Shown here: positions 1 through 64,000 of the stretch, piece by piece
Layout: each line of letters begins with the position of its first letter
Numbering within the stretch: position 1 is the first letter of the stretch
Source: an uncultured delta proteobacterium
GTDB taxonomy: Bacteria; Myxococcota; Myxococcia; Myxococcales; 40CM-4-68-19
Assembly (NCBI GenBank): GCA_903911145.1
Contig: CAIWCD010000024.1
Coordinates: forward strand, 186,001-250,000
Reading direction: 5' to 3'
DNA length: 64,000 nucleotides
Notes under the pieces: generated by a model
The model's database searches: none
What the model was told of the DNA's origin: nothing
What the model saw: only the letters and a program-made list of their open reading frames with translations
Translations under genes and position numbers: made by a program

Positions 1-186
1 CTGGGTCGCGCGCTCCATCGCCCATCGTGGCTGCCCGTGCCCGCGGCGGCGCTGCGCCTCGCGGTTGGCCAGTTCTCCGAGGCGCTTCTGACCGGCCAGC
101 GCGCGGTCCCCTCGCGGCTCGTCGAGAGCGGCTTCCAGTTCCGCTTCCCGGACCTCGCTCGCGCGCTCGCCGCGCTACTTGGCTAA
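1..186 (+). CDS. C-terminal end of TIGR01777-type NAD-dependent epimerase (partial)
   Basis: Only the last 61 codons are in the window, and the gene begins before position 1. The readable C-terminus runs LGRALHRPSWLPVPAAALRL, then a G-Q-F-S-E-A-L-L segment, and closes with ARALAALLG. This is the pattern of the DUF1731 tail of TIGR01777/YfcH-type SDR epimerases (a P-x-W-x-P-V-P motif, then the GE/GQ-x-x-x-x-L-L-x-G-Q-R-x-x-P region). The family binds NAD(P) through an N-terminal Rossmann fold that lies outside the window, and its substrate is unknown. The family call rests on the tail alone. Confidence 0.75.
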   Translation: MGRALHRPSWLPVPAAALRLAVGQFSEALLTGQRAVPSRLVESGFQFRFPDLARALAALLG

Positions 187-234
187 AACGCGCCCGATCG
201 CTCTGCGTGCCGTCGTGACGCACCTTCATGTCGC

Positions 235-264
235 TTGACGCAGGCTCCTCCACGCAGCCAGATT
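235..264 (+). promoter_or_regulatory. Weak candidate promoter for dnaE
   Basis: TTGACG (235-240, 5/6 to the -35 consensus) lies 18 nt before CAGATT (259-264, about 3/6). It sits so close to the dnaE ATG at 272 that a transcript starting at it would have almost no leader. No Shine-Dalgarno is visible before the ATG, which would suit leaderless translation. Weak evidence. Confidence 0.25.
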
Positions 265-271
265 CCCGCCC

Positions 272-3867
<3,596 letters not shown>

Positions 3868-3871
<4 letters not shown>

Positions 3872-5079
3872 TCTCGCTCGCCGATATCCAGGCCGCGCGC
3901 GAGAGGATCCGCGCGCTGGTGGCAGTCACGCCCTGTCCTCTCTCAGAGCCGTTCAGCGAACTCTGCGGGACGCGCGTCTACTTCAAGCTGGAGAATCTGC
4001 AGCGCACCGGTTCATTCAAAGAGCGCGGGGCGGCCAATCGGCTGATGCTGCTCAATCCCGAGGAGCGCGCGCGCGGAGTCGTTGCGGCGTCGGCCGGAAA
4101 TCACGCGCAGGGCGTGGCCGTGAATGCGCAGCGGCTGGGAATCCACGCGACGATCGTGATGCCGGAGTCGACGCCGCTCATCAAGGTGCAGTCGACCGCC
4201 TCGTTCGGCGCAGAGGTGATTCTTCACGGGGCGTCGTATGACGATGCGTATGACGAGGCGCGCCGACTCGAGCTGTCGCGCGGGCTCGTCTTCGTGCACG
4301 CCTTCGATGACGACGCGGTGATCGCAGGGCAGGGGACGTGCGCGCTGGAGATCCTCGAGCAGGTTCCCGATGTCGACGTCGTCGTCGCGTCTGTCGGAGG
4401 CGGCGGCTGGCTCGGCGGCATGGCGGTCGCGCTCAAGGCGCTCAAGCCCTCGGTGCGCGTCGTCGGCGTCGAGGCCGCGGCGCTCCCGAAGATGCGGGCC
4501 GCGCGGGATGCCGGTGCGCTCGTGACGTTGCCGGCCGCGACGACGCTCGCCGACGGCATCGCGGTCAAGCGCGCGGGAGAGCGGACGCTGCCTCTCTTCG
4601 CGAGCTATGTCGATGAGCTCATCGATGTCGATGACGAGGAGATCGCCAACGCGATCCTGCTTCTGATCGAGCGCGAGAAGACGGTGGCCGAGGGTGCCGG
4701 GGCCGCGCCTGCCGCGGCTTTGCTGCAACACAAGCTCTCGCTCAGCCGCGACCAGCGCGTCGTCTGCGTCATCTCCGGCGGCAACATCGACGTCAATCTC
4801 CTCTCGCGAATCATCGAGCGCGGCCTCGTCAAGGAGGGCCGCCGCGTCGTCCTCTCCCTGCGCGTCACCGACCGACCCGGCGCGCTCGCTGCCGTCCTCG
4901 GCCACGTCGCCCGCCTGCGCGCGAATGTCCTTGAGGTGCATCACAACCGCGCCTTCCTTCGCGGACCGATCGGCGACACCGAACTCGAGCTCACACTCGA
5001 AACACGCGGCCCGTCCCACGTCGCGGAGTTGACCGCCGCTCTCTCGGCGCAAGGCTACGAGGTCGCGCAGCGCTGGTGA
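3868..5079 (+). CDS. ilvA: Threonine ammonia-lyase (biosynthetic/ACT type)
   Basis: This is a PLP-dependent enzyme of 403 residues that deaminates L-threonine to 2-oxobutanoate. The PLP lysine is K51 in [10 protein letters not shown]. The phosphate-binding loop reads [10 protein letters not shown], and SGGNID lies near the end of the catalytic domain. From about residue 330 an ACT domain ([20 protein letters not shown]) gives likely allosteric control. This short one-ACT architecture is found in TdcB/IlvA-like enzymes of many bacteria, so a catabolic role cannot be excluded. Its start overlaps the dnaE stop by 4 nt, so the two are probably translationally coupled. Reading it as a serine racemase is less likely because of the ACT domain. 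Confidence 0.92.
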
Positions 5080-5132
5080 CGCGCGTTGCCTCGTGCTCGA
5101 GAGTGGAATCTTCGGGGCGTGAGGCGCGTTAG

Positions 5133-5162
5133 TTGTCGATTGCGCACACAAGCCGTTATTCT
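5133..5162 (+). promoter_or_regulatory. Candidate promoter for the S41 protease gene
   Basis: TTGTCG (5133-5138) and TATTCT (5157-5162) are separated by 18 nt, each matching 4/6 of the sigma-70 consensus. They lie in the 150-nt gap between ilvA and the protease ATG at 5230, leaving a leader of about 60 nt. Seen by eye only. Confidence 0.3.
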
Positions 5163-5229
5163 CCCCAGCCCTCTGAAAAAATCCCCGCCCGACCGCGTCG
5201 CGCTCTTCTCTTCAAGCACAAGACGGCCC

Positions 5230-8200
5230 ATGCCCAAGCGTCCAGCAGTTCTCTTCGCTCTCTTCGTCGCCATCACTCTTCCTCTCGCGGGCGATCGCGC
5301 CCCGCGCGCGCTGCGCGGCCTCTTCGCCTCTGATGCGCAGGCGGCCATCGATCCGGCGAAGGACAAGAATTACGACCTGGCCGGGCTCGACGTCTTTCGC
5401 AAGTCGGTCGTCTTCATCAAGGACAACTACGTCGATCCGTCGCGGATCGATCCGAAGGGCATGTTCGTCTCGGCGCTCGAGTCGGTCGAGAAGCAGGTCC
5501 CCGAGGTGATGGTCGAGCCGGGCACGCCCGACTGCGATGCGAGCAAAGGCAAGGAGCCGGGAACGTCGGCGGCATCGCCCACTGCACCGAGCGCGCCCAA
5601 CTGCACGGCCGCCTCGCCGACCAAGGTTGCCGAGGGCCGCGTCCGCATCACCGTCGGCAGCGCCGTCCACGAGTTCGACTATCGCGACGTCGACAACATC
5701 TGGAAGATCCCGCTGAAGATGCGCGAGGTCTTCTCGTTCATCAAAGAGAACCTCGTCTCGCAGAGCGACCAGCGCGACATCGAATACGCCGCGGTCAACG
5801 GCATGCTCACCACGCTCGATCCGCACAGCTGGCTGCTCAAACCGGACCAGTACAAGGAGATGAAGGTCCAGACGCGCGGTGAGTTCGGCGGCCTGGGGTT
5901 CGTCATCTCGATGCGCGAGGACCGGCTCACGGTGATGAAGGTGTTGAAGAACACGCCGGCCTATCGCGCGGGAATCAAGAAGGGCGACGTGATCGCGCAG
6001 ATCGACAACGACGCGGTCGGCGGGATGGACCTCTCGGAAGCAGTCGATCGGATGCGCGGAAAGCCTGGCAGCAAGGTGTCGATCTTCCTCCAGCGCAAAG
6101 GGCAGGAGACGAAGAAGCTCGACCTTACGCGCGCGCTCATCACCTACGAGACCGTGACGTCGAAGCTGCTCGACAACGGCGTCGGCTACGTGCGCCTCGC
6201 GAGCTTCTCTGGCACCACCACGCGCGACATGCAGGCGGCGATCAAGACGATGAAGAGCCAGAACGGCGGCTCGCTCAAGGGCCTCATCATGGACCTGCGC
6301 GGCAATCCGGGCGGTCTGCTCGATCAGGCGATCCAGGTGAGCGACGTCTTCGTCGAAGAGGGCACGATCGTTACGACCGTCGGTCCTGGCGGGCAGCAGC
6401 GCGATCCGAAGATGGCGCGCAACGATGGCGGCGAGCGCGAGTTTCCGATGGCGGTGCTGATCAGCTCGGAGAGCGCCTCAGCGAGCGAGATCGTCGCGGG
6501 CGCGCTCAAGAACCTCAACCGCGCGCTCATCGTCGGTCGCCAGAGTTTCGGTAAGGGCTCGGTGCAGTTGCTCTACGACATTCCCGACAAGGACGCGGGC
6601 GACGCTGCGCTCAAGCTGACGATCGCGCAGTACCTCACGCCGGGCGACATCTCGATCCAGGAAGTCGGCATCACGCCCGACATCGAACTGGTCCCGGCGC
6701 GCGCAACCAAGGAGCGGATCGATCTCTTCTCCACGCCGAAGACGTTCCGCGAGCAGGACTACGACAAGCACTTCTTCAACGCCTTCGCCGCGAATGAAGA
6801 GGCCGCCAAGGATCTGCGCGCGCGCGCAGGCGGCAAGCCGTTCGAGACGCTGCGCTACTTCAAGGAGGAGACGGCCAAGGAGAAGAAGGCGCGCGAAGCT
6901 GCTGAAGCGGGAACGATCCCGGAGGAGGATGAGGACGCCGAGCCGGTCGACGACGACGGAGTCACGCTCGACTACCAGATCGAATTCTGCCGCGATCTTC
7001 TCTCGCGCGCGACGAGCACCAACCGCGTGGAGCAGCTCAAGCAGATGACGCCGTTTGTCGCCGAGAAGCGTGCAGCTGAGCAGGAGAAGGTGAGCCACGC
7101 GCTCGAGGGGCTCGGTCTTGATTGGAGCGCAGCACCCGCAGCGGTCGCGGCGCAGGAGAAGGGCCAGAAGGCGAAGGTCACGGCCGAGCTCCGCGCGCCG
7201 CACACGAACGCGGGCGCGTCGATGGAGCTGGTGCTCACGGCTCGCAACAACGGCACGCAGCCGCTCTATCGCCTGCGCGCCGCGACCAAGAGCGAGGACG
7301 CGATCCTCGATCGGCGCGAGTTCGTCTTCGGCAAGCTGATGCCTGGCGAGAAGCGCAGCTGGACCGTGCCGGTGCTGGTTCCGCGCTACACGCCGTCGCG
7401 CCGGGATGATGTCGAGATCAAGCTCGACGATGACGCGGGAATGACCTTCGACGACGCGCAGGGCGAAACCGATGTCTCCGAGTTGCCGCGCCCGACGCTG
7501 GTCTGGAACTGGCACCTCGCGGGCGGTTCATCCGATGGTCTCCTGCGCCCGGGTGCGCCTGTTGAGCTCATCGTCGATGTGAAGAACATCGGCGCGGGGG
7601 CTGCCCTCGACGCCTATGCGGGCCTGAAGAATCTTGCCGAAGAGCGCATCAACGTGAAGAAGGGGCACAGCAAGGTTGGCCCCATCAAGCCGGGCGAGAC
7701 GCGTTCGGTGACGTTCATCCTCGAGGCGAAGAAGCCGCTGGAGGCCGACGGGCCGGTGCCCGTGAAGCTCGAGCTTGGCGATCGGCTGCTCTGGGACACG
7801 GTTCACCAGAAGCTCCTGCTCCCCGTCGGCGCTGAAGTTGCGTCCGTCGAGCATGGGGCGACCGTGTCGAGCGATCGCCCAGGAGTCGTGCGCGTGCAGC
7901 AGGACAGCAACATCCTCGCGGCCGCTCTGGGCGCGGCCCAGACGCTTGCTGACGTCAAGAAGGGTGCCGTGTTGGCGACGAAGGGCAAGGTCGGCGCATT
8001 CTTCAAGGTTGAGTGGCAGAAGGGCGAGTATGGATACCTGCCGGAGGTGGCCGGGAAGGAAGCGGCGAGCGGGAAGCCGAACCTCAAGGTGACAGCGCTC
8101 TTCCCGGGCGCGGCGCCGCAGATCAAGCTGAGCAATGTCGACACCAGCAAGGGCGGCCTCGACGTCGATGCGGATCACCTCACGCTCTCGGGCGTCGCCA

Positions 8201-8490
8201 GCGACGCGGACGGGATGCGGGACCTCCAGATCTTCGTCCAGCACGACACCGAGTACCGAAAGGTCTTCTTCCGCACCGCGCAGAAGCAGGGCGAGCTCTC
8301 CTCGGCTCGCGGCCCGACGGCGCTCGACTTCACGGCCGAACTGCCGCTCAAGCCAGGAAACAACTCGATCTTCCTGGTGGCGCGCGAGAACGATGATCTG
8401 CTCACGCAGCGCACGCTGGTGATCCATCGCAAGGGCGCGCCGGCATTGGCCCAGAAGGCCGCACCTGCTCCGGCGCCGGTCGCGCACTGA
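5230..8490 (+). CDS. Exported S41-family (C-terminal processing) serine protease with PDZ and long C-terminal extension
   Basis: The protein has 1,086 residues from ATG 5230. I chose this start because it begins directly with a signal peptide (MPKRPAVLFALFVAITLPLA); upstream in-frame codons give no signal. A PDZ domain (about 214-294, GEFGGLGFVIS) precedes the S41 catalytic core. The Ser/Lys dyad is Ser417 in SASASEIVAG and Lys442 in SFGKGSVQ, 25 residues apart as in the Prc/CtpA family. An acidic linker follows, then roughly 450 residues of beta-rich CARDB-like and SH3-like sequence not found in ordinary CtpA. This resembles the large myxobacterial S41 proteases. It likely acts in the periplasm or at the cell surface on envelope proteins; the substrate is unknown. 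Confidence 0.9.
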   Translation: MPKRPAVLFALFVAITLPLAGDRAPRALRGLFASDAQAAIDPAKDKNYDLAGLDVFRKSVVFIKDNYVDPSRIDPKGMFVSALESVEKQVPEVMVEPGTPDCDASKGKEPGTSAASPTAPSAPNCTAASPTKVAEGRVRITVGSAVHEFDYRDVDNIWKIPLKMREVFSFIKENLVSQSDQRDIEYAAVNGMLTTLDPHSWLLKPDQYKEMKVQTRGEFGGLGFVISMREDRLTVMKVLKNTPAYRAGIKKGDVIAQIDNDAVGGMDLSEAVDRMRGKPGSKVSIFLQRKGQETKKLDLTRALITYETVTSKLLDNGVGYVRLASFSGTTTRDMQAAIKTMKSQNGGSLKGLIMDLRGNPGGLLDQAIQVSDVFVEEGTIVTTVGPGGQQRDPKMARNDGGEREFPMAVLISSESASASEIVAGALKNLNRALIVGRQSFGKGSVQLLYDIPDKDAGDAALKLTIAQYLTPGDISIQEVGITPDIELVPARATKERIDLFSTPKTFREQDYDKHFFNAFAANEEAAKDLRARAGGKPFETLRYFKEETAKEKKAREAAEAGTIPEEDEDAEPVDDDGVTLDYQIEFCRDLLSRATSTNRVEQLKQMTPFVAEKRAAEQEKVSHALEGLGLDWSAAPAAVAAQEKGQKAKVTAELRAPHTNAGASMELVLTARNNGTQPLYRLRAATKSEDAILDRREFVFGKLMPGEKRSWTVPVLVPRYTPSRRDDVEIKLDDDAGMTFDDAQGETDVSELPRPTLVWNWHLAGGSSDGLLRPGAPVELIVDVKNIGAGAALDAYAGLKNLAEERINVKKGHSKVGPIKPGETRSVTFILEAKKPLEADGPVPVKLELGDRLLWDTVHQKLLLPVGAEVASVEHGATVSSDRPGVVRVQQDSNILAAALGAAQTLADVKKGAVLATKGKVGAFFKVEWQKGEYGYLPEVAGKEAASGKPNLKVTALFPGAAPQIKLSNVDTSKGGLDVDADHLTLSGVASDADGMRDLQIFVQHDTEYRKVFFRTAQKQGELSSARGPTALDFTAELPLKPGNNSIFLVARENDDLLTQRTLVIHRKGAPALAQKAAPAPAPVAH

Positions 8491-8525
8491 CGCCAGTTTC
8501 GCGGTCGAGCCAGCGTAGATAATGA

Positions 8526-8559
8526 TTGGCACTCAAACGATCGATCGTTTGAGTGCCAA
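8526..8559. repeat. Perfect 34-bp palindrome between convergent genes
   Basis: TTGGCACTCAAACGATC is followed immediately by its exact reverse complement, giving a 17-bp arm with no spacer. AGATA (8517-8521) and TATCT (8561-8565) extend the symmetry imperfectly. It lies between the protease stop (8490) and the convergent minus-strand gene that ends at 8596. It could serve as a bidirectional terminator, but there is no T-tract and no loop, so a protein-binding site or cruciform is equally possible. Confidence 0.6.
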
Positions 8560-8595
8560 CTATCTCGGGGGGCGCCGGATTTGTCGGTCGGCGCT

Positions 8596-9225
8596 CTAAT
8601 CGAGCTCGATCAGCGTGAAGCGATCGGCCTTGTTCGGGTCGTCCTTCTTGGGCGCGGCCTGGCCTGGCTGTGTGGGCGCCGTCCCGCTCACGGGCGTCGG
8701 TGCCGCCGCTGCAGGACGCGTTGCTCCTCGTGCGGGCGTTGCGCCGAGAGGTGCGCTTGGTGCCTGATCGGGCTGGTAGAGCGCACGATTGTAGATGCTC
8801 CCCGCGGCGCCCGGCGTGCTCTCTCGCCGCGGTGCCGGGGCTGCCGGAGCCGCGCCAGGAGCGGTCGGGGCGTTCACGGGCCGCCGATACTCGGTCACCG
8901 GCAGGATCCCGTAGCCATCGATGCGCACGGAGATGTTCTCGCCGTCGATCATGAACTTCTCGAGCACCGGGTCTCGCTTGGCTGCCTTGAGCCGCTTGAG
9001 CATCTGCGCGAACGACTCCTCGCCTCCCGTGTCGGCCGCGAGGTCCGCGCCTTCGCCCGCGCGAGCGAGCGGCTGGACTCCCTCGACGACGTAGGTGGTG
9101 ATCAGCTGCGCGGCCATTTCGACGAGCTCGGCCGCCGGCATCGCGCGCAGGCGTGCACGCAGCTCGCCCGCCACCTGCGCGGCCGGATCGACATCGTTGC
9201 GTTCAGGCAAGGTGGAATCGCTCAC
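8596..9225 (-). CDS. Hypothetical Ala/Pro-rich protein
   Basis: I do not recognise this 209-residue protein. Residues 1-100 are helical and charged (ELRARLRAMPAAELVEMAAQ), followed by a short beta-like segment (DPVLEKFMIDGENISVRIDG). The second half is a low-complexity Pro/Ala/Thr linker ending in an acidic tail, KADRFTLIELD. There is no signal peptide or membrane segment, so it is probably cytoplasmic. It is the downstream member of a possible minus-strand pair with the pentapeptide protein, 70 nt away. Confidence 0.6.
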   Translation of the reverse strand: MSDSTLPERNDVDPAAQVAGELRARLRAMPAAELVEMAAQLITTYVVEGVQPLARAGEGADLAADTGGEESFAQMLKRLKAAKRDPVLEKFMIDGENISVRIDGYGILPVTEYRRPVNAPTAPGAAPAAPAPRRESTPGAAGSIYNRALYQPDQAPSAPLGATPARGATRPAAAAPTPVSGTAPTQPGQAAPKKDDPNKADRFTLIELD

Positions 9226-9295
9226 TGTCGCCTCGTCGCTTCTCGGTGGAGCTGCTCAGCAATGTTACAGATCGGTCCAAAATGTCTCATGCGGC

Positions 9296-9952
9296 TCAAG
9301 GCAGTTCCAGGCCGGGCGGGAGCTGGCATCCAAAGAGCTTTGCCCCTGCGAACGACACACCGGCGAGCGCTGCGTCGGTGAGATCCACCCCGATCAGCGT
9401 CGCGTCCCGGAAGCTCGCGCCCATCAAGTTTGCGCCACGCAGGCTGACATCGACGAGCCGTGCGCCCGCGAAGTCGGCCTTCTCCAGCGAGGCCCCGCCG
9501 AGGCGGGCGTCGAGGAAGACCGTGCGCATGAGCAGCGCGCCTTCGAACTTCGCGCGATAAAGCTTCGTCTCTTCGAAGCGCGAGACGGCGATCTGCGCGC
9601 CGGTGAAATTCGCGTTCATCGCTTCGCAGCCATGCCACTTGCAGCGCCGCGCCGTCACGCCCGAGAGATCGAGCTCGTTGAGATCGTCGAAATAGAACTC
9701 GACGCGCTCCAGCCGTGCGCTCGTCAGGCGTGCGCGCCGCAGCGCTGTGTGCGCGATGGTCGTCTCGCGGATGCGAGCGCCCGAGAGGTTCGACTGCGAG
9801 AGATCCGACTTCTCGACGACGACCTTCAGCCAGTCGGTGCCCGCTGCATAGAGAGTCGCGAGGCTGCAGTCGGAGATGCGATCTCCGTTGAAGCCGCCCG
9901 TCTCGCGGCAGCGCGCCTGCGCCATCTGATCCTGGTGCATGATGAAGTCCAC
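9296..9952 (-). CDS. Pentapeptide-repeat protein
   Basis: The 218-residue protein is built largely of A(D/N)LxX-type pentapeptides, for example SDLSQSNLSGARIRETTI, ANFTGAQIAVSRFEETKLYR and ARLVDVSLRGANLMGASFRD. These predict a right-handed quadrilateral beta-helix. There is no catalytic motif, signal peptide or membrane segment. Such folds act as protein-interaction scaffolds or DNA mimics (Qnr/MfpA-like), but nothing here points to gyrase protection. An alternative start five codons downstream (MHQD) is possible. It diverges from the ATPase gene across a 126-nt gap. Confidence 0.8.
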   Translation of the reverse strand: MDFIMHQDQMAQARCRETGGFNGDRISDCSLATLYAAGTDWLKVVVEKSDLSQSNLSGARIRETTIAHTALRRARLTSARLERVEFYFDDLNELDLSGVTARRCKWHGCEAMNANFTGAQIAVSRFEETKLYRAKFEGALLMRTVFLDARLGGASLEKADFAGARLVDVSLRGANLMGASFRDATLIGVDLTDAALAGVSFAGAKLFGCQLPPGLELP

Positions 9953-10078
9953 GACTCGACGCTAACGCAGAGGCCCGAGTGCGAGCAACGCGCGCGGCTG
10001 TTTCGTGGGCTCGGCGCAGCGGTCTCCGAGTGGAGTTTTGCCCGACTCGCTTCGTGCGTGTTAGGCTCGCAAACCGAC

Positions 10079-11800
10079 ATGACACCAACCGAAGCAGACC
10101 CGTTCGGCGCCCCGCGCGCGCTCCCCAAACTGGCCACACTCTCGAATCCCGGCGTGCCGGTCGTCCCCGGCCAGCCCAGGGAGATCGCCGAGGAGGTCGC
10201 TCGCCAGGCGCAGCTGCGCAAGGTCGACAAGGACATCGAACATCTGATGCGGGCCCGATACCCGCTTATCTATCTGCTCTCGAGCGAGGAGAAGCGCGTC
10301 GAGGAGTCGATCCGCCGCGTGCTCGCCGATCGCGAGAAGGCCGCTGCCGACAAGGGCCGCACGCTGAAGACCAAGGTGTACACGTGGTCGGTCACCGAGG
10401 GCATGCGCATCGGCACCGAGCAGCAGGGCGACTCGAACGATCCGCTCAAGGCGCTCAAGTTCGTGCTCGAGGCGAAGAAGGACGAGCGCGCGGTGTTCAT
10501 CCTGCGCGACCTGCATCCGTACACGAAGAACCCCGAGGTCGTGCGCCGCCTGCGCGATCTCGCGCGCAACTTGAAGGAGACCACCAAGACGGTCTTCCTC
10601 ATCTCGCCCGTGCTGGTGATTCCGCCTGAGCTCGACAAGGAGATCGCCGTCGTCGAGTACCCGCTGCCCGAGCTCTCCGAGATCGGCACGATCCTCGATC
10701 GCGTGCTCTCGATGGTGCCAGGCAAGGCCGCGCCGTCGGGCATCGAGCGCCAGCGCATCGTCGAGGCCGCGCTGGGCCTGACCGCAGACGAGGCCGAGAA
10801 CGTCTTCGCCAAGTCGCTCGTGCAGACGGGCCAGTTCGACATCGACGTCATTCTCTCGGAGAAAGAGCGCATCGTTCGTAAGAGCGGCGTGCTCGAGTTC
10901 TTCTCGACGCACGAGACGATGGACAACATCGGCGGCCTCGACGAGCTCAAGAGCTGGCTCAAGAAGCGCCAGACCGCATTCTCCGAGGAGGCGCGCGCGT
11001 TCGGTCTGCCGCGTCCCAAGGGAATTCTCATGCTCGGCATTCCGGGCGGCGGTAAGTCGCTCACCGCCAAGGCCGTCGGCGCGTCGTGGCGCCTGCCTCT
11101 GCTGCGTCTCGACGTCGGCAAGGTCTTCGCGGGAATCGTGGGTTCGTCGGAAGAGAACATGCGCCGCGCCATCCAGATGGCCGAGGCAGTCGCGCCGTCG
11201 ATCCTCTGGGTCGACGAGCTCGAGAAGGGCTTCTCGGGAACGGGCAGCTCGAACAACTCGGATGGCGGCACCGCAGCGCGCGTCTTCGGTTCGTTCATCA
11301 CCTGGCTGCAGGAGAAGACGAGCCCCGTCTTCGTCATCGCGACGGCGAACAACGTCGACGAGCTGCCGCCGGAGATGATGCGCAAGGGACGCTTCGACGA
11401 GATCTTCTTCGTCGACCTGCCGAGCCTTCCTGAGCGTCGCGAGATCTGCGCGATCCATCTCAAGCGCCGTGGGCGCGATCCCGCGGGCTTCGATCTCGAT
11501 CTGCTCGCGCAGAAGAGCGATGGCATGACGGGCGCCGAAATCGAGCAGGCGGTCGTCTCCGCGCTCTTCGACGAGTACGACAAGCATGGAACCGCCGGCG
11601 TGCTCACGACCGATGGCGTGGTGCATTCGCTCGTCGAGACAGTGCCGCTCTCGCGCACGATGAAGGAGAAGATCGCGGCGTTGCGCAACTGGTGCCGCAC
11701 GCGCGCGCGGGCTGCCTCGACCGCCTACGAGTCCGAGCAGAATCCCGAGCAGGCCGGGCGCGCGATCGATCTCGATCAGAGCGGGGGAGTCAAGCCGTGA
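10079..11800 (+). CDS. Ycf46-type AAA+ ATPase
   Basis: The protein has 573 residues from ATG 10079. The upstream in-frame extension overlaps two opposite-strand genes and reads as shadow. Residues 45-240 form the Ycf46-type N-terminal region (RARYPLIYLLSSEEKRVEES, FILRDLHPY). The AAA core follows: Walker A LGIPGGGKSLTAKAV (about 319), Walker B SILWVDELEKGF (about 374), sensor-1 IATANN and arginine finger MRKGRFDE. It is soluble. It overlaps the DUF1257 gene by 4 nt and is followed by DUF2997, a trio also seen in cyanobacteria and plastid-related genomes. No Afp15-type ATPase is visible in the CIS locus, so a role in tail assembly is possible but unproven. Confidence 0.9.
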   Translation: MTPTEADPFGAPRALPKLATLSNPGVPVVPGQPREIAEEVARQAQLRKVDKDIEHLMRARYPLIYLLSSEEKRVEESIRRVLADREKAAADKGRTLKTKVYTWSVTEGMRIGTEQQGDSNDPLKALKFVLEAKKDERAVFILRDLHPYTKNPEVVRRLRDLARNLKETTKTVFLISPVLVIPPELDKEIAVVEYPLPELSEIGTILDRVLSMVPGKAAPSGIERQRIVEAALGLTADEAENVFAKSLVQTGQFDIDVILSEKERIVRKSGVLEFFSTHETMDNIGGLDELKSWLKKRQTAFSEEARAFGLPRPKGILMLGIPGGGKSLTAKAVGASWRLPLLRLDVGKVFAGIVGSSEENMRRAIQMAEAVAPSILWVDELEKGFSGTGSSNNSDGGTAARVFGSFITWLQEKTSPVFVIATANNVDELPPEMMRKGRFDEIFFVDLPSLPERREICAIHLKRRGRDPAGFDLDLLAQKSDGMTGAEIEQAVVSALFDEYDKHGTAGVLTTDGVVHSLVETVPLSRTMKEKIAALRNWCRTRARAASTAYESEQNPEQAGRAIDLDQSGGVKP

Positions 11801-12198
11801 GCCACTTCACGCAGGTTGAGACGAAGATCAACGATCTCGTCGCGCTCAAGGCTGCGCTCGCCGAACTCAACATGGAGTTCGAGGAGTCGACGGCGGACTC
11901 GCTCGTGAAAGTGCGCGGCTGGAAGGGGTCGACACTCACCGCCGAGGCGAAGATCAAGGCTTCCAAGACCTACGACATCGGCCTCCAGCTCACCGAGGAG
12001 GGCAGCTACAAGCTGGTCGCCGACTGGTGGGGCATCGAGGAGGAGACGAACGAGGCCGCTGAGAAGCTGCAGCAGAAAGTCATTCAGTGCTACGCCAAGC
12101 ACAAAGTGAAGATCGAGGTTGAGAAGCAGGGGTTCACGCTCGACGCGGAGACGGTCGAAGCGGACGGCTCCATCAAGCTCGGCGTCTCGCGCTGGTAG
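11797..12198 (+). CDS. DUF1257 (Ycf35-like) protein
   Basis: The protein has 133 residues and starts at GTG 11797, which overlaps the ATPase stop by 4 nt (GTGA), so it is translationally coupled. The opening SHFTQVETKINDLVALKAAL and the closing YAKHKVKIEVEKQGF region match the DUF1257/Ycf35 family. The family's biochemical role is unknown. Its constant partner is the Ycf46 ATPase, which suggests an adaptor or substrate. It is a small soluble protein. Confidence 0.85.
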   Translation: MSHFTQVETKINDLVALKAALAELNMEFEESTADSLVKVRGWKGSTLTAEAKIKASKTYDIGLQLTEEGSYKLVADWWGIEEETNEAAEKLQQKVIQCYAKHKVKIEVEKQGFTLDAETVEADGSIKLGVSRW

Positions 12199-12210
12199 AA
12201 GGGAGTCTTC

Positions 12211-12420
12211 GTGGCCGACAAGCAGAAGATGGAGATCACGATCCTTCCCAACGGGGAGGTTTCGATCAAGGTGCTCTGCGTTCCAGGGCCGTCGTGCGAG
12301 AGCGTCTCGGCCGCGCTGGAGGCGTCGCTTGGCTCGGTCAAGGCCAAGGAGCGCACGGCTGAATTCTACCAGGAGTCGAGCGAGTCAGCCGAAGTGATCG
12401 CCGGAAACAAGACGAGCTAG
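12211..12420 (+). CDS. DUF2997 small protein
   Basis: This 69-residue protein begins at GTG 12211, preceded by AGAAGGGAG with good spacing. The segment MEITILPNGEVSIKVLCVPG, followed by C-x-x-x-S-x-A-L-E-x-x-L-G, is the usual DUF2997 shape. It forms the third member of the Ycf46/DUF1257/DUF2997 set. Function is unknown; gene order implies it works with the ATPase. Confidence 0.8.
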   Translation: MADKQKMEITILPNGEVSIKVLCVPGPSCESVSAALEASLGSVKAKERTAEFYQESSESAEVIAGNKTS

Positions 12421-12427
12421 ACCGGCA

Positions 12428-13969
12428 ATGATTCGACTCACGCACCTCTCTGGAAGCCTGCAGGGCACGTCCTCGGATTCGCCCAAGGCGATCATTCGCA
12501 TCGGTCGCGGCGCGGACTGCGACGTGCGCTTCAACGCGCAGATGGACACCAAGGTCTCCACGCACCACGCCGAGATCCGCTTCGACGGCGACGCCTACCA
12601 GCTCGTCGATACGGGCTCATCGAATGGCACGCTCCACAACGGCAAGCGCATCAGCAAGCCTACGAAGCTGCGCAACGGTGACCGCATCACGTTCGGCGCG
12701 GGGGGCCCCGAGGCGACGTTCGCGATCGACAACTCGATGCACAACACGCCGATGCCGATGGCGCAGCCGCAGAGGCAGAGCGCGTACGGACAGGCTCCGC
12801 AGAGTGGCTCCTACGGCCAGCCGCTGCAGCAGCAGCCGTACGGCGGGACTCCGCAATATGGCGCGCCGCTGATGGCCGCGCAGCCCGACAAGGACGCCAA
12901 GAGTTTCGCGCAGGAGGCGCAACAGAAGATCGCGACTGCGCGCGCGATGAGCGGAGGCCAGCCATCGGGCCAGACCATGTTCATCATGGCCGACGCGCTC
13001 CAGAAGGTTCAGACGAGCACCACGCAGCGCGCCTCGAAGCGCTACGGGAAGATCATCGGCATCGTCGTGGTGGTCGCGCTCGTTGTCGCCGGCGGAATGG
13101 GCGCGGTGATTTGGGATCAGAAGCAGCAGCTCGAGAAGATCGTCAACAAGAAGACCAACGCCGACAAACAGATTCAGAAGATTCTCCTCCAGCAGCAGAT
13201 GGAAACCGATCCCGCGAAGCTCGAGCAGCTCGATCAGGAGCTCACGCTCTTGACGGGCAAGGCGCAGCAGGCGATCGGCGAGATGGATCAGAAGGACAAG
13301 GGCAAGGCGGCCGAGATGGCCGAGGGCGGCGACGAGCTCGACCACCAGATCCGCGCGATCCTCCGCAAGTTCGACGCGGACACCTACGCGGTTCCGCCGA
13401 TCTTCAAGGAGCGGCTCAAATTCTATCTCGACCAGATGGCGAAATCGCCGTCGACCAAGGCGGTCTGGGCGCGCAAGAAGCAGTACTGGCCGACCATCCA
13501 GAAGGAGTTTGCCGCTCTCGGAATGCCCGAGGAGATGGCCTACGTCGCGTGGCAGGAGTCGCACTTCGATCCCTTCGCGCAGAGTGGCGTGGGCGCGCGC
13601 GGGATGTGGCAGTTCATGGATTTCCAGGCGCGCAAGTACGGGCTGCACGTTGCGGAGAACTGGCGCAACGGCGGCGTCGACGAGCGCACCGACGCGGCGA
13701 AGGAGACGAAGATCGCCGCCAAGTATCTCGCCGATCTGCTCTCGGAGTTCGGCTCCGACTCCTTCATGCTTGCCATCGCCAGCTACAACAAGGGCGAGAA
13801 CGGCATGCGCGGCATTCTCCACAAAGTCGGCTTCCACAAAGAGCAGCGCGACTTCTGGCACCTCTATCGACTCAAGCTGCTCCCCGAGGAGACGCTCGAG
13901 TACGTCCCGCAGATTCTGGCGGCGGCGATCATCGGCAACAACCCGCAGAAGTACGGCCTCACGCCCTGA
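12428..13969 (+). CDS. FHA domain - transmembrane - lytic transglycosylase fusion
   Basis: The protein has 513 residues. An N-terminal FHA domain (about 20-90) shows IRIGRGADCDVRF, S-x-x-H and DTGSSNGTLHNGKR, the phosphothreonine-binding signature. A Gln/Pro/Tyr-rich linker precedes one membrane helix (about 208-228, IIGIVVVVALVVAGGMGAVI). A coiled-coil stalk follows, then an SLT lytic transglycosylase domain with catalytic Glu in YVAWQESHFDPFA, a GARGMWQFM motif and AIASYNKG. The expected topology is FHA in the cytoplasm and the muramidase-like domain in the periplasm. It starts 8 nt after DUF2997, so it is probably co-transcribed with the ATPase. It could open peptidoglycan locally in response to a phosphoprotein. 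Confidence 0.88.
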   Translation: MIRLTHLSGSLQGTSSDSPKAIIRIGRGADCDVRFNAQMDTKVSTHHAEIRFDGDAYQLVDTGSSNGTLHNGKRISKPTKLRNGDRITFGAGGPEATFAIDNSMHNTPMPMAQPQRQSAYGQAPQSGSYGQPLQQQPYGGTPQYGAPLMAAQPDKDAKSFAQEAQQKIATARAMSGGQPSGQTMFIMADALQKVQTSTTQRASKRYGKIIGIVVVVALVVAGGMGAVIWDQKQQLEKIVNKKTNADKQIQKILLQQQMETDPAKLEQLDQELTLLTGKAQQAIGEMDQKDKGKAAEMAEGGDELDHQIRAILRKFDADTYAVPPIFKERLKFYLDQMAKSPSTKAVWARKKQYWPTIQKEFAALGMPEEMAYVAWQESHFDPFAQSGVGARGMWQFMDFQARKYGLHVAENWRNGGVDERTDAAKETKIAAKYLADLLSEFGSDSFMLAIASYNKGENGMRGILHKVGFHKEQRDFWHLYRLKLLPEETLEYVPQILAAAIIGNNPQKYGLTP

Positions 13970-14034
13970 AGTTGGTATAAGGCACGGCCTCCGAAAAATC
14001 TTCGATGCAAAATCTTCGAAAGGACATCTCGATC

Positions 14035-15411
14035 ATGTCTGCAAAGTTCTCTCGTGCGGCACTCGTTCTCTCGGCCGCGTCACTCCTCGCTGGCTGCCAC
14101 GCGCGCTGGTTTCCGCTCGCAACTCCCCCGACGATCCACTTCCGCGATACGGCCGCTGATGCAGTGCTGGGCAAGACGGCCGACGGAACGCTCTCGGACG
14201 ACGGCGCGGGATACGGCGGGGCGTTCAAGTACACGATCCCGGCGGCCGGCTCGCTCGTGCTGACTGCGAAGCCGTCGCTCGGCTCGGTTGCGCTCGACAT
14301 CAACGTCTTCACCGACGGCAACGTGCCGTTCGCGACGACGAAGGATCAGGCCGACAAGAAGCTCACCGTGCAGGATCTGCAGGCGGGCGATCTCTACGTC
14401 GTCGTGACCGAGAGCTGGAAGGACGCGGTGAGCCTGCGCTTCAAGCTCAACACCGTCTTCAAGCCCGTCGAGCCGGACGGCGCGAACGGCGCGTACAAGA
14501 CCCAGGCGGGGGCGCGCGATCTGCCGGCCGACAAGGGCATGGTCAGCGACACCGTCGACTACTCGGCGATGCGCCGCACGAACTATTGGAAGGTCACGCT
14601 CGATGGCGGTGGCGGGCTCGCGATCAAGTTCACCAAGGAAGACACCGCGCACCTCTCGGCTGAGTTCCAGTCGCCGTCGGGCGCGCCGGAGAAGATCGAT
14701 CCCGCGGTCGGTCTGAAGAAGGAAGATCTCGCGGCGGGCGATTACTACATCAAGGTCACCGCAGACGACGCGGGCGACGCGGGCAAGTACACGCTCACCA
14801 CGGGATTCAAGACTGGCGACGTCTGCAAGAACGGCGGACCTGCCTGCACGGTCGATGGCGCCGAGGATCTCAAGGTGCCGTCGGACAGCAAGACGGGCGA
14901 GGTCGATTTCTCGAAGGCGAAGGCGGCCCACTTCTACAAGGTGACGCTCAAGGAGAAGGGCAAGCTGCTCATCAACTTCAAGGCGACGCAGCCGCGCACC
15001 TCGCATGTCGCGGGATACTTGATGAAGGCCTCCGATGATGAGGGAGAGAAGATCTCGGGCAGCACGTTCCAGCGCACGCTCGATGCGGGCGAGTACTTCA
15101 TCCGCGTGGTCGCGCCAGATGCGGGCGACGCGGCGAAGTACGCACTCGGGACGATCTTCCAGCCCGACAACTTCATCGGCGCGGATGTCGTCGAAGTGGG
15201 CAAGCCGTGCATGCTCACGGTCAACGCGGGCACCAACCAGAATGTGCGCGCGGGCGCATCCGTCACGATCGTCGGCACGAACAACGTGCCGGTCGACAGC
15301 GGCGTGATCGACCAGGCCTTCCCGAATCTCTCGAAGGTGCGTCCGTTCAACGCGCGCACCTGCAACGCGCTGCCCTCGAGCGGCGCGAAGGTGCAGATCG
15401 CCGCGCAGTAG
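14035..15411 (+). CDS. Repeat lipoprotein with PPC-like domains
   Basis: The protein has 458 residues from ATG 14035. I prefer this start to ATG 14005 because GAAAGGA lies 10 nt upstream and the signal peptide begins here. The lipobox is LLAGC, so a lipidated Cys near residue 21 is expected. The mature part holds three related beta-sandwich units of about 110-130 residues (DLQAGDLYVVVTES, DLAAGDYYIKVTADDAGDAG, LDAGEYFIRVVAPDAGDA), resembling bacterial pre-peptidase C-terminal (PPC) domains. A short C-terminal beta region follows. It is likely an outer-membrane-anchored structural or adhesion protein; no enzyme motif is seen. Confidence 0.8.
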   Translation: MSAKFSRAALVLSAASLLAGCHARWFPLATPPTIHFRDTAADAVLGKTADGTLSDDGAGYGGAFKYTIPAAGSLVLTAKPSLGSVALDINVFTDGNVPFATTKDQADKKLTVQDLQAGDLYVVVTESWKDAVSLRFKLNTVFKPVEPDGANGAYKTQAGARDLPADKGMVSDTVDYSAMRRTNYWKVTLDGGGGLAIKFTKEDTAHLSAEFQSPSGAPEKIDPAVGLKKEDLAAGDYYIKVTADDAGDAGKYTLTTGFKTGDVCKNGGPACTVDGAEDLKVPSDSKTGEVDFSKAKAAHFYKVTLKEKGKLLINFKATQPRTSHVAGYLMKASDDEGEKISGSTFQRTLDAGEYFIRVVAPDAGDAAKYALGTIFQPDNFIGADVVEVGKPCMLTVNAGTNQNVRAGASVTIVGTNNVPVDSGVIDQAFPNLSKVRPFNARTCNALPSSGAKVQIAAQ

Positions 15412-15454
15412 TCGCGCAGTCGCATCGAGCAGAGAAGGGCAGGGCAGTGACGGC

Positions 15455-15486
15455 AGGGCGACTTCGGCGGGTGCCGAGGTCGCCCT
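15455..15486 (+). terminator. Strong stem-loop after the lipoprotein gene
   Basis: AGGGCGACTTCGGC pairs with GCCGAGGTCGCCCT across a 4-nt loop (GGGT): 14 bp with one G-T wobble. It lies 44 nt after the stop codon. There is no T-run, so it may be a Rho-assisted or processing hairpin rather than a classical intrinsic terminator. Confidence 0.5.
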
Positions 15487-15532
15487 CGCCGCTTCGTGGA
15501 CAGTCAGAGAACCCAACGGGAGCACGAACGCC

Positions 15533-16372
15533 GTGGACAGCTATCGCATCCAGAGCTGGAGCGGTCGGCTCGGGAACAATCTCCTCCAGATTTCCAACGC
15601 GCTTTCGCTCGCGCAGCGCGACCGCGGCGAGTTCGTGCTCGATCTGCCGCATCCACTCCTCGAGCCGTTCGTGGTGCGCTTCTGCGAAGCTGGCGATGCG
15701 CCCGTGCGGATTCGTCGTGGAACCTGGTTCTACGGCGTGCGCGTGCCGGCCGCAGAGCGACGCCAGTTGCTCGCTGCGCACGTGCGCCCGCATCTGCGCC
15801 TCGACCAGGGCAGGCCGCCACTCCCGGACGCGACCCTCGTGATTCACCTGCGCGGTGGAGACATTTTCGCACCCGGGCCGAACGCCAAGTATGTGCAGCC
15901 GCCTCTCGAGTTCTATCGGCAGGTCATCGAAGAGAACCCGTTTGACGAAATTCTACTCGTCGCTGAATCGTCTCGGATGAACCCGTGCGCGGCGGCGCTG
16001 CAGGCTGCCTATCCCACGCGCTGTCGCATCCAGACAGGCGCGTTGGCTGACGACGTGGTGACCATTCTTCGTGCGCGCCACTTGTGCTGCAACTCGGTGG
16101 GGACGTTCGGAGGCGCGCTGGCGCTGCTCTCCGTCCCGCTGCGCGCGCTGCACATGCCCGTCTATTCGATCCCCGAGAGCCCGGCCCCTCTGTTGGTGCA
16201 GAGCAACGATTACATCGACGGGTTCGACTGGTTTGGCGCCACGCTGCCGGGCATCGACGTGGCGCTCTATCTGGTGAGCGATTACGTGCTGCCCGGCAAC
16301 TGGACCGCCGATGCGGCGCAGCGCGAATCTATGCTCACGCTTCCGCGAGATCGAATTCGAAGGGTCAAGTAG
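15533..16372 (+). CDS. Glycosyltransferase family 11-like (alpha-1,2-fucosyltransferase-type) protein
   Basis: The protein has 279 residues and starts at GTG 15533. The N-terminus SWSGRLGNNLLQISNALSLA matches the G-x-L-G-N-x-x-x-Q motif at the start of GT11-type enzymes. VIHLRGGDIF corresponds to the HxRxGD donor-binding motif, and a late C-N-S-V-G-T-F-G-G-A segment fits the conserved S/T-G/F region. These enzymes move a sugar, usually fucose from GDP-fucose, to a glycan. The true donor and acceptor are unknown. It has no membrane helix and stands alone, with no sugar cluster around it. Confidence 0.7.
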   Translation: MDSYRIQSWSGRLGNNLLQISNALSLAQRDRGEFVLDLPHPLLEPFVVRFCEAGDAPVRIRRGTWFYGVRVPAAERRQLLAAHVRPHLRLDQGRPPLPDATLVIHLRGGDIFAPGPNAKYVQPPLEFYRQVIEENPFDEILLVAESSRMNPCAAALQAAYPTRCRIQTGALADDVVTILRARHLCCNSVGTFGGALALLSVPLRALHMPVYSIPESPAPLLVQSNDYIDGFDWFGATLPGIDVALYLVSDYVLPGNWTADAAQRESMLTLPRDRIRRVK

Positions 16373-16456
16373 CCGAGTCGCACTCTTCGCCGAGGTTTCG
16401 CAGCGACAGCGCAGTGATCCTCGCGGCGGCAGCGACGACCAAGCTGATCGGCAACG

Positions 16457-17065
16457 CTACGGCTTCGCTGGTGTCGCCGTCGCTGCGCCAGTGGTTGCTG
16501 CAGCTGCGCCGGGCACCGCCGGTTGCGCGTTTGCCTCGAGCGTCGCCGCGAGATCCGCTTCGATCACCGTCTCGAGGTCCGCGCCCTCTTCGCGATAGAT
16601 CGCGCGCACGCGGCCCTTCGCGTCGATGAGGAACGTGCGCGGCATCGCAAGCTTCCCGTTTTCCTGAAGCCCGTAGCTCTTGGCGATGCCCTCGAACTTG
16701 TCGAGCACGGCCGGACCCTCCATGCCGTGCTTGCTCGCGAAGCCCTGCGCCGCGGCCTGATCCGACTCGACGTCGATGAGCACCAGCCTCATCTGCGGAT
16801 TCTTCTTCTGCAGCGCGACCATCCGCGGCAGCCCGAGATTGCAGGGCGCGCAGTAGCTCGCGCCGAACGTCACCAGCAGCGGCGCGGGCGCTGGCGTCTT
16901 GAGGATCTTGTCAAACGTCAGCACCGACTTGCCTGCCAGATCCCAGCCGCCGAACGACGGGGCGACGCCACCGATGTGAATCTGTCCGCTCTCCTGCAGC
17001 TTGATCGTCTGCGCTGTGGCGGTGGAGAGAAGCAGGAAGGCCGCGCCCATCTTCATCGAGATCAT
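16457..17065 (-). CDS. TlpA/thioredoxin-like exported protein
   Basis: The protein has 202 residues from ATG 17065, preceded on this strand by TGGAGAG at good spacing. A short N-terminal hydrophobic stretch (MGAAFLLLSTATA) should export it. The thioredoxin fold has a CAPC active site (residues 72-75) in FGASYCAPCNLGLP, followed by LVLIDVE and MPRTFLIDAKGRV, typical of TlpA/ResA reductases. An Ala/Pro/Thr tail ends the protein. It likely reduces or isomerises disulfides in the periplasm; the client is unknown. Confidence 0.85.
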   Translation of the reverse strand: MISMKMGAAFLLLSTATAQTIKLQESGQIHIGGVAPSFGGWDLAGKSVLTFDKILKTPAPAPLLVTFGASYCAPCNLGLPRMVALQKKNPQMRLVLIDVESDQAAAQGFASKHGMEGPAVLDKFEGIAKSYGLQENGKLAMPRTFLIDAKGRVRAIYREEGADLETVIEADLAATLEANAQPAVPGAAAATTGAATATPAKP

Positions 17066-17130
17066 CGAACTCTCCAGATCGTTGCTATGCCAATCAATAT
17101 GCTTTGTACTCAAAGCAATCGTGCAGCCCG

Positions 17131-18213
17131 CTAACAGCCACTCGCAGCGGAGCAGTCGACCACCTGTGCACCGCGCAAAGCCGCGCCCACTGCGGACTCG
17201 ACGACCTCGGCGTTGACGTGCTTCCATGCCGCCGTACGCGCCCGCTCGCGTTCGCTCGGATGAATCCCGCGCATCTGCTGCGTGCGGCCCTCGCCTTCGC
17301 CGCCACCGAGGCAGCCGCGCGCGTGCAGGCGCACGGCCACTTCGCACTTTTCGCCGAGCGAACCTTCGCTGCACGTCTCCTCGGGCGAGACCACCAGCTC
17401 TGTCGCATCGGCCGCGTGATCCGTCACCTGCGCGCAGGTCTGGTTCTCCGCGACGCGCAGCCCGAGCTTTCGCACCGCCGCGACCGTGAGCTGGAGCAGC
17501 TCCGGCGCGGGCGCGCCTTCGATGCGCACCTCGACGACGCGGTAGGCCTCCGACTGCGCGGCCGCCTTGAGCAGCGCATCTCGCGTCGCAAAATATTGCC
17601 GCTCATCCTCGGACGGGTGCCCGAGCAACGCGCGCCGCACGATGAATGTCGCCTCCAGCGCGGGTCGCAGCTTCATCGCGTGGCCCTTGGCGGTCGCGAA
17701 CTCGCCGGGCTTGCCGTGATCGGCCGCCTGCTGCGCGGTCTCGCTGTACTGCGTGAACGTCACCAGATCGGCCTTCTGCGCGCGCGAGTACTCTGCGTCC
17801 GCCTTCGCCCGCTCGAGCACCGCACGTGCGTAGTAGGTCCCGCTCACCTCGGCGTGATCGCTGATGGCGATCAGATCGGCCCGCTCGAAGCGCGTGCGTT
17901 GCTTCACCTCGACCGACGCGCTCTGCGACTCCTTGTTGCCGCTCTCCTGCAGGAACGAACTCGTCTCCGCCGTCAGCTCCGCGGAGATGTCGGCCGCAAG
18001 CTTCGCGCGTGCCTGCAGCTCGGCATCGCCTTCCGACTGCGTCGAGCTGGCCACCTCGACGATGAATCGCGAGCGCGGATATTTCGGATCGTCCGTGGTG
18101 CTCGTCACGTACGACGGCAGCGGCCTGGGCCCCGCGCATCCGCTCGTCACCAACAGCGAGCCAGCGACAATCGCGAACGCGCTGCGGCCAAAAGTCGTGA
18201 GCGCCGCGCGCAT
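17131..18213 (-). CDS. LPP20-like lipoprotein
   Basis: The protein has 360 residues from ATG 18213, which overlaps the stop of the FHA coiled-coil gene (ATGA). The signal peptide ends in the lipobox VTSGC. The body (FIVEVASSTQSEGDAELQAR, LAADISAELTAE) is the helical/beta pattern of LPP20/LpoB-like periplasmic lipoproteins that begin by ordering alanine- and charge-rich helices after a Y-x-V-x-x-G-x-G-like strand. The C-terminal third has eight or so cysteines and ends in Cys, so disulfides are likely. The periplasmic thioredoxin-like gene sits directly downstream on the same strand. Confidence 0.75.
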   Translation of the reverse strand: MRAALTTFGRSAFAIVAGSLLVTSGCAGPRPLPSYVTSTTDDPKYPRSRFIVEVASSTQSEGDAELQARAKLAADISAELTAETSSFLQESGNKESQSASVEVKQRTRFERADLIAISDHAEVSGTYYARAVLERAKADAEYSRAQKADLVTFTQYSETAQQAADHGKPGEFATAKGHAMKLRPALEATFIVRRALLGHPSEDERQYFATRDALLKAAAQSEAYRVVEVRIEGAPAPELLQLTVAAVRKLGLRVAENQTCAQVTDHAADATELVVSPEETCSEGSLGEKCEVAVRLHARGCLGGGEGEGRTQQMRGIHPSERERARTAAWKHVNAEVVESAVGAALRGAQVVDCSAASGC

Positions 18214-20696
18214 CAGATCTTCGCCTTGAGCGTGACGCGCAGCTGCGCGCCATCGTCCTCTTCGCTCACCTCGACCTTGCCGCCGCAGCGATCGACAGCG
18301 AATCCGCGCACGAGCCGCGACTGCGCATCCGGCGGCTCCTTGTAGCGGTCGCGCATCTTCTCGTTCATGCACGAGACGTAGATCGTCACGGTGAGTCCGT
18401 CGGTGTCGATGCGCACGCTCGGGTGCTTGCCCTCTTCGGCATTCAGCTTCGCCTCGCTCAGCAGCGCGAACGCGAAGAGCACCGCCTCGTCCTTCGTCGC
18501 CTCGATCGCCGGCAGCACCGCCTCGATCTTCAGCGGGATGTCGACGTTCGCGTCAGTCGCGTGCATCAGCCCCTGCGCCTTCGCGAAGGCAGACTCCACC
18601 TCGACGCCCGCGCCCTCTTCCTTCTTGAACGCCTCGGAGTAGTCGAGCAGCAGCTTCTTCGCCTTGATGATGCTCTCGGAGTTCTCCTCGGAGATGCCTT
18701 GCATGTTCTTCACGATCACGTCCGGCTGCGTCTGGTCGATCAGCTCGACGAGCATCTGCTGCTGCTCCGACTCGAGCCGCGTGTAGTCGACGCGGCGGAT
18801 CGCATTCGCGAGCAGTCCGCAATCCTCGACGTAGCCCTTCATCAGCTCGGAGTTGCGCCGCAGGAGCGAGACGGAGTTGTTCACCTGCTCCATCATCTGC
18901 GAGACCATCGACTGGTGGATGTCGCCGCGCGCGGTGGCGAGCTTGAGCTGGCTCTCATCGACCGCACCCTCGTGGCCGCCGCCCTTCGCTGCCAGATCCT
19001 TCGCGGCCGCCAGCTCGCTCTTGAGCTTCGCGAGCTGCTTGCGCAGATCGGCGATCTCGTCCTGCGCCGATTTGTAACGAGCCTCCCAATCGCTCGAGAG
19101 CTGTGAGCCGGCCGCAGATGTGCGCTGCTCTCCCTCGAGATTGTCGACCTTCGCCTTCAGATCATCGCGCTCGCGGATGATGTCGTCGTACGTCCCGCGG
19201 ATCTTCGAGAGCTGCGCCTCGAGCTCTCCAGCGCGATCGATCGCGTCCTTCTCGCCGCTCGCGCGCGCGTCGCGATCTGCCTTGAGCATCGCAAGCTGCT
19301 TCTCGTGCGAATCGCGATCGCCGGTGTTGCGCAGAAGCTCCGAGAGCTGCCCCTCGAGCTTCGCCCGCGCATCCATCGCGTCGGTCATCGCCGTCTCGGC
19401 CTCTTCGAGCTGCCGACGCAGATCCTTGGTCGCGCCCTCGGACTGGTGCGCCTTGCCTTGCAGCGCACTCATCTCGTCCTTCGTCTTGGCGACCTCGGCC
19501 TCGAGCTTGTTGATCGAGTCCTGCATCTGCTTGGTGGCCTTCATCTGCTGCTCGACCGCCGCCGCGGCCTCCTCGCCGCCGCCGAGCTTGGCGATGATCG
19601 CGCGCGATTTTGCGATGTCCTGCACCAGATCGCCGCGCTCTTTTCCGAGCTGCGCGAGCTGCAGATTCTTCTGCTTCACCTTGTCGTTGAGCTCCTTCTC
19701 CTTGCCGGCCGCGGCGTTCGCGCCCTCGCGCAGAACCTTCAGCTCCTCCTGCAGCGCACTGTTCTTCTCATCGCGCGACTTGATCTCGCTCTGCACCTCA
19801 TCTTCGCGCTCGGAGAGCATCTTGATGAGGTCGTCCTTTTCCTTGAGCTGGCGCGCGACGGTGTCGCTCTCGGCTCCGCGGATGGCGATGCGGTGCTCCA
19901 TCTCCTTGATCTGCCGATGCAGCGTCTCGGTCTCGCGCCGCCGATCGGCCTCGATCGCCGCTTCCATGCGCTTTCGTTCGCGCTCGAGTTCGGCCGGCGA
20001 GTAGTAGGTCTCCTTCTCGTCGAGCTCCTTCTGGATGCGCTTCATCTCCTCGTCGCGCTGCTTGAGGAGCGTGCGCAGCTTCTCCGCATCGCTGCGTGCA
20101 CCGGCAGCCGCTTCGTGCGCGGCCTGCTCCTGCACCTGCTTCATCTGCGCCTTGAGCTTGCGGTTCTCCTCTTCGAAGAACGACAGCTTGTTCTTCACCG
20201 TGACGAGCTCGGCCTCGTCCGCGGTGCGCACTTCGGCGCGCAGCGCAGGACCCGAGGGCCGGCGCGGCTCGGGAGCTTCCGCCGCAGGAGAGACCGCACG
20301 CGGAGGAAGTCCTCCACCGACGCGCGCCGAGCCGGTGATCGGACGCTGGGGCATCGCACCCCGTCCTGGCTGCGAGGCAGGGACGCGGGCCACGGGCTTG
20401 GGCTTGGGCGCGTCGCCGACGAATCGGGCCTTGGTCATCCCGAACGTGATCTCGTCGCCGTCGTTGAGCGACTCGCGATCGATGTCCTTGTCGTTGACGA
20501 ACGTGCCGTTCGTCGAGCCGAGGTCCATCAGGTGCCAGGCACCGTCTTCGCTCCAGATCTTGGCGTGCTTCGACGAGACACCCTGATCGCCGATCTTGAT
20601 TGCGCAGCTCGAGGCGCGGCCGATGAACGACTCGTCCGGCGGGAGATCGAATTCCTGTCCTTCGAGCGAGCCAGTCAGAATGCGCAGCAACGCCAT
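18213..20696 (-). CDS. FHA domain - long coiled coil - degenerate HATPase-like protein
   Basis: The protein has 827 residues from ATG 20696, preceded by GGGGAC; the in-frame extension upstream lacks a ribosome site. FHA domain at 1-95: SFIGRASSCAIKIG, SSKHAKI, DLGSTNGTFVNDK. A Pro-rich linker is followed by some 420 residues of heptad-rich coiled coil (about 150-570). The last 220 residues end in GLTVTIYVSC and a G-F-A-V-D-R-C-G-G-K-V-E-V segment, which resembles the C-terminal half of a GHKL ATPase, but the N-box and a clear G1 box are missing. It is probably a cytoplasmic signalling scaffold. It is coupled to the downstream lipoprotein. Confidence 0.82.
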   Translation of the reverse strand: MALLRILTGSLEGQEFDLPPDESFIGRASSCAIKIGDQGVSSKHAKIWSEDGAWHLMDLGSTNGTFVNDKDIDRESLNDGDEITFGMTKARFVGDAPKPKPVARVPASQPGRGAMPQRPITGSARVGGGLPPRAVSPAAEAPEPRRPSGPALRAEVRTADEAELVTVKNKLSFFEEENRKLKAQMKQVQEQAAHEAAAGARSDAEKLRTLLKQRDEEMKRIQKELDEKETYYSPAELERERKRMEAAIEADRRRETETLHRQIKEMEHRIAIRGAESDTVARQLKEKDDLIKMLSEREDEVQSEIKSRDEKNSALQEELKVLREGANAAAGKEKELNDKVKQKNLQLAQLGKERGDLVQDIAKSRAIIAKLGGGEEAAAAVEQQMKATKQMQDSINKLEAEVAKTKDEMSALQGKAHQSEGATKDLRRQLEEAETAMTDAMDARAKLEGQLSELLRNTGDRDSHEKQLAMLKADRDARASGEKDAIDRAGELEAQLSKIRGTYDDIIRERDDLKAKVDNLEGEQRTSAAGSQLSSDWEARYKSAQDEIADLRKQLAKLKSELAAAKDLAAKGGGHEGAVDESQLKLATARGDIHQSMVSQMMEQVNNSVSLLRRNSELMKGYVEDCGLLANAIRRVDYTRLESEQQQMLVELIDQTQPDVIVKNMQGISEENSESIIKAKKLLLDYSEAFKKEEGAGVEVESAFAKAQGLMHATDANVDIPLKIEAVLPAIEATKDEAVLFAFALLSEAKLNAEEGKHPSVRIDTDGLTVTIYVSCMNEKMRDRYKEPPDAQSRLVRGFAVDRCGGKVEVSEEDDGAQLRVTLKAKI

Positions 20697-20780
20697 CGTC
20701 GTCCCCGGTGTTGAGAGCTGGGCTTCAAGAAGGGCGCGGCGAACCAGCCATGCGACGCGCGCTCTTTGCGAGGGGCGGAA

Positions 20781-20808
20781 ATTAGCCAGCCGGGTGGCCA
20801 CACGTCAA
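20781..20808 (-). promoter_or_regulatory. Candidate promoter for the FHA coiled-coil/lipoprotein operon
   Basis: Reading the minus strand, TTGACG (20808-20803, 5/6) is followed after 16 nt by GCTAAT (20786-20781, 4/6). This leaves a leader of about 80 nt to ATG 20696. It occupies the 292-nt divergent region shared with the kinase gene. Confidence 0.45.
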
Positions 20809-20901
20809 TCGCCAACCACCCGTCGCGTGATTGGACAAACCCGATGTCCCTTCAAACCGTTCCGCTCGACCGCGCACCTGCACGCCGCACGTTCACATCG
20901 C

Positions 20902-20931
20902 TTGACCCTCCTTGCTCACGCACGGTAGTTT
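20902..20931 (+). promoter_or_regulatory. Candidate promoter for the Ser/Thr kinase gene
   Basis: TTGACC (20902-20907) precedes TAGTTT (20926-20931) with an 18-nt spacer; the -10 match is weak. The kinase ATG lies about 58 nt further on. Together with the minus-strand candidate, this gives two diverging promoters in one 292-nt gap. Confidence 0.35.
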
Positions 20932-20988
20932 CCGGCGTTCGTGTGCCAGCGGCCTGGCCAGACATCAAAGCGATAGGCGGATCGGTAC

Positions 20989-23292
20989 ATGCCTGAGAGT
21001 GACGTCGGGTCGTATTTCGGGAAATATTTCCTGCTCAAGAAGCTCGCCGCCGGCGGCATGGGCGAAGTTTTTCTCGCCAAGCAGCAGGGTCCCGCCGGGT
21101 TCGAGAAGATCCTCATCATCAAGAAGGTCCTCGCGCACCTCACCGAGAACAAGGAGTTCGTCGAGCTCTTCTTGAGCGAGGCGCGGCTCGCGGCGCGGAT
21201 GAACCACCGCAACATCGTGCAGGTGTTCGAGCTCGGCGAACAGGACGGCAACTACTTCATCGCGATGGAGTACGTGCAGGGCAAGAGCCTGCGTGACGTG
21301 ATCGACGCGGCGATCAAGCGCAAGGAGAAGATCGCGGGCGAGCTCTGCCGCAGTGTCGTCGAGCAGATCTGCGACGGTTCGGCCTACGCGCACAACCTCA
21401 CCGATGTCGGCGGACGCTCGCTCAACATCGTCCACCGCGATCTCAATCCGCAGAACGTGCTCGTCAGCTACACCGGCGACGTGAAGGTCATCGACTTCGG
21501 CATCGCCAAGAGCGAGATGTCGACGGTCAAGACCGAAGCGGGGATGATCAAGGGCAAGTTCGTCTACATGAGCCCCGAGCAGACGCTCGCGAAGAAGCTC
21601 GACAAGCGCTCGGACATCTTCGCCATCGGCATCACGCTCTACGAGATGCTGACGGGCATCAACCCGTTCCACAAGAACAACATCGTCCTCACTCTCGAGG
21701 CGGTGCAGCGCTACGATCCGCCGCCGGTGAGCGAGTACGATCCGGCCTACGCGCCGTTCGATCCGATCATCGCCAAGGCGCTCGCGAAGGATCGCGACCG
21801 TCGATACAGCGACGCCACCGAGATGCAGGACGATCTGCGGCGTATCATCCTGCCGCCCGCGCCTGAGCGACTCTCGGTCTTCATGAGCCGGATCTTCCGG
21901 CAGCAGCTTGAGGAAGATCAGAAGCTGCTGAAGGACACAGATGCCGCTCGTGTGACTGCGGCAGCGAAGGCCTCGCGGACTCCCGCGAAGCCTGCGCCCG
22001 CGCACGCGGCCCCTGCCGAGCCCGCCGAGGGCGCGACGATGATGTTGCCGCAGGCCGCGAAGCCGGCGCCGAAAGCGGCGGTCAAGATTGCGCCCCGTCC
22101 TGCTCCGCGTGCTCCCGCGCCCCAGCCGCCGAAGAAGCCGGCGGGCGCTGGCGACACGCTGATGGACATGCAGGCGCCGATTCTTCCGCCGATGGACGAC
22201 AATCCTGGCGCTACGGCGATGCTCAAGCCCGGGACGCCGCTGCCTCCGCCGCGTGCGGCGGCGCCTGCGGCGAAGAAGGTCACGCAGACGATGCCCGATG
22301 CGGAGATTCCGGCGCCCGAGGAGGGCGAGGGCAAGACCGCGTTTCTCGGTACCGCGCCGCCGCGTCCACAGACACCGCGCAAGGCTCCAGTGGCGCCGCC
22401 TCCTTCCTCGAGCAACGTCGGGGTTGGCGGCACGAACATCATGACGCCGGAAGAGTCTCAGGCGGCCCAGCGCGAGGCGCTCGCGAAGATGTCGGGTCAG
22501 GGCCACACGCCGCCGAGTGCGCGTGCGCATCCTCCCGCAGCGCGTCCCGCGGCAGAACCGTCGGCGCCCATCAGCCGCAAGAAGCTCTTCGTCGGAATGG
22601 GCGTCGCGCTCGTGGTCGTCATCATCGTCACGTCTCTCGTCGTCGCGTTCAGCGGTGGCGAGCAGGCTCATCCGAAGAAGAAGTCTCCAATCCCTGCGCC
22701 AGTCGCTGACACGGCGCCGCCCGCGCCGGAGCCGGTCGCGCCGACGCCGACCCCCGCGCCTCAGCCTGCACCCAAGCCGACTCCTGCTCCGGAACCAGTG
22801 AAGGCAGAGGAAAAGGCGCCGGCACCCAAGAGGGACGAGCCGAAGAAGGAGGAGGCGAAGAAGGAGGAGGCGAAGAAAGACGAGAGCTCGATCGAGCCTC
22901 CGAAGAAGGAGGATAAGAAGAAGCCGGCGGCAAAGGGGTGGACGTTCCTGGTCAACGTCGGCTCAAGCACCGCGCTCTCCTTCAATGGCTCCTCGATGGG
23001 CAAGGTCTCGGGTGCGCAGCGGCTCGCGCTCACCGGCGACACCGGTACGGTCGATATTGGCGATGAGACGACTCCCTACAAGGTTACGCTCGAGTACACG
23101 CGCGCAGACAAGGAGCTCGTGCTCAAGGTGAAGAGCGCTCCGTGGGCGATCGTCTTCGTCGATCAGGTGAGCAAGGCCAAGACGCCAGTGTCCGACGTCC
23201 ACATCGGGGACAAGCTGACGCTGGTTGAGCTCAAGAAGCCGGGCCAGGATACGGGCATGCAGATCCGGCTTCGCTTCAGCGGCAGCAACTAG
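20989..23292 (+). CDS. Transmembrane Ser/Thr protein kinase
   Basis: The protein has 767 residues. The Hanks-type kinase domain (about 12-280) has a glycine loop LAAGGMGEVFLAK, a lysine pair in ILIIKKVL, catalytic HRDLNPQN (about 149), DFG (about 168) and APE-equivalent SPEQ. Asn replaces the usual Lys after HRDL; myxobacterial kinases often carry HRDVSPQN here, so activity is not excluded. Residues 300-525 are Ala/Pro-rich. A membrane helix (about 533-552, GVALVVVIIVTSLVVAF) is followed by a Pro/Lys-rich periplasmic stalk and a ~120-residue C-terminal beta domain that may sense a ligand. It is the obvious writer for the five FHA readers encoded nearby and stands immediately before the CIS genes. 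Confidence 0.93.
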   Translation: MPESDVGSYFGKYFLLKKLAAGGMGEVFLAKQQGPAGFEKILIIKKVLAHLTENKEFVELFLSEARLAARMNHRNIVQVFELGEQDGNYFIAMEYVQGKSLRDVIDAAIKRKEKIAGELCRSVVEQICDGSAYAHNLTDVGGRSLNIVHRDLNPQNVLVSYTGDVKVIDFGIAKSEMSTVKTEAGMIKGKFVYMSPEQTLAKKLDKRSDIFAIGITLYEMLTGINPFHKNNIVLTLEAVQRYDPPPVSEYDPAYAPFDPIIAKALAKDRDRRYSDATEMQDDLRRIILPPAPERLSVFMSRIFRQQLEEDQKLLKDTDAARVTAAAKASRTPAKPAPAHAAPAEPAEGATMMLPQAAKPAPKAAVKIAPRPAPRAPAPQPPKKPAGAGDTLMDMQAPILPPMDDNPGATAMLKPGTPLPPPRAAAPAAKKVTQTMPDAEIPAPEEGEGKTAFLGTAPPRPQTPRKAPVAPPPSSSNVGVGGTNIMTPEESQAAQREALAKMSGQGHTPPSARAHPPAARPAAEPSAPISRKKLFVGMGVALVVVIIVTSLVVAFSGGEQAHPKKKSPIPAPVADTAPPAPEPVAPTPTPAPQPAPKPTPAPEPVKAEEKAPAPKRDEPKKEEAKKEEAKKDESSIEPPKKEDKKKPAAKGWTFLVNVGSSTALSFNGSSMGKVSGAQRLALTGDTGTVDIGDETTPYKVTLEYTRADKELVLKVKSAPWAIVFVDQVSKAKTPVSDVHIGDKLTLVELKKPGQDTGMQIRLRFSGSN

Positions 23293-23306
23293 CTGGCAAG
23301 CGGCGC

Positions 23307-23612
23307 ATGGACGGATCGCGCAGCGAGGGGCCGCGCATCGAGCTGGGAAGCGGCGCTACGCGCGTTGTCTTCCCGCTCGTCCTGCGCGAGACGTTGATCG
23401 GACGAATCGACTCGAACCACGTTGTTCTCGACCACGCGAGCGTCTCGCGCATCCACGCGCGCCTGCATCGCGTCGGCGATCGCATCGAACTCGAGGATTG
23501 CGGCTCGTCGCTCGGCAGCCAGGTGAACGGCGAGCTCGTCGACCGGGTGTTTCTCAAGCATGGCGACGTCGTCAAACTCGGCGCGGTCAGCCTCCTTTTC
23601 CTCGAGGATTGA
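23307..23612 (+). CDS. Single-domain FHA protein
   Basis: This 101-residue protein is essentially one FHA domain: ETLIGRIDSNHVVLDHASVS, R-I-H-A-R-L, then DCGSSLGSQVNGE. The usual N of the S-S-N-G-T loop is replaced (S-S-L-G-S), so phosphothreonine affinity may be altered. It starts 14 nt after the kinase stop and is likely co-expressed with it. Confidence 0.8.
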   Translation: MDGSRSEGPRIELGSGATRVVFPLVLRETLIGRIDSNHVVLDHASVSRIHARLHRVGDRIELEDCGSSLGSQVNGELVDRVFLKHGDVVKLGAVSLLFLED

Positions 23613-23653
23613 CGCGCTCGGGAACGCATCCGCACGCGGAGTGCTGCGAGCCC

Positions 23654-23681
23654 TTGATCACGCGCGCGTGCGTGCTATAAA
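23654..23681 (+). promoter_or_regulatory. Candidate extended -10 promoter ahead of CIS block one
   Basis: TTGATC (23654-23659, 4/6) is followed after 16 nt by TATAAA (23676-23681, 5/6), which is preceded by TGC as in an extended -10. It lies in the gap before the small zinc-ribbon gene and gp25, so it may drive the baseplate genes separately from the kinase. Confidence 0.5.
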
Positions 23682-23760
23682 CCCCACACTCCGAATCAGA
23701 TCCAGGTTGAGACTCCCAGCTGGAAGCTGGTGTGTTGCACGAATGTCGAAAGGGGTGGCT

Positions 23761-23967
23761 GTGACGGAACCCGAAGACCGCCTGGCCGAGCTGGAATCGG
23801 TCTGGTACGAGGTGATCGAGGCGGTCAACGCCGGCCGCACCAACGGGCTTGCGTGCCCCGAGTGCAATCACCCCGATGGTCTGTCGGTCGAGGAGACGGG
23901 CGGCAAGGTGATCCTTCGCTGCCCTGGCTGCAACCGCGTCGTCGAGGTTCAGGTCAACACCGCTTAG
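23761..23967 (+). CDS. Small zinc-ribbon protein at the head of the CIS operon
   Basis: The protein has 68 residues. I chose GTG 23761 because GAAAGGGG lies 5 nt upstream; an in-frame ATG at 23743 has no ribosome site and would add six residues. Two cysteine pairs, ACPECNHPDG and RCPGCNRVV, should bind one zinc. The first 35 residues are a helix (EDRLAELESVWYEVIEAVNA). No family is recognised. It lies 22 nt before gp25, so a regulatory or assembly role in the CIS is possible. Confidence 0.7.
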   Translation: MTEPEDRLAELESVWYEVIEAVNAGRTNGLACPECNHPDGLSVEETGGKVILRCPGCNRVVEVQVNTA

Positions 23968-23989
23968 TCTCGAGAACGGGCTCTTCCTG

Positions 23990-24379
23990 ATGAGCAACTT
24001 TCTAGGCGTCGGCTTCAAGTTTCCCATCTGCGTGGGTCCCAACGGCGGGATCCAGCTGTCGAAGTATGAGCAGAACATCGAAGAGGCGGTGCGCATCATC
24101 ATCGGCACCGCACTGGGAGAGCGGCAGATGCGCCCCGACTGGGGCTGCCGCATCCACGACTTCGTATTCGCGCCGAACAACACCAGCACGCAGACTCTCG
24201 TCGGTCACCACGTCGAAGAGGCGCTCGCCAAGCACGAGTTCCGCATCCGCGACATCAAGGTCGAGGCGATGCCGGATCCCGATCAACTCGAGCGGATCCT
24301 CGTCGACGTGCGCTACATGATCCGCGCCACCAACAGCATTCACAACCTGGTCTTCCCCTTCTATTTGACTGGCAGCTAG
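23990..24379 (+). CDS. GPW/gp25 family baseplate protein
   Basis: The protein has 129 residues. GERQMRPDWGCRIHDFVFAP is the diagnostic gp25/GPW core (family form: E-R-x-M-R-P-D-F-G-C), followed by a helical and a beta C-terminal part. In phage tails, type VI systems (TssE) and Afp9-like CIS proteins it is an inner-baseplate wedge component that contacts the sheath. It is followed directly by baseplate J, the usual order. Confidence 0.95.
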   Translation: MSNFLGVGFKFPICVGPNGGIQLSKYEQNIEEAVRIIIGTALGERQMRPDWGCRIHDFVFAPNNTSTQTLVGHHVEEALAKHEFRIRDIKVEAMPDPDQLERILVDVRYMIRATNSIHNLVFPFYLTGS

Positions 24380-24456
24380 AGAGCCTTTTTTCGCGCGCGG
24401 CGGGGCGGTATATGCGGCGCGAGTGCAGCTCTTAGAGAACGTATCCGAGGGTTTCG

Positions 24457-27432
24457 ATGAGCCTCCCAGTACCGAATCTCGACGACCGCTCCTGGAAGCA
24501 GATCGTGGACGAGGCCGTGCGCCTCATTCCCCGGTATTGCCCCGAGTGGACCAACCACAACGCGAGCGATCCCGGCGTCACGCTCCTCGAGCTCTACGCG
24601 TGGATGACCGAAATGGTCATCTATCGACTCAACAAGGTGCCGGAGAAGAACTTCCTCACCTTCCTCGATCTGATCGGCGTGCGGCTGCAACCGCCCGAGC
24701 CGGCGCGCGCGGTGCTTGAGTTTACGGCGAGCGACGGCGTCGAGGGCGAGCTGGTCGTACGCAAGGGAACGCAGATCGCGACGCTGCAGGCGGGCGGCGG
24801 CGATCCGGTCACGTTCGAGACGCTGCGCGATATCACGCTGCTGGCCGTCAAGGTCACGCGCGCGGTGTCGAGCCACCGCACGACTGTGGCCGATCACACC
24901 GAAGCGCTCTTCACGGGCGAGGCCAACGAATCTCTCTTCGCGGGAGTGCAGGAGGTCGAGCGGTTCCTCTACGTCGGCGATGATCGCCTGAACGCGCTCA
25001 ATGAAGAGGCCGCAGTCGATCTTCTCTTCGAGATGATGCCCGGCTCGTCTGGTCCGAGCATTCCGTCGATTACCGAGTGGCAATACTTCGACGGCAAGCG
25101 CTGGCGCGAGATGACCATTAACCGCGCCGAGAGCGACGCGCGCCGCATCGCATTCGGCAGCCACCCGGGCATCGAGAAGCAGATCGTCAACGGCAAGGAG
25201 ACCTTCTGGGTGCGCGGCAAGCTCGCCGAGCCGCTCAAGGATCCCGCGTCGGTGCAGATCGATTCGATCCAGTTGCGCGTGGAGATTCTCGGCGAGGGAA
25301 TGGCGCCGGAGACCGCGTTCGTCAATATCGGTAATTACATCTTCCTGCCGGTCGATCAGGGCAAGAGCTTCCACCCTTTCGGGGAGGAGCCGAAGTTTGA
25401 TTGCGCGCTCTATCTCGGACATAAGGAGCTCTTCTCGGCTCCGGAAGCGCGCATCCGCATCGAGTCGCAGCTGGTTGAACCGTCGATTGTCCAGACGCCC
25501 GAGGCCAGCCCCGACTTAATGATTCATTGGGAGTATTTTAATGGTCGCAAGTGGGGCGAGTTGGGCCGCACGGGTGGCATGGGCGTCTCGGGAAACCAGG
25601 GGCCTTATAATTTCCTCGACAGCACCGGTGCGTTCACGCGCAACGGCTCGGTTACGTTCGATCGCCCCGTCGATATGTCCGAGGTTGAAGTCGGCGGCGT
25701 GAAGAACATGTGGATCCGCGCGCGCATCAACTCGGGCAACTATGGCGCGCCGGGCTCGTATGAAATGGTCGGGCAGAACTGGGTATTCAAGGAAGACCGC
25801 CCGCTGCGTCCGCCCTGCTTGAAGAGCCTCGTCTTCAAGTATGTGCGCGAGCCGAAGCCCATGCAGTACTGCATGAGCTACAACGACTTCCAGTATCGCG
25901 ATCACAGCGAGGATCTGGCGACGCCGTACGTCTATTTCCAGCCGTTCCTTCCCGAGCAGGACGAGAGCCCGGCGTTCTATCTCGGGTTTGATAAGAAGCT
26001 CCCCCAGCGCACGATTCATCTCTATTTCGCGCTCGACGATCTCGAGAGCGCGGGCAGTGCGCAGCTCGGCGGCTCCGCTCCTGGTGCGGCCGAGGGCGAA
26101 GAGGAGAAGAAGGGTCCGCGCGTCGTCTGGGAGTATTGGGACGGTGGCCGCTGGGCCGATCTGCTCCCCGAGGACGGGACCTATGGGTTTACCCGTTCGG
26201 GATATCTCGATTTCGACGGCCCGAAGGGGCTCGAGAAGCGCTCGGTGTTTGATACCGAGGCCTTCTGGCTGCGCGCTCGATTGGAGTCGGGTGCTTACGA
26301 TCTCCCGCCCAAGCTCAAGGCCGTTCTGGTGAATGCAGTCGACGCGATTAACGGCGTGACGATCGAGGAGATCCTCGGTTCCAGCGATGGCGCGCAGGAT
26401 CAGAAATTCACGACCGCCAATGCGCCGCTGCTTGCGGGTCCGCAAGTCTGGATCCTTGAGCCCGACGCGCCGACGCCGGCTGATCGCAAGGTCATTCTCG
26501 AGCAGGAAGGCTTCGATGCCATCCATGCCGACGAGGATGGTCGCGGAACCTGGGTGCGCTGGCACGAGACCGAGAATCTCTTCGACTCGGAGCCGAACAG
26601 CCGCCATTACCTCTGCGATCCGATTAAAGGCGATATTACCTTCGGCGATGGGCGCAAGGGATATGTCCCGCCCAAGAGCCGCGATTCGGTCAAGATCGAA
26701 TATCGAATGGGTGGCGGAGTCGCGGGCAACGTCGGGCCGCACACGCTGACGGTGCTCAAGCAGTCGGTCGCGTTCGTCTCCAATGTCGACAATCCGTTTC
26801 CTGCTTCGGGCGGCGCGGATCCGGAAACGATCGACGAGGCCAAGCAGCGCGGCACGTATGCGATCAAGAATCGCGATCGCGCGATCACCTCGGAGGATTA
26901 CGAGCAGCTTGCGCTCGCGGCCAGCCGTCGCGTGGCGCGCGCCAAGTGCGTGCAGGGTTCGGATGGATCGATCTCGCTGCTGCTCGTTCCCAAGGCGGAG
27001 CGTGAAGATGGTGATGCCCGCGCTGTTCCTTCGCGCGATCTGATCGATCGCGTGGCGGCATATATCGATCGTCGCCGCCTGATTACCGCGCGCGTGAACG
27101 TCGGGAAGCCGAAGCAGGTTCCGCTCTCGCTCGAGCTCGTCGTTTCGCTCAAGCCGGGCGCAACGGCGGATCGCGTGAAGAGCGACGTGAAGGAGAAGGT
27201 CAAGCGCCTGCTCAATCCGCTGAAGGGCGGCCCCAAGGCGGACGGCTGGCCCTTTGGCCGCGCTGTCGGCAAGGCCGATCTCTATCCCGTCGTTGAAGGC
27301 GTCGAGGGCGTCGATCGCATCACCGATCTGGCGATCATCGACGAGAGCAAGCGGCTGCGCGTGGAGATGCTGAAGCTGGACGACGATGAGTTGCCGCAGC
27401 TGATCGGCATCGAGATCTACGACCGGGGATAG
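24457..27432 (+). CDS. Baseplate assembly protein J (Afp11-like)
   Basis: The protein has 991 residues, in the range for CIS-type gpJ. The N-terminus LIPRYCPEWTNHNASDPGVT, leading to a L-L-E-L-Y-A-W-M-T-E motif, is typical of the 'putative baseplate assembly protein' family. The C-terminal J domain shows RGTYAIKNRDRAITSEDYEQ, the P-F-x-S-x-G-G-x-D-x-E-T segment before it, and a final L-P-Q-L-I-G-I-E-I-Y. It forms the baseplate wedge around the hub. Codon use leans to GAT/TAT/ATT like dnaE and the first half of the giant gene, unlike most neighbours. Confidence 0.95.
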   Translation: MSLPVPNLDDRSWKQIVDEAVRLIPRYCPEWTNHNASDPGVTLLELYAWMTEMVIYRLNKVPEKNFLTFLDLIGVRLQPPEPARAVLEFTASDGVEGELVVRKGTQIATLQAGGGDPVTFETLRDITLLAVKVTRAVSSHRTTVADHTEALFTGEANESLFAGVQEVERFLYVGDDRLNALNEEAAVDLLFEMMPGSSGPSIPSITEWQYFDGKRWREMTINRAESDARRIAFGSHPGIEKQIVNGKETFWVRGKLAEPLKDPASVQIDSIQLRVEILGEGMAPETAFVNIGNYIFLPVDQGKSFHPFGEEPKFDCALYLGHKELFSAPEARIRIESQLVEPSIVQTPEASPDLMIHWEYFNGRKWGELGRTGGMGVSGNQGPYNFLDSTGAFTRNGSVTFDRPVDMSEVEVGGVKNMWIRARINSGNYGAPGSYEMVGQNWVFKEDRPLRPPCLKSLVFKYVREPKPMQYCMSYNDFQYRDHSEDLATPYVYFQPFLPEQDESPAFYLGFDKKLPQRTIHLYFALDDLESAGSAQLGGSAPGAAEGEEEKKGPRVVWEYWDGGRWADLLPEDGTYGFTRSGYLDFDGPKGLEKRSVFDTEAFWLRARLESGAYDLPPKLKAVLVNAVDAINGVTIEEILGSSDGAQDQKFTTANAPLLAGPQVWILEPDAPTPADRKVILEQEGFDAIHADEDGRGTWVRWHETENLFDSEPNSRHYLCDPIKGDITFGDGRKGYVPPKSRDSVKIEYRMGGGVAGNVGPHTLTVLKQSVAFVSNVDNPFPASGGADPETIDEAKQRGTYAIKNRDRAITSEDYEQLALAASRRVARAKCVQGSDGSISLLLVPKAEREDGDARAVPSRDLIDRVAAYIDRRRLITARVNVGKPKQVPLSLELVVSLKPGATADRVKSDVKEKVKRLLNPLKGGPKADGWPFGRAVGKADLYPVVEGVEGVDRITDLAIIDESKRLRVEMLKLDDDELPQLIGIEIYDRG

Positions 27433-27454
27433 TTCCTTCCTTCGAATTGAACGC

Positions 27455-27470
27455 GATAGTTCGAACTATC
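27455..27470. repeat. 16-bp perfect palindrome between baseplate genes
   Basis: GATAGTTCGAACTATC reads the same on both strands. It lies in the 63-nt gap between baseplate J and tail protein I, 25 nt before the ATG at 27496. It could be an operator or an RNA hairpin near the start of the next gene. Confidence 0.5.
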
Positions 27471-27495
27471 CATAGATATCCAGGGTCCCATCGAT

Positions 27496-28413
27496 ATGGC
27501 TGAACAGAAACTCGAGCTCCTGCCGCCCATCGCCCCGCCTCTGATCGGTCTGCCGATCGGCCAGGCGCGGCGCGTGGCGAAGAAGCGCGCGGGCGCCACC
27601 ATCGAGATTAAACTCGTGGAGAGCGAAGGGCCGGCGCTGACCGTCGTTCGCCAGTTTCCCGAGGAGGGCGACGAGCTCAACGACAAGCGGATCATCAAGC
27701 TCGAGATCGCGACGCGGCCCTGGATTCAATACCTGCCCGGTATCTATCAAGACGCAGATGAAGAGAACGCGGACTTCCTCCAGCGCTTCCTCTTGATCTC
27801 GCAGCAGCTCACGTCGGGCATTGAAGAGCGGCTCGAGTTTCTCCACGAGTTCTTCAGCCCGCGCACGACGCCCGAGAAGTTTCTCCCTTGGCTCGGCTCG
27901 TGGCTGGCGATGCCGCTGCTCGAGGGCTGGGACGAGGAGAAGCGTCGCGAGATCCTCCAGCGCACGCCGGAGCTCTATCGCCTGCGCGGGACGGCAAAGG
28001 GCCTGAAGCTTGCGCTGCGGCTCTTCGCTGACGTGAAGGCGGAGATTAAAGAAGGCGAATGGCCTTATCCGGGAATGGTGATCGGCAAGAGCTCGACGAT
28101 CGGCATCGATACGACGCTCTCTCCTCCCGTCTTCATTTCGCAGTGCTTCTCGGTGCTGCTGCCCGACAAGAAGAACGAGGTGCCGCGCGAGAAGCTGCGC
28201 ACGGTGCACGCGCTCGTCGAGACGGAGAAGCCAGCGCACGCGCACTACGCGGTGGTGTTCGAGAAGACGGAGCCGGTCTACGAGGCGGTTCCGTTCCTGC
28301 ACATTGGCAAGGCGGCCCGGATTGGCGTCGATACGCGCATCGGTGGAACGGAAGACATTCCGCCGGTGCTCGATGAAGAGCTTCAGCAGTTGAAACAGGG
28401 GCGGCGCAACTAG
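27496..28413 (+). CDS. Tail protein I (Afp12-like) with N-terminal PASTA-like domain
   Basis: The protein has 305 residues. Residues 80-230 are the tail protein I family domain: WIQYLPGIYQDADEENADFL, FLPWLGSWLAMPLLEGWDEE, and R-L-R-G-T-A-K-G-L. The family partners gpJ in the baseplate wedge. Residues 10-75 are extra. PPLIGLPIGQARRVAKKRAG and the later R-Q-F-P-E-E-G-D-E-L followed by I-I-K-L-E-I match the layout of a PASTA domain (P-x-x-x-G-x-x-x-x-x-A, Q-x-P-x-x-G, then a V-x-L-x-V strand). PASTA modules bind peptidoglycan stem peptides or beta-lactams, so this may be a wall-contact element; the PASTA reading is by eye. Confidence 0.88.
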   Translation: MAEQKLELLPPIAPPLIGLPIGQARRVAKKRAGATIEIKLVESEGPALTVVRQFPEEGDELNDKRIIKLEIATRPWIQYLPGIYQDADEENADFLQRFLLISQQLTSGIEERLEFLHEFFSPRTTPEKFLPWLGSWLAMPLLEGWDEEKRREILQRTPELYRLRGTAKGLKLALRLFADVKAEIKEGEWPYPGMVIGKSSTIGIDTTLSPPVFISQCFSVLLPDKKNEVPREKLRTVHALVETEKPAHAHYAVVFEKTEPVYEAVPFLHIGKAARIGVDTRIGGTEDIPPVLDEELQQLKQGRRN

Positions 28414-28481
28414 ACCTTTTCGCGTTTGACACAGACGCCCTCTTGATGTTGTGAGGGTGCCCACGATTTTGGAGGACGGAC

Positions 28482-29999
28482 ATGGCGGAGCAGGCCAATT
28501 TCAAGCGTATCAACTTCTTCGAAGGCTTCTTCACGACCGACGAAGACTGGAACGCAGCCGAGGCGTATCACCTCGAGAAGCGTCGACTGCATAACCGCGT
28601 TCTGCACACGCCGGGCGTCGTTCCCGTCGCGGCAGGCGGTCTTCGCGTGCAGGCGCGCGGACGCAGCGATCTCTCGTTCGAGGTTGCGCCGGGCTATGGC
28701 ATCGACGGGCGCGGCAATGAGCTGGTGCTCCGCGATCCGGGCGTGAAGGTCGTCGAGGCGGACAAGCTCAAGCTGCCGCAGACCATCTACATCGCCATCA
28801 AGTACTTCGAGGAGCCGACCGACTTCATTGCGTACAAGGAGAACCCGCGTTTCAAGGGTCACCGGCGCATCGAGGAGAAGGTCAAGATCGAAGTCATGAT
28901 GCGCGAGCCGGACGGCGTCGAGGCGCTCGAGCTCGGTCGCATCCGTCTCGAGGAGGGTGTGCGCGAAATCCGCGACGCGCTCGACCCGCGCGTGCCCGGC
29001 CCGGGCGAAATCGATCTGCGCTTCGTTCCCATCGCGGGATATGCCGGCAGCCACGCGACGCCGCAGCTGCGCAATGAGATCGCCAATGGCCTCTCCGAGA
29101 AGGCCGTGCTCTCGGCGCTCCTGGCCAAGCTGGGCGTGGTCCCGGCGAACTATCTGCGCCAGGCTGTTCTCGCCGCGGAGCTGCTCAACTCAAGCAACGG
29201 CATTGGCCCGTTCAATCTCGCCGACTGCCTGCTCGCGATCGTCGAGCTCGAGCGCGAGATGATCGAAGCGATCGAGAAGGACTTCCCGCAGATCGCCGCG
29301 CGCAAGGGCTTCGCTGATTACAAGAAGGCGCTCGAGGCGCTCACCAAGGTCGTCCGCGATCGCCCGCGCGATGCGGACGGATGCATGGGTGTCGCGCGCT
29401 TCCTCAACGCGAGCAACCAGGCGCTCACGCCGATCGTCAAGGAGAAGCTTGCACCGACGCAGAAGACGAACGCGAAGGGCGAGCAGGTCACCTGGAAGGA
29501 CGTCGTCGTCCGCTCGAAGGACTTCCCGGAAGAGCTCAACATCGACGGCTCGAACTTCACGCGCGTCGATCATCTCCAGCTCGTCAACGACGAGTCGGAG
29601 AAGGCGCACAAGTTCGCCATCGAAGGCCAGAAGGATATGTGGAAGAGCCGCCAGACCTTCACCTATCCCGATAAGGAGTCGGTTGCCGACTCAGGCGTCG
29701 CTTATATCGGCGGCCAGGCGAAGTGGCAGGTGCACAACCTCAAGCCCGGCAAGGATATGATCGTCATCAAGCGGTTCGATGCGATCTTGGGCGAGCAGAT
29801 CTGCGATATCCTCGTCGATAGCAAGAAAGTCGGGCAGTGGAAGGTCACGGAGGCGGATCGCAAGCACCGCTGGCGCAACCACTACTTCCTCGTGCCGGGC
29901 ACGTTCATTACCGCGGAGACCATCGAGATGGTTTCCAAAGCCGTCTCGGCAGAGCGCGACATCAACATGTTCCAGCTCTGGTTCTATCAGCCGGCTTAA
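28482..29999 (+). CDS. Large CIS baseplate/surface protein of unknown family
   Basis: The protein has 505 residues; GGAGGAC precedes the ATG. Residues 1-160 carry INFFEGFFTTDEDWNAAEAY and EKRRLHNRVLHTPGVVPVA, then F-E-V-A-P-G-Y-G-I-D-G-x-G. This layout (F-F-x-G, Y-x-x-E-K-R-R-L-H-N, G-x-G-V-V, then a repeat of short beta strands) recurs in proteins next to gpI in CIS loci of high-GC bacteria. The middle is helical. The C-terminus looks like a jelly-roll (VIKRFDAILGEQICDILVDS, R-W-R-N-H-Y-F-L-V-P-G-T), as in carbohydrate-binding domains. The position fits a tail-fibre or baseplate-periphery protein; function is not established. Confidence 0.78.
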   Translation: MAEQANFKRINFFEGFFTTDEDWNAAEAYHLEKRRLHNRVLHTPGVVPVAAGGLRVQARGRSDLSFEVAPGYGIDGRGNELVLRDPGVKVVEADKLKLPQTIYIAIKYFEEPTDFIAYKENPRFKGHRRIEEKVKIEVMMREPDGVEALELGRIRLEEGVREIRDALDPRVPGPGEIDLRFVPIAGYAGSHATPQLRNEIANGLSEKAVLSALLAKLGVVPANYLRQAVLAAELLNSSNGIGPFNLADCLLAIVELEREMIEAIEKDFPQIAARKGFADYKKALEALTKVVRDRPRDADGCMGVARFLNASNQALTPIVKEKLAPTQKTNAKGEQVTWKDVVVRSKDFPEELNIDGSNFTRVDHLQLVNDESEKAHKFAIEGQKDMWKSRQTFTYPDKESVADSGVAYIGGQAKWQVHNLKPGKDMIVIKRFDAILGEQICDILVDSKKVGQWKVTEADRKHRWRNHYFLVPGTFITAETIEMVSKAVSAERDINMFQLWFYQPA

Positions 30000-30038
30000 G
30001 CTGCTTAGCTCGTTGCTTGAAAGGATTGGGGACCGCCC

Positions 30039-30680
30039 ATGATGGTAATGATTTTCGATCGAGTGCTGTCGCTGTTCACCAACCGCCAGGGCGGTTCGGG
30101 TAAGGGGAAGGTCTGCCCGAACGGCCACGTCATGCAGCCCTCGTGGGATATCTGTCCCTATTGCCAGCAGATGCAGGAGTCGATGCGCAATGCTGGTGGC
30201 GCTGGCGGCGGGGGTGGTGGTGGTGGCGGTGGCGGCGGTGGCGGGATGGATATGAGCGGCGGCATGGGCGCGATGGCGGCCGGCGGCGGCACCGTGATGG
30301 TCAACGCGTCGGAGATCAGCAGCTCCGGCGCGGAGAAGGGCCGCGGCTCGGCCGACAAGTCGCGTGAGGTCTGCGGCTGGCTGGTCGCGCTCAATGGCCA
30401 GCACAAGGGCGAGGACTTCCGCCTGCGCATTGGCAAGAACGTGATCGGCACCGCTGCTGATTGCGACATCGTGCTTTCGGATAAGAAGCTTTCGCGCAAG
30501 CACGCGACCATTCGCTACGAGGGCGGAGAGTTTCAGATCGCTGACCTCGACTCGTCGAACGGCACGCACGTGAACGACGAGAAAGTGCAGAAGCACGACC
30601 TGATCGACAACGACATCATCAAGCTGGGCGACATCGAGTTTGAGTTCAAGTGCCGTGCGATGCGCGCGCGTCGCGATTAA
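30039..30680 (+). CDS. Zinc ribbon - Gly-rich linker - FHA protein
   Basis: The protein has 213 residues; the ATG at 30042 is an equally good start. Residues 28-46 form a zinc ribbon of the form C-P-x-G-H-x-M-Q-P-S-W-D-I-C-P-Y-C. A flexible linker follows with a run of about 16 consecutive or near-consecutive glycines and a Met/Gly segment. The C-terminal FHA domain has NVIGTAADCDIVLSDKKLSR, K-H-A, and DLDSSNGTHVNDEK, so the phosphothreonine pocket looks intact. There is no membrane helix. It shares its zinc-ribbon layout with the next gene. It lies inside the CIS operon and is a likely reader of the upstream kinase. Confidence 0.88.
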   Translation: MMVMIFDRVLSLFTNRQGGSGKGKVCPNGHVMQPSWDICPYCQQMQESMRNAGGAGGGGGGGGGGGGGGMDMSGGMGAMAAGGGTVMVNASEISSSGAEKGRGSADKSREVCGWLVALNGQHKGEDFRLRIGKNVIGTAADCDIVLSDKKLSRKHATIRYEGGEFQIADLDSSNGTHVNDEKVQKHDLIDNDIIKLGDIEFEFKCRAMRARRD

Positions 30681-30710
30681 GCACCTTTTCGCTTTGAGAA
30701 GAGATCCGTG

Positions 30711-32177
30711 ATGACGTGCTCCATTCGTGCCTTCCGGCTTGGCCTCGTTGCATTGGCCGCGCTCCTTCTTTCCCCGACGCTCGCGCTCGCTGCGGGCGCA
30801 GCGCTCACCATCCAGCAGGTCGAGCTGCGCCAGAAGACGTGGCCTCACGGCCGCGCCTACGTGAACGTGATCGGCAGCACTGGCTCTCCGTTTCAGGGCC
30901 TCTCCGCCGATCTGTTCAAGGTCTATGAAGGCGGCAACAGCGGGACCTCGAAGATCCTCCACGTCGATACGCTCGAGGCCGCGCAGACCGGCGCGAGCAT
31001 CGTCGTCGTCGTGCAGGCGTCCGGCGCGTGGATGGGAATTCAGGAGGACGTGAAGAAGGCGGTCGCGGCCTTCGTCAACGGACTCGGCGAGAAGGATCAA
31101 GTTGCGGTCGTCGATTACGCAGAGTCGGCCGAGACGCTCGCGCCTTTCTCCGCCGAGAAGGGCGACGTGGCCGGGAAGGCCGCCAAACTCACCGCCAATG
31201 GACGCAGCTATCTTCTCTATGACGGATTATCGCAGGCGCTGTCGCTCTATGCCTCCGCAGCCGCGCCGGGCAAGGGCGCCGCATCGACCGAAGGCAGCCT
31301 GCTTCCCGTCGCGAAGGCGATCATCGTCATCTCCGACGGCCGCGACAACGGCAGCGCCACCGACGTCGAGAAGGTGATTAACGACGCCGTCAAGCGCAAG
31401 ATCCCGGTCCACTGTGTCGGCCACTCGGAGCTTGGCGACGACAGCCTGCACGCGCTCGAGGAGATCGCGCACCGCACGGGCGGAACGTACAAGGCCGCGC
31501 CGGGCGTGGACGACATCAACAAGTCGCTCACGGCGATCAAGGATTACATCTACAAAATGTACGTCGTCGAGTGGAAGACCGACCTTCCTCATGATGGCAA
31601 GGAGCACAAGATTGAGATCGCGCTCGAGACCGATGGCGGCGCGAATCTGCGCGCATCGCTGGTCACGAAGACGCCCGACTTCATCGACTGGATCTTCATC
31701 GGCATCATCGCGGGCTCGATCCTTCTCGTCATCATCATCATCGTCGTCGTCTATATCCTCACGCGCCCCAAGCCGATCCCGCCGCGCTTCTGTCCGGTCT
31801 GCAAGCGCGAGCAGATGCCCGATTGGGAGATCTGCCTCTTCTGCCTCAAGGCGGCGAAGGCCCGCTTCCAGGTTCAGAAGGGCGCGCAGAAGGGCAAGGT
31901 CTATCCGCTTGTCGGCAAGATCGTCAGCATCGGGTCTGGCCCGGAGACGAGCATCCGCTTGATGGACGGCGCGATCTCGGGCAAGCACGCGGGCGTTGCG
32001 ATCGACGACAACAAGTTTGAAGTCGTCGATCTCGGCTCGAAGAACGGCGTGCTCGTCAATGGCAAGAAGACGCCGCGCCGCTTCCTGCGCAACGGCGATA
32101 TCGTCACGCTCGGCACGACGGAGCTCAAGTTCGAGAGCACCATCCAGACCGCGGGCGACGAAGACGCGGACGATTAA
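30711..32177 (+). CDS. vWA - transmembrane - zinc ribbon - FHA protein
   Basis: The protein has 488 residues from ATG 30711; GTG 30708 would add one residue. Signal peptide (LGLVALAALLLSPTLALAAG), then a vWA domain (about 85-260) that retains AIIVISDGRDNG. Its metal site is broken: the expected D-x-S-x-S is VQASGAW. One membrane helix (about 325-347, IFIGIIAGSILLVIIIIVVV) is followed by a zinc ribbon CPVCKREQMPDWEICLFC and an FHA domain (KIVSIGSGPETSIRLMDGAI, S-G-K-H-A, DLGSKNGVLVNGK). The vWA domain would be periplasmic and the FHA cytoplasmic, linking an outside protein contact to phosphothreonine signalling. Confidence 0.88.
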   Translation: MTCSIRAFRLGLVALAALLLSPTLALAAGAALTIQQVELRQKTWPHGRAYVNVIGSTGSPFQGLSADLFKVYEGGNSGTSKILHVDTLEAAQTGASIVVVVQASGAWMGIQEDVKKAVAAFVNGLGEKDQVAVVDYAESAETLAPFSAEKGDVAGKAAKLTANGRSYLLYDGLSQALSLYASAAAPGKGAASTEGSLLPVAKAIIVISDGRDNGSATDVEKVINDAVKRKIPVHCVGHSELGDDSLHALEEIAHRTGGTYKAAPGVDDINKSLTAIKDYIYKMYVVEWKTDLPHDGKEHKIEIALETDGGANLRASLVTKTPDFIDWIFIGIIAGSILLVIIIIVVVYILTRPKPIPPRFCPVCKREQMPDWEICLFCLKAAKARFQVQKGAQKGKVYPLVGKIVSIGSGPETSIRLMDGAISGKHAGVAIDDNKFEVVDLGSKNGVLVNGKKTPRRFLRNGDIVTLGTTELKFESTIQTAGDEDADD

Positions 32178-32193
32178 GGCATTAAATCAGGCA

Positions 32194-32526
32194 ATGTGCC
32201 GCTATGCCTTGCAGGGCGAGGCACAGCGCACTCAACCCGAGGACCTGCTGGCGCGAATGTACGTGTTCGAGCGTCGCCTCATCGAGGCGTTCGAGCAGGA
32301 CGCGCGCGCCGCAGTTGTCGCCGTGGTCACCTTTGACGGCGTACGCCAGTGGTTGATCTACACGCGAGACCCGGAGGAGTGCGGTCCGCGTATTGGCGCG
32401 ATGCCTCAGGAGTCGAAGCCGTATCCGATCACATTGCTCTCCCAACGCGACCCAGCGCGCGTGTACTTGCGTGAGGTGGCCGACTGTTCACTCGACATGG
32501 GTCTGTGCAGGACGTCCGTCGACTGA
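32194..32526 (+). CDS. DUF695-like protein
   Basis: The protein has 110 residues from ATG 32194, 16 nt after the vWA-FHA stop. The segments AAVVAVVTFDGVRQWLIYTR and DPARVYLREVADCS resemble the DUF695 domain (a V-V-V-T-x-x-G-x-R-x-x-x-x-Y-T-R strand pair, then D-P-x-x-x-Y). There is no membrane segment. The function of DUF695 is unknown. Linkage to the CIS is positional only. Confidence 0.65.
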   Translation: MCRYALQGEAQRTQPEDLLARMYVFERRLIEAFEQDARAAVVAVVTFDGVRQWLIYTRDPEECGPRIGAMPQESKPYPITLLSQRDPARVYLREVADCSLDMGLCRTSVD

Positions 32527-32537
32527 CTCTGGGGGGA

Positions 32538-33863
32538 TTACCGCTCCTCAAGCCCGCCGACGAGCGTGCGCCAATCCGAGTACGCATCGCGCCACGGATG
32601 CAGCGGTTCGATCCGAGCCTCGCCAAGCTGCGTGATCTCGATCCATTCGGGCCGTTCAACCAACTCGGCGAGCCGCAGCTGCCGCTCGTGCTGCAGGATC
32701 CCGACGCCGTGAATCCAGTATTGGAACTCGCCGAGCTCCGGCGGCGTCTCGAGTTTCTTCACGTCGCGGCGAATCATCATCTGCGCGCGGCAACGCAGAA
32801 TGATTAACCATTTAATCTCGCGGTCCTCGCGGAAGGGAAATGGATAGAACGCGCCCAGCCTGGCTTCGCGGAATTCGACCCACCAATAGCTGAACCATTC
32901 ATTCTGCAGAGGGCCCAATCCCCAGAGCCGGATAAAGGGCGTCCAGCGTCGATAGAAATCGCGGTCGTAATCTGCGAGATACCAGCTGGGAAACTGCGGC
33001 TGCGGGCGGGCCTCGATGATTCGCTCGTTGGGCAGATCTCCGGTGCGCGGATCGATTCGGAAAGCACTCCCGTCGACATAAGAAAGCGGCGCGCGACCGA
33101 TCGGCGTGCGCGGTCGAAGATAGCGACCCGGCGCAGGAGGTGGCGGGCGATCGCAGGTTGTCTTGGGCGCGTCGCGCTCGCTTGGCGTCAGGCCGGCATC
33201 GTCGATGCGGAAATTTGCCGGGCGCGCGACATCCAACTCAACGAGCGATTGCAACTCGATTGGCAACGGCGCTGCAGGCGGACGCGCGGGACGAGCCCAG
33301 GTGAAGCGCGACGCATCTGGAGCGGACAGTTGCTGGTTGCGCGGCGGAGGCGCGAAGTTCGCGTCGAGTCCGAGCGAGGCTGGGCGCAGCGCAGAGAGAT
33401 CGGGTCGCTCCTTGAACAGCGCGAAGACGATCGGCCGCACCAGCGCGGGTAGGAGCCGCTCGGTCGAACAGATCAGCGGCCTGCCGAGCATCCGCGATGG
33501 TGGCTTCGCGAGGACGAGCGGCGCGCCACGGGCGTCGAGCCGGAACGCAGAGAACTGGAGCGAAGCGAGCGCCGGTTGCCGCGGCAGAGATGCAGCGCGA
33601 AAGAGCAGCGCGGGCTGCGCGCCGGGGCGACGAATGGCATCTGCGCCGAGGGGCAGCGACCAGCAATCGCGCGAGGATGCCTCTGGTTCAAGCGGGCCAG
33701 GGGTGCGAAGCGCGATCGGCAGAGACGGGCGCACGCCGGAAAGCTCGCCCGCGACGGCCTGCCGTGCGCGTGGCAGCGCAGCCGCAAGCAGATGTCGCGC
33801 GGTCCTACGGGAGAGCCATTGCGTGAGCCGCTCGATGAACCACCGCAACGGACCAGGAAGCAT
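32538..33863 (-). CDS. Hypothetical protein within the CIS locus
   Basis: I do not recognise this 441-residue protein. I prefer ATG 33863 to GTG 33866; either way the start overlaps the stop of the 73-residue gene (TGATG), so the two are coupled. The first 270 residues are Pro/Ala/Arg-rich with little predicted structure. The last 170 are rich in Trp/Tyr/Phe (FPSWYLADYDRDFYRRWTPF, E-W-F-S-Y-W-W-V-E-F) and look globular. No signal peptide. It runs opposite to the CIS genes, between the two blocks. Confidence 0.65.
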   Translation of the reverse strand: MLPGPLRWFIERLTQWLSRRTARHLLAAALPRARQAVAGELSGVRPSLPIALRTPGPLEPEASSRDCWSLPLGADAIRRPGAQPALLFRAASLPRQPALASLQFSAFRLDARGAPLVLAKPPSRMLGRPLICSTERLLPALVRPIVFALFKERPDLSALRPASLGLDANFAPPPRNQQLSAPDASRFTWARPARPPAAPLPIELQSLVELDVARPANFRIDDAGLTPSERDAPKTTCDRPPPPAPGRYLRPRTPIGRAPLSYVDGSAFRIDPRTGDLPNERIIEARPQPQFPSWYLADYDRDFYRRWTPFIRLWGLGPLQNEWFSYWWVEFREARLGAFYPFPFREDREIKWLIILRCRAQMMIRRDVKKLETPPELGEFQYWIHGVGILQHERQLRLAELVERPEWIEITQLGEARIEPLHPWRDAYSDWRTLVGGLEER

Positions 33864-34084
33864 CACGGGCCGTCACCGCGTCGCTTCGGCACGGGTTCCG
33901 CGCTTGCCCCGTGCTGCTCCGCTGCGCCGCGCGAGTTCGCGCTCGACGGCTCCCCTGTCTGGCGCTGTCCACGCAGCGAATCCGCTACGGGCACGAGCTC
34001 ATCGAAGAGCGCCCCGAAATGCACGGTTCCGTCGACGTCGATGTAGATGCTCGCGCGCACCGGCAGCCGTAGCGGCGGCTCCAT
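33863..34084 (-). CDS. Small hypothetical protein coupled to the 441-residue gene
   Basis: The protein has 73 residues. The start was chosen at ATG 34084 because AAGGGA lies 5 nt upstream; in-frame GTG/TTG codons further up have no ribosome site. A short beta-like N-terminus (RLPVRASIYIDVDGTVHFGA) is followed by a Gly/Ser/Arg-rich tail. No family is recognised. The GC-rich codon use and overlapping stop/start with the next gene support it as real. Confidence 0.5.
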   Translation of the reverse strand: MEPPLRLPVRASIYIDVDGTVHFGALFDELVPVADSLRGQRQTGEPSSANSRGAAEQHGASAEPVPKRRGDGP

Positions 34085-34239
34085 CGCCGTCCCTTGCCCG
34101 ACCGGATCGAACTCCTCGTTGGTGCCCACGCAGGCCAAACTCTAGCAGCAGCGCTCCCTCTGGCCCAAACCACCGAAAGCGCATTTTCTCTGAAAACCAG
34201 CGCAACCGGATGGGACGACGCCACATTTTGGCCATCCCC

Positions 34240-34267
34240 TTGACCGACACCGCTCCGGTCATAGATG
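34240..34267 (+). promoter_or_regulatory. Candidate promoter for the giant hub/tape-measure gene
   Basis: TTGACC (34240-34245) and TAGATG (34262-34267) are 16 nt apart; the -10 is weak. It lies in the 255-nt divergent gap (34085-34339) and would give a leader of about 65 nt. I saw no other convincing element in this gap. Confidence 0.35.
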
Positions 34268-34339
34268 ATGCGGCCGTCCCACGACTGTCCTCAAAGTGCA
34301 GTGGTAGCGCCGCTGTAGCCGCCCGACGGGAGCTTAATC

Positions 34340-37300
34340 TTGGCCAATGACACTTCGTCGATGGTGCCTGACTTCCAACTCTCGGTCGACGGCACTGCCG
34401 CCGATCCCGAGATGAAGGCATCGGTCATCGGCATCCGCGTCACCGACGACATGGACAAGGCGGGGCAGTTCCAGATCCACCTCTCGGATGCGGGCAACAA
34501 GTATTCCAAGGGCGACACGTTCAAGGTCGGCACCAAGATCGAGATCAAGCTCGGTTATCAGGGAAAACTGACCAGCGTCTGCAAGGCCGAAGTTGCGACG
34601 CTGGAGATGGTGTTGTCGCCGGATGGTCCCTCACGCCTTGTGGTTGCGGGCTTCGATCAAGGCCAGACCTTTTCGAAGGGCACGGTTACCAAGACCTATA
34701 AGGACGTAAAGGATTCCGATCTCGCGCAGCAGATCGCGCAGCGCAACGGCCTGCAATGCGATGTCGAGGATAGCAAGGTCGTCCACGATTACGTCCTGCA
34801 GAACAACCTGACCGATTACGATTTCCTCGCCCAGCGCGCGGCGCTGGTTGGATATCGATTCTTTGTTGACGATACCAAGCTGATATTCAAGACGCCGCAG
34901 GTCAAGGGCGATGCGGTTGCGACGCTGACCTGGATGCAGAACATCGGGCGGTTTATCCAGGAAGTGAATACCTACGACCAGGTGTCGAAGGTAACTCCGA
35001 CCGGTTGGGACATGACGAAGAAGGCTGCGCCCACGCCGCAGAAAAGCAAGAAGGGGGACGAGTTCGGCACGATGGGCGGCACCATGACGGGTGCCGAGTT
35101 GGTGAAGAAGATGTTCGGCGAGGCGGAGAAGTTCAATACCACCGCGTCGGGCCAGCAGAACCTTCTCGAGGCGGTTGCCAAGGCTGAGTTTAATAAGCGC
35201 GCCGGCGCATTCGTTTCTGCGGAAGGGCGCATCACCGGCGATCCGTCGGTCCGCGCCGGTTCGGTGATCGACGTCCAGAAGGCCGGCAAGCGCGTCGACG
35301 GACAGTATTACATCGTTCGCACCAACCATATCTTCTTCTCCGACTCGGGTTACGCGACCGAGTTTAATGCCCGCCGGTACACGATTAACAAGCGCGCGGC
35401 GCCGGTGAAGGATCTCACCAAGTTCACGAAGGAGCTGGCGGACGCGGCGAAGAAGGCTGAGGAGATCGCAGAGAAGATCAAGGACGCCGCGAGTTGGACG
35501 CTCAAGGCTGCGCGCGAGGCCGCGAAGAAGGCGCAGGTCGCGTTCGATGCCGCCAAGAGCGGCATGGACACGATTAAAGATGCGCTGAGCCAGGTCAAGA
35601 AGGAGGCGGGCGCAGATGCCGAGAAGACGCTGAAAGGCCTCGAGGCGCAGATATCGACCATCAAGGCCCATCTCGGGGATGCGGTCGCAAAGGTTTCCGA
35701 GGCTGCGACCGAGGCGGGGAATGCGGCGCAGGACGACGCAAAGAAGGCGTTGACCGCTGCGCACGAGGCTGCAGACAGCGTCGTGCAGATCGCGCAGAAC
35801 GCGTTTCAGCATCTGCTCGACGGATTCGATGCGGTCAAGGCCGCGGCGCAGGACGCCGTGCAGACTGCGAGCAAGGAGATCTCAAGCGCCGTCCAGGTGA
35901 TTAAATCGGCGCTGACGACCGCGGCCGAGATGGCAATTACCATCGGTAAGGCCGGAATGACGCTCGCGCAGGCCGCGCTGATCAAGGGCAAGAGCGCGAT
36001 TGAAATGTGCGCCGCGTCGGCCGTCTCAATGGCACAGGGCCTGATTGGCGGCCTCGGTGGCGACCTTTCCAGCATCATGTCGACCGTCTCGGCCTCGGGC
36101 GCATCAGCGCTCACGTCGGTGACCTCTGCGATTGCCTCTGGCGCCCAGCACGCGCTCGACCTGGCGAAGACCGCAGTCAGCAACGCGCTCGATGCCGTCA
36201 AGAAGGCGAAGGACGCGGTCACAGGCGCGATGGATAATTTGAAGCACACCATCGGCGACAAGCTGAAGGGATATATCGATCAAGCCAAGGGCCTGATGAA
36301 CCAGGTCAAGGGTAAGATCGACGAGTACAAGAAGAAGTTCGAGGAGATTAAAAACAAGGTTGAAGACACGATTAACAAGTACGGCGGCAAGTGGATTGCC
36401 GCTGGTATCTACATCAAGGAACACGGGCAGAAGTGCTATGACGCCGGTAAGAAGTGCCTCGATGCGTGCAAGACCGCAATTGAGGATCTGAAGCAGAAGA
36501 AGTGGGACGATGCGGCGAAGCAGCCCGATACGATTAAGTCGAACTTCGCGACGGCGAAGACTGAAGCCGAGAACGTAACCAATAAGCTTCAGGAGGTGGT
36601 GAATGACCTCCCGGACAGCGTCAAGGAGACGCTGCAGAAGATTGTCCAGGGAGTGAAGGATTGGGTTGAGAAGGGCGATGGCACCGTCCAGAAGACGCTG
36701 CAGGCGATCATCGCGAAGGTCGGCAAGCTCGCGAAGGAGGCGCAGGAGTATTACGAGAAGGCGAAGGCCCTCTACGATCAGGCCAAGGCTGCCTACGATA
36801 AGTATAAGGGGATGTTCGAGCAGTTGAAGGATTTCTATGAGGCGGCGAAGGAGACCTACTCCTACGGCGAGAAGGCTTGGAATGACGGCAAGGCCGCCGT
36901 TGCGAAGTGCAAGGATGCGCTCGCCAAGGTCGAGAAGCGCGACTTCGATGGTGCAAAGAAGGATGGCGAGGACGCCAAGACGCAGTTCGAAGCCGCGAAG
37001 GCCGATGCCGAGACCTGTTATGCGAAGGCGAAGGAGGCTTACGAGAAGCTTCCCGAGACGGTCAAGAACGCGCTCGCGCAGTTGGTTGATAAGCTGCAGG
37101 GGCTGATGTCGACGGGTGACTCGACGCTCGCCAAGACGCTCGCCGAGATTGAAAAGAAGATCGGCGATATGGCCCAGAAGGCCGAAGCGTTCGCCGGCGA
37201 GGTCGAGAAGAAGGTCGGCGAGTACAAGGCCAAGTTCGATGAGTACAAGAAGGACTTTGATCAGATTAAAAAAGTGATCGAAGAGGGCAAGGCCGCAGTT

Positions 37301-40300
37301 GATGCGGGTAAGCTCGCTTATGAAAAGGGAAAGGCCTGTTTCGATAAGGTGAAAGACGGAGTCGCGCAACTCGAGAAGCACGACGTCGATGGCGCGAAGA
37401 AGACGGCGACTGAAGCGCAGGTGCTCTTCGATGAAGCGAAGACCGCCGCCGAAGATTGCTATGCAAAGGCCGAGAAGGCGATTAACGACGTTCCCCAGGA
37501 TGTGAAGGATATCATCCAGGGGATCGTTGATAAGGTGAAGTCGTTAATCCCCGCAGGAGGCGGCAGCGGCGGCGATAGCGCATTCAGCAAGTTCCTCGCG
37601 GAGATTGAAAAGGGAATCGGCGCGGCGGCGCAGGAGTGCAAGGAACTCGCGACGAAGGCGAAGGACGTCTTCGAAAAGGCCAAGGGCGAGTACGAGAAGC
37701 TCAAGGGTGATTTCGATAAGATCAAGGACCTGATTGGCAAGGCGCTCGAAGCCAAGGAGCACGGCGAGAAGGCCTGGGACGCGGGCAAGCAGACGATCGA
37801 GAAGGCGAAGGACGCGCTCGATAAGCTGTTTAATGCGCACGATACCGATGGAGCGAAGGCCGACGTCGAGGCGGCGAAGACAACCTTCGAGACGGCAAAG
37901 ACCGAAGCAGAGGCCTGCTATAAGGCGGCTGAAGACGCGCTCAATGACGTGCCGCAGGACGTGAAGGATGCGATCCAGGCGGTCGTCGATAAGGTGAAGG
38001 CGCTGATTGCGTCATCGGGCGATGGTAAGGATTCCGCGCTGGGTCGCGCGATCGCTGAAATCGAAAAGGGCATTGGCAAGGCGATCGAAGAGGCGAAGAC
38101 GCTGGTCGCGAAGGCGAAGGGCGTCTTCGACCAGGCCAAGACCGAATACGACAAGCTCAAGGGTGATTTCGATAAGATTAAAGAGTTCGTTGGCGATGCG
38201 CTCGCGGCAAAGGAGCACGGCGAGAAGGCCTGGGAGGCCGGCAAGCAGACGATCGAGATCGCCAAGGGGGCATTTGAGAAGCTCTTCAAGTCGCACGACT
38301 ACGACGGCGCGAAGGCGGATGCAGAGAAGGCCAAGACGTCCTTTGAGACGGCGAAGACCGAGGCCGAGGCCTGCTATGCGGCGGCAGAGAAGGCGCTTGC
38401 CGATGTTCCGCAGGACGTGAAGGATGCGATCAACGCAATTGTAACCAAGGTCAAGGACCTGCTTGATAAGTCCGGGGGCGCGACTGATTCGCCCTTGTCT
38501 CGGCTGCTCGCGGAGATTGAAAAGGGCGTTGGCGCCGCGATTGACGAAGCGAAGAAGTTGGTCGCCGAGGCGAAGACTACGTTTGATAAGGCCAAGAGCG
38601 AATACGATAAGCTCAAGGGTGATTTCGATAAGATCAAGGACTTCGTCCAGGATGCACTCGCGGCCAAGGAGCACGGCGAGAAGGCCTGGAACGCGGGCAA
38701 GCAGACTGTCGAGACGGTGAAGGACGGCCTCGATAAGTTATTCAAGGCGCGCGATTACGAGGGCGCGAAGGCCGACGCAGAGAAGGCAAAGACTTCATTT
38801 GAGACCGCCAAGACCGAGGCCGAGGCGTGCTATGCGGCGGCCGAGAAGGCGATTGCCGATGTCCCGCAGGACGTCAAGGACGCCATCACCGCGATTGTCG
38901 CGAAGGTGAAGGAGTTGCTCGCCAAGACGGGCGGGTCGAACGACTCACCGTTCTCGCGGTTCCTCGCGGAGATTGAGAAGGGCGTCGGCAAGGCCATCGA
39001 CGAGGCGAAGAAGCTCGCCACCGAGGCAAAGGAAACCTTCGACAAGGCGAAGGCGGAGTACGACAAGCTCAAGGGCGATTTCGATAAGATTAAGGACTTC
39101 GTCCAGGATGCGCTGGCGGCGAAGGACCACGGCGAGAAGGCTTGGGCCGCGGGCAAGGAGACCATCGATACAGTCAAGGGCGCGGTTGAGAAGCTCTATA
39201 AGGCGCAGGATTACGACGGCGCGAAGGCCGATGCGGAGAAGGCGAAGACCTCGTTCGAGACCGCAAAGACCGAGGCCGAGGCCTGCTACGCGTCGGTTCA
39301 GAAGGCGATCGCGGATGTGCCGCAGGACATCAAGGACGTCCTGCAGTCGCTCGCGGACAAGATTAAGGACATGGTCGGCAAGGTTGGCGGCTCGAATGAT
39401 TCGCCGCTCTCCAAGCTGCTTGCGGAGATTGAGAAGGGCATTGGCGCGGCCATCGCGGAAGCAAAGAAGTTGATGACCGAGGCGAAGAGCACGTTCGAGA
39501 AGGCCAAGAGCGAATACGATAAGTACAAGGGTGATTTCGATAAGATTAAGGAGTTCGTGACCGACGCGCTCGCGGCCAAGGATCACGGTGAGAAGGCGTG
39601 GAACGCGGCGAAGGATACGGTCAATACGGTCAAGGGCGCGTTCGAGAAGCTCTATAAGTCGCACGATTACGACGGTGCGAAGAGCGACGCGGATAAGGCC
39701 AAGAGCTCTTACGAGACGGCGAAGACCGAAGCCGAGGCCTGCTATGCCGCGGCCGAGAAGGCGATTGCCGATGTTCCGCAGGACGTGAAGGACGCGATCC
39801 AGGCGATCGTGACCAAGCTCAAGGAGTTGATGCCGAAGGCCGGCGGCAGCGACGACTCCGCGCTCGGGAAGCTGCTGGCTGAGATCGAGAAAGGCGTTGG
39901 CGCGGCGATTGCCGAGGCGAAGAAGTTCGCGGAGGAGGCTAAGAGCGCGTTCGATAAGGCCAAGAGTGAGTACGATAAGTATAAGGGCGATTTCGATAAG
40001 ATTAAGGAGTTCGTCAAGGACGCGCAGGAGGCGAAGGACCACGGCGTCAAGGCATATAATAAGGCGAAGGACCTGCTCGGAAAGTGCAAGTCGGCGCTCG
40101 ATAAGGCCAAGAAGCACGACTATGCTGGTGCGGAAGGCGATGGCAAGGCTGCGCAGTCGTCGTTTAATGAGTGCAAGACGGAAGCGGAGGCTTGCTATGC
40201 TTCGGCCGAGAAGGCTTATGCGGATCTGCCGCAGGACGTAAAGGACGTGCTGCAGGGCGCAGTCAATAAGATCAAGGCGATGGTTGATAAGGCGGGCGGC

Positions 40301-43300
40301 AGCAGCGACTCCGCGCTTTCGCGCACGCTCGCCGCAGTGGAAAAGAAGATTGGCCAGATTGCTGATGGGGCGAAGAAGCTTGCCGAGCAGGTGAAGTCCA
40401 AGGTCGACGAGGCGAAGTCGTTCTATGACGCGCATAAGGGCGATATCGATAAGTTGAAGAACTTTATCGATGACGCGAAGGACGCGCGCGATCACGCGGC
40501 GAAGGCGATCGATCTCGCCAAGCAGCTGCTGCCGAAAGTGAAGGACGCGCTCGCCAAGGCGAAGGCGAAGGATTGGGATGGTGCGAAGGCTGCGCTCCCC
40601 GATATCGAGGCGCAGGGCAAGGAGCTCGCGACCGAGGGGCAGGCGGCAGAGGCCGCGGGCCAGAAGGCCTACAACGACCTTCCCGACTCGGTGAAGCAGG
40701 CGCTCGCGTCGCTCGTGGACAAGGTCAAGGAGCTCGTCGCGCATCACCAGAAGGCGGCCTCAGACGCGACGAGCGCGATCCAGGCGCAGAATCCGGATGC
40801 GGCCTCGAAGGCCTCGGATGCGGCGACGAGCAACGTCGGTGCAGCAGCGACTGCGGCTGACGGCGCGACCAGCACGGTGCAGAGTACGGCCGACGCGGCC
40901 AAGAGCGACATCGGCGGCAAGCTGCAGTCCGTTCAGACGCAGATTGAGGGTGCGCTCGGCAAGGTCGCTGGCGCGCAGGACAAGTCGGCGCAGTCGGCGC
41001 AGAGTTCGTGGGACTTCATCCTCGATAAGGCAAAGCAGTATCTGGCCGAGGCGAAGACGGTAGATGCCGAGGTGCAGAGCGCGGTCAAGACCGCGCAGGA
41101 TGCTGTCGCGCAGGTCAAGGGCTCGTTCGCGAAGGCCGCGACGAAGCTCGATCCGATCCTCGCCAAGATTCAGGAAGTGGCCACGCAGGCGGGTACGCTG
41201 ATCGACGAGGCCTCGAAGGCGGTCGACGAGCTCTCGAGTGCGAACATCGAGGCGATCGCGGCCGACGTTGAAGCGTTTATTCAACTCTGTGAAGGGGATT
41301 CGTCGGGCATTAAGAAGTTAATCGAGGATGCGGCCAGCAAGGCGCTGTCGCGCGTCACGGGCGTGATGGATTCGGTCAAGAAGGGCGTCGAGGATTCGAT
41401 CGGCAAGGCGCAGGGCCTGCAGCAGCAGGGAGCCAAGGTCGCCGATCAGGCCAACGGCTGGTCGAAGGACGGCGCGCAGAGTGCGCTCGACGCGGCCAAG
41501 AGCGCATTTGCCGATGTCGAGAAGGCCTACAACGACGCGAAGACCCAGTACGACACGCTGACGAAGGAGGTTCCGACGCTCGCCAAGCAGTATGGCGATC
41601 AGGTCGTGGCGCAGGCGAAGCAGGCCTACGACACGTCGAAGAATCTGCTTGAGAAGGCGCAGAGCGCGGTTACCGATCTCGCCAAGAGTGACATCGACGC
41701 GGCCCGCACCTCGGTCGACGGCATCGTCAGCACCGCGACGGCCGGCATCGAAGACCTCAAGAGCAAGCTCGACGCGACGGCCAACAGCGCGAAGACGAAC
41801 GTGACGAATCTCGTCGAGGGCACCAAGCAGAACGTCGAGGCGCTGCTCGCGAAAGTGAAGGAGCTGGCGACGCATGGCCAGGGCGTTGCGGACAAGGCCA
41901 GCGCCTGGTCGAAAGAGGGCGCTCAGACGGAGCTCGATCAGGCCAAGAGCGTCTTCGCCGACGTGGAGCGCGCGTTCAACGACGCGACCGCCAAGTACAA
42001 CGAGCTGAAAACCCAGGTTCCAGCGCAGGCCAAGGCGTTCGGCGATCAGGTTCTCGCGCAGGCGCAGAGCGCGTACGACACCGCGAAGAGCGTCGTCGCG
42101 AAGGCCGAGAAGGCCGTCTCCGATCTCGCCAACAGCAGCATCGATGAGGCGCAGAGCGCGGTCGACTCCACCAGCAAGACGGTGCAGACCGGCATCGACG
42201 ATCTGAAGGCCCAGTTCGATTCAGCGGTGAAGAAGGCCAAGGAGATCATCACGCAGCTTGTCGATGGAGCGAAGGCGGCAGTCGACGCCGTGCTCGACGG
42301 CGGCAAGCAGCTTCTGCAGTTTGGTACCGACGTCGTCGATCAGGCAGACGCGTGGGCCAAGGACAAGGCGCAGAGCGCACTCGATCAGGCGAAGGCGAAG
42401 TTCGCCGAGGTCGAGAAGGCCTACAACGACGTGAAGGCCAAGTACGAGGAGCTGCTCAAGCAGGTTCCCGTTCAGGCCAAGCAGTTTGGCGAGCAGGTTC
42501 TTGCGCAGGCGCAGAAGGCCTACGACACCGCGAAGAGCATGGTCGACAAGGCGCAGGCTGCCGTCGAAGATCTTGCCAAGAGTGCGCTCGAAGAAGCGCG
42601 CACCGCCGTCGACGCGGCCAACAAGCACGCGCAGGCCGGAATCGATGAGGCCAAGCAGCACGTTGATGCCACGGCCAACGACGCGAAGACGATGGTCTCG
42701 AATCTCGTCGATGGAGCAAAGGCGAACATCGACGCGCTCCTCGTGAAAGCGCAGGAGCTTGTCCAGCACGGCCAGGATGTCGCGGACCACGCAGCGGCCT
42801 GGTCGAAGGACGAGGCGCAGCGCGCGCTCGACAGCGCGAACAGCGTCTTCGCGGAGATCGACAAGGCGTTCAACGACGCGAAGGCGAAGTACGCAGAGCT
42901 CGAGAAGACGGTTCCCGCCCAGGCCAAGGCGTTCGGCGAGAAGGTGCTCGCCGAGGCGCAGACAGCCTACGACACCGCGAAGTCGGTCGTCGACAAGGCG
43001 AAGGCCACCGTCGAGGACCTCGCGAAGAGTGCGCTCGACGACGCGCAGGCCGCGACCGACAAGGCGAGCCAGATCGCGCAGGCCGGCATCGATGACGTGA
43101 AGGCGCAGCTTGACAAGAGCGCCGAGGACGCGAAGGGGATCGTCGGCACGCTCGTGGACGGCGCCAAGAGCGACGTCGAGGCGCTGCTCGCCAAGGTGCA
43201 GACGCTGCAGCAGCACGGCCAGGATCTCATCGATCACGCCGATGCCTGGGCGAAGGACAAGGCGCAGAACGCGCTCGCTGACGTGAAGAATGGCTTCGCT

Positions 43301-46300
43301 GATGCGGAAAAGTCGTTCGAGGACGCGAAGGCCAAGTGCAGCGAACTGGTCAACAACGTTCCGGGCCAGGCCAAGGAGTACGGCGATCCGATTCTCGCGC
43401 AGGCGCAGGCCGCCTACGACATGGCCAAAAGCCTCGCGCAGAAGGCGGAGGCCGCCGTCAGCGATCTCGGCGCGAGCGAACTTGCGGCCGCGCGCGATGC
43501 CGCCACGACCGCGCAGAAGAGCGCACGGGCCGGCATGGACGACGTGGGCTCGACGCTCGCGCAGAGCACGCAGAAGGCCCAGAGCACGGCCGGTACCCTC
43601 ATCGACAGTGTCAAGCAGCAGGTCGAGCACGCGCTGGCGAAGGCGCAGGAGCTCCAGCAGCACGCCCAGACGACAACCGACCATGCGCTCAACTGGTCGA
43701 AGGACGACGCGGCCAAGGCGGTCGCGGATGCGCAGAGCGTCTTCAGCGAGTGCCAGGCGGCCTACCAGGCGGCGCAGAAGTCAGCAGGGGATCTCGCTGA
43801 CCACATGGGCGAGAACGCGAAGGCGGCGGCGGCACCGATCCTCGAGCAGGCGAAGACCGCCTACGACACGGCGAAGGCGCTGCTCGACAAGGCGAAACAG
43901 GCCGCGGGCGAGCTCGACAACAGCAATCTCGATGAAGTGAAGAAGGCCACCGTCGCGGCGCAGAGCGAAGCAACGACAGGGCTCGACGATGCGCAGAAGC
44001 AGTACGCCGACAAGGGCGGCGCTGCGAGCACCGACATCAACACGCGCGTCGAGGACACCAAGAAGCAGGTTCAGTCGGCGAACGACCTGCTCACTCAGCT
44101 CGTGCAGCACGCCAAGGACATCGCAGCGAAGGCGCTGGGGCGCACGCCCGACGACGCGAAGAAGACGCTCGCGATGGCCGAGGACGCGGTCAAGCAGTGT
44201 CAGGCAGCGTATGACGCCGCGAACGGAAATCTTACGGCGCTGATCAAGTCCGCGCCGCAGCTTGCGCAGAAGGTCGGGCCGCCGCTCGTCGATCAGGCCA
44301 AGCAGATGCTCGCCGACGCGCAGTCGCTCTACGATCAAGCGAAGAAGGCCGTCGACGAGATGGACGGCGATGGCTTGAAGGACGCCCAGTCGCACCAGAG
44401 CGACGTCGAGAAGTTCTTCTCGAAGTTCTGGGAGGCCGCGAAGGGCGAGGTCGACAAGATTGCGCAGGACATGAAGAAGAAGATTGAGGACAACGTCAAC
44501 GCGCTCCTCAAGAAGCTCGAGAGCGAAGTCCTCGACGCGATCAAGAAGACGATGGAGAAGGGCCTCGAGACCGCGATGAGCTCGTGGGATCTCGACGAGG
44601 CGGCCTCCGCGACGAAGGCCGAGGGAACGCAGCAGCTCAAGGAGTTGATGAAGAAGGCGCTCGCCGACTGCAAGGATCAGCTCGCCGAGCTCTGGAAGGA
44701 GTTCAAGGGAGAGCTGCAGACGGCCGGCGGGGACATGCTCGGCAAGATGATGATGGGCTCAGACGGCGCAAGCTCGATGGCCGACAAGAGCAAGTCCGCG
44801 TCCGATGAGGTGCAGAACAATCCCGTCAAGCAGGCCGACGCGCACCACGCAGACACGAGCGCCACGCACAAGGCCGGGCAGGATGCGCACACGGCCGACG
44901 GCGACAAGCACGAGAGCCAGACCAAGTCGGTCCTCTCGACGATGAAGGACACCTACAGCAAGCTGCACGACGCCGGCTCGAAGCTGCAGGGGCCGCTCAA
45001 CGCGATTCTCAAGAACAGCGACACCGCGATCGGCAAGAGCGCCGGCGTGCTGATGTCCGAGGCGCGCGGCGCAGTCGACATGATCCAGGCGGCCTACGAG
45101 GACGGACAGGCTGCGTGGAAGGAAGTGCAGACGCACAAGGACAGCATGAAGTCGCTGGCCTCGCGCATCCCCGAGATCGCCAAGCATGTCGAGGACGCGA
45201 CCGGGCATCTCGAGGAGTCTGCGAAGCATGCCGAGTCGGCGTTCGCGCAGGCCAAGGCGACGGTCAAGACGCACGAGGGGGCGCTCGCCGAAGAGGCGGT
45301 CAAGCTGACCGCTGCGGCCGAGGCGGCCACCAAGAAGGTCGAGGAGTTCCTCCAGAAGGCCAAGGAGCAGGCTGCGCGTGTACAGCAGCTCGCGGCACAT
45401 CTGCCGTTCCGCGCGGGCGCCGGAGATGTCATCCAAGGCGCAGTCGCCGCGGTGGAGAGCGTGATCGGCTCGGCGAGTTCGGCGAAGTCGAGCGCCAGCG
45501 ACGCCAAGGATACCGCGACAGAAGCGTGCAAGGTCCCCGACGACCAGAGCGTGCATGAGGCCGCGCTCAACTCGCTCGAGCAGGCCGAGAAGGCGACCAA
45601 GAGTGCCGACGAGGGGATTGAACACGCGCAGAAGGCCGTCGATAGCGCGCGCAACCAGGATGGCTCCGGCGCCAAGCAGAACGCGAGCAACGCCGCCGCA
45701 CAGCAGAAGAAGGCCGAGGACGCCGGCAAGGACGCGAGCGCCACGTCGGCGCAGGCCAAGCAGCAGGCGAGCGCCGCGCAAGGAAAGAGGGAGCCTCCAC
45801 GAGACGAAGTTGCTCCTGATGCGCAGTCGAAGGGTGGTCAGGCGGGAGCCGCGGGGCAGGGGGCGGGCGCAACTGGTGCCACTGGCGCAGCCGCGGGCTC
45901 CGCTCCGGACGCGAAGGCTGCCGCGGGTCAAGCGCCGGGCGCGGCCGGCGCCGCCGGCGATGCGCAGGCCGCGGCAGGGAAAGCGAAGGACGCTTCCGCG
46001 AAATCAGAGGGAGCGGCGGGGCAGGCGCAGACCGCCGCTGGCGCGACCCCTGGCTCTGCTGCGGATGCTGCGAATGCGGCCGCTTCGGGAGCCGTCGGCG
46101 ATGCGCAAGCCGCCGCCGCGATCGCCGAGCAGGCCAAGTCGCAGCAACCGCCGTCGGTTCCCTCCTCTGACGCCGCCGCAGCAGCTGCGGCAGGCGCCAT
46201 TCCACAGCCTCCTGCCGCGCCCGGAGTTCCAGCGGCTCCCGCTGCACCCGGAGTTCCTGCGGCTCCCTCTGCACCCGGAGTTCCTGCGGCTCCCTCTGCA

Positions 46301-47380
46301 CCTGGAGTTCCTGCGGCTCCCTCTGCACCTGGAGTTCCTGCGGCTCCCTCTGCACCCGGAGTTCCAGCGGCTCCCTCTGCACCCGGAGTTCCTGCGGCTC
46401 CCTCTGCACCCGGAGTTCCTGCGGCTCCCTCTGCACCCGGAGTTCCTGCGGCTCCCTCTGCACCTGGAGTTCCTGCGGCTCCCTCTGCACCCGGAGTTCC
46501 AGCCGCTCCCTCGGCCCCGACCACTTCTGGCTCACCAGGAGCATCCTCTGCGAGTTCTGCTGCGTCGTCGAACGAGCTCCCGCTGCCAGATGCGACGCCC
46601 GGCAAACCCGCGCCGATGGCCTCTCAGAACGAGCTCCCTCTCCCGGAGGCCGCAGCCGGTCCGTCGGCTGGGCGCCAGGCAACCGCGGTTCCTTCGAGTG
46701 CTTCACCAAGTGCCGTCTCCCAAGCGGCCCCGCCACCGGTTTCCACAACGGCCAGCCCTGCCTCTGCGTCGTCTTCCTCGAGCTCAAGCACGCTCCCGCT
46801 GCCAGACCCGGGCGCACCGATCGCGACAGCCACGGCGGGCGCCAGCGCAAACATTCCGTCGGCCGATGGTGCCGTGAACGCGGCCGGCAACGAGCTGCCG
46901 CTGCCTGATTCCGTCGCCTCTGATGTGGCGAGCGGTGAGTCGGTTGCGAGCGACGCAGCGTCAGGAGAGTCGGCGGCAGGCCAGGCGGTCAACACCGCCG
47001 AGTCGGTCGAGGAGGTCGCTGCGGATGCGGCATCGTCGGTCGGCGAGCCCGCGTTGCCCGACGCCAGTGCGGCATCGGCTCAGGCCTCGGCCGCCGCATC
47101 GAACGAGCTACCCCTTCCGAACGCGAACGAGCTCGAGCTGCCTGACGCCAATGAACTCGAGCTTCCCGACACATCGGAGGCGGCCGATGTCGCAGCGAGC
47201 GCTTCCGAGGATGCCCAGAGCGCACAACAGACGGCAGCGCAGGCCCAGCAGAGTGCCGCGGATGCGCAGAAGGTTGCCGCTGACGGGCAGAAGAGCGCCG
47301 CCGACGCGCAGAAGAGCGCAAGCGATGCCTCCGATCAGGCCAAGCTTCCGGGCCCGGACGATGGGAGCGACCTCGGATAA
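34340..47380 (+). CDS. Giant CIS protein: gpD-type hub fused to tape-measure-like repeat coiled coil
   Basis: The protein has 4,346 residues. Start TTG 34340 has GGGAG 7 nt upstream; the next in-frame ATG (34361) has no ribosome site. Residues 1-350 are a gpD/late-control-D hub domain: VIGIRVTDDMDKAGQFQIHL, TVTKTYKDVKDSDLAQQIAQ, NNLTDYDFLAQRAALVGYRF and GSVIDVQKAGKRVDGQYYIV, as in VgrG/Afp8 hubs. From about 357 to 3820 the sequence is almost pure Ala/Lys/Asp/Glu helix. It includes a small-residue hydrophobic stretch (about 530-640), ten family-A repeats (about 651-2134) and seven family-B repeats (about 2374-3416). Residues 3820-4346 are Ala/Gly/Pro-rich, with an 11-copy nonapeptide minisatellite and NELPLPD-like motifs. 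No enzyme or signal motif. No separate tape-measure gene is present. An elongated surface fibre is the main alternative. Confidence 0.9.
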   Translation: MANDTSSMVPDFQLSVDGTAADPEMKASVIGIRVTDDMDKAGQFQIHLSDAGNKYSKGDTFKVGTKIEIKLGYQGKLTSVCKAEVATLEMVLSPDGPSRLVVAGFDQGQTFSKGTVTKTYKDVKDSDLAQQIAQRNGLQCDVEDSKVVHDYVLQNNLTDYDFLAQRAALVGYRFFVDDTKLIFKTPQVKGDAVATLTWMQNIGRFIQEVNTYDQVSKVTPTGWDMTKKAAPTPQKSKKGDEFGTMGGTMTGAELVKKMFGEAEKFNTTASGQQNLLEAVAKAEFNKRAGAFVSAEGRITGDPSVRAGSVIDVQKAGKRVDGQYYIVRTNHIFFSDSGYATEFNARRYTINKRAAPVKDLTKFTKELADAAKKAEEIAEKIKDAASWTLKAAREAAKKAQVAFDAAKSGMDTIKDALSQVKKEAGADAEKTLKGLEAQISTIKAHLGDAVAKVSEAATEAGNAAQDDAKKALTAAHEAADSVVQIAQNAFQHLLDGFDAVKAAAQDAVQTASKEISSAVQVIKSALTTAAEMAITIGKAGMTLAQAALIKGKSAIEMCAASAVSMAQGLIGGLGGDLSSIMSTVSASGASALTSVTSAIASGAQHALDLAKTAVSNALDAVKKAKDAVTGAMDNLKHTIGDKLKGYIDQAKGLMNQVKGKIDEYKKKFEEIKNKVEDTINKYGGKWIAAGIYIKEHGQKCYDAGKKCLDACKTAIEDLKQKKWDDAAKQPDTIKSNFATAKTEAENVTNKLQEVVNDLPDSVKETLQKIVQGVKDWVEKGDGTVQKTLQAIIAKVGKLAKEAQEYYEKAKALYDQAKAAYDKYKGMFEQLKDFYEAAKETYSYGEKAWNDGKAAVAKCKDALAKVEKRDFDGAKKDGEDAKTQFEAAKADAETCYAKAKEAYEKLPETVKNALAQLVDKLQGLMSTGDSTLAKTLAEIEKKIGDMAQKAEAFAGEVEKKVGEYKAKFDEYKKDFDQIKKVIEEGKAAVDAGKLAYEKGKACFDKVKDGVAQLEKHDVDGAKKTATEAQVLFDEAKTAAEDCYAKAEKAINDVPQDVKDIIQGIVDKVKSLIPAGGGSGGDSAFSKFLAEIEKGIGAAAQECKELATKAKDVFEKAKGEYEKLKGDFDKIKDLIGKALEAKEHGEKAWDAGKQTIEKAKDALDKLFNAHDTDGAKADVEAAKTTFETAKTEAEACYKAAEDALNDVPQDVKDAIQAVVDKVKALIASSGDGKDSALGRAIAEIEKGIGKAIEEAKTLVAKAKGVFDQAKTEYDKLKGDFDKIKEFVGDALAAKEHGEKAWEAGKQTIEIAKGAFEKLFKSHDYDGAKADAEKAKTSFETAKTEAEACYAAAEKALADVPQDVKDAINAIVTKVKDLLDKSGGATDSPLSRLLAEIEKGVGAAIDEAKKLVAEAKTTFDKAKSEYDKLKGDFDKIKDFVQDALAAKEHGEKAWNAGKQTVETVKDGLDKLFKARDYEGAKADAEKAKTSFETAKTEAEACYAAAEKAIADVPQDVKDAITAIVAKVKELLAKTGGSNDSPFSRFLAEIEKGVGKAIDEAKKLATEAKETFDKAKAEYDKLKGDFDKIKDFVQDALAAKDHGEKAWAAGKETIDTVKGAVEKLYKAQDYDGAKADAEKAKTSFETAKTEAEACYASVQKAIADVPQDIKDVLQSLADKIKDMVGKVGGSNDSPLSKLLAEIEKGIGAAIAEAKKLMTEAKSTFEKAKSEYDKYKGDFDKIKEFVTDALAAKDHGEKAWNAAKDTVNTVKGAFEKLYKSHDYDGAKSDADKAKSSYETAKTEAEACYAAAEKAIADVPQDVKDAIQAIVTKLKELMPKAGGSDDSALGKLLAEIEKGVGAAIAEAKKFAEEAKSAFDKAKSEYDKYKGDFDKIKEFVKDAQEAKDHGVKAYNKAKDLLGKCKSALDKAKKHDYAGAEGDGKAAQSSFNECKTEAEACYASAEKAYADLPQDVKDVLQGAVNKIKAMVDKAGGSSDSALSRTLAAVEKKIGQIADGAKKLAEQVKSKVDEAKSFYDAHKGDIDKLKNFIDDAKDARDHAAKAIDLAKQLLPKVKDALAKAKAKDWDGAKAALPDIEAQGKELATEGQAAEAAGQKAYNDLPDSVKQALASLVDKVKELVAHHQKAASDATSAIQAQNPDAASKASDAATSNVGAAATAADGATSTVQSTADAAKSDIGGKLQSVQTQIEGALGKVAGAQDKSAQSAQSSWDFILDKAKQYLAEAKTVDAEVQSAVKTAQDAVAQVKGSFAKAATKLDPILAKIQEVATQAGTLIDEASKAVDELSSANIEAIAADVEAFIQLCEGDSSGIKKLIEDAASKALSRVTGVMDSVKKGVEDSIGKAQGLQQQGAKVADQANGWSKDGAQSALDAAKSAFADVEKAYNDAKTQYDTLTKEVPTLAKQYGDQVVAQAKQAYDTSKNLLEKAQSAVTDLAKSDIDAARTSVDGIVSTATAGIEDLKSKLDATANSAKTNVTNLVEGTKQNVEALLAKVKELATHGQGVADKASAWSKEGAQTELDQAKSVFADVERAFNDATAKYNELKTQVPAQAKAFGDQVLAQAQSAYDTAKSVVAKAEKAVSDLANSSIDEAQSAVDSTSKTVQTGIDDLKAQFDSAVKKAKEIITQLVDGAKAAVDAVLDGGKQLLQFGTDVVDQADAWAKDKAQSALDQAKAKFAEVEKAYNDVKAKYEELLKQVPVQAKQFGEQVLAQAQKAYDTAKSMVDKAQAAVEDLAKSALEEARTAVDAANKHAQAGIDEAKQHVDATANDAKTMVSNLVDGAKANIDALLVKAQELVQHGQDVADHAAAWSKDEAQRALDSANSVFAEIDKAFNDAKAKYAELEKTVPAQAKAFGEKVLAEAQTAYDTAKSVVDKAKATVEDLAKSALDDAQAATDKASQIAQAGIDDVKAQLDKSAEDAKGIVGTLVDGAKSDVEALLAKVQTLQQHGQDLIDHADAWAKDKAQNALADVKNGFADAEKSFEDAKAKCSELVNNVPGQAKEYGDPILAQAQAAYDMAKSLAQKAEAAVSDLGASELAAARDAATTAQKSARAGMDDVGSTLAQSTQKAQSTAGTLIDSVKQQVEHALAKAQELQQHAQTTTDHALNWSKDDAAKAVADAQSVFSECQAAYQAAQKSAGDLADHMGENAKAAAAPILEQAKTAYDTAKALLDKAKQAAGELDNSNLDEVKKATVAAQSEATTGLDDAQKQYADKGGAASTDINTRVEDTKKQVQSANDLLTQLVQHAKDIAAKALGRTPDDAKKTLAMAEDAVKQCQAAYDAANGNLTALIKSAPQLAQKVGPPLVDQAKQMLADAQSLYDQAKKAVDEMDGDGLKDAQSHQSDVEKFFSKFWEAAKGEVDKIAQDMKKKIEDNVNALLKKLESEVLDAIKKTMEKGLETAMSSWDLDEAASATKAEGTQQLKELMKKALADCKDQLAELWKEFKGELQTAGGDMLGKMMMGSDGASSMADKSKSASDEVQNNPVKQADAHHADTSATHKAGQDAHTADGDKHESQTKSVLSTMKDTYSKLHDAGSKLQGPLNAILKNSDTAIGKSAGVLMSEARGAVDMIQAAYEDGQAAWKEVQTHKDSMKSLASRIPEIAKHVEDATGHLEESAKHAESAFAQAKATVKTHEGALAEEAVKLTAAAEAATKKVEEFLQKAKEQAARVQQLAAHLPFRAGAGDVIQGAVAAVESVIGSASSAKSSASDAKDTATEACKVPDDQSVHEAALNSLEQAEKATKSADEGIEHAQKAVDSARNQDGSGAKQNASNAAAQQKKAEDAGKDASATSAQAKQQASAAQGKREPPRDEVAPDAQSKGGQAGAAGQGAGATGATGAAAGSAPDAKAAAGQAPGAAGAAGDAQAAAGKAKDASAKSEGAAGQAQTAAGATPGSAADAANAAASGAVGDAQAAAAIAEQAKSQQPPSVPSSDAAAAAAAGAIPQPPAAPGVPAAPAAPGVPAAPSAPGVPAAPSAPGVPAAPSAPGVPAAPSAPGVPAAPSAPGVPAAPSAPGVPAAPSAPGVPAAPSAPGVPAAPSAPGVPAAPSAPTTSGSPGASSASSAASSNELPLPDATPGKPAPMASQNELPLPEAAAGPSAGRQATAVPSSASPSAVSQAAPPPVSTTASPASASSSSSSSTLPLPDPGAPIATATAGASANIPSADGAVNAAGNELPLPDSVASDVASGESVASDAASGESAAGQAVNTAESVEEVAADAASSVGEPALPDASAASAQASAAASNELPLPNANELELPDANELELPDTSEAADVAASASEDAQSAQQTAAQAQQSAADAQKVAADGQKSAADAQKSASDASDQAKLPGPDDGSDLG
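36290..40740 (+). repeat. Family A: ten coding repeats of about 152 residues
   Basis: Ten tandem units of about 441-474 nt can be followed by a recurring K-G-D-F-D-K-I-K segment (37.7, 38.16, 38.61, 39.07, 39.53, 39.98 kb and weaker at the ends) and by a D-V-P-Q-D-V-K-D segment. Inner units share EAKSEYDKLKGDFDKIKDFV-like sequence, then AKEHGEKAW, then TAKTEAEACYAAAEKA. The first and last units both carry D-L-P-D-S-V-K and lack the cysteine that the inner eight have. Helical by composition. Confidence 0.85.
41459..44587 (+). repeat. Family B: seven coding repeats of exactly 149 residues
   Basis: A Trp codon in an (A/G/N)-W-(S/A)-K-(D/E) motif recurs at 41459, 41906, 42353, 42800, 43247 and 43694: exactly 447 nt each time. 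A degenerate seventh copy (LGRTPDDAKK) stands at the next 447-nt step. Each unit continues ADVEKAYNDAKxxY, then VPxQAKxFGxQVxAQAxxAYDTAK and VEALLAKVxELxxHGQ. There is no indel across more than 3 kb. The sequence differs from family A. Confidence 0.88.
46217..46513 (+). repeat. In-frame 27-bp minisatellite, 11 copies
   Basis: GGAGTTCC recurs every 27 nt from 46223 to 46493. It encodes eleven copies of the nonapeptide APGVPAAPS with only one or two synonymous or single-base variants. It lies inside the Pro-rich C-terminal region of the giant gene and should form a stiff, extended linker. Copy number may vary between strains. Confidence 0.92.
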
Positions 47381-47394
47381 TCATCCGAAATGGA

Positions 47395-47426
47395 CGCGTC
47401 GTCGGACTCCCCCACTCGACGACGCG
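47395..47426 (+). terminator. Stem-loop after the giant gene
   Basis: CGCGTCGTCG (47395-47404) pairs perfectly with CGACGACGCG (47417-47426) around a 12-nt loop, 15 nt after the stop codon. No T-run follows, so termination may be partial. Confidence 0.5.
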
Positions 47427-47457
47427 CTGCGCGATCAAGATTCGTCAGCCAGGGGGC

Positions 47458-47485
47458 TTGACTTCTTCGCTGGATTCTTCAAAAT
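47458..47485 (+). promoter_or_regulatory. Candidate promoter for the terminator/sheath/tube block
   Basis: TTGACT (47458-47463, 5/6) and CAAAAT (47480-47485, 4/6) are 16 nt apart, just after the stem-loop that follows the giant gene. A transcript would start near 47492. That excludes the GTG at 47489 and supports ATG 47558 as the start of the DUF4255 gene. Confidence 0.5.
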
Positions 47486-47557
47486 GTCGTGGCTACCCCA
47501 CTCACTTCGAACCTAGCCTTCGGGAGAGATCCCAAGAAGGTCGAGAAGCGTCCACCG

Positions 47558-48229
47558 ATGGCCCAGCACCAGATCATCCGCGACGTTGGCCAGACACTGC
47601 TTGGCGTGCTTCGCGCCGAGTTGTCGGCCCAGCGCTCGAAGGCGAAGGCCCTGTTGGCTACGCCGACGCCGGAGTTCCTGCGCAAGAGTGCGCCGGCGCT
47701 GGTGCTGTACCTGTACGACTTGCGCGGAAACCAGCACACGCTTCAGGGTGAGCACTGGCAGCGCGAAGAAGAGATCGTCGACGATAACGGCGACGCGCAC
47801 ATCGTCGTCTACGAGCGGCCGCTCGAACTCGAGTTGCGCTATCTGCTTTGCGCCAACTGCGAAGAGCTGGCCGACGAACATGAGCTGCTCGCCATCGGCA
47901 TGAAGGCGCTCCTCGAAAACCAGCTCATCACGGCGGCCAATCTGTCAGGCGATTCGTGGACTGACCAGGACAAGCTTCACGTTGTCCACGACCAGGAGTT
48001 CGACCTGCAGACCTGCCGCGCGGTCTTCGGCGGATTCGGCGCCGGACCGAAGGTTGCCGTCGGCTATCGCTCCAAGGTTCGCCTTGCGTCAATGCGGGAA
48101 CTGTCGCGCAGCAAGCGCGTCCGGCAGCGACATATCGATGTCTTTGACCCACTTCGTCCACCCCCAGGCAGCGTGACCGCCAAGGAGCTGGGGTTGGAGG
48201 CGAAACCGAAGCTGGTTTCGAAGAAGTAA
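47558..48229 (+). CDS. DUF4255 tail-terminator protein (Afp16/Pvc16-like)
   Basis: The protein has 223 residues from ATG 47558, where the family's own N-terminus begins (IIRDVGQTLLGVLRAEL). An in-frame GTG at 47489 would add 23 residues and lies upstream of the likely transcript start. APALVLYLYDLRGNQ and ERPLELELRYLLCANCEELA, then D-E-H-E-L-L, match DUF4255 (N-L-Y-L-Y-x-x, P-x-x-L-D-L-x-Y-L). In Afp and PVC the homologue caps the tube and sheath at the end away from the baseplate. It sits directly before sheath 1. Confidence 0.88.
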   Translation: MAQHQIIRDVGQTLLGVLRAELSAQRSKAKALLATPTPEFLRKSAPALVLYLYDLRGNQHTLQGEHWQREEEIVDDNGDAHIVVYERPLELELRYLLCANCEELADEHELLAIGMKALLENQLITAANLSGDSWTDQDKLHVVHDQEFDLQTCRAVFGGFGAGPKVAVGYRSKVRLASMRELSRSKRVRQRHIDVFDPLRPPPGSVTAKELGLEAKPKLVSKK

Positions 48230-48247
48230 ACATCCTTGGAGAAACCT

Positions 48248-48340
48248 GTGGCCATCATGCGTCTGCATCTCAACAGTAGGTCCCCACGCGAAGCCGCCTC
48301 CCTTGTGCGGTTTCCACCCACTGAAGCGAAGGAGCAGTAA
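48248..48340 (+). CDS. Possible 30-residue leader peptide before sheath 1
   Basis: A GTG at 48248 has TTGGAG upstream at good spacing and opens a 30-codon frame (MAIMRLHLNSRSPREAASLV, then ten more residues). It ends in TAA 2 nt before the sheath ATG; the sheath Shine-Dalgarno GGAG lies inside its last codons. The layout suits translational coupling. There is no homology I recognise, and it may be fortuitous. Confidence 0.3.
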   Translation: MAIMRLHLNSRSPREAASLVRFPPTEAKEQ

Positions 48341-48342
48341 AC

Positions 48343-49578
48343 ATGGCAACGTCGTATCTCTCCCCTGGCGTCTACATCGAGGAAGTTGACCGCGGAACCA
48401 AGCCCATCGAGGCCGTCGGAACATCGACTGCGGCCTTCATTGGCGAGTCATCGGTCGGCCCCACCAACGAGGCCGTTCTCGTCACCAACTGGGCGCAGTA
48501 CACGCGCACGTTCGGCGATTTCGCGCACTCGACCCACCTCTCCCACGCGGTCTACGGCTTCTTCAACAACGGCGGAACCAAGGCGTTCATCTGCAACGTC
48601 TCGCCGAAGACGATGACGCCTGAGCAGGCCGCAAAGGAGGCCGAGAAGAAGGAGTCCGAGGCGAAGGCCGCTCCGGCTGGCAAAGCTGCTCCGGCCGCCG
48701 CTCCTGCCGCCGCCGCTGGCGTGAATCCCGCGCTCTTCATCGGCAAGGATGAGGGTCCGGGCCGCCGCACGGGCCTGAACGTCTTCAATGACATCTCCGA
48801 GATCAGCCTCGTGATGGCGCCTGGCCAGTCTGAGCCGGCGATCCAGGACGCGGTCATCTCGCACTGCGAGAACAACAAGTACCGCTTCGCGATTCTCGAC
48901 GCGGCGGAAGAGCTCGGCAAGGACGGCATCGCGAAGATGCCGAAGCCGCGCGACTCGCAGTACGCCGCCTACTACTTCCCGTGGATCCAGGTCTATGACC
49001 CGGAGAAGGGCAACATCTTCGTTCCGCCCTCGGGCCACATGGCCGGCATCTACGCTCGCTCCGACTCTGAGCGCGGCGTGCACAAGGCCCCGGCGAACGA
49101 GATCGTTCGCGGAGCCCTCGGCCTGCGCTACAACATCACGCGCCCGGAGCAGGACTTCCTCAACCCGCGCGGCATCAACTGCATCCGGAACATGGGCGAC
49201 CGTGGCATCCGCGTGTGGGGCGCGCGCACCATCTCGAGCGACCCGTCGTGGCGTTACATCAACGTCCGCCGCCTGTTCCTCATGATCGAGCAGTCGATCG
49301 AAATCGGAACGCAGTGGGTCGTCTTCGAGCCGAACAGCGAGACCCTGTGGAAGCGCGTCACGCGCGACATCACGGCGTTCCTGCTCCGCATCTACAACTC
49401 GGGCGCCCTCATGGGCAAGACGCCGGAAGAGGCGTTCTTCGTCAAGTGCGACGCCGAGACCAATCCCCCTGAGGTTGTCGACGCCGGCCAGATGGTCTGC
49501 GAAATCGGCATCAGCCCGGTCAAGCCGGCGGAATTCGTCATCTTCCGCATCGGCCAGATGGCAGGCCAGGCGAAGTAA
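48343..49578 (+). CDS. Contractile tail sheath protein 1
   Basis: The protein has 411 residues; AAGGAGCAG precedes the ATG. The N-terminus SYLSPGVYIEEVDRGTKPIE and GTSTAAFIGESSVGP, then H-A-V-Y-G-F-F-N-N-G-G, are standard for CIS sheaths. The C-terminus has WVVFEPNSETLWKRVTRDI, a KCDAETNPPE segment and ISPVKPAEFVIFRIGQ. A 35-residue Ala/Lys-rich insert (about 105-140) lies between the N-terminal and central parts. Sheath subunits form the contractile outer cylinder. The second sheath gene lies 1.4 kb downstream. Confidence 0.96.
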   Translation: MATSYLSPGVYIEEVDRGTKPIEAVGTSTAAFIGESSVGPTNEAVLVTNWAQYTRTFGDFAHSTHLSHAVYGFFNNGGTKAFICNVSPKTMTPEQAAKEAEKKESEAKAAPAGKAAPAAAPAAAAGVNPALFIGKDEGPGRRTGLNVFNDISEISLVMAPGQSEPAIQDAVISHCENNKYRFAILDAAEELGKDGIAKMPKPRDSQYAAYYFPWIQVYDPEKGNIFVPPSGHMAGIYARSDSERGVHKAPANEIVRGALGLRYNITRPEQDFLNPRGINCIRNMGDRGIRVWGARTISSDPSWRYINVRRLFLMIEQSIEIGTQWVVFEPNSETLWKRVTRDITAFLLRIYNSGALMGKTPEEAFFVKCDAETNPPEVVDAGQMVCEIGISPVKPAEFVIFRIGQMAGQAK

Positions 49579-49594
49579 TCAGAGCTGACTCTGC

Positions 49595-49634
49595 GATGGG
49601 GCTCGCTTCGGCAGGTTTGGAGCGAGTCCCCATC
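49595..49634 (+). terminator. Stem-loop between sheath 1 and tube 1
   Basis: GATGGGGCTCGCT (49595-49607) pairs with AGCGAGTCCCCATC (49621-49634), 13 bp with one bulged base, 17 nt after the sheath stop. No T-tract. More likely an mRNA-stability or partial-termination element, since tube 1 follows on the same strand. Confidence 0.5.
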
Positions 49635-49703
49635 CTGGCGGTTCTGCGCAGTGTGTAGTGGTGGTCCCGGAGGCGACAAACCTACCGGGATGCCGTGCAC
49701 GAT

Positions 49704-49722
49704 ACACCCCATGACGGGGTGT
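49704..49722 (+). promoter_or_regulatory. Hairpin immediately upstream of the tube 1 ribosome site
   Basis: ACACCCC (49704-49710) pairs with GGGGTGT (49716-49722) around a 5-nt loop. It ends a few bases before the Shine-Dalgarno AGGAG of tube 1. It may protect the 5' end of a processed tube mRNA. Confidence 0.45.
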
Positions 49723-49742
49723 CCAAACGAGGAGAATCACAC

Positions 49743-50213
49743 ATGGCAACTCCGTTGAACAATCGTCAGAACGTCGGCGGCCGTCTGAAGAACTCGGGCG
49801 ACTACAATCTCTCAACCAAGTTCTCCGTCGAGATCGCCGGCCGCGTCGTCGGCTCGATCATCTCGGTTGACGGCCTCGAGCACTCGCACGAGACGGTCGA
49901 GTACAAGGACCCCGAGGACATGACCACCCGGTACCGCCCGGGTAACAACAAGACCACGCGCATCAAGATCACGCGTGAGTGGTCGAACGACACGACCTTC
50001 ATCGACTGGTATCAGACGGTCGTGCAGGGCAACACCGATCGCCGCACGATCACGGTTTCGCTCCTCTCGGACAGCGGCCAGGCGACGATGGGCCTGAACT
50101 TCTACAACGCCTATCCTGAGACGTATGCCTTCCCGAGCTTCAAGTCGATGGGTTCCGCGCACGCGATCGAGTCGCTGACGTGCGTCTACGAGAACTTCGA
50201 CTACAAGAAGTAG
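49743..50213 (+). CDS. Contractile tail tube protein 1 (gp19-like)
   Basis: The protein has 156 residues from ATG 49743, with AGGAG upstream. STKFSVEIAGRVVGSIISVD, then G-L-E-H-S-H-E-T-V-E-Y-K-D, and ITREWSNDTTFIDWYQTVVQ match the T4 gp19-like/Afp1 tube family. Hexameric rings of it stack into the inner tube. Stem-loops flank the gene on both sides, consistent with high, separate expression. Confidence 0.95.
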   Translation: MATPLNNRQNVGGRLKNSGDYNLSTKFSVEIAGRVVGSIISVDGLEHSHETVEYKDPEDMTTRYRPGNNKTTRIKITREWSNDTTFIDWYQTVVQGNTDRRTITVSLLSDSGQATMGLNFYNAYPETYAFPSFKSMGSAHAIESLTCVYENFDYKK

Positions 50214-50219
50214 TCGGAC

Positions 50220-50237
50220 GCGCTCTTTAAAGAGCGC
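50220..50237 (+). terminator. 18-bp palindromic hairpin just after tube 1
   Basis: GCGCTCTTTAAAGAGCGC is a perfect palindrome 7 nt after the tube stop codon. It could fold as a 7-bp stem with a TTAA loop. It is the first of two consecutive hairpins. Confidence 0.45.
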
Positions 50238-50253
50238 AGCTAAGATTCATCTG

Positions 50254-50295
50254 GCCCCGAGAGTTCCCCGCTTGAGTCGGGAGGGCTCTCGGGGC
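50254..50295 (+). terminator. Second hairpin after tube 1
   Basis: GCCCCGAGAG (50254-50263) pairs perfectly with CTCTCGGGGC (50286-50295); further pairs are possible inside the 22-nt loop. AATTTTG follows about 20 nt later. With the preceding palindrome it may end or stabilise the tube 1 message. Confidence 0.5.
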
Positions 50296-50356
50296 TAGAC
50301 TTATCGACTCAATTTTGTGCGCTCCACCCTCGCCACATCCAGAGGATACATCCGCG

Positions 50357-50743
50357 ATGGCCTTCAAGACCGAATTCGAATTCACGCTTCCCAAGGGCTT
50401 CGTCGACGACAAGGGCGATCTGCACCGCAAGGGCTCGATGCGCCTCGCGACGGCCAAGGATGAGATCGTCCCGCTGCAAGATTTCCGCGTGAAGAACAAC
50501 CGCGCCTATCTCGTGATCATTCTGCTCTCTCGCGTCATCACCAAGCTCGGCACGATGAAGGAAGGCGAGCTCACGACTGGCACTGTCGAGTCGCTCTTCT
50601 CCGCCGATCTCTCTTATTTGCAAGAGTTCTATCGCCAGATCAACGAGAGCGGCACGGCGAACGTTGGCGCCAAGTGCCCCTCGTGCGGTCAGGAGTTCCA
50701 GGTCGACATCGGCACTGGGGCGACCGCGCTGGGGGAATCGTAA
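50357..50743 (+). CDS. CIS tail assembly protein with CxxC pair
   Basis: The protein has 128 residues from ATG 50357. The N-terminus FEFTLPKGFVDDKGDLHRKG, then S-M-R-L-A-T-A-K-D-E, and LVIILLSRVITKLG, then L-F-S-A-D-L-S-Y-L-Q-E, are typical of the short protein next to the tube in many CIS loci (phage tail assembly/Mu gp41-like). The C-terminus has a CPSCGQEF half-zinc motif with no second pair, so any metal would be shared between subunits. It probably acts as a chaperone or connector. Confidence 0.8.
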   Translation: MAFKTEFEFTLPKGFVDDKGDLHRKGSMRLATAKDEIVPLQDFRVKNNRAYLVIILLSRVITKLGTMKEGELTTGTVESLFSADLSYLQEFYRQINESGTANVGAKCPSCGQEFQVDIGTGATALGES

Positions 50744-50913
50744 GCTACCCGCTGGATCGGATCTCCAGCGAGGTAGCGTATATCGCGTATCACTTCCACT
50801 GGGGCCTCGAGGAGATCCTTGCGATGGAGCACAAGGAGCGCCACATGTGGATCCAGGAAGTGAGCGATATCAATCACCGGATCAACGAGTCCTCGAAAGA
50901 GACGCCGCTCTAG
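50674..50913 (+). CDS. DUF6760-like small CIS protein with unusual start
   Basis: The conserved part begins at about 50740 with SYPLDRISSEVAYIAYHFHW, then E-E-I-L-x-M-E-H, matching the small DUF6760-type proteins beside CIS tube genes. At the expected start, overlapping the previous stop, the codon is GTA (50740), not GTG, and the codon before it is ATC. The only canonical upstream starts are GTG 50674 or GTG 50683, which overlap the previous gene by about 70 nt in another frame. The real product may be 57-58 residues from a rare start. The end at 50913 is certain. Confidence 0.7.
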   Translation: MPLVRSGVPGRHRHWGDRAGGIVSYPLDRISSEVAYIAYHFHWGLEEILAMEHKERHMWIQEVSDINHRINESSKETPL

Positions 50914-50973
50914 CGTCTTACGGACCGTTGAGCCGCTCCAGAACAGCAGGCATTGCGCTAGGAGCGCGGACGC

Positions 50974-52224
50974 ATGTCGAGCCTCTATAAATCGCCGGGC
51001 GTTCACATCGAGTCGGCGGGCGACCGGTACATTCCGCTCGAGCGCGTGCGCACGGGTGTCTGCGCGTTTCTTGGCGTCACGTCGAAGGGGGCGCGCAACG
51101 AGCCCACCAAGATCGGCTCGTGGGAGCAGTACAAGAAGCTGTTCGGCGATGACGAGAGTCACATGGCGCAGGGCGTGCGGGGCTTCTTCGCCAATGGCGG
51201 GAGCGAAGCATACGTCCTCAATATCGCGCCGGCCGGCGGACTCGACCCCGTGCCCGACGATTACATCGGCAACCAGGGGAGCGAAGAGCGCGGGCTGCGC
51301 AAGCTCGAGCGCCTCGATGACGTCGACCTGATCGCCGCTCCCGATCTCGCTGGCCAGTACGGCAAGTCAGTCGGATTTCCCGAGCGCTCCAACGTGCTCG
51401 CCGTCCAGCGCGCAATCGTCGATCATTGCGAACTTCTCCACGACCGGTTCGCCATCCTCGATGCGCCGCGCAACTTGTCCGTCGACGAGGTCCTGGCGTG
51501 GCGGAAGAATTTCGATAGCTCGCACGCGGCGCTCTACTACCCGTGGATCAAAGTGCGCATCGGGGAGAACGTCGGCGAGCCGATCCCTCCATCGGGTCAC
51601 GTCGCGGGCCTGTTCGCACAGTACGACAAGAGCGAGGGCGTCCACCGCGCCGCTGCAAACGTGAAGCTCGAGGGGATTGTCGATGTCGCGACCCGCCTGA
51701 AGAAGCGCGAGCGCGACCACCTCTTCGATCACCAGATCAACACGCTCGTGCCCTTTCCCGGTCGCGGCTTGCGCACCTGGGGAGCCCGAACGCTCTCGAG
51801 CGACGCGCAGTGGAAGCAAATCAACGTGCGCCGCATCTTCATTCTGGTTCGCAAGAGCATCGACATCTACGCCCAGTGGGTGGTGTTCGAGCCGAACGAG
51901 CCGTCGCTCTGGAAGAAGCTGACCCGCTCGATTGAAGTCTTTCTCGGCGACCTCTGGACGGAGGGCGCACTGCTCGGCGCGAGCAAGGGCGAGGCCTTCT
52001 ACGTCAAGTGCGACGAGGAGACGAATCCTCCAGAGACGCGGGATGTCGGGCAGCTGATCGTCGAGATCGGCATCTCGCCCGTGCGTCCCGCGGAGTACAT
52101 CATCGTGCGCATCCACCAGTTCACGCGCGAGCACACGGACGCCGACAAGGAGGCCTCGGATGAAGAGGCCAAACTGGAATCAGCGCGGGCGGCAGAGGCA
52201 GCGCGGGCGGCGGCGGAAGGCTAG
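50974..52224 (+). CDS. Contractile tail sheath protein 2
   Basis: The protein has 416 residues. SLYKSPGVHIESAGDRYIPL, GVCAFLGVTSKGARNEPTKI, and V-R-G-F-F-A-N-G-G mark the sheath N-terminus. The C-terminus parallels sheath 1 (WVVFEPNEPSLWKKL, KCDEETNPPE, ISPVRPAEYIIVRIHQF) and adds a 30-residue acidic, Ala-rich tail. It is clearly diverged from sheath 1, not a recent copy. Multiple sheaths are normal in Afp/PVC-type loci, where minor sheaths form the first rings on the baseplate. Confidence 0.95.
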   Translation: MSSLYKSPGVHIESAGDRYIPLERVRTGVCAFLGVTSKGARNEPTKIGSWEQYKKLFGDDESHMAQGVRGFFANGGSEAYVLNIAPAGGLDPVPDDYIGNQGSEERGLRKLERLDDVDLIAAPDLAGQYGKSVGFPERSNVLAVQRAIVDHCELLHDRFAILDAPRNLSVDEVLAWRKNFDSSHAALYYPWIKVRIGENVGEPIPPSGHVAGLFAQYDKSEGVHRAAANVKLEGIVDVATRLKKRERDHLFDHQINTLVPFPGRGLRTWGARTLSSDAQWKQINVRRIFILVRKSIDIYAQWVVFEPNEPSLWKKLTRSIEVFLGDLWTEGALLGASKGEAFYVKCDEETNPPETRDVGQLIVEIGISPVRPAEYIIVRIHQFTREHTDADKEASDEEAKLESARAAEAARAAAEG

Positions 52225-52470
52225 CCGAGGGTCGAGTTGCGGCAGCTTGATTCCGTTCGGCCTGCGGCGTGGTGGGCTGACGGCGGCTTGTCTGGGTCGC
52301 TGACACTCAAGAGAACCTGTGTCTGGGCAAGCGGTTGCGACTGGTGGCCGCGTCCATTGGCGGCTACCCCCTAGTCAGCCTGTTCCATCCATGGTAGACT
52401 GTCGCGAGCTGAAGGGCTGTCCTCAAGTCGTGCGCGTTTGCGCAGCTTCGGGGCGCTCCGGAGGAACTGC

Positions 52471-52923
52471 ATGGCCCCGCCTGGAAAGCGACGCGATCCG
52501 CACACAACCTCCTCGTTCAAGGTTGAGATCGACAACATCGAGGTCGCGACGTTCCGGAAAGTCTCGGGCGTCAAGAGCGAGACCGAGGTGTTCGAGTACC
52601 AGGAGGGAGGCAACAATGAGACGATCTACAAGCTCATTGGGCAGACCAAGTATTCGAACGTGATCCTCTCGATCGGCTTCACCGCAGACCCGTCGTTCTT
52701 CAAGTGGCGCGATGAGGTGCATACGAGCGGTGGCAGCGGGAAGATCTCCCGTCGCAATGGCTCCATCGTGCAGCTCGATCGCGATGGCAAGACCGAGATC
52801 AGCCGCTGGAACTTCCAGAAGGCCTGGCCGGTGCGCTGGGAGATGAGCGACTTCGACACTTCGTCGGGGCAGGCGACCATCGAGACGATCGAGCTGGCTG
52901 TCGAGCGGATCGTCAAGGCTTAG
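52471..52923 (+). CDS. Contractile tail tube protein 2 (gp19-like)
   Basis: The protein has 150 residues from ATG 52471, with GGAGGA 6 nt upstream. SSFKVEIDNIEVATFRKVSG, then E-Y-Q-E-G-G-N-N-E-T, and NVILSIGFTADPSFFKWRDE match the gp19-like family. This is the Afp5-like second tube protein, probably the first ring that joins the tube to the LysM/gpV hub. The 246-nt gap before it contains no gene I can support and no strong promoter. Confidence 0.94.
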   Translation: MAPPGKRRDPHTTSSFKVEIDNIEVATFRKVSGVKSETEVFEYQEGGNNETIYKLIGQTKYSNVILSIGFTADPSFFKWRDEVHTSGGSGKISRRNGSIVQLDRDGKTEISRWNFQKAWPVRWEMSDFDTSSGQATIETIELAVERIVKA

Positions 52924-52968
52924 GGCAAGCGGTTTCGAAGCGCGGCTTTGCGAGACCAAGAGGCGAAG

Positions 52969-55900
52969 ATGTCCGAGAGCACGGTCGAGACGACGACGAG
53001 CGGAGTGTCCCTGGAGAGCATTCTCTGGGCCGCCGCGGAGCGCTGGAGCGACGAGCCAGGGCTGGTCGATCGCGCGGAGTTTGCGGATTACATCTTCGAC
53101 GCCTGGGGCGCGGATTCCCCGAGCGAGGAGTTCGTATCGCGCTTCTTCGACGGCGACCCGACAATCGCCCGTCCGAGTGACATGGCGGAGGCGGTCTCGC
53201 GTGCATCGCGCAGCCGCATGCACACGTACAACTTCGACCTCAACCGGCTCGAGTACGTGGTGATCGAAGACGCGGAACAGGTCGTGCTCGTCAGCGACGA
53301 CGGACAGTTCGCGCTGCCGAACGATGACTACGTTCTGCGCGCGATCGAGCGCGCGATCATCCCCGGAACGAAGGAGCCGCTCAACAGCAGCGGGCCCTAT
53401 TCGCGCAAGCAGGACGGGACGCCGCGCGCCTACTTCGTGCGCCGCTCCGGGGAGATTTTTGCTATCGACGTCGAGCAGCTCTCGAAGACGGTTCAGCAGG
53501 CGCAGCGCGACCTCAAGCCGGTCTTCGCGCCCGTCCTCGAGCAGGTGAACGACCGTCTGATGCCGTTCAATCCGACGCGCACGGCGATGATGCCCAATCG
53601 AGAGGTCGAACTGTTGCGCAAGGAGCCGCGCATCTCGACCTGGATAGCGCCTCCTCCGCGAAAGCGTCTCGTGAGCGGACCCGTCTCGGCGCTGGGCGCG
53701 GGGCTTGACGCGCCTGCCAACGCTGACACCGCAGTGCTGCTGCTCCTGCCGGACGGGACCCTTGCTCGACCGGTGATCGGCTCGGGGAGCCGCTGGCGCG
53801 ACATGGTGAGCGATTGGACCGCTCGCGCTGCGATGATCTCGGTCGACGCGTCTGCGCGCCCAGACGCGGTGATGGACGAGCGGCGCTACGCCATCCAGAC
53901 CGATCGCGTGGTCGCCATCTTCTCGGGCGTGCGCACGTCTGCGGAATCGGACGACGCACCGGGCGAACTCGGGTTTACTTCGCAGACGCGAGGCGAGGCG
54001 ATTGCTGCCGCGCGCATGCTGCAGGCCAACATTCGCGTCCTCGGCGACGACGACCTCGCGCAGGCCGTTCTGGGCGGGGCCCAGCTGGTCTCTGGATTGG
54101 CCGCACCGATCATTGCCGATGCCCGGACCGGCACCGGCTTCTGGCTGCAGCCAGAAATCTACTTCCAGCCGTCGAGCAGCGATCGCGACTATGCCTCGCG
54201 AGAGGTGTCGCTGCGTTCCGATGGTTACTCCAACGCCGCGCTTGAGAACCAGTTGGCAGCCCCGCAGCAGGAGTTCGTCTCCGCGCAGGGCGCGACGAGC
54301 GACATTTCGAGCGGAGCCACGAGCGATCCATGGTCCAACTGGGCGCTTCAAGCCGGAGGCCAGCTTGATCCTGCGGTCGCCTCGACGGCGCTGCGGAATC
54401 GCGATGTCGAAGGCGGCAGCGTCTCGGTTCCGACGGACCCCAGCGCTCTGACACGCTTTGCTCGCCGAGACCGCGAGATCGGCGCTGGCGTCGACGCGGC
54501 CAGCTCGTCGGCCGCTTTTTCGGCGCTGGGCGAGGGTGCTCCCATTCGGATGCCGAGCGAGCGCGTAATTGCGTTCCGTGCGCCCGACGGTGCATTGGTG
54601 TTCCAGCCGCAGGCCAACACGCAGGTCCGCCTCGCTTCCGTCCACCGTTCGGTCGGTGATGCAGACGACCTTCCCAGCGGCGCCGTTGCCTTCGCGCCGT
54701 CTCCGCGGCGTTTCTCGGCCTCGATCGGTACGCGGTCTGGTGCACTCCCGGCAACGGCGCTTGCAGCCCTCGCGACGGCGCTCAATCGCACTGCCGCCGC
54801 GAGTGGCTACAAGCTCCCACGCGTCCTCTCGCTGGATTCCGCTGAGGATGCGATTCCCGTGGGGCGCGCCATCTCCTCCTCGCTCTCGGAGTACGCGCCG
54901 CAGCGCTCGCGGGCGATGCTCACGGAAACGCCACAGCTGACCGGATCGGTTGGGCGGATGGTCCTGTCTCTTCCGTTCCCGAGCGCTGGCGAAGTTGTCG
55001 TCGGCGCCGATCTCGACGAGGCGCTCCAGGCGTGGATGGTCGCTCCGGCCGTCTCCGTCGGAGACACCGCGTCGGCGTTTGCGAGCGGCGGCTATTCGCA
55101 GGTGAGCACTCCGGGCGCGAGCTTCATGGGCGGGGCAGTCGGCGGAGCAGTCGCTGGCGGCCTCGCGCTGCAAAGCTTCGGATCCTCAGGGTACTCCGCA
55201 CCAGCGCTCTCGAACGCCGAATTGGTGTCGAGCGGCAATGGCGGGTCGTTCGAATCGCTGAGCAGCGATGGTGTGTCGGGCGGTGCTGCGTCTGGTGGCT
55301 CCGTGTCCGGTCTCGACGCGGCTGCGTTGACCGTGCCGTCGCTCTCTGGCCCAGGGTTTGTCGTTGCCGCCGCTGGTGCAACCCAGACGGTGTTCTCCGA
55401 CAGTCCGATTGATCTGGCCGCGCAACATGGCTCAGCTCGGGCGCTGGCGGACCGCGCGCTCTTTGCTCTGCAGATCCCTGGTGCAGCGGACAGCCTCGCC
55501 TCGCGCGCAGCGTTGGCGCGGCTCCCTCGATTGCTCTCCCGCGCCCTTGGCGCCTCCGGTAGCTGGATGCCAGGTGCGGGCACCCCGCTGCCTCAGCCAG
55601 TGCGCGACTTTGCGCTCTCCGGACCGTTTGATCTCCCCGAGCTTGCCGCGATCGGCCCGATACCGGAGCGCGACGCGGGTGCACCGGTCCCGACTCGGGT
55701 GCTGAATCCGGGCGAGGAAGAGATCGAAATTCCCATGCCGCTCTGGACGCAGATGGGACGGGGCCGTCTCTCGTCGACCGATGCGATCATGGCGTCGCCA
55801 CGGATGCCTCCGGGGCTTGCGCCGCCCCTCGGCGTCTATCGTCTGGTCTCTCCTGAGCCGGTTGACTTCACCGCGGGCGCGCCCGAGTCGACGCCGGGCA

Positions 55901-57681
55901 TCGTCAATCTACAGGGGCCGACGGAGCTTGGGCTGCAACGGTCTCTCGCGGGCGGCGTCGAAGCGAACCAGCTCGGTGGGCGATTTATTCTCGGACGGAT
56001 CCCTCTGGCGGACGGCGAGACGGCAGTCACTTCGAGCGGCCGTATGCGGGTCGGTGCACCTGTCTTCGGTGGTGATGCTGCGCTGATCTCGGGCGCTGGA
56101 GGAGACGCAGTTGCGCGCGCGCCCTATTTCGCTGGCGGGGCCAACCTACTCGGCGGCGAGGCCCCGTCTGGCGCACTCGTCTCGAGCAGCAGTGGCGGCC
56201 TGCAGGTCGCGGCCCAGCCCTCGATGCAGATGCCGGAGGTACCCGATTTCGACACGCCTGCGATCGCTCCGTCGTCGAGCGGCCGGCCGTTCGCGAGTGC
56301 TCTGCGCTCAGCCTTGAAGATGAGCGATGACGTCGGTGGACGCACGATGCCCGCCGACAGCGCCATGTCGTCGAGCGCCCCCTCGTCGAGCCCGTCGTTC
56401 TTCTCGGGCGGCAGGATGCAAGGCTTCTCCGGGGCTGGACCGTCGGGATTCAACGGCACGTCCGGCGTCGTGGGCGGAACGAATTCTCTCCTCTCGAGTG
56501 CGCCGCAAGGTGGCCTCGTGGCGGGCGGAACGAGTTCCCTCGTCTCCGGCTCATCGCAGGGTGGCCTCGTGGCGGGCGGAACCTCTTCGCTCGTCTCCGG
56601 TTCATCGCAGAGTGGTCTCGTGACGGGCGGGACCTCTTCGCTCGTCTCGGAAGCACCGCAAGGCAGCTTTGTGTCTGGCGGTATCTCGCCTTCCGTCGTC
56701 GCTCCCTCTGCGGCGGTCGCGTCTGGCGCAGGTGCGATTGGCAGCAGCGCGTCGAATTTCGCGAACGGCTCATCGAGCACGACTGGATCCATCGGTGGGC
56801 TCCGCGCAGGCGCCTGGAGCGGCTCGTCTCGCGCCGAGGGCGGTTACACGCCCTGGGTCTATGGTTCGCGATTCTCTCCGTCGGAGCAGAGCCACGGCGG
56901 CGTCGATCTCTTCTCGGGTTCCCGCCTCAATCGGCCGAACTATCCGACGCTGCCCGCGATGCTCCGCTTCCGTTACATCGGCGCACCGCTCTGGTGGTCC
57001 GCAACGACGGGCAGTTGGGCCGCTGGAGCGAGCAGCGACAACACCAGCGACGTCGGAGGTAGTCAGCTCGGGCGGTCTCTGCGCTCGGGATTGAGTGCAG
57101 CCAACTCGGCAGCGAATATCTGGCGCTCGATCTTCGTTTCTCCCGGACGTCAGGGGCCCGGTGGGACGAGCGGGTCCGACGGCGCGAGCGCCAGCGACGC
57201 AGGCGCGATCGACCAGACGTGGGACCGCAGCGCCGACAGCATGGCCTCTTTGTCTAGTCGGATGGCGCTCATCGCTGTCGGCGTCGGTGGCGGCGCGGCA
57301 GCCGCAGCCGACGGTGCGGCTGCTTCCTCGAGCGCAGGTCCGGAGACGGTCTACGTTGCGATGGATTCCGCAGGCCGTGCAGGGACAACGACCGGCGGCG
57401 CAAAGTCTCTCTCTCCCAGCGAACTCTCGATGAGGATCGTGGCTGCGATTCCTCCTTCGCCGCCGCCGCTCGCCGACATGGCCGCGGCCTCGTCGACGAA
57501 CGTCGAGGCGCGCCCCCGCCATGTCCGCGCTCCCGGTCACCATGGACATGGCGACGAGCAGAAGGGCGAAGAGGGCATGAGCCGCGCGAAGATCGAAGGC
57601 TCGGTCGACGCCATCGCCCAGCGCATCTATCACCGCATCGTCCGCCGCCTCGAGGCCGATCGCGAGCGGTTCGGCGGGTAG
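52969..57681 (+). CDS. 1,570-residue Ser/Gly/Ala-rich CIS-locus protein
   Basis: The start is ATG 52969, close after AGAGGCGAAG; an ATG seven codons upstream is also possible. Residues 1-200 are folded (LESILWAAAERWSDEPGLVD, F-A-D-Y-I-F-D-A-W-G). Residues 200-1500 are low complexity, rich in Ser, Ala, Gly and Pro, with short beta strands. Three close copies of a 17-residue G-L-V-A-G-G-T-S-S-L-V-S unit occur at 56.5-56.65 kb. The end is a basic helix, VDAIAQRIYHRIVRRLEADR, of a kind that closes large proteins in other CIS loci. It occupies the slot between tube 2 and the LysM protein. No enzyme or DUF4157-type protease motif. Function unknown. Confidence 0.8.
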   Translation: MSESTVETTTSGVSLESILWAAAERWSDEPGLVDRAEFADYIFDAWGADSPSEEFVSRFFDGDPTIARPSDMAEAVSRASRSRMHTYNFDLNRLEYVVIEDAEQVVLVSDDGQFALPNDDYVLRAIERAIIPGTKEPLNSSGPYSRKQDGTPRAYFVRRSGEIFAIDVEQLSKTVQQAQRDLKPVFAPVLEQVNDRLMPFNPTRTAMMPNREVELLRKEPRISTWIAPPPRKRLVSGPVSALGAGLDAPANADTAVLLLLPDGTLARPVIGSGSRWRDMVSDWTARAAMISVDASARPDAVMDERRYAIQTDRVVAIFSGVRTSAESDDAPGELGFTSQTRGEAIAAARMLQANIRVLGDDDLAQAVLGGAQLVSGLAAPIIADARTGTGFWLQPEIYFQPSSSDRDYASREVSLRSDGYSNAALENQLAAPQQEFVSAQGATSDISSGATSDPWSNWALQAGGQLDPAVASTALRNRDVEGGSVSVPTDPSALTRFARRDREIGAGVDAASSSAAFSALGEGAPIRMPSERVIAFRAPDGALVFQPQANTQVRLASVHRSVGDADDLPSGAVAFAPSPRRFSASIGTRSGALPATALAALATALNRTAAASGYKLPRVLSLDSAEDAIPVGRAISSSLSEYAPQRSRAMLTETPQLTGSVGRMVLSLPFPSAGEVVVGADLDEALQAWMVAPAVSVGDTASAFASGGYSQVSTPGASFMGGAVGGAVAGGLALQSFGSSGYSAPALSNAELVSSGNGGSFESLSSDGVSGGAASGGSVSGLDAAALTVPSLSGPGFVVAAAGATQTVFSDSPIDLAAQHGSARALADRALFALQIPGAADSLASRAALARLPRLLSRALGASGSWMPGAGTPLPQPVRDFALSGPFDLPELAAIGPIPERDAGAPVPTRVLNPGEEEIEIPMPLWTQMGRGRLSSTDAIMASPRMPPGLAPPLGVYRLVSPEPVDFTAGAPESTPGIVNLQGPTELGLQRSLAGGVEANQLGGRFILGRIPLADGETAVTSSGRMRVGAPVFGGDAALISGAGGDAVARAPYFAGGANLLGGEAPSGALVSSSSGGLQVAAQPSMQMPEVPDFDTPAIAPSSSGRPFASALRSALKMSDDVGGRTMPADSAMSSSAPSSSPSFFSGGRMQGFSGAGPSGFNGTSGVVGGTNSLLSSAPQGGLVAGGTSSLVSGSSQGGLVAGGTSSLVSGSSQSGLVTGGTSSLVSEAPQGSFVSGGISPSVVAPSAAVASGAGAIGSSASNFANGSSSTTGSIGGLRAGAWSGSSRAEGGYTPWVYGSRFSPSEQSHGGVDLFSGSRLNRPNYPTLPAMLRFRYIGAPLWWSATTGSWAAGASSDNTSDVGGSQLGRSLRSGLSAANSAANIWRSIFVSPGRQGPGGTSGSDGASASDAGAIDQTWDRSADSMASLSSRMALIAVGVGGGAAAAADGAAASSSAGPETVYVAMDSAGRAGTTTGGAKSLSPSELSMRIVAAIPPSPPPLADMAAASSTNVEARPRHVRAPGHHGHGDEQKGEEGMSRAKIEGSVDAIAQRIYHRIVRRLEADRERFGG

Positions 57682-57726
57682 TCTTCCACTCTTTCTGCAG
57701 CAGGATATTCAGGCCAGGAGAACGAT

Positions 57727-58350
57727 ATGGCTCTCGAGAAGGCTCAGCTCATCAACGTGGATACGAGCGATTCGTACTCCGTGCTCTTCAACCCGAAGGA
57801 GTACTCGGTCCAGAAGAGTGTGCAGTGGGAGCCGCACAAGGCGCCCGGCCTCGACCTGCCCGAGCAGCAGTTCACCTCCGGAAATGCGTCGGTCCTGAGC
57901 GTCGAGCTCTTCTTCGACACCTATGAGGCCAAGACCGACGTGCGCACCACGCACACGGACAAGGTCATGGGCCTCACGCTGGTCAATGCCGACAAGCACC
58001 GCCCGCCGCTCGTGATGTTCCAGTGGGGCGGCTTCACGTTCAAGGGCGTCGTCGAGAGCCTGACCTTGCGCTACACGATGTTCCTCTCGGATGGAAAGCC
58101 GTGCCGCGCGGTCGCGAGCATGACGATCAAAGAGGCGCAGACGGCGGCCGAGCAGGTGCAGGAGAAGCCGCGAAACTCGCCCGACCACACCAAGCGCCGC
58201 ACGGTGAAGCACGGTGACACGCTGGCGCTGATCGCGCATGAGGAGTACGACGACCCGGCCGAGTGGCGCCGCATCGCCGACGCGAATGGACTCACCGATC
58301 CGAAAGACGTCAAGCCCGGTACGGTGCTGACGTTGCCGCCGATTCTCTAG
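57727..58350 (+). CDS. LysM-containing CIS tail protein (Afp7-like)
   Basis: The protein has 207 residues; GGAGAACG precedes the ATG. The N-terminal domain (KAQLINVDTSDSYSVLFNPK, E-Y-S-V-Q-K-S-V-Q-W, VELFFDTYE) is the family that connects tube and spike in CIS particles. The C-terminal LysM (about 160-205, VKHGDTLALIAHEEYDDPAE, then W-R-R-I-A-D-A-N-G) is of the gp53/gpX type and packs inside the baseplate rather than binding wall. It is followed 40 nt later by gpV. Confidence 0.93.
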   Translation: MALEKAQLINVDTSDSYSVLFNPKEYSVQKSVQWEPHKAPGLDLPEQQFTSGNASVLSVELFFDTYEAKTDVRTTHTDKVMGLTLVNADKHRPPLVMFQWGGFTFKGVVESLTLRYTMFLSDGKPCRAVASMTIKEAQTAAEQVQEKPRNSPDHTKRRTVKHGDTLALIAHEEYDDPAEWRRIADANGLTDPKDVKPGTVLTLPPIL

Positions 58351-58390
58351 CCTTAAGCGCACCCGCGAACGATTCGAAGAGGATGAGCTG

Positions 58391-59068
58391 ATGGCGAACT
58401 TCTATAAGCACATGCAGACGGCGCACGAGGCGGCCGCGACTGGCGATGCCAAGCAGTACGGCGTCGAGATCGCGATCGTCACCAACACGAAGGACCCGGA
58501 CAAGCTGGGTCGCGTGAAGGTGAAGTTCCCCCGCCTCGACGGAGCGCCTGAGAGCAACTGGGCACGCGTCTCGCAGCCGGCGGCCGGCGCTGGGCGCGGC
58601 TTCTACTGGATCCCCGAAGTCGAGGACGAAGTCCTGGTGGCGTTCGAGCGCGGCGAGTCCAGCCAGTGCTACGTCATCGGCGCGCTCTGGAACGGCAAGG
58701 ACAAGCCGATGTCCGACGCGTACAACGACGACAACTCGACCCGCATGATCCAGACGAAGAGCGGGCACAAGATCGTCTTCGAGGACAAGGACGGCAAAGA
58801 GAAGATCATCATCGCCGACAAGTCGGGCAAGCGGACCGTGACGTTCGATGTGAAGGCCAAGAAGTTCCTCATCGAGGCGGCCGAAGGGGACATCGAGATC
58901 AAGGCGGAGAAGAAGATCATCATCTCCTGCCAGGACCTCGAGATTCACACCGACAAGACGGGCAAGATCGACATCGGCACCACGTTCGACTTGAAGATGG
59001 GCGACACGAGCAACATGAAGTGCTCGAAGACGCTCAACATCAAGGCGCAGCGAGTGAACATCAACTGA
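58391..59068 (+). CDS. Baseplate spike protein gpV (gp5-type OB domain and beta-helix)
   Basis: The protein has 225 residues. The OB domain (about 22-120) has YGVEIAIVTNTKDPDKLGRV, K-V-K-F-P, WARVSQPAAGAGRGFYWIPE and EVLVAFERGESSQCYVIGAL. From about 130 the sequence alternates hydrophobic strands (EKIIIADKSGKRTVTFDV, EIKAEKKIIISCQDLEI), the beta-helical spike. No PAAR motif is attached. In Afp-type systems hub and spike are one VgrG-like protein; here the hub half is on the giant protein 11 kb upstream. Confidence 0.93.
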   Translation: MANFYKHMQTAHEAAATGDAKQYGVEIAIVTNTKDPDKLGRVKVKFPRLDGAPESNWARVSQPAAGAGRGFYWIPEVEDEVLVAFERGESSQCYVIGALWNGKDKPMSDAYNDDNSTRMIQTKSGHKIVFEDKDGKEKIIIADKSGKRTVTFDVKAKKFLIEAAEGDIEIKAEKKIIISCQDLEIHTDKTGKIDIGTTFDLKMGDTSNMKCSKTLNIKAQRVNIN

Positions 59069-59105
59069 CGTGGGCGTGCGGCGGCGCCAGCAGAGAGGCA
59101 GTTGC

Positions 59106-59134
59106 TTGACCCGCCCCGATCGCGCTGGTAGCAG
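59106..59134 (+). promoter_or_regulatory. Weak candidate promoter before the outer-membrane-type gene
   Basis: TTGACC (59106-59111) and TAGCAG (59129-59134) are 17 nt apart. Transcription would begin almost at GTG 59142, implying a leaderless message. The -10 match is poor. Confidence 0.3.
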
Positions 59135-59141
59135 ATTGCGC

Positions 59142-60158
59142 GTGCGGCGCTCCCTCGCGGGTTCATTTCGGCTGTCGGTTGCGAGCGGCGCGGCGATCGT
59201 GGCGCTGCTCGCGGCGCGGCCTGCACGCGCGGGAGACAACGATCTCCTCCTCTGGACGCTCGGCAATCCAGACAGCATGATCACCTGCACGATCTGCGAT
59301 GGCAGCGACAACACGCGCGTGGCGGGAGACCCTCTGGCGCAGACGCGCTTTGCGCGAATGACGGCTGCGCTGGGCCTTGCGTTTGTGCCTGGCTTTGGCG
59401 AAACCGCCGCGTCGATCGGGCAGGCCGGATTCGAGATCGGGTTCACTCAATCGGCGCGCATTCTCAGCATCAATGCGAACGAGTGGGCGACTGACGGATC
59501 GTGGAACGCGTCTTCGCCCGCACTTCCTCAGGCGCAGCAATTCAGCCAGCCGCCTGGCGCGCTGATGCTCTCCTCGTTGACCATCCGCAAGGGGATCGGC
59601 GGATCGTTCGACATCGGCGCGTTCGCGACCTACCTCGCCGAGTCGCAGATGTTCGCGCTTGGAGCCGAGGTGCGCGGGGCGCTGATCGACGGTATCGACT
59701 ACGCGCCTGACCTGTCGATTCGTGCCTGGGGCGCGCGGGTCGTGGGAACGCGCGAGCTCGACCTGACGATGGCGGGAGCGGACGCGATGCTCTCGAAGAG
59801 TTTCGGCGTCTCGGGCTCGGTCAAGCTGCAGCCGTACGGCCAGTTCGGCGTCGTGCTCATCAATGCCACGTCTGGTGTGATCGACTTCAACCCGGCGCAC
59901 CAGGACTTGAAGAATCCGACCTCTGCGGACGGAGTGTTCGGCGACATCCACATGCTGGAGAATCGCTACAACCGCGCTGCCGCTGGTCTGCGGATCGTGG
60001 CGGGCGCGGCCGTGATCGGTCTCGAAGGTGATTACGCGTTCGGGACCAGTCCGGTACAGCACAACGCGCTTCCGGCCTCCGGTGGCGTTGTTCCGCCGAC
60101 ACCGACGCAGACGACGCACCAGATCGGCATCGACGCCCATCTCGGTCTGCAGTTCTAG
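59142..60158 (+). CDS. Exported outer-membrane beta-barrel-like protein
   Basis: The protein has 338 residues from GTG 59142, where a signal peptide begins (RRSLAGSFRLSVASGAAIVA, ending ARPARA-GD). The mature part has alternating amphipathic strands (FDIGAFATYLAESQMFALGA, VKLQPYGQFGVVLINAT, VIGLEGDYAFGT) and ends in a phenylalanine (HLGLQF), the usual outer-membrane targeting signal. One CTIC pair near the N-terminus could form a disulfide. No family is recognised. It follows gpV by 73 nt, so co-expression with the CIS is possible but untested. Confidence 0.75.
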   Translation: MRRSLAGSFRLSVASGAAIVALLAARPARAGDNDLLLWTLGNPDSMITCTICDGSDNTRVAGDPLAQTRFARMTAALGLAFVPGFGETAASIGQAGFEIGFTQSARILSINANEWATDGSWNASSPALPQAQQFSQPPGALMLSSLTIRKGIGGSFDIGAFATYLAESQMFALGAEVRGALIDGIDYAPDLSIRAWGARVVGTRELDLTMAGADAMLSKSFGVSGSVKLQPYGQFGVVLINATSGVIDFNPAHQDLKNPTSADGVFGDIHMLENRYNRAAAGLRIVAGAAVIGLEGDYAFGTSPVQHNALPASGGVVPPTPTQTTHQIGIDAHLGLQF

Positions 60159-60167
60159 AGAGCTCTC

Positions 60168-60932
60168 TCAGCGCGGTTGCGGGCCTGCGAACTGCGCGAC
60201 CAGCGCGGCCGGTCGATTCGTGATCAGGCCGCTGACGCCACGCTTCCAGAGATCTTCCGCGAGCACGAGGTCGTCGACCGTCCAGCAGGCGAGGGTGTAG
60301 TTCGCGCGCCAGCGTTTGACGGCGCTCGGCGTGGCCAACTCGTGCGCGGGATGGAGCGCGATGAGATCGAGCATTGGCGCGGTCATCGCGTGGCGCAGTG
60401 GCCAGCTCTGCTCGGGCTCGAAGAGAAGCGCACGGGGCAGGCTGGGCGCGAGCGAGCGCGCACGGGCGAGACAGAGCGGATTGAATGAGCTCAGCAGCAC
60501 ACGTTCTTCAGCGCCAGCCTCGCGCACCAGTCGAACCACCTCGGCGGTCAGCCCGCGATCGTCGGGCCGCTCGCACTTGAGCTCGATGTTGATGAGCAGC
60601 GAGCGCGGCGTCTCGGCGAGCACGGCGGCAAGCAGCGGAATCCGTTCCCCACGCCACTCCGGGCCTCGCCGTGAACCGAGGTCGAGCTTGCCCAGGTCGC
60701 TCCAGCTCGCCTCGGCAAGAAGGCCGGGGGCGCCTGCGGTGCGCGCGAGTGAGGTGTCGTGGAACACCACGACCTCTCCACTCGCGCAGAGCTGCGCGTC
60801 GAGCTCGACTCCATCGGCACCCTGGTGCGCGGCGAGGAGAAACGCCGCGAGCGTATTCTCCGGGGCATCTTTCGAGGCGCCGCGGTGGGCCCAGATGAGC
60901 GGGCGATCGTCGCGGGCAAATCGGCGGCTCAT
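60168..60932 (-). CDS. Glycerophosphodiester phosphodiesterase
   Basis: The protein has 254 residues and hydrolyses glycerophosphodiesters to glycerol-3-phosphate and an alcohol. Motifs in order: AHRGASKDAPENTLAAFLLA (catalytic His and E-N-T), VELDAQLCASGEVVVFHDTS (metal-binding E-x-D and H-D), IELKCE, and a C-terminal WTVDDLVLAEDLWKRGVSGL leading to I-T-N-R-P. No signal peptide, so cytoplasmic. Its length is normal for the GDPD family. Confidence 0.94.
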   Translation of the reverse strand: MSRRFARDDRPLIWAHRGASKDAPENTLAAFLLAAHQGADGVELDAQLCASGEVVVFHDTSLARTAGAPGLLAEASWSDLGKLDLGSRRGPEWRGERIPLLAAVLAETPRSLLINIELKCERPDDRGLTAEVVRLVREAGAEERVLLSSFNPLCLARARSLAPSLPRALLFEPEQSWPLRHAMTAPMLDLIALHPAHELATPSAVKRWRANYTLACWTVDDLVLAEDLWKRGVSGLITNRPAALVAQFAGPQPR

Positions 60933-61007
60933 TGGCTCGAGACACTATCGCGGACCCGTGGGCCGACGACAGAACTCTCTCTGCCTCGCCATGCTAGAAC
61001 TCTCCTC

Positions 61008-61142
61008 ATGAACGCGCTGGGGCCCGGTGAACTGCTGCTTGTCTCGGTCGCGCTGTTGATCATCTTCAGCGCGGGTCGGCTCGCATCCTTCGGCGATGCG
61101 GTCGGCCGGCTCGTGCGCGGCAAGCCTCGCGACGCGAAGTAG
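61008..61142 (+). CDS. TatA-like short membrane protein
   Basis: The protein has 44 residues. LGPGELLLVSVALLIIFSAG, then R-L-A-S-F-G-D-A-V-G-R-L-V-R-G-K, has the TatA/E layout: a short N-terminal helix, a hinge, then an amphipathic basic helix. The hinge is degenerate (F-S-A-G-R-L in place of F-G-x-x-K-L-P-E) and there is no clear ribosome site, so function in Tat export is uncertain. It diverges from the GDPD gene. Confidence 0.55.
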   Translation: MNALGPGELLLVSVALLIIFSAGRLASFGDAVGRLVRGKPRDAK

Positions 61143-61191
61143 AGCGCGCAAGACCGCTCTGGTGGCGGGCGTGCGGACGAATCATTGGTGT

Positions 61192-61935
61192 TCAAAGCTT
61201 CTCGTCTGGCGAGCTTGATCGCGCCGCGAGCATCCGCCGCGCCTGCACGCGCACCACCGTCGAGAGCGAAGCATCGCGGGCGATCTCCTGGAGGTCGGGG
61301 GCGGTGAGCGACGAGAGCTGCGTCACCGCGAGCGTCGGAGGCGTGTACGGATTGAGCGCCAGCGCGCGGCGCACGCGATGGTTCTGCGACCAACGAGCAG
61401 CGCGGTAGATCTCTTCGAGCAGAGCCGCGCGCGTGGGTCGTCGTGAGGCGGCGATGAGCACCTCTCGCTCGGTGAGTCGGGGATTCTGCAGCAGTGCACG
61501 CAGCACGGACGGCTCGGGATCGCTGGCGAGTCGGGCGAGCAGATCGCGATCGTGTGAGCGCGCGAGCTGCTTGCGCTCTCCAAGTGTGCGCGCTCGCATC
61601 TCTCGATCGACGAAGCCCTCTCGCTCTCCCGCGATGTCTCGCGCGGCCGCGCAATCTCGCAGGAGCGAAACCAGCTCAGGACGCTCGGCGACCTCGGCCG
61701 CTGTGCAGAGCTGCGCGAGCGTTGCGGCGTCGAGGTGGAGATGGCAGCCGCGCAGCACGCCCTCGAGCGCGGAGGAGGCGGCCCGGGAGCGACCTTGCCC
61801 GCGATCGACGAGAGCCCAGAGCAGCGAGATAGCGTCGCCGTCCGGAAGTGCAGCGATCAGCGCTGCCGCGCGATGCGCACGCAATTCCAGGTCGTGGATC
61901 GCTGCGAGCTGTTTGACGAACCGAGCTGAATCCAC
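61192..61935 (-). CDS. Helical-repeat (HEAT/LRV-like) hypothetical protein
   Basis: The protein has 247 residues, almost entirely helical, with repeats such as LASDPEPSVLRALLQNPRLT and ARWSQNHRVRRALALNPYTP. This D-P-x-x-x-V-R-x-A-L-x-x-N-P pattern is typical of leucine-rich-variant/HEAT-like repeats common in deltaproteobacteria. No membrane segment. Probably a protein-interaction scaffold. It ends 8 nt after the next minus-strand gene stops, so the two form an operon. Confidence 0.7.
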   Translation of the reverse strand: MDSARFVKQLAAIHDLELRAHRAAALIAALPDGDAISLLWALVDRGQGRSRAASSALEGVLRGCHLHLDAATLAQLCTAAEVAERPELVSLLRDCAAARDIAGEREGFVDREMRARTLGERKQLARSHDRDLLARLASDPEPSVLRALLQNPRLTEREVLIAASRRPTRAALLEEIYRAARWSQNHRVRRALALNPYTPPTLAVTQLSSLTAPDLQEIARDASLSTVVRVQARRMLAARSSSPDEKL

Positions 61936-61943
61936 GGCATCCG

Positions 61944-63038
61944 CTAGTGCGTGTCAGGCTTGATGATGTGCAGCCGCAGCTCGGCCCGCTCGGTTGCCGC
62001 GGGTGGATCGGTGAGCAGCAGGAAGAAGGGCGCGCTCGCTTTCGGCGCGATCCGCACAGCTGCACCGGACTCTGCCAACTGGCGCACCAGCGCATCGGCC
62101 TCGCTGGTCGAGCGCAGCGCGCGCAGCTGCTCGGCGCTTGGCGCGGTTCCCGCGACACCCTCGAGGTGCAGCTGAAGTCCGGCCGCGCCAGAGAGGTCTG
62201 CCGCGAGGCGAACCGGCCCCGCTGCCTGCGAGCCACGATTCTCCACCTTGCCGAGCACGAAGAAGATCGGCTTGCCTGCTGACGTGTCGTAGAGCCCGCG
62301 CGCGAGCACCGTGGCGACGAGTGGCTCCTCCTTGCTCCCGTGGAGCCGCGCGCTCCACTTCGGCGAGAGGTTGAGCAGCGCCATCGCCGCGAGGCCCATT
62401 GCGGCTCCGATGAGTCCGGTCATCGCCACTGCAACCAGCTCGCGCCTGATCGGACTCTTCTTCGGCACCGCTGCAGACGGGCTGCGGCCCGCAGGCTCTG
62501 GCGCGCGCGCTGGCTGTGGGCGCACTTCCGCGAGTGCAGCCTCGTCGAAAACCTCCAGCCTCGTGGGTTTGATCGTCGCAAGCTTCACCGGCGACGGATC
62601 GGCGATCGCCTGGCGAAACTCATTCGCAGCGGCAGCAAAGTCGGGCGCAACTTCGCTCGGAGTCGTATCGGGAGGAGGCGGAGGAGGTGCCGAAACCGCT
62701 CGCTGCGCAGGCCTCAGATGCGGATCCGAAGAGAGCGCCGAGCCAGGCAGTGGCTTCGCCTCTCCCGTGAGCTCATCCATCCCGAAGAGGTCGTCAGCCG
62801 TCGCGCGATTGTCCGCCGCGCCGTGGGCGCCGCTTGCTGCGAGCGCTGGATTTCCCGAGAGCGACTGCAGCTCCTGCGTCGTGCCTGTGGGAGCAGTCCA
62901 CGCGGCCAGCTCGGCGCCGTCCTTTTTCGCCTGAAAAACGCTCTTGCATGAGGTGCAGCGAACCCGCACGCCGCGCTCCGTCACCTTTTCATCGGCGATG
63001 CGGAACTTCGTTTCGCAGCTGGGGCATTGGACGATCAC
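61944..63038 (-). CDS. MJ0042 zinc-ribbon, single-pass membrane protein (DUF3426-like)
   Basis: The protein has 364 residues from GTG 63038. I chose this start because it opens directly with the zinc ribbon VIVQCPSCETKFRIADEKV, then V-R-C-T-S-C-K-S-V-F (MJ0042 pattern). A disordered Pro/Ala linker follows, then one membrane helix (about 215-237, LVAVAMTGLIGAAMGLAAMA). The periplasmic C-terminus (VLGKVENRGSQAAGPVRLAA, ending in L-R-L-H-I-I-K) resembles DUF3426. Function unknown; common in Myxococcota. Confidence 0.8.
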   Translation of the reverse strand: MIVQCPSCETKFRIADEKVTERGVRVRCTSCKSVFQAKKDGAELAAWTAPTGTTQELQSLSGNPALAASGAHGAADNRATADDLFGMDELTGEAKPLPGSALSSDPHLRPAQRAVSAPPPPPPDTTPSEVAPDFAAAANEFRQAIADPSPVKLATIKPTRLEVFDEAALAEVRPQPARAPEPAGRSPSAAVPKKSPIRRELVAVAMTGLIGAAMGLAAMALLNLSPKWSARLHGSKEEPLVATVLARGLYDTSAGKPIFFVLGKVENRGSQAAGPVRLAADLSGAAGLQLHLEGVAGTAPSAEQLRALRSTSEADALVRQLAESGAAVRIAPKASAPFFLLLTDPPAATERAELRLHIIKPDTH

Positions 63039-63121
63039 CGGGCATTCTTTTCCTCCCGCAGCACTCGCCGCAACTTTTCTCCCGCCCCGCGCCTCCGCGA
63101 AATGACCGATCTCCACACCGC

Positions 63122-63150
63122 TTGACACCCCCGATTTGCTCTGCAGTAAT
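63122..63150 (+). promoter_or_regulatory. Sigma-70-type promoter for the PhaR-like gene
   Basis: TTGACA (63122-63127, 6/6) is followed after exactly 17 nt by AGTAAT (63145-63150, 4/6). Transcription would begin near 63157, giving a leader of about 88 nt to ATG 63245. This is the best promoter match in the window. Confidence 0.6.
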
Positions 63151-63244
63151 CCGCGCCTTCGCGGGTGGCGCGGTGCGCCAGATCGAGCTCGCGAATCGAA
63201 TCGCGAAGATTCGTGCGCAAGCCACCTGGGTTGGAGTTCCGACA

Positions 63245-63865
63245 ATGATCGACGAACAGACGCACGCAGAGGGCGCAGCCGAAGGCGGAGCACACGAGCC
63301 GAAAGTCATCAAGCGCTACACCAATCGCAAACTCTACGACACGGTGGAGAGCCGCTACGTCACGCTCGACGAGATCGCCCAGATGATCAAAGGCGGCGCC
63401 GAGGTGAAGATCATCGACAACCGCTCGAAGGAGGATCTGACGTCGGTGACGCTCGCGCAGATCATCTTCGAGGAGGAGAAGAAGCGATCGCACATGCCGT
63501 TGGGCTTCCTGCGCGAGATCATCCGCAACGGCGGCGACGCGGTGACCGGCTTCTACCAGGAGAAGGTCTCGACCAAGCTCGGCGAGCGCCTGCACGAGGT
63601 CAAGGGCCGCGCGGAGCATCTGCGCGATGAGGTCGAGACGCGCGTGCGGGGCGTGAAGTCGATGCTGCGCCGCGAGGATGGTTCGCCGCTCAAGGAGGCT
63701 GCGGCCGCGGGCGAGAAGGCGATCGAGGATCTGCGCGGGAAGGTCGACGCGACGGTCAAGCAGGCGCTCGACGCAGTGCACGCGCCGGCGCTGATGGCCG
63801 AGGTCGAGAAGCTGCAGAAGAAGCTCGAAGCGCTCGAGAAGAAGATCGAGCAGCTCACCAAGTGA
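63245..63865 (+). CDS. PhaR-type polyhydroxyalkanoate synthesis regulator
   Basis: The protein has 206 residues from ATG 63245. Residues 20-85 are the PHB/PHA accumulation regulator DNA-binding domain: KVIKRYTNRKLYDTVESRYV, TLDEIAQMIKGGAEVKIIDN, then T-L-A-Q-I-I-F-E-E-E. In PHA producers the family represses phasin genes and also binds polymer granules. The remaining 120 residues are helical coiled coil, phasin-like. No pha biosynthesis gene is in the window. The stop overlaps the next start (GTGA). Confidence 0.88.
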   Translation: MIDEQTHAEGAAEGGAHEPKVIKRYTNRKLYDTVESRYVTLDEIAQMIKGGAEVKIIDNRSKEDLTSVTLAQIIFEEEKKRSHMPLGFLREIIRNGGDAVTGFYQEKVSTKLGERLHEVKGRAEHLRDEVETRVRGVKSMLRREDGSPLKEAAAAGEKAIEDLRGKVDATVKQALDAVHAPALMAEVEKLQKKLEALEKKIEQLTK

Positions 63866-64000
63866 GCGGCGCAGACGAGGTCGCGCAGAGCGAAGTTGCG
63901 CGTGCTCTCGCGCCGCTCTACCAGGAGTATCTGCGCCGCCTTGACGAGATGGCTGCGCGGGTGAAGCCCGAGGCGCTGCTCCGCGAGCCGACCACGCGCG
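63862..64000 (+). CDS. Hypothetical protein (partial, runs off the window)
   Basis: GTG 63862 overlaps the PhaR stop by 4 nt. The 46 visible residues (MSGADEVAQSEVARALAPLY, then Q-E-Y-L-R-R-L-D-E-M-A-A-R-V) are helical. Not enough is present to identify it; coupling suggests a role linked to the PhaR-like protein. Confidence 0.55.
   Translation, partial: MSGADEVAQSEVARALAPLYQEYLRRLDEMAARVKPEALLREPTTR

What the first reader, a model, noticed from the sequence alone, without database searches (positions are those of the whole stretch)
20696..32177. Kinase/FHA phosphothreonine circuit embedded in a CIS locus
One membrane Ser/Thr kinase and five FHA proteins (12428, 18213, 23307, 30039, 30711) lie within and just beside the CIS genes. 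Kinase/FHA pairs control firing in several type VI systems (PpkA/Fha1), but extracellular CIS loci do not usually carry them. Three of the proteins span the inner membrane. This suggests the apparatus is attached or triggered at the envelope and is not simply released.
Basis: partly seen in the sequence, partly recalled or inferred. Interest (0 to 1): 0.75.

Follow-up and report, generated by a model that had tools for sequence, protein, structure and literature searches.

The report
Membrane-docking module of a CIS lineage
A bacterial spring-loaded needle (contractile injection system) in myxobacteria and spirochaetes carries its own conserved set of membrane and adaptor proteins, which suggests it works fixed to the cell envelope rather than being set free; a protein kinase beside it is only a local addition.

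Summary
In detail: five FHA proteins and one Hanks kinase sit in and beside a CIS locus, three with a predicted inner-membrane helix. The interpretation needs correcting.

(1) The two FHA genes inside the baseplate operon (30039, 30708) belong to a cross-phylum CIS lineage. FHA, usually with its VWA partner, follows the same baseplate gene in 32 of 37 assessable Myxococcota-clade loci and 10 of 10 spirochaete loci, against 0 of 24 other CIS loci. Four of the five exceptions carry the VWA protein elsewhere in the genome.

(2) Those two FHA domains have lost the phosphate-binding arginine in nearly all orthologues, so they look like structural modules, not phosphothreonine readers. FHA proteins with the site intact are 12428 and 18213.

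(3) The kinase is found next to the CIS only in the window's family and two related families.

(4) The gene before them, 28482, folds like TssK, the T6SS baseplate-to-membrane adaptor, with a CIS13-like N terminus.

Best reading: a CIS docked to the inner membrane through 28482, Zn-FHA (30039) and VWA-TM-FHA (30708), with a phospho-layer added in one branch. Docking is inferred, not shown. New variant of a known kind.

The parts
10079..11800 (+). AAA+ ATPase (single AAA domain, Ycf46/CDC48-like)
   Evidence: PF00004 1.5e-26; also found in 9 loci of the lineage, downstream of the FHA genes
11797..12198 (+). DUF1257 protein, paired with the AAA+ gene
   Evidence: PF06868 5e-21; found in 19 loci incl. 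spirochaetes
12428..13969 (+). FHA_SLT: cytoplasmic FHA (pThr residues intact), one TM helix, SLT lytic transglycosylase domain
   Evidence: PF00498 and PF01464; R/S/N kept where covered
18213..20696 (-). FHA_CC: FHA (pThr residues intact) plus long coiled coil, divergent from the kinase
   Evidence: PF00498; R kept in 17/17 FHA-coiled-coil proteins of the lineage; beyond the FHA domain, homology between families not shown
20989..23292 (+). Ser/Thr kinase with one TM helix; first gene of the baseplate operon
   Evidence: PF00069 2e-40; conserved next to gp25/ZnR in families f1, f3, f4 only
23307..23612 (+). FHA_s: small FHA protein, Asn of the binding site lost
   Evidence: orthologue only in G055
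23743..23967 (+). small zinc-ribbon protein
   Evidence: sequence; conserved in position across Myxococcota loci
23990..24379 (+). gp25 baseplate protein (Cis9-like)
   Evidence: PF04965 1e-21
24457..27432 (+). Baseplate_J (Cis11-like)
   Evidence: PF04865, TIGR02243; best solved relative Streptomyces CIS 9gtp, 4e-82
27496..28413 (+). Tail_P2_I (Cis12-like), PASTA-like N terminus
   Evidence: PF09684, 9gtp_E 1e-8, NF053768 partial, PASTA 0.0014
28482..29999 (+). x28482: TssK-like / CIS13-like baseplate adaptor with C-terminal CBM-like jelly roll
   Evidence: AF2 pLDDT 85; Foldseek best hits TssK; IglD Z 9.9 over 230 residues; NF053767 CIS13 N terminus 7e-8
30039..30680 (+). FHA_Zn: zinc ribbon plus Arg-less FHA, soluble
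   Evidence: PF16697/PF00498; Arg absent in 33/33 Myxococcota-clade loci
30708..32177 (+). FHA_VWA: signal peptide, extracytoplasmic VWA without DxSxS, TM helix, zinc ribbon, Arg-less FHA
   Evidence: PF00092, PF16697; alignments; model pLDDT 85 with VWA and FHA folds
34340..47380 (+). 4346-aa protein: baseplate hub (GPD) N terminus with a ~4000-aa helical extension
   Evidence: PF05954 0.0014 and phrog_52 tail 6e-29 on the N terminus
47489..60158 (+). cap (Pvc16), sheaths, tube, tail chaperone, LysM tube adaptor, spike and unknown ORFs 52948 and 59070

Best explanation
This is a CIS of a Myxococcota/Spirochaetota lineage whose baseplate operon carries its own envelope-docking module. The TssK/CIS13-like protein 28482 sits on the baseplate. 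The soluble Zn-ribbon-FHA protein 30039 bridges it to the inner-membrane protein 30708, whose VWA domain lies in the periplasm and whose zinc ribbon and FHA face the cytoplasm. The particle is thus held, or recruited for firing, at the inner membrane, as TssK with TssL/M does in T6SS or CisA is proposed to do in Streptomyces. The FHA domains of 30039 and 30708 act mainly as structural interaction modules. In the window's branch a membrane kinase and the FHA proteins with an intact site (18213, 12428) add a phosphothreonine layer that controls assembly or firing, and the SLT domain of 12428 may open the wall locally. Shown: gene content, cross-phylum linkage, loss of the binding Arg, membrane architecture by prediction, TssK-like fold of 28482 by prediction. 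Inferred: physical docking, order of contacts, kinase targets, wall opening.
For: Linkage: FHA(+VWA) directly after 28482 in 32/37 assessable Myxococcota-clade loci and 10/10 spirochaete loci, 0/24 in other CIS loci, Fisher 2e-14; four of five exceptions have a full-length VWA-FHA homologue unlinked. Genome-wide two-way match in 189 Myxococcota: 11 both, 2 CIS only, 1 VWA only, 175 neither. All FHA/VWA loci fall in one Baseplate_J clade, 85/92. Arg missing in FHA_Zn 33/33 and FHA_VWA 28/31, kept in FHA-coiled-coil 17/17. Signal peptide-VWA-TM-zinc ribbon conserved to spirochaetes, where the FHA is a separate 120-aa protein. 28482: best folds TssK 6e-8 and IglD Z 9.9. Baseplate closest to the tail-fibre-less intracellular Streptomyces CIS, which needs a membrane protein to fire. 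No TssK or TssM family in the genome, so the module does not belong to a T6SS elsewhere. 28482 is among the most conserved proteins (86-91%), unlike a target-specific fibre.
Against: No interaction or localisation data. TssK-like folds also occur in fibres: Alg19 of the released AlgoCIS has a TssK-like shape, so the fold alone does not show docking. The jelly roll of 28482 resembles carbohydrate-binding modules, which would suit a receptor-binding fibre. Loss of Arg need not abolish binding: in Agrobacterium Fha the R30A change alone only reduced secretion. In a few genomes the VWA gene is unlinked from the baseplate genes. The base of the clade has moderate support (85/92).
Confidence: 0.58

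Rival explanations
1. A PpkA/Fha1-type phosphothreonine circuit: the kinase phosphorylates CIS or membrane proteins and all five FHA proteins read the marks to license firing.
For: Kinase is the first gene of the baseplate operon, with short gaps throughout (14 to 130 bp), catalytic motifs intact; FHA_CC and FHA_SLT keep R, S and N; T6SS precedent.
Against: Two baseplate-operon FHAs lack Arg across the lineage and FHA_s lacks the Asn; the kinase is absent from the loci of most of the lineage and has no room for a TM helix in G054 (290 aa); no TagH-level match (39.8 against cut-off 120); no PP2C found in the scanned window genes.
Confidence: 0.17
2. The particles are released as in Afp/PVC; the VWA-TM-FHA protein is an envelope sensor that signals expression, lysis or loading, with no physical contact to the baseplate.
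For: Structural genes are of the CIS/eCIS type; the VWA domain is extracytoplasmic and could sense; related Myxococcota clusters have been described as eCIS.
Against: The two genes follow the baseplate genes in one tight operon across two phyla; no classical Afp13-type fibre found by Pfam; a TssK-like adaptor is present.
Confidence: 0.17
3. AAA+ and VWA proteins form an assembly or recycling chaperone pair (MoxR/VWA type) for sheath or baseplate, with FHA as adaptor.
For: AAA+ and DUF1257 recur in the lineage.
Against: The VWA domain is predicted on the periplasmic side of the membrane, the AAA+ protein in the cytoplasm; the AAA+ domain is CDC48/proteasome-ATPase-like, not MoxR-like, in NCBIfam.
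Confidence: 0.06
4. FHA and kinase genes are chance neighbours in a genome rich in both (29 FHA and 35 kinase matches).
For: Genome counts.
Against: Cluster probability 3e-5 genome-wide and cross-phylum linkage.
Confidence: 0.01

Closest known systems
Streptomyces coelicolor CIS (CIS^Sc) with membrane protein CisA
   Same: Baseplate_J and Tail_P2_I closest among solved structures (9gtp); no conventional tail fibre; membrane protein needed for firing
   Different: CisA is not described as VWA/FHA; no FHA, no TssK-like adaptor reported; Gram-positive
Anabaena thylakoid-anchored CIS (Cis13/Cis19)
   Same: Anchored CIS; N terminus of 28482 matches the CIS13 family (7e-8) and weakly Cis19 (0.25)
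   Different: Anchoring there is by a TM helix in Cis13 itself and a Cis12 extension; no FHA/VWA
Type VI secretion baseplate adaptor TssK/IglD with TssL/TssM
   Same: Fold of 28482 residues 12-314; adaptor-then-membrane-protein logic; kinase/FHA neighbours
   Different: No TssK or IcmF_C family in the genome; membrane part is VWA/FHA
T6SS threonine phosphorylation pathway PpkA/Fha/PppA
   Same: Membrane kinase plus FHA proteins
   Different: Arg lost in two FHA proteins, no PP2C found in the scanned genes, TagH score far below cut-off
T3SS inner-membrane ring SctD (YscD/PrgH)
   Same: FHA-like cytoplasmic domain (PF16697), one TM helix, extracytoplasmic scaffold domain
   Different: Scaffold is a VWA domain; SctD-family score below cut-off (37.8 against 86, FHA_Zn)
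Archaeal ArnA (zinc finger-FHA) and ArnB (vWA)
   Same: Zinc-finger/FHA protein paired with a VWA protein; ArnAB complex among the best folds (8s05)
   Different: ArnA keeps the phosphate site and regulates archaellum expression; here Arg and the first MIDAS motif are lost and the VWA is extracytoplasmic
AlgoCIS Alg19
   Same: TssK-like fibre
   Different: Fibre of a released particle

Membership tests
Contractile injection system | sheath, tube, gp25, baseplate J, spike, cap | tested here: met
Type VI secretion system (T6SS i) | TssM/IcmF membrane complex | tested here: not met
   PF06744 absent from the genome, control rings
Type VI secretion system (T6SS i) | TssK by sequence | tested here: not met
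   PF05936 absent from the genome; fold similarity only
T6SS threonine phosphorylation pathway | membrane Hanks kinase with intact catalytic motifs | tested here: met
T6SS threonine phosphorylation pathway | TagH/Fha orthologue | tested here: not met
   TIGR03354 39.8 bits against 120.25 for FHA_Zn, 23.9 for FHA_VWA; no match listed for FHA_CC
T6SS threonine phosphorylation pathway | PppA-type phosphatase | tested here: inconclusive
   no PP2C in Pfam scans of the main window genes; rest of genome not tested
pThr-binding FHA domain | Arg, Ser and Asn of the phosphate site: FHA_SLT, FHA_CC | tested here: met
pThr-binding FHA domain | Arg of the phosphate site: FHA_Zn, FHA_VWA | tested here: not met
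   missing in 33/33 and 28/31 Myxococcota-clade loci
Extracellular CIS (Afp/PVC) | particle released from the cell | not testable with these tools
   needs imaging or fractionation
Extracellular CIS (Afp/PVC) | target-binding tail fibre | tested here: inconclusive
   no fibre by Pfam; 28482 has CIS13-like N terminus and CBM-like C terminus
CIS13 family (NF053767) | score over curated cut-off along the whole length | tested here: not met
   32 bits against 370, N terminus only
Streptomyces-type CIS with CisA | CisA orthologue | not tested
   -
ArnA/ArnB | MIDAS DxSxS in the VWA | tested here: not met
   alignment columns read QASG/QNSG or SNNG/SASG instead

The most novel reading that the evidence does not exclude
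An envelope-anchored CIS class, distinct from T6SS i-iv, thylakoid CIS and Streptomyces CIS, in which a TssK-like adaptor docks on an inner-membrane VWA/zinc-ribbon/FHA complex instead of TssJLM. It is spread over Myxococcota and Spirochaetota (including cultured Treponema, Alkalispirochaeta and Breznakiella), and a kinase layer was added in one branch.
Probability: 0.48. Interest if true: 0.85.

Novelty: new variant of a known kind. Interest (0 to 1): 0.7.

Why it matters
How a CIS is tied to its own cell separates released weapons from machines that stab out of a living cell. Only TssJLM, Cis13/Cis12 and the proposed CisA link are described in the papers read here. A further, independently built link with a gene signature (TssK-like gene, Zn-FHA, VWA-TM) shared by two phyla would let loci now filed as extracellular CIS be sorted by mode of action, and it makes the question testable in cultured spirochaetes. 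It also suggests FHA domains reused as structural parts, as in T3SS rings, so FHA neighbours should not be read as phospho-signalling without checking the binding residues.

Tried and rejected
Chance clustering: rejected. Window FHA genes as part of a T6SS elsewhere in the genome: rejected, no TssK or IcmF_C family. Kinase as core part: rejected, absent from most other Myxococcota and all spirochaete loci within the fetched flanks (one unrelated kinase in L126, a further one in L079, one far off in L066). Orthology of 18213 with the FHA-coiled-coil proteins of other families beyond the FHA domain: not shown. Direct sequence match of 28482 to PDB: none significant. Literature: no paper held links FHA or VWA-TM genes to CIS loci; Chen et al. 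2019, the main CIS survey, is not held, so this absence is weak. Structural second look lists mostly the C-terminal jelly roll, plus IglD; other families are not excluded. Short contigs (18 Myxococcota-clade, 10 spirochaete) could not be assessed.
Full report
What is there. The window lies in a 5.3-Mb Myxococcota genome (kinship; named relatives are uncultured Myxococcales/Deltaproteobacteria MAGs). Genes 20989-32177 run on one strand with gaps of 14 to 130 bp, so kinase, FHA_s, zinc ribbon, gp25, Baseplate_J, Tail_P2_I, 28482, FHA_Zn and FHA_VWA look like one operon. Five FHA in 20 kb is far above the genome rate. 18213-20696 is divergent from the kinase.

Is it linked to the CIS in other genomes? 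In seven family members and two related families, Baseplate_J, Tail_P2_I, 28482, FHA_Zn and FHA_VWA keep the same order where the contig allows, and the kinase precedes gp25. Twenty CIS loci of Myxococcaceae-like genomes with a distant Baseplate_J have no FHA. A scan of 84,980 species genomes with a Baseplate_J alignment, unbiased with respect to FHA, gave 80 loci. FHA (with VWA where the contig allows) directly follows 28482 in 32 of 37 assessable Myxococcota-clade loci and 10 of 10 spirochaete loci; cyanobacterial, Accumulibacter and related loci lack it. Overall 42/47 against 0/24, Fisher 2e-14 (loci are related by descent, so the number is a guide only). Of the five exceptions, four genomes carry a full-length VWA-FHA protein elsewhere. 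The reverse test in 189 Myxococcota genomes finds the VWA-FHA protein in 12, eleven of which have this CIS (the twelfth is 87% complete). The Baseplate_J tree puts all FHA/VWA loci in one clade with support 85/92.

First, the kinase: its conserved place beside gp25 is confined to the window's family and two related ones; other loci of the lineage lack it, and in G054 it is a 290-residue protein without room for a membrane span. Second, the phosphate site. In FHA_Zn the Arg is Thr, Ser or Asp in 33 of 33 Myxococcota-clade loci; in FHA_VWA it is replaced in 28 of 31; in FHA-coiled-coil proteins it is kept in 17 of 17 (within the family). In spirochaetes the FHA is a separate 120-residue zinc-ribbon protein with the site eroded, and the VWA protein ends after its zinc ribbon. 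So the conserved unit is extracytoplasmic VWA, TM helix, cytoplasmic zinc ribbon, plus an Arg-less FHA as fusion or partner. Arg and Ser of this site are the pThr-binding residues of T6SS Fha; R30A alone lowers and R30A/S46A abolishes secretion (PMC3953482), so loss of Arg makes pThr reading unlikely but not impossible.

The TssK-like neighbour. Gene 28482 has no Pfam match. Its AlphaFold2 model (pLDDT 85) has TssK as best Foldseek hit (6e-8) with further TssK chains high in the list, and the Francisella TssK homologue IglD aligns over 230 residues (model range 12-314) with Z 9.9 and rmsd 6.8, above the level of 7 to 8 quoted there for unmatched models but with a loose fit. The C terminus is a CBM-like jelly roll. 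NCBIfam places its first 110 residues in the CIS13 family (7e-8), and a profile weakly meets Anabaena Cis19 (0.25). In Anabaena Cis13 anchors the CIS to the thylakoid (PMC8894136); in T6SS the TssK C terminus binds the membrane complex (PMC9600919). A TssK-like shape is also reported for Alg19, the fibre of a released CIS (PMC8894135), so the fold is permissive. Within the family 28482 is 86-91% identical, as high as sheath and gp25, which suits an invariant partner better than a target-specific fibre.

Closest machine. Baseplate_J and Tail_P2_I are nearest to the Streptomyces coelicolor CIS structure 9gtp, a cytoplasmic system without conventional fibres that needs the membrane protein CisA for firing (PMC12237407). 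The genome has no TssK or IcmF_C family.

Mechanism. Shown by sequence or model: operon, linkage, topology predictions, Arg loss, TssK-like fold. Inferred: 28482 sits on the baseplate; FHA_Zn bridges it to FHA_VWA; the particle is held or recruited at the inner membrane; the periplasmic VWA, without its first MIDAS motif, works as a scaffold or senses an envelope cue. In the window's family the kinase and intact FHA proteins may time this, and the FHA_SLT transglycosylase may open the wall. AAA+/DUF1257 recur in the lineage and could recycle or load the particle.

Verdict. Observation confirmed; envelope attachment supported by anatomy and linkage though unproven; phosphothreonine circuit downgraded to a branch-specific layer. 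In the literature held I found no account of this module, but a key survey is not held. New variant of a known kind.

Noticed in passing
34340-47380: A 4346-aa protein begins with a baseplate-hub (GPD) domain and continues with about 4000 residues of helical sequence; in relatives it is about 1400-1700 aa, and in other CIS the hub is about 340 aa between LysM and spike genes. Could be a hub fused to a tape measure or a cargo.
   Followed up: partly
12428-13969: A lytic transglycosylase (SLT) fused through a TM helix to a cytoplasmic FHA domain with an intact phosphate site: a possible phospho-gated wall opener.
   Followed up: partly
27496-28413: The cytoplasmic baseplate protein Tail_P2_I begins with a PASTA-like domain (E 0.0014), a fold usually found on extracytoplasmic parts of kinases.
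   Followed up: no
52969-57681: A 1570-aa Ser/Gly/Ala-rich protein without any family match, between the second sheath and the LysM tube adaptor, one of the fastest-evolving genes of the locus (34% identity in the family).
   Followed up: no
16457-17374: Thioredoxin/AhpC-like protein downstream of FHA_CC on the minus strand, conserved with a 413-aa unknown (17131-18372) in the family.
   Followed up: no
L128, L130, L121: The lineage occurs in cultured spirochaetes (Treponema lecithinolyticum, Breznakiella homolactica, Alkalispirochaeta alkalica) with FHA and VWA genes.
   Followed up: partly

Follow-up and report, generated by a model that had tools for sequence, protein, structure and literature searches.

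A giant helical rod extends the hub half of a split VgrG in a contractile injection system of uncultured Myxococcota

The DNA analysed here, referred to as the window, is a stretch of 64,000 nucleotides from an uncultured member of the Myxococcota. On its + strand, positions 34340-47380 form a single open frame of 4346 aa with no internal stops, which starts at TTG and has a GGGAG-like ribosome site upstream. Residues 1-353 of the encoded giant protein (34340-35398, + strand) correspond in profile and PDB matches to the hub domain, the gp27/gpD-type N-terminal half of VgrG. Residues 1-350 match the tail protein family PHROG_52 (E = 6e-29), and the hub is matched by the NCBIfam model VgrG_rel NF033848 over model positions 5-347 (E = 8e-41), by the PDB spike chains of AlgoCIS (7aef, E = 1e-22), Anabaena tCIS (7b5h, E = 5e-17) and 9gtr (E = 1e-15), and weakly by Pfam gpD (E = 0.001). 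Judged by profile detection, which spans the whole domain, residues 1-350 are a VgrG/gpD/gp27 hub, in agreement with a first-pass annotation that had recognised a gpD/VgrG-type hub in the first ~350 residues.

The giant gene is the largest of its operon and adjoins the gene of the cap. Directly downstream on the + strand, family matches identify the Pvc16_N cap/terminator (Cis16; 47489-48229), sheath A (48343-49578), tube A of gp19 type (49695-50213), sheath B (50974-52224), and tube B, also of gp19 type (52438-52923). These are followed on the same strand by a Gly/Ser-rich protein of 1569 aa (52972-57681) and, after it, by a CIS_tube plus LysM protein of Cis7/Afp7 type (57727-58350; family match). 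Upstream on the + strand lie genes with family matches to the baseplate wedge proteins gp25 (Cis9; 23990-24379) and gpJ (Cis11; 24457-27432) and to a gpI-like tail protein (Cis12; 27496-28413), and a CIS13-like gene (28482-29999) with a weak match to NF053767 (E = 7e-8). Homologues of Cis1/2/5/7/9/11/12/15/16 (sheath, tube, CIS_tube-LysM, gp25, gpJ, gpI, AAA ATPase and Pvc16_N) are found together, as in an extracellular contractile injection system (eCIS). The sole other long-helix protein of the cluster is an FHA protein with ~470 helical residues (18213-20801, - strand), which is probably regulatory. Between 18213 and 32177 a Ser/Thr kinase, several FHA proteins and a VWA-FHA protein stand amid the baseplate genes, a T6SS-like phospho-regulation in an eCIS-type cluster. 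An FHA-transglycosylase fusion, a lipoprotein-like protein and an outer-membrane-barrel-like protein (12428-13969, 14005-15411 and 59070-60158) are kept with the cluster in relatives, a hint that the machine operates across the envelope of the cell that makes it, or is anchored there.

Beyond the hub, residues ~353 to ~3775 of the giant protein are amphipathic helix, 2998 residues being helical in a simple scan, with a hydrophobic period of 3.62-3.64; over helices of 80-107 residues the periods are coherent at 3.54-3.64. The first-pass annotation had described almost 4,000 residues of helix; the giant helical rod is real, but its extent is about 3400 residues, broken every 15-107 residues. The rod begins with a conserved N-terminal block (residues ~359-955; 35414-37204, + strand) that is colinear in all sister proteins except that of genome G055. 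A first variable region of ~150-aa helical repeats follows (residues ~956-2115; 37205-40684, + strand), in which the number of repeats differs between species and is zero in G023 and G019. These repeats form a family of 147-153-residue units with a P-motif spacing of 152, 152, 151 and so on. A second family, with a spacing of exactly 149, 149, 149 and 149 residues, builds a second variable region, delimited by repeat spacing and piece mapping (residues ~2520-3264; 41897-44131, + strand). The C-terminal conserved block was located by mapping of 80-residue pieces (residues ~3220-3810; 43997-45769, + strand). The last ~540 residues form a disordered Ala/Pro/Ser tail (45797-47380, + strand) with eleven copies of PGVPAAPSA at 46220-46519 and seven (NE)LPLPD-like motifs. 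The tail is of low complexity and its sequence is not conserved in relatives; the NELPLPD motifs, sought in the sister proteins, are absent there, and since the window species alone has them they are not taken as a functional signal.

A domain profile search across all 4346 residues found no enzymatic or toxin domain and no DUF4157. Pfam matches of DUF5600 and Apolipoprotein on the rod were rejected as compositional, and a profile of the rod repeats retrieved only compositional matches among PDB sequences (designed bundles, keratin and chemoreceptors). A Foldseek search of the repeat model against the PDB gave no match below E = 0.02. AlphaFold2 models of residues 1-1110 (8 sequences; pLDDT 45, pTM 0.25) and of two repeats (18 sequences; pLDDT 59, pTM 0.46) are poor and too weak for topology, and served for helix boundaries only. 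Both contain long helices with short breaks, and their highest local confidence (pLDDT ~75) lies near the HDYDG turn of each repeat. This turn resembles the hairpin turn of TPR proteins, a weak indication from the models that the rod may consist of hairpins and would therefore not be one continuous helix.

The second half of VgrG is encoded separately, by an OB/spike gene at 58391-59068 (+ strand) that matches Phage_base_V and positions 364-540 of NF033848. The 547 positions of this model are thus covered by two genes, the hub (5-347) and the spike gene (364-540), and by this measure the VgrG of the window system is split into a hub half and an OB/spike half. The giant polypeptide is not a full-length VgrG: it lacks the OB/spike part and scores 139.9 with NF033848 against a cut-off of 275. 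Because the model divides between the hub and the gene at 58391-59068, the rod starts where the OB domain would follow; its onset lies ~15 residues past the end of the hub, at the VgrG split. Hub and spike are likewise split in CIS clusters of Myxococcaceae, with a stand-alone hub of about 361-379 aa adjoining the spike gene, so the split is not unique to the window clade, whereas the rod is. Orphan OB/spike copies were also observed inside large frames (G024:C90, G025:C599 and G027:C59); the orphan OB/spike proteins at L118:2888-8605(-), L119:1398-7232(-) and L120:3-4016(-) are about 58-66% identical to the operon spike, in frames of 1300-1950 aa. Since orphan spike copies sit in frames of this size, the OB/spike half seems to bear passengers too.

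Orthologues were sought in 195 genomes of the phylum. Seven sister-family genomes have the operon-type hub at 64-68% identity, and G055 has it at 46%; the same hub-rod fusion is present in these 8 sister or related Myxococcota genomes, which are MAGs of soil Deltaproteobacteria/Myxococcales. That the giant frame is an ordinary long ORF, or an artefact of gene calling or assembly that merged two genes, is refuted by these data. The TTG start and the low-complexity composition are the only possible hints in its favour; independently assembled MAGs carry the same fusion with a conserved junction, and because it recurs in 8 genomes with hubs 46-68% identical it is neither chance nor misassembly. 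The claim of the first-pass annotation that hub and coil share one uninterrupted frame is thus upheld, both by the 4346 open codons and by the relatives. Where contigs allow, the order of the operon is kept as well: hub-rod, Pvc16 cap, sheath A, tube A, sheath B, tube B, 1569-aa protein, LysM protein, OB spike and a 362-aa protein. The tube A gene is tandemly duplicated in G021 (L036:12686-13631) and G023 (L039:11499-12467).

The length of the hub-rod protein varies widely. Complete proteins have 4346 residues in the window species, ~1823 in G021, ~1767 in G019, 1648 in G023 and 1372 in G055; those of G024, G025 and G027 are truncated by contig ends after 3089, 2485 and 2722 residues. Mapping of 80-residue pieces on the window protein resolves a fixed block at either end, the N-terminal one reaching ~955 and the C-terminal one starting at ~3220-3350, with variable repeats between them, and the rods of G023 and G019 pass from residue ~955 directly to ~3350. 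As read from this mapping, the rod evolves by gain and loss of repeats between fixed ends, a behaviour of tape measures but also of any repeat-built rod. In G055 the operon is present, yet only ~220 helical residues follow the hub (~33 nm at 1.5 A per residue). The same operon is also found in G054, a genome from the order of the window (78% identity in sheath A, 80% in gp25), but there the VWA-FHA gene runs directly up to the cap gene and the hub-rod gene is missing from between them; the hubs of G054 lie elsewhere and have no coil. The example of a rod-less machine is this single MAG. One of these hubs, G054a, is sister to the operon clade and looks internally deleted, with ~70 internal residues missing, and may be decaying. 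A 573-aa helical ORF ~7 kb from the OB/LysM genes of G054 was considered as a separate tape measure and rejected, its sequence reading as TPR-like by eye.

The genome of the window contains one sheath pair and one OB spike gene, but four hubs. The three further hubs are on other contigs and have other C-terminal modules, either CarboxypepD_reg/SpaA-like arrays or long repeat arrays that are Ig-like by eye. They are encoded at C8:1029-2057(-), C8:38844-39863(+) and C35:38229-39239(-) of G000 (L046-L048), where Ig-like, carboxypeptidase-regulatory and Gly/Ser/Asp-rich arrays were observed and no sheath or tube genes adjoin. Orphan hubs of relatives are joined to Amidase_2, OmpA and PG_binding_1 (L088:1486-4389), to a DSP-PTPase related to a polymorphic-toxin phosphatase model (L053:6587-8551), to LysM (L086:1856-3871), or to a region that bears HExxH by eye (L052:1987-5019). 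The genome of the window thus has several hubs with different C-terminal modules for one machine. A tree of 45 hubs unites the operon hubs in a single clade (100/98) and divides the orphans between two others. In G026, which belongs to the genus of the window, the coil attached to a hub of the orphan clade is, over its first ~800 residues, mostly 42-74% identical to the window coil (L045:733-6927). Because this coil sits on an orphan-clade hub, coil and hub have recombined, and modules swap between hub lineages. The tube lumen is about 4 nm wide. Amidase modules or Ig-like arrays in sets of three, side by side, are expected to be too wide for it, and the homologous hubs thus very likely send their C-termini outside the lumen.

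The 1569-aa protein lies between the tube and LysM genes, in the position of the Cis6 plug or tape-measure gene. Its body is variable, but a basic C-terminal stretch, VDAIAQRIYHRIxRRxxxDRERFGG, is nearly invariant in nine genomes. The protein is not a coiled coil, being 5% helical in the scan that was used for the rod, and no family match was obtained. A profile of its conserved C-terminus matched no Cis6 chain in the PDB, so that the term Cis6-like refers to gene position only, and the protein is a positional candidate for the Cis6 plug or tape measure. In Anabaena tCIS, three copies of Cis6 plug the lumen-facing cavity of the spike (PMC8894136), an observation that counts for a rod outside the lumen. 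The lengths of the 1569-aa protein and the rod show a rank association, but phylogeny confounds it and G055 runs counter to it, and no claim is made from it. The first-pass annotation had seen no tape-measure candidate other than the rod; the operon indeed has no other large coiled coil, but the 1569-aa protein holds the plug/tape-measure position.

Several known systems resemble the window system in part. The eCIS spike proteins VgrG/Cis8 (AlgoCIS 7aef, Anabaena tCIS 7b5h and Streptomyces-type 9gtr) share the hub fold over residues ~1-345, and their OB/spike half is also present in the window cluster; in the window, however, hub and spike are separate genes, and an extension of ~4000 aa takes the place of the OB domain. 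The diffocin hub-hydrolase CD1368 likewise has a gp27-like hub that lacks the OB domain and is connected by a short linker to a C-terminal module, the spike being separate, but its module consists of two peptidoglycan hydrolase domains (~245 aa) rather than a giant rod, and the diffocin tape measure is a separate gene (PMC10996793). Evolved and orphan VgrG proteins of T6SS also supply one machine with several spike proteins that differ in their C-terminal passengers; in the window system the passengers are attached to the hub half rather than behind the OB/spike, and the machine is eCIS-like, albeit with T6SS-like kinase/FHA genes. Tape measures such as diffocin CD1366 and Afp14 share with the rod very long amphipathic helices, repeats and the rank of largest gene in the operon. 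They are, however, separate genes, have the C-terminus at the spike (diffocin) and are needed for length, whereas the N-terminus of the rod is at the hub and the rod is missing in the machine of one relative. The Streptomyces proteins Tme and Sle1 (PMC11126660, PMC13277306) are coiled-coil CIS proteins with resemblance to tape measures and genes beside structural genes, but they are not fused to a hub, and Tme has DUF4157 and an endonuclease domain. Hubs or spikes with C-terminal passengers are already known, and the giant helical rod would be a new form of hub extension: in the literature searched, most subscription papers being outside its reach, no fusion of a hub to a tape measure or to a giant rod was found to be described.

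The explanation preferred here, for which the chances are judged about even, treats the hub as a carrier: exchangeable modules would dock at its free C-terminus, and the rod would emerge beside the spike and work outside the lumen, as a tether or passenger. VgrG is divided into a trimeric hub (the gp27/gpD half) and a separate OB-fold spike, and the free C-terminus of the hub would be the attachment point for exchangeable modules serving one machine. The operon hub bears the giant rod of ~150-residue helical repeats, ending in the disordered tail, and the hubs outside the operon bear Ig-like or carboxypeptidase-regulatory-like arrays or, in relatives, amidase, phosphatase or LysM modules; all would serve a single machine. 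Three rods would exit the hub next to the spike, outside the tube lumen. Such a position is suggested by the width of the orphan modules and by analogy to diffocin, in which the C-terminal hydrolase of the hub protein lies at the baseplate periphery (PMC10996793). Instead of measuring the tube, the rod would then be anchored at the hub as a tether or passenger, either holding the baseplate or being pulled along with the spike when the system fires. Counted against the carrier are the poor quality of both AlphaFold models and the tape-measure-like traits that remain, namely the largest gene, its place next to the cap gene, the only large coiled coil of the operon and repeat expansion, as well as the reliance of the rod-less example on the single MAG G054. 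To our knowledge there is no precedent for a rod of 3400 residues outside the tube.

Alternatively, the rod might be the tape measure (Cis14) itself, fused to the hub and housed in trimeric form inside the tube lumen, where it sets tail length, as the first-pass annotation had proposed; this is possible but not favoured. What stands of that proposal is a real hub, a giant helical rod, a CIS operon and repeat variation. The long helical coiled coil expected of Cis14 is present in the structural operon, with ~3000 helical residues in the only such + strand gene and no other recognisable Cis14 there. The fixed ends with variable repeats and the coherent hydrophobic periods over long helices also suit a ruler, and known tape measures are coiled-coil trimers (PMC10996793), fitting a trimeric hub. 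The identification of the rod as the tape measure is not supported. Cis14 would be expected in every machine of the lineage at a length that fits the tail, whereas G054 has no rod and G055 has ~220 helical residues; bulky modules are carried by interchangeable, homologous hubs, and in G026 the coil has moved. The polarity is reversed as well: the separate, trimeric tape measure of diffocin has its C-terminus on the spike and its N-terminus at the collar (PMC10996793), whereas the rod is covalently attached to the hub by its N-terminal end. Furthermore, the 1569-aa protein, with its invariant C-terminal anchor, occupies the classical gene position, and the TPR-like D-Y-D-G-A turns argue weakly for hairpins. 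It is doubtful that a length ruler has become covalently part of the baseplate hub, with reversed polarity and evolution by repeat expansion; such a ruler could give tails several-fold different between sister species, up to ~500 nm if the rod is one continuous helix. Less probable still is that the rod is a hub-tethered lumenal cargo or effector delivered on firing, by a logic akin to that of Tme and Sle1. CIS are known to carry coiled-coil effectors that resemble tape measures (PMC11126660, PMC13277306), and enzyme-like modules are present on other hubs of the same genomes, but the giant protein has no detected enzymatic or toxin domain and no DUF4157, and its tail is of low complexity and unconserved.

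Should the rod prove not to measure length, the family would show a mode of delivery in which exchangeable modules, enzymes among them, dock on the hub part of a divided VgrG and serve one machine per genome; the fusions of hubs to enzymes or to wall-binding modules in relatives would make this a family of carrier hubs. The family also bears on length control, because several eCIS have a fixed length and no recognisable tape-measure gene. The S. coelicolor CIS is fixed in length without such a gene (PMC12237407), so that length in eCIS can be controlled by something else, a point that can be counted in favour of the ruler, and an archaeal CIS has no recognisable cis6 or cis14 (PMC11566945). 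Sister species that share the operon, with hub-attached rods of ~220 to ~3400 residues and in one case no rod, offer a direct test of the ruler. A useful comparison is a different CIS or prophage tail cluster, that of the Myxococcaceae genome G096, in which a separate helical protein of 894 aa lies directly before the hub and spike genes, in a phage-like arrangement (L070:14780-17464).
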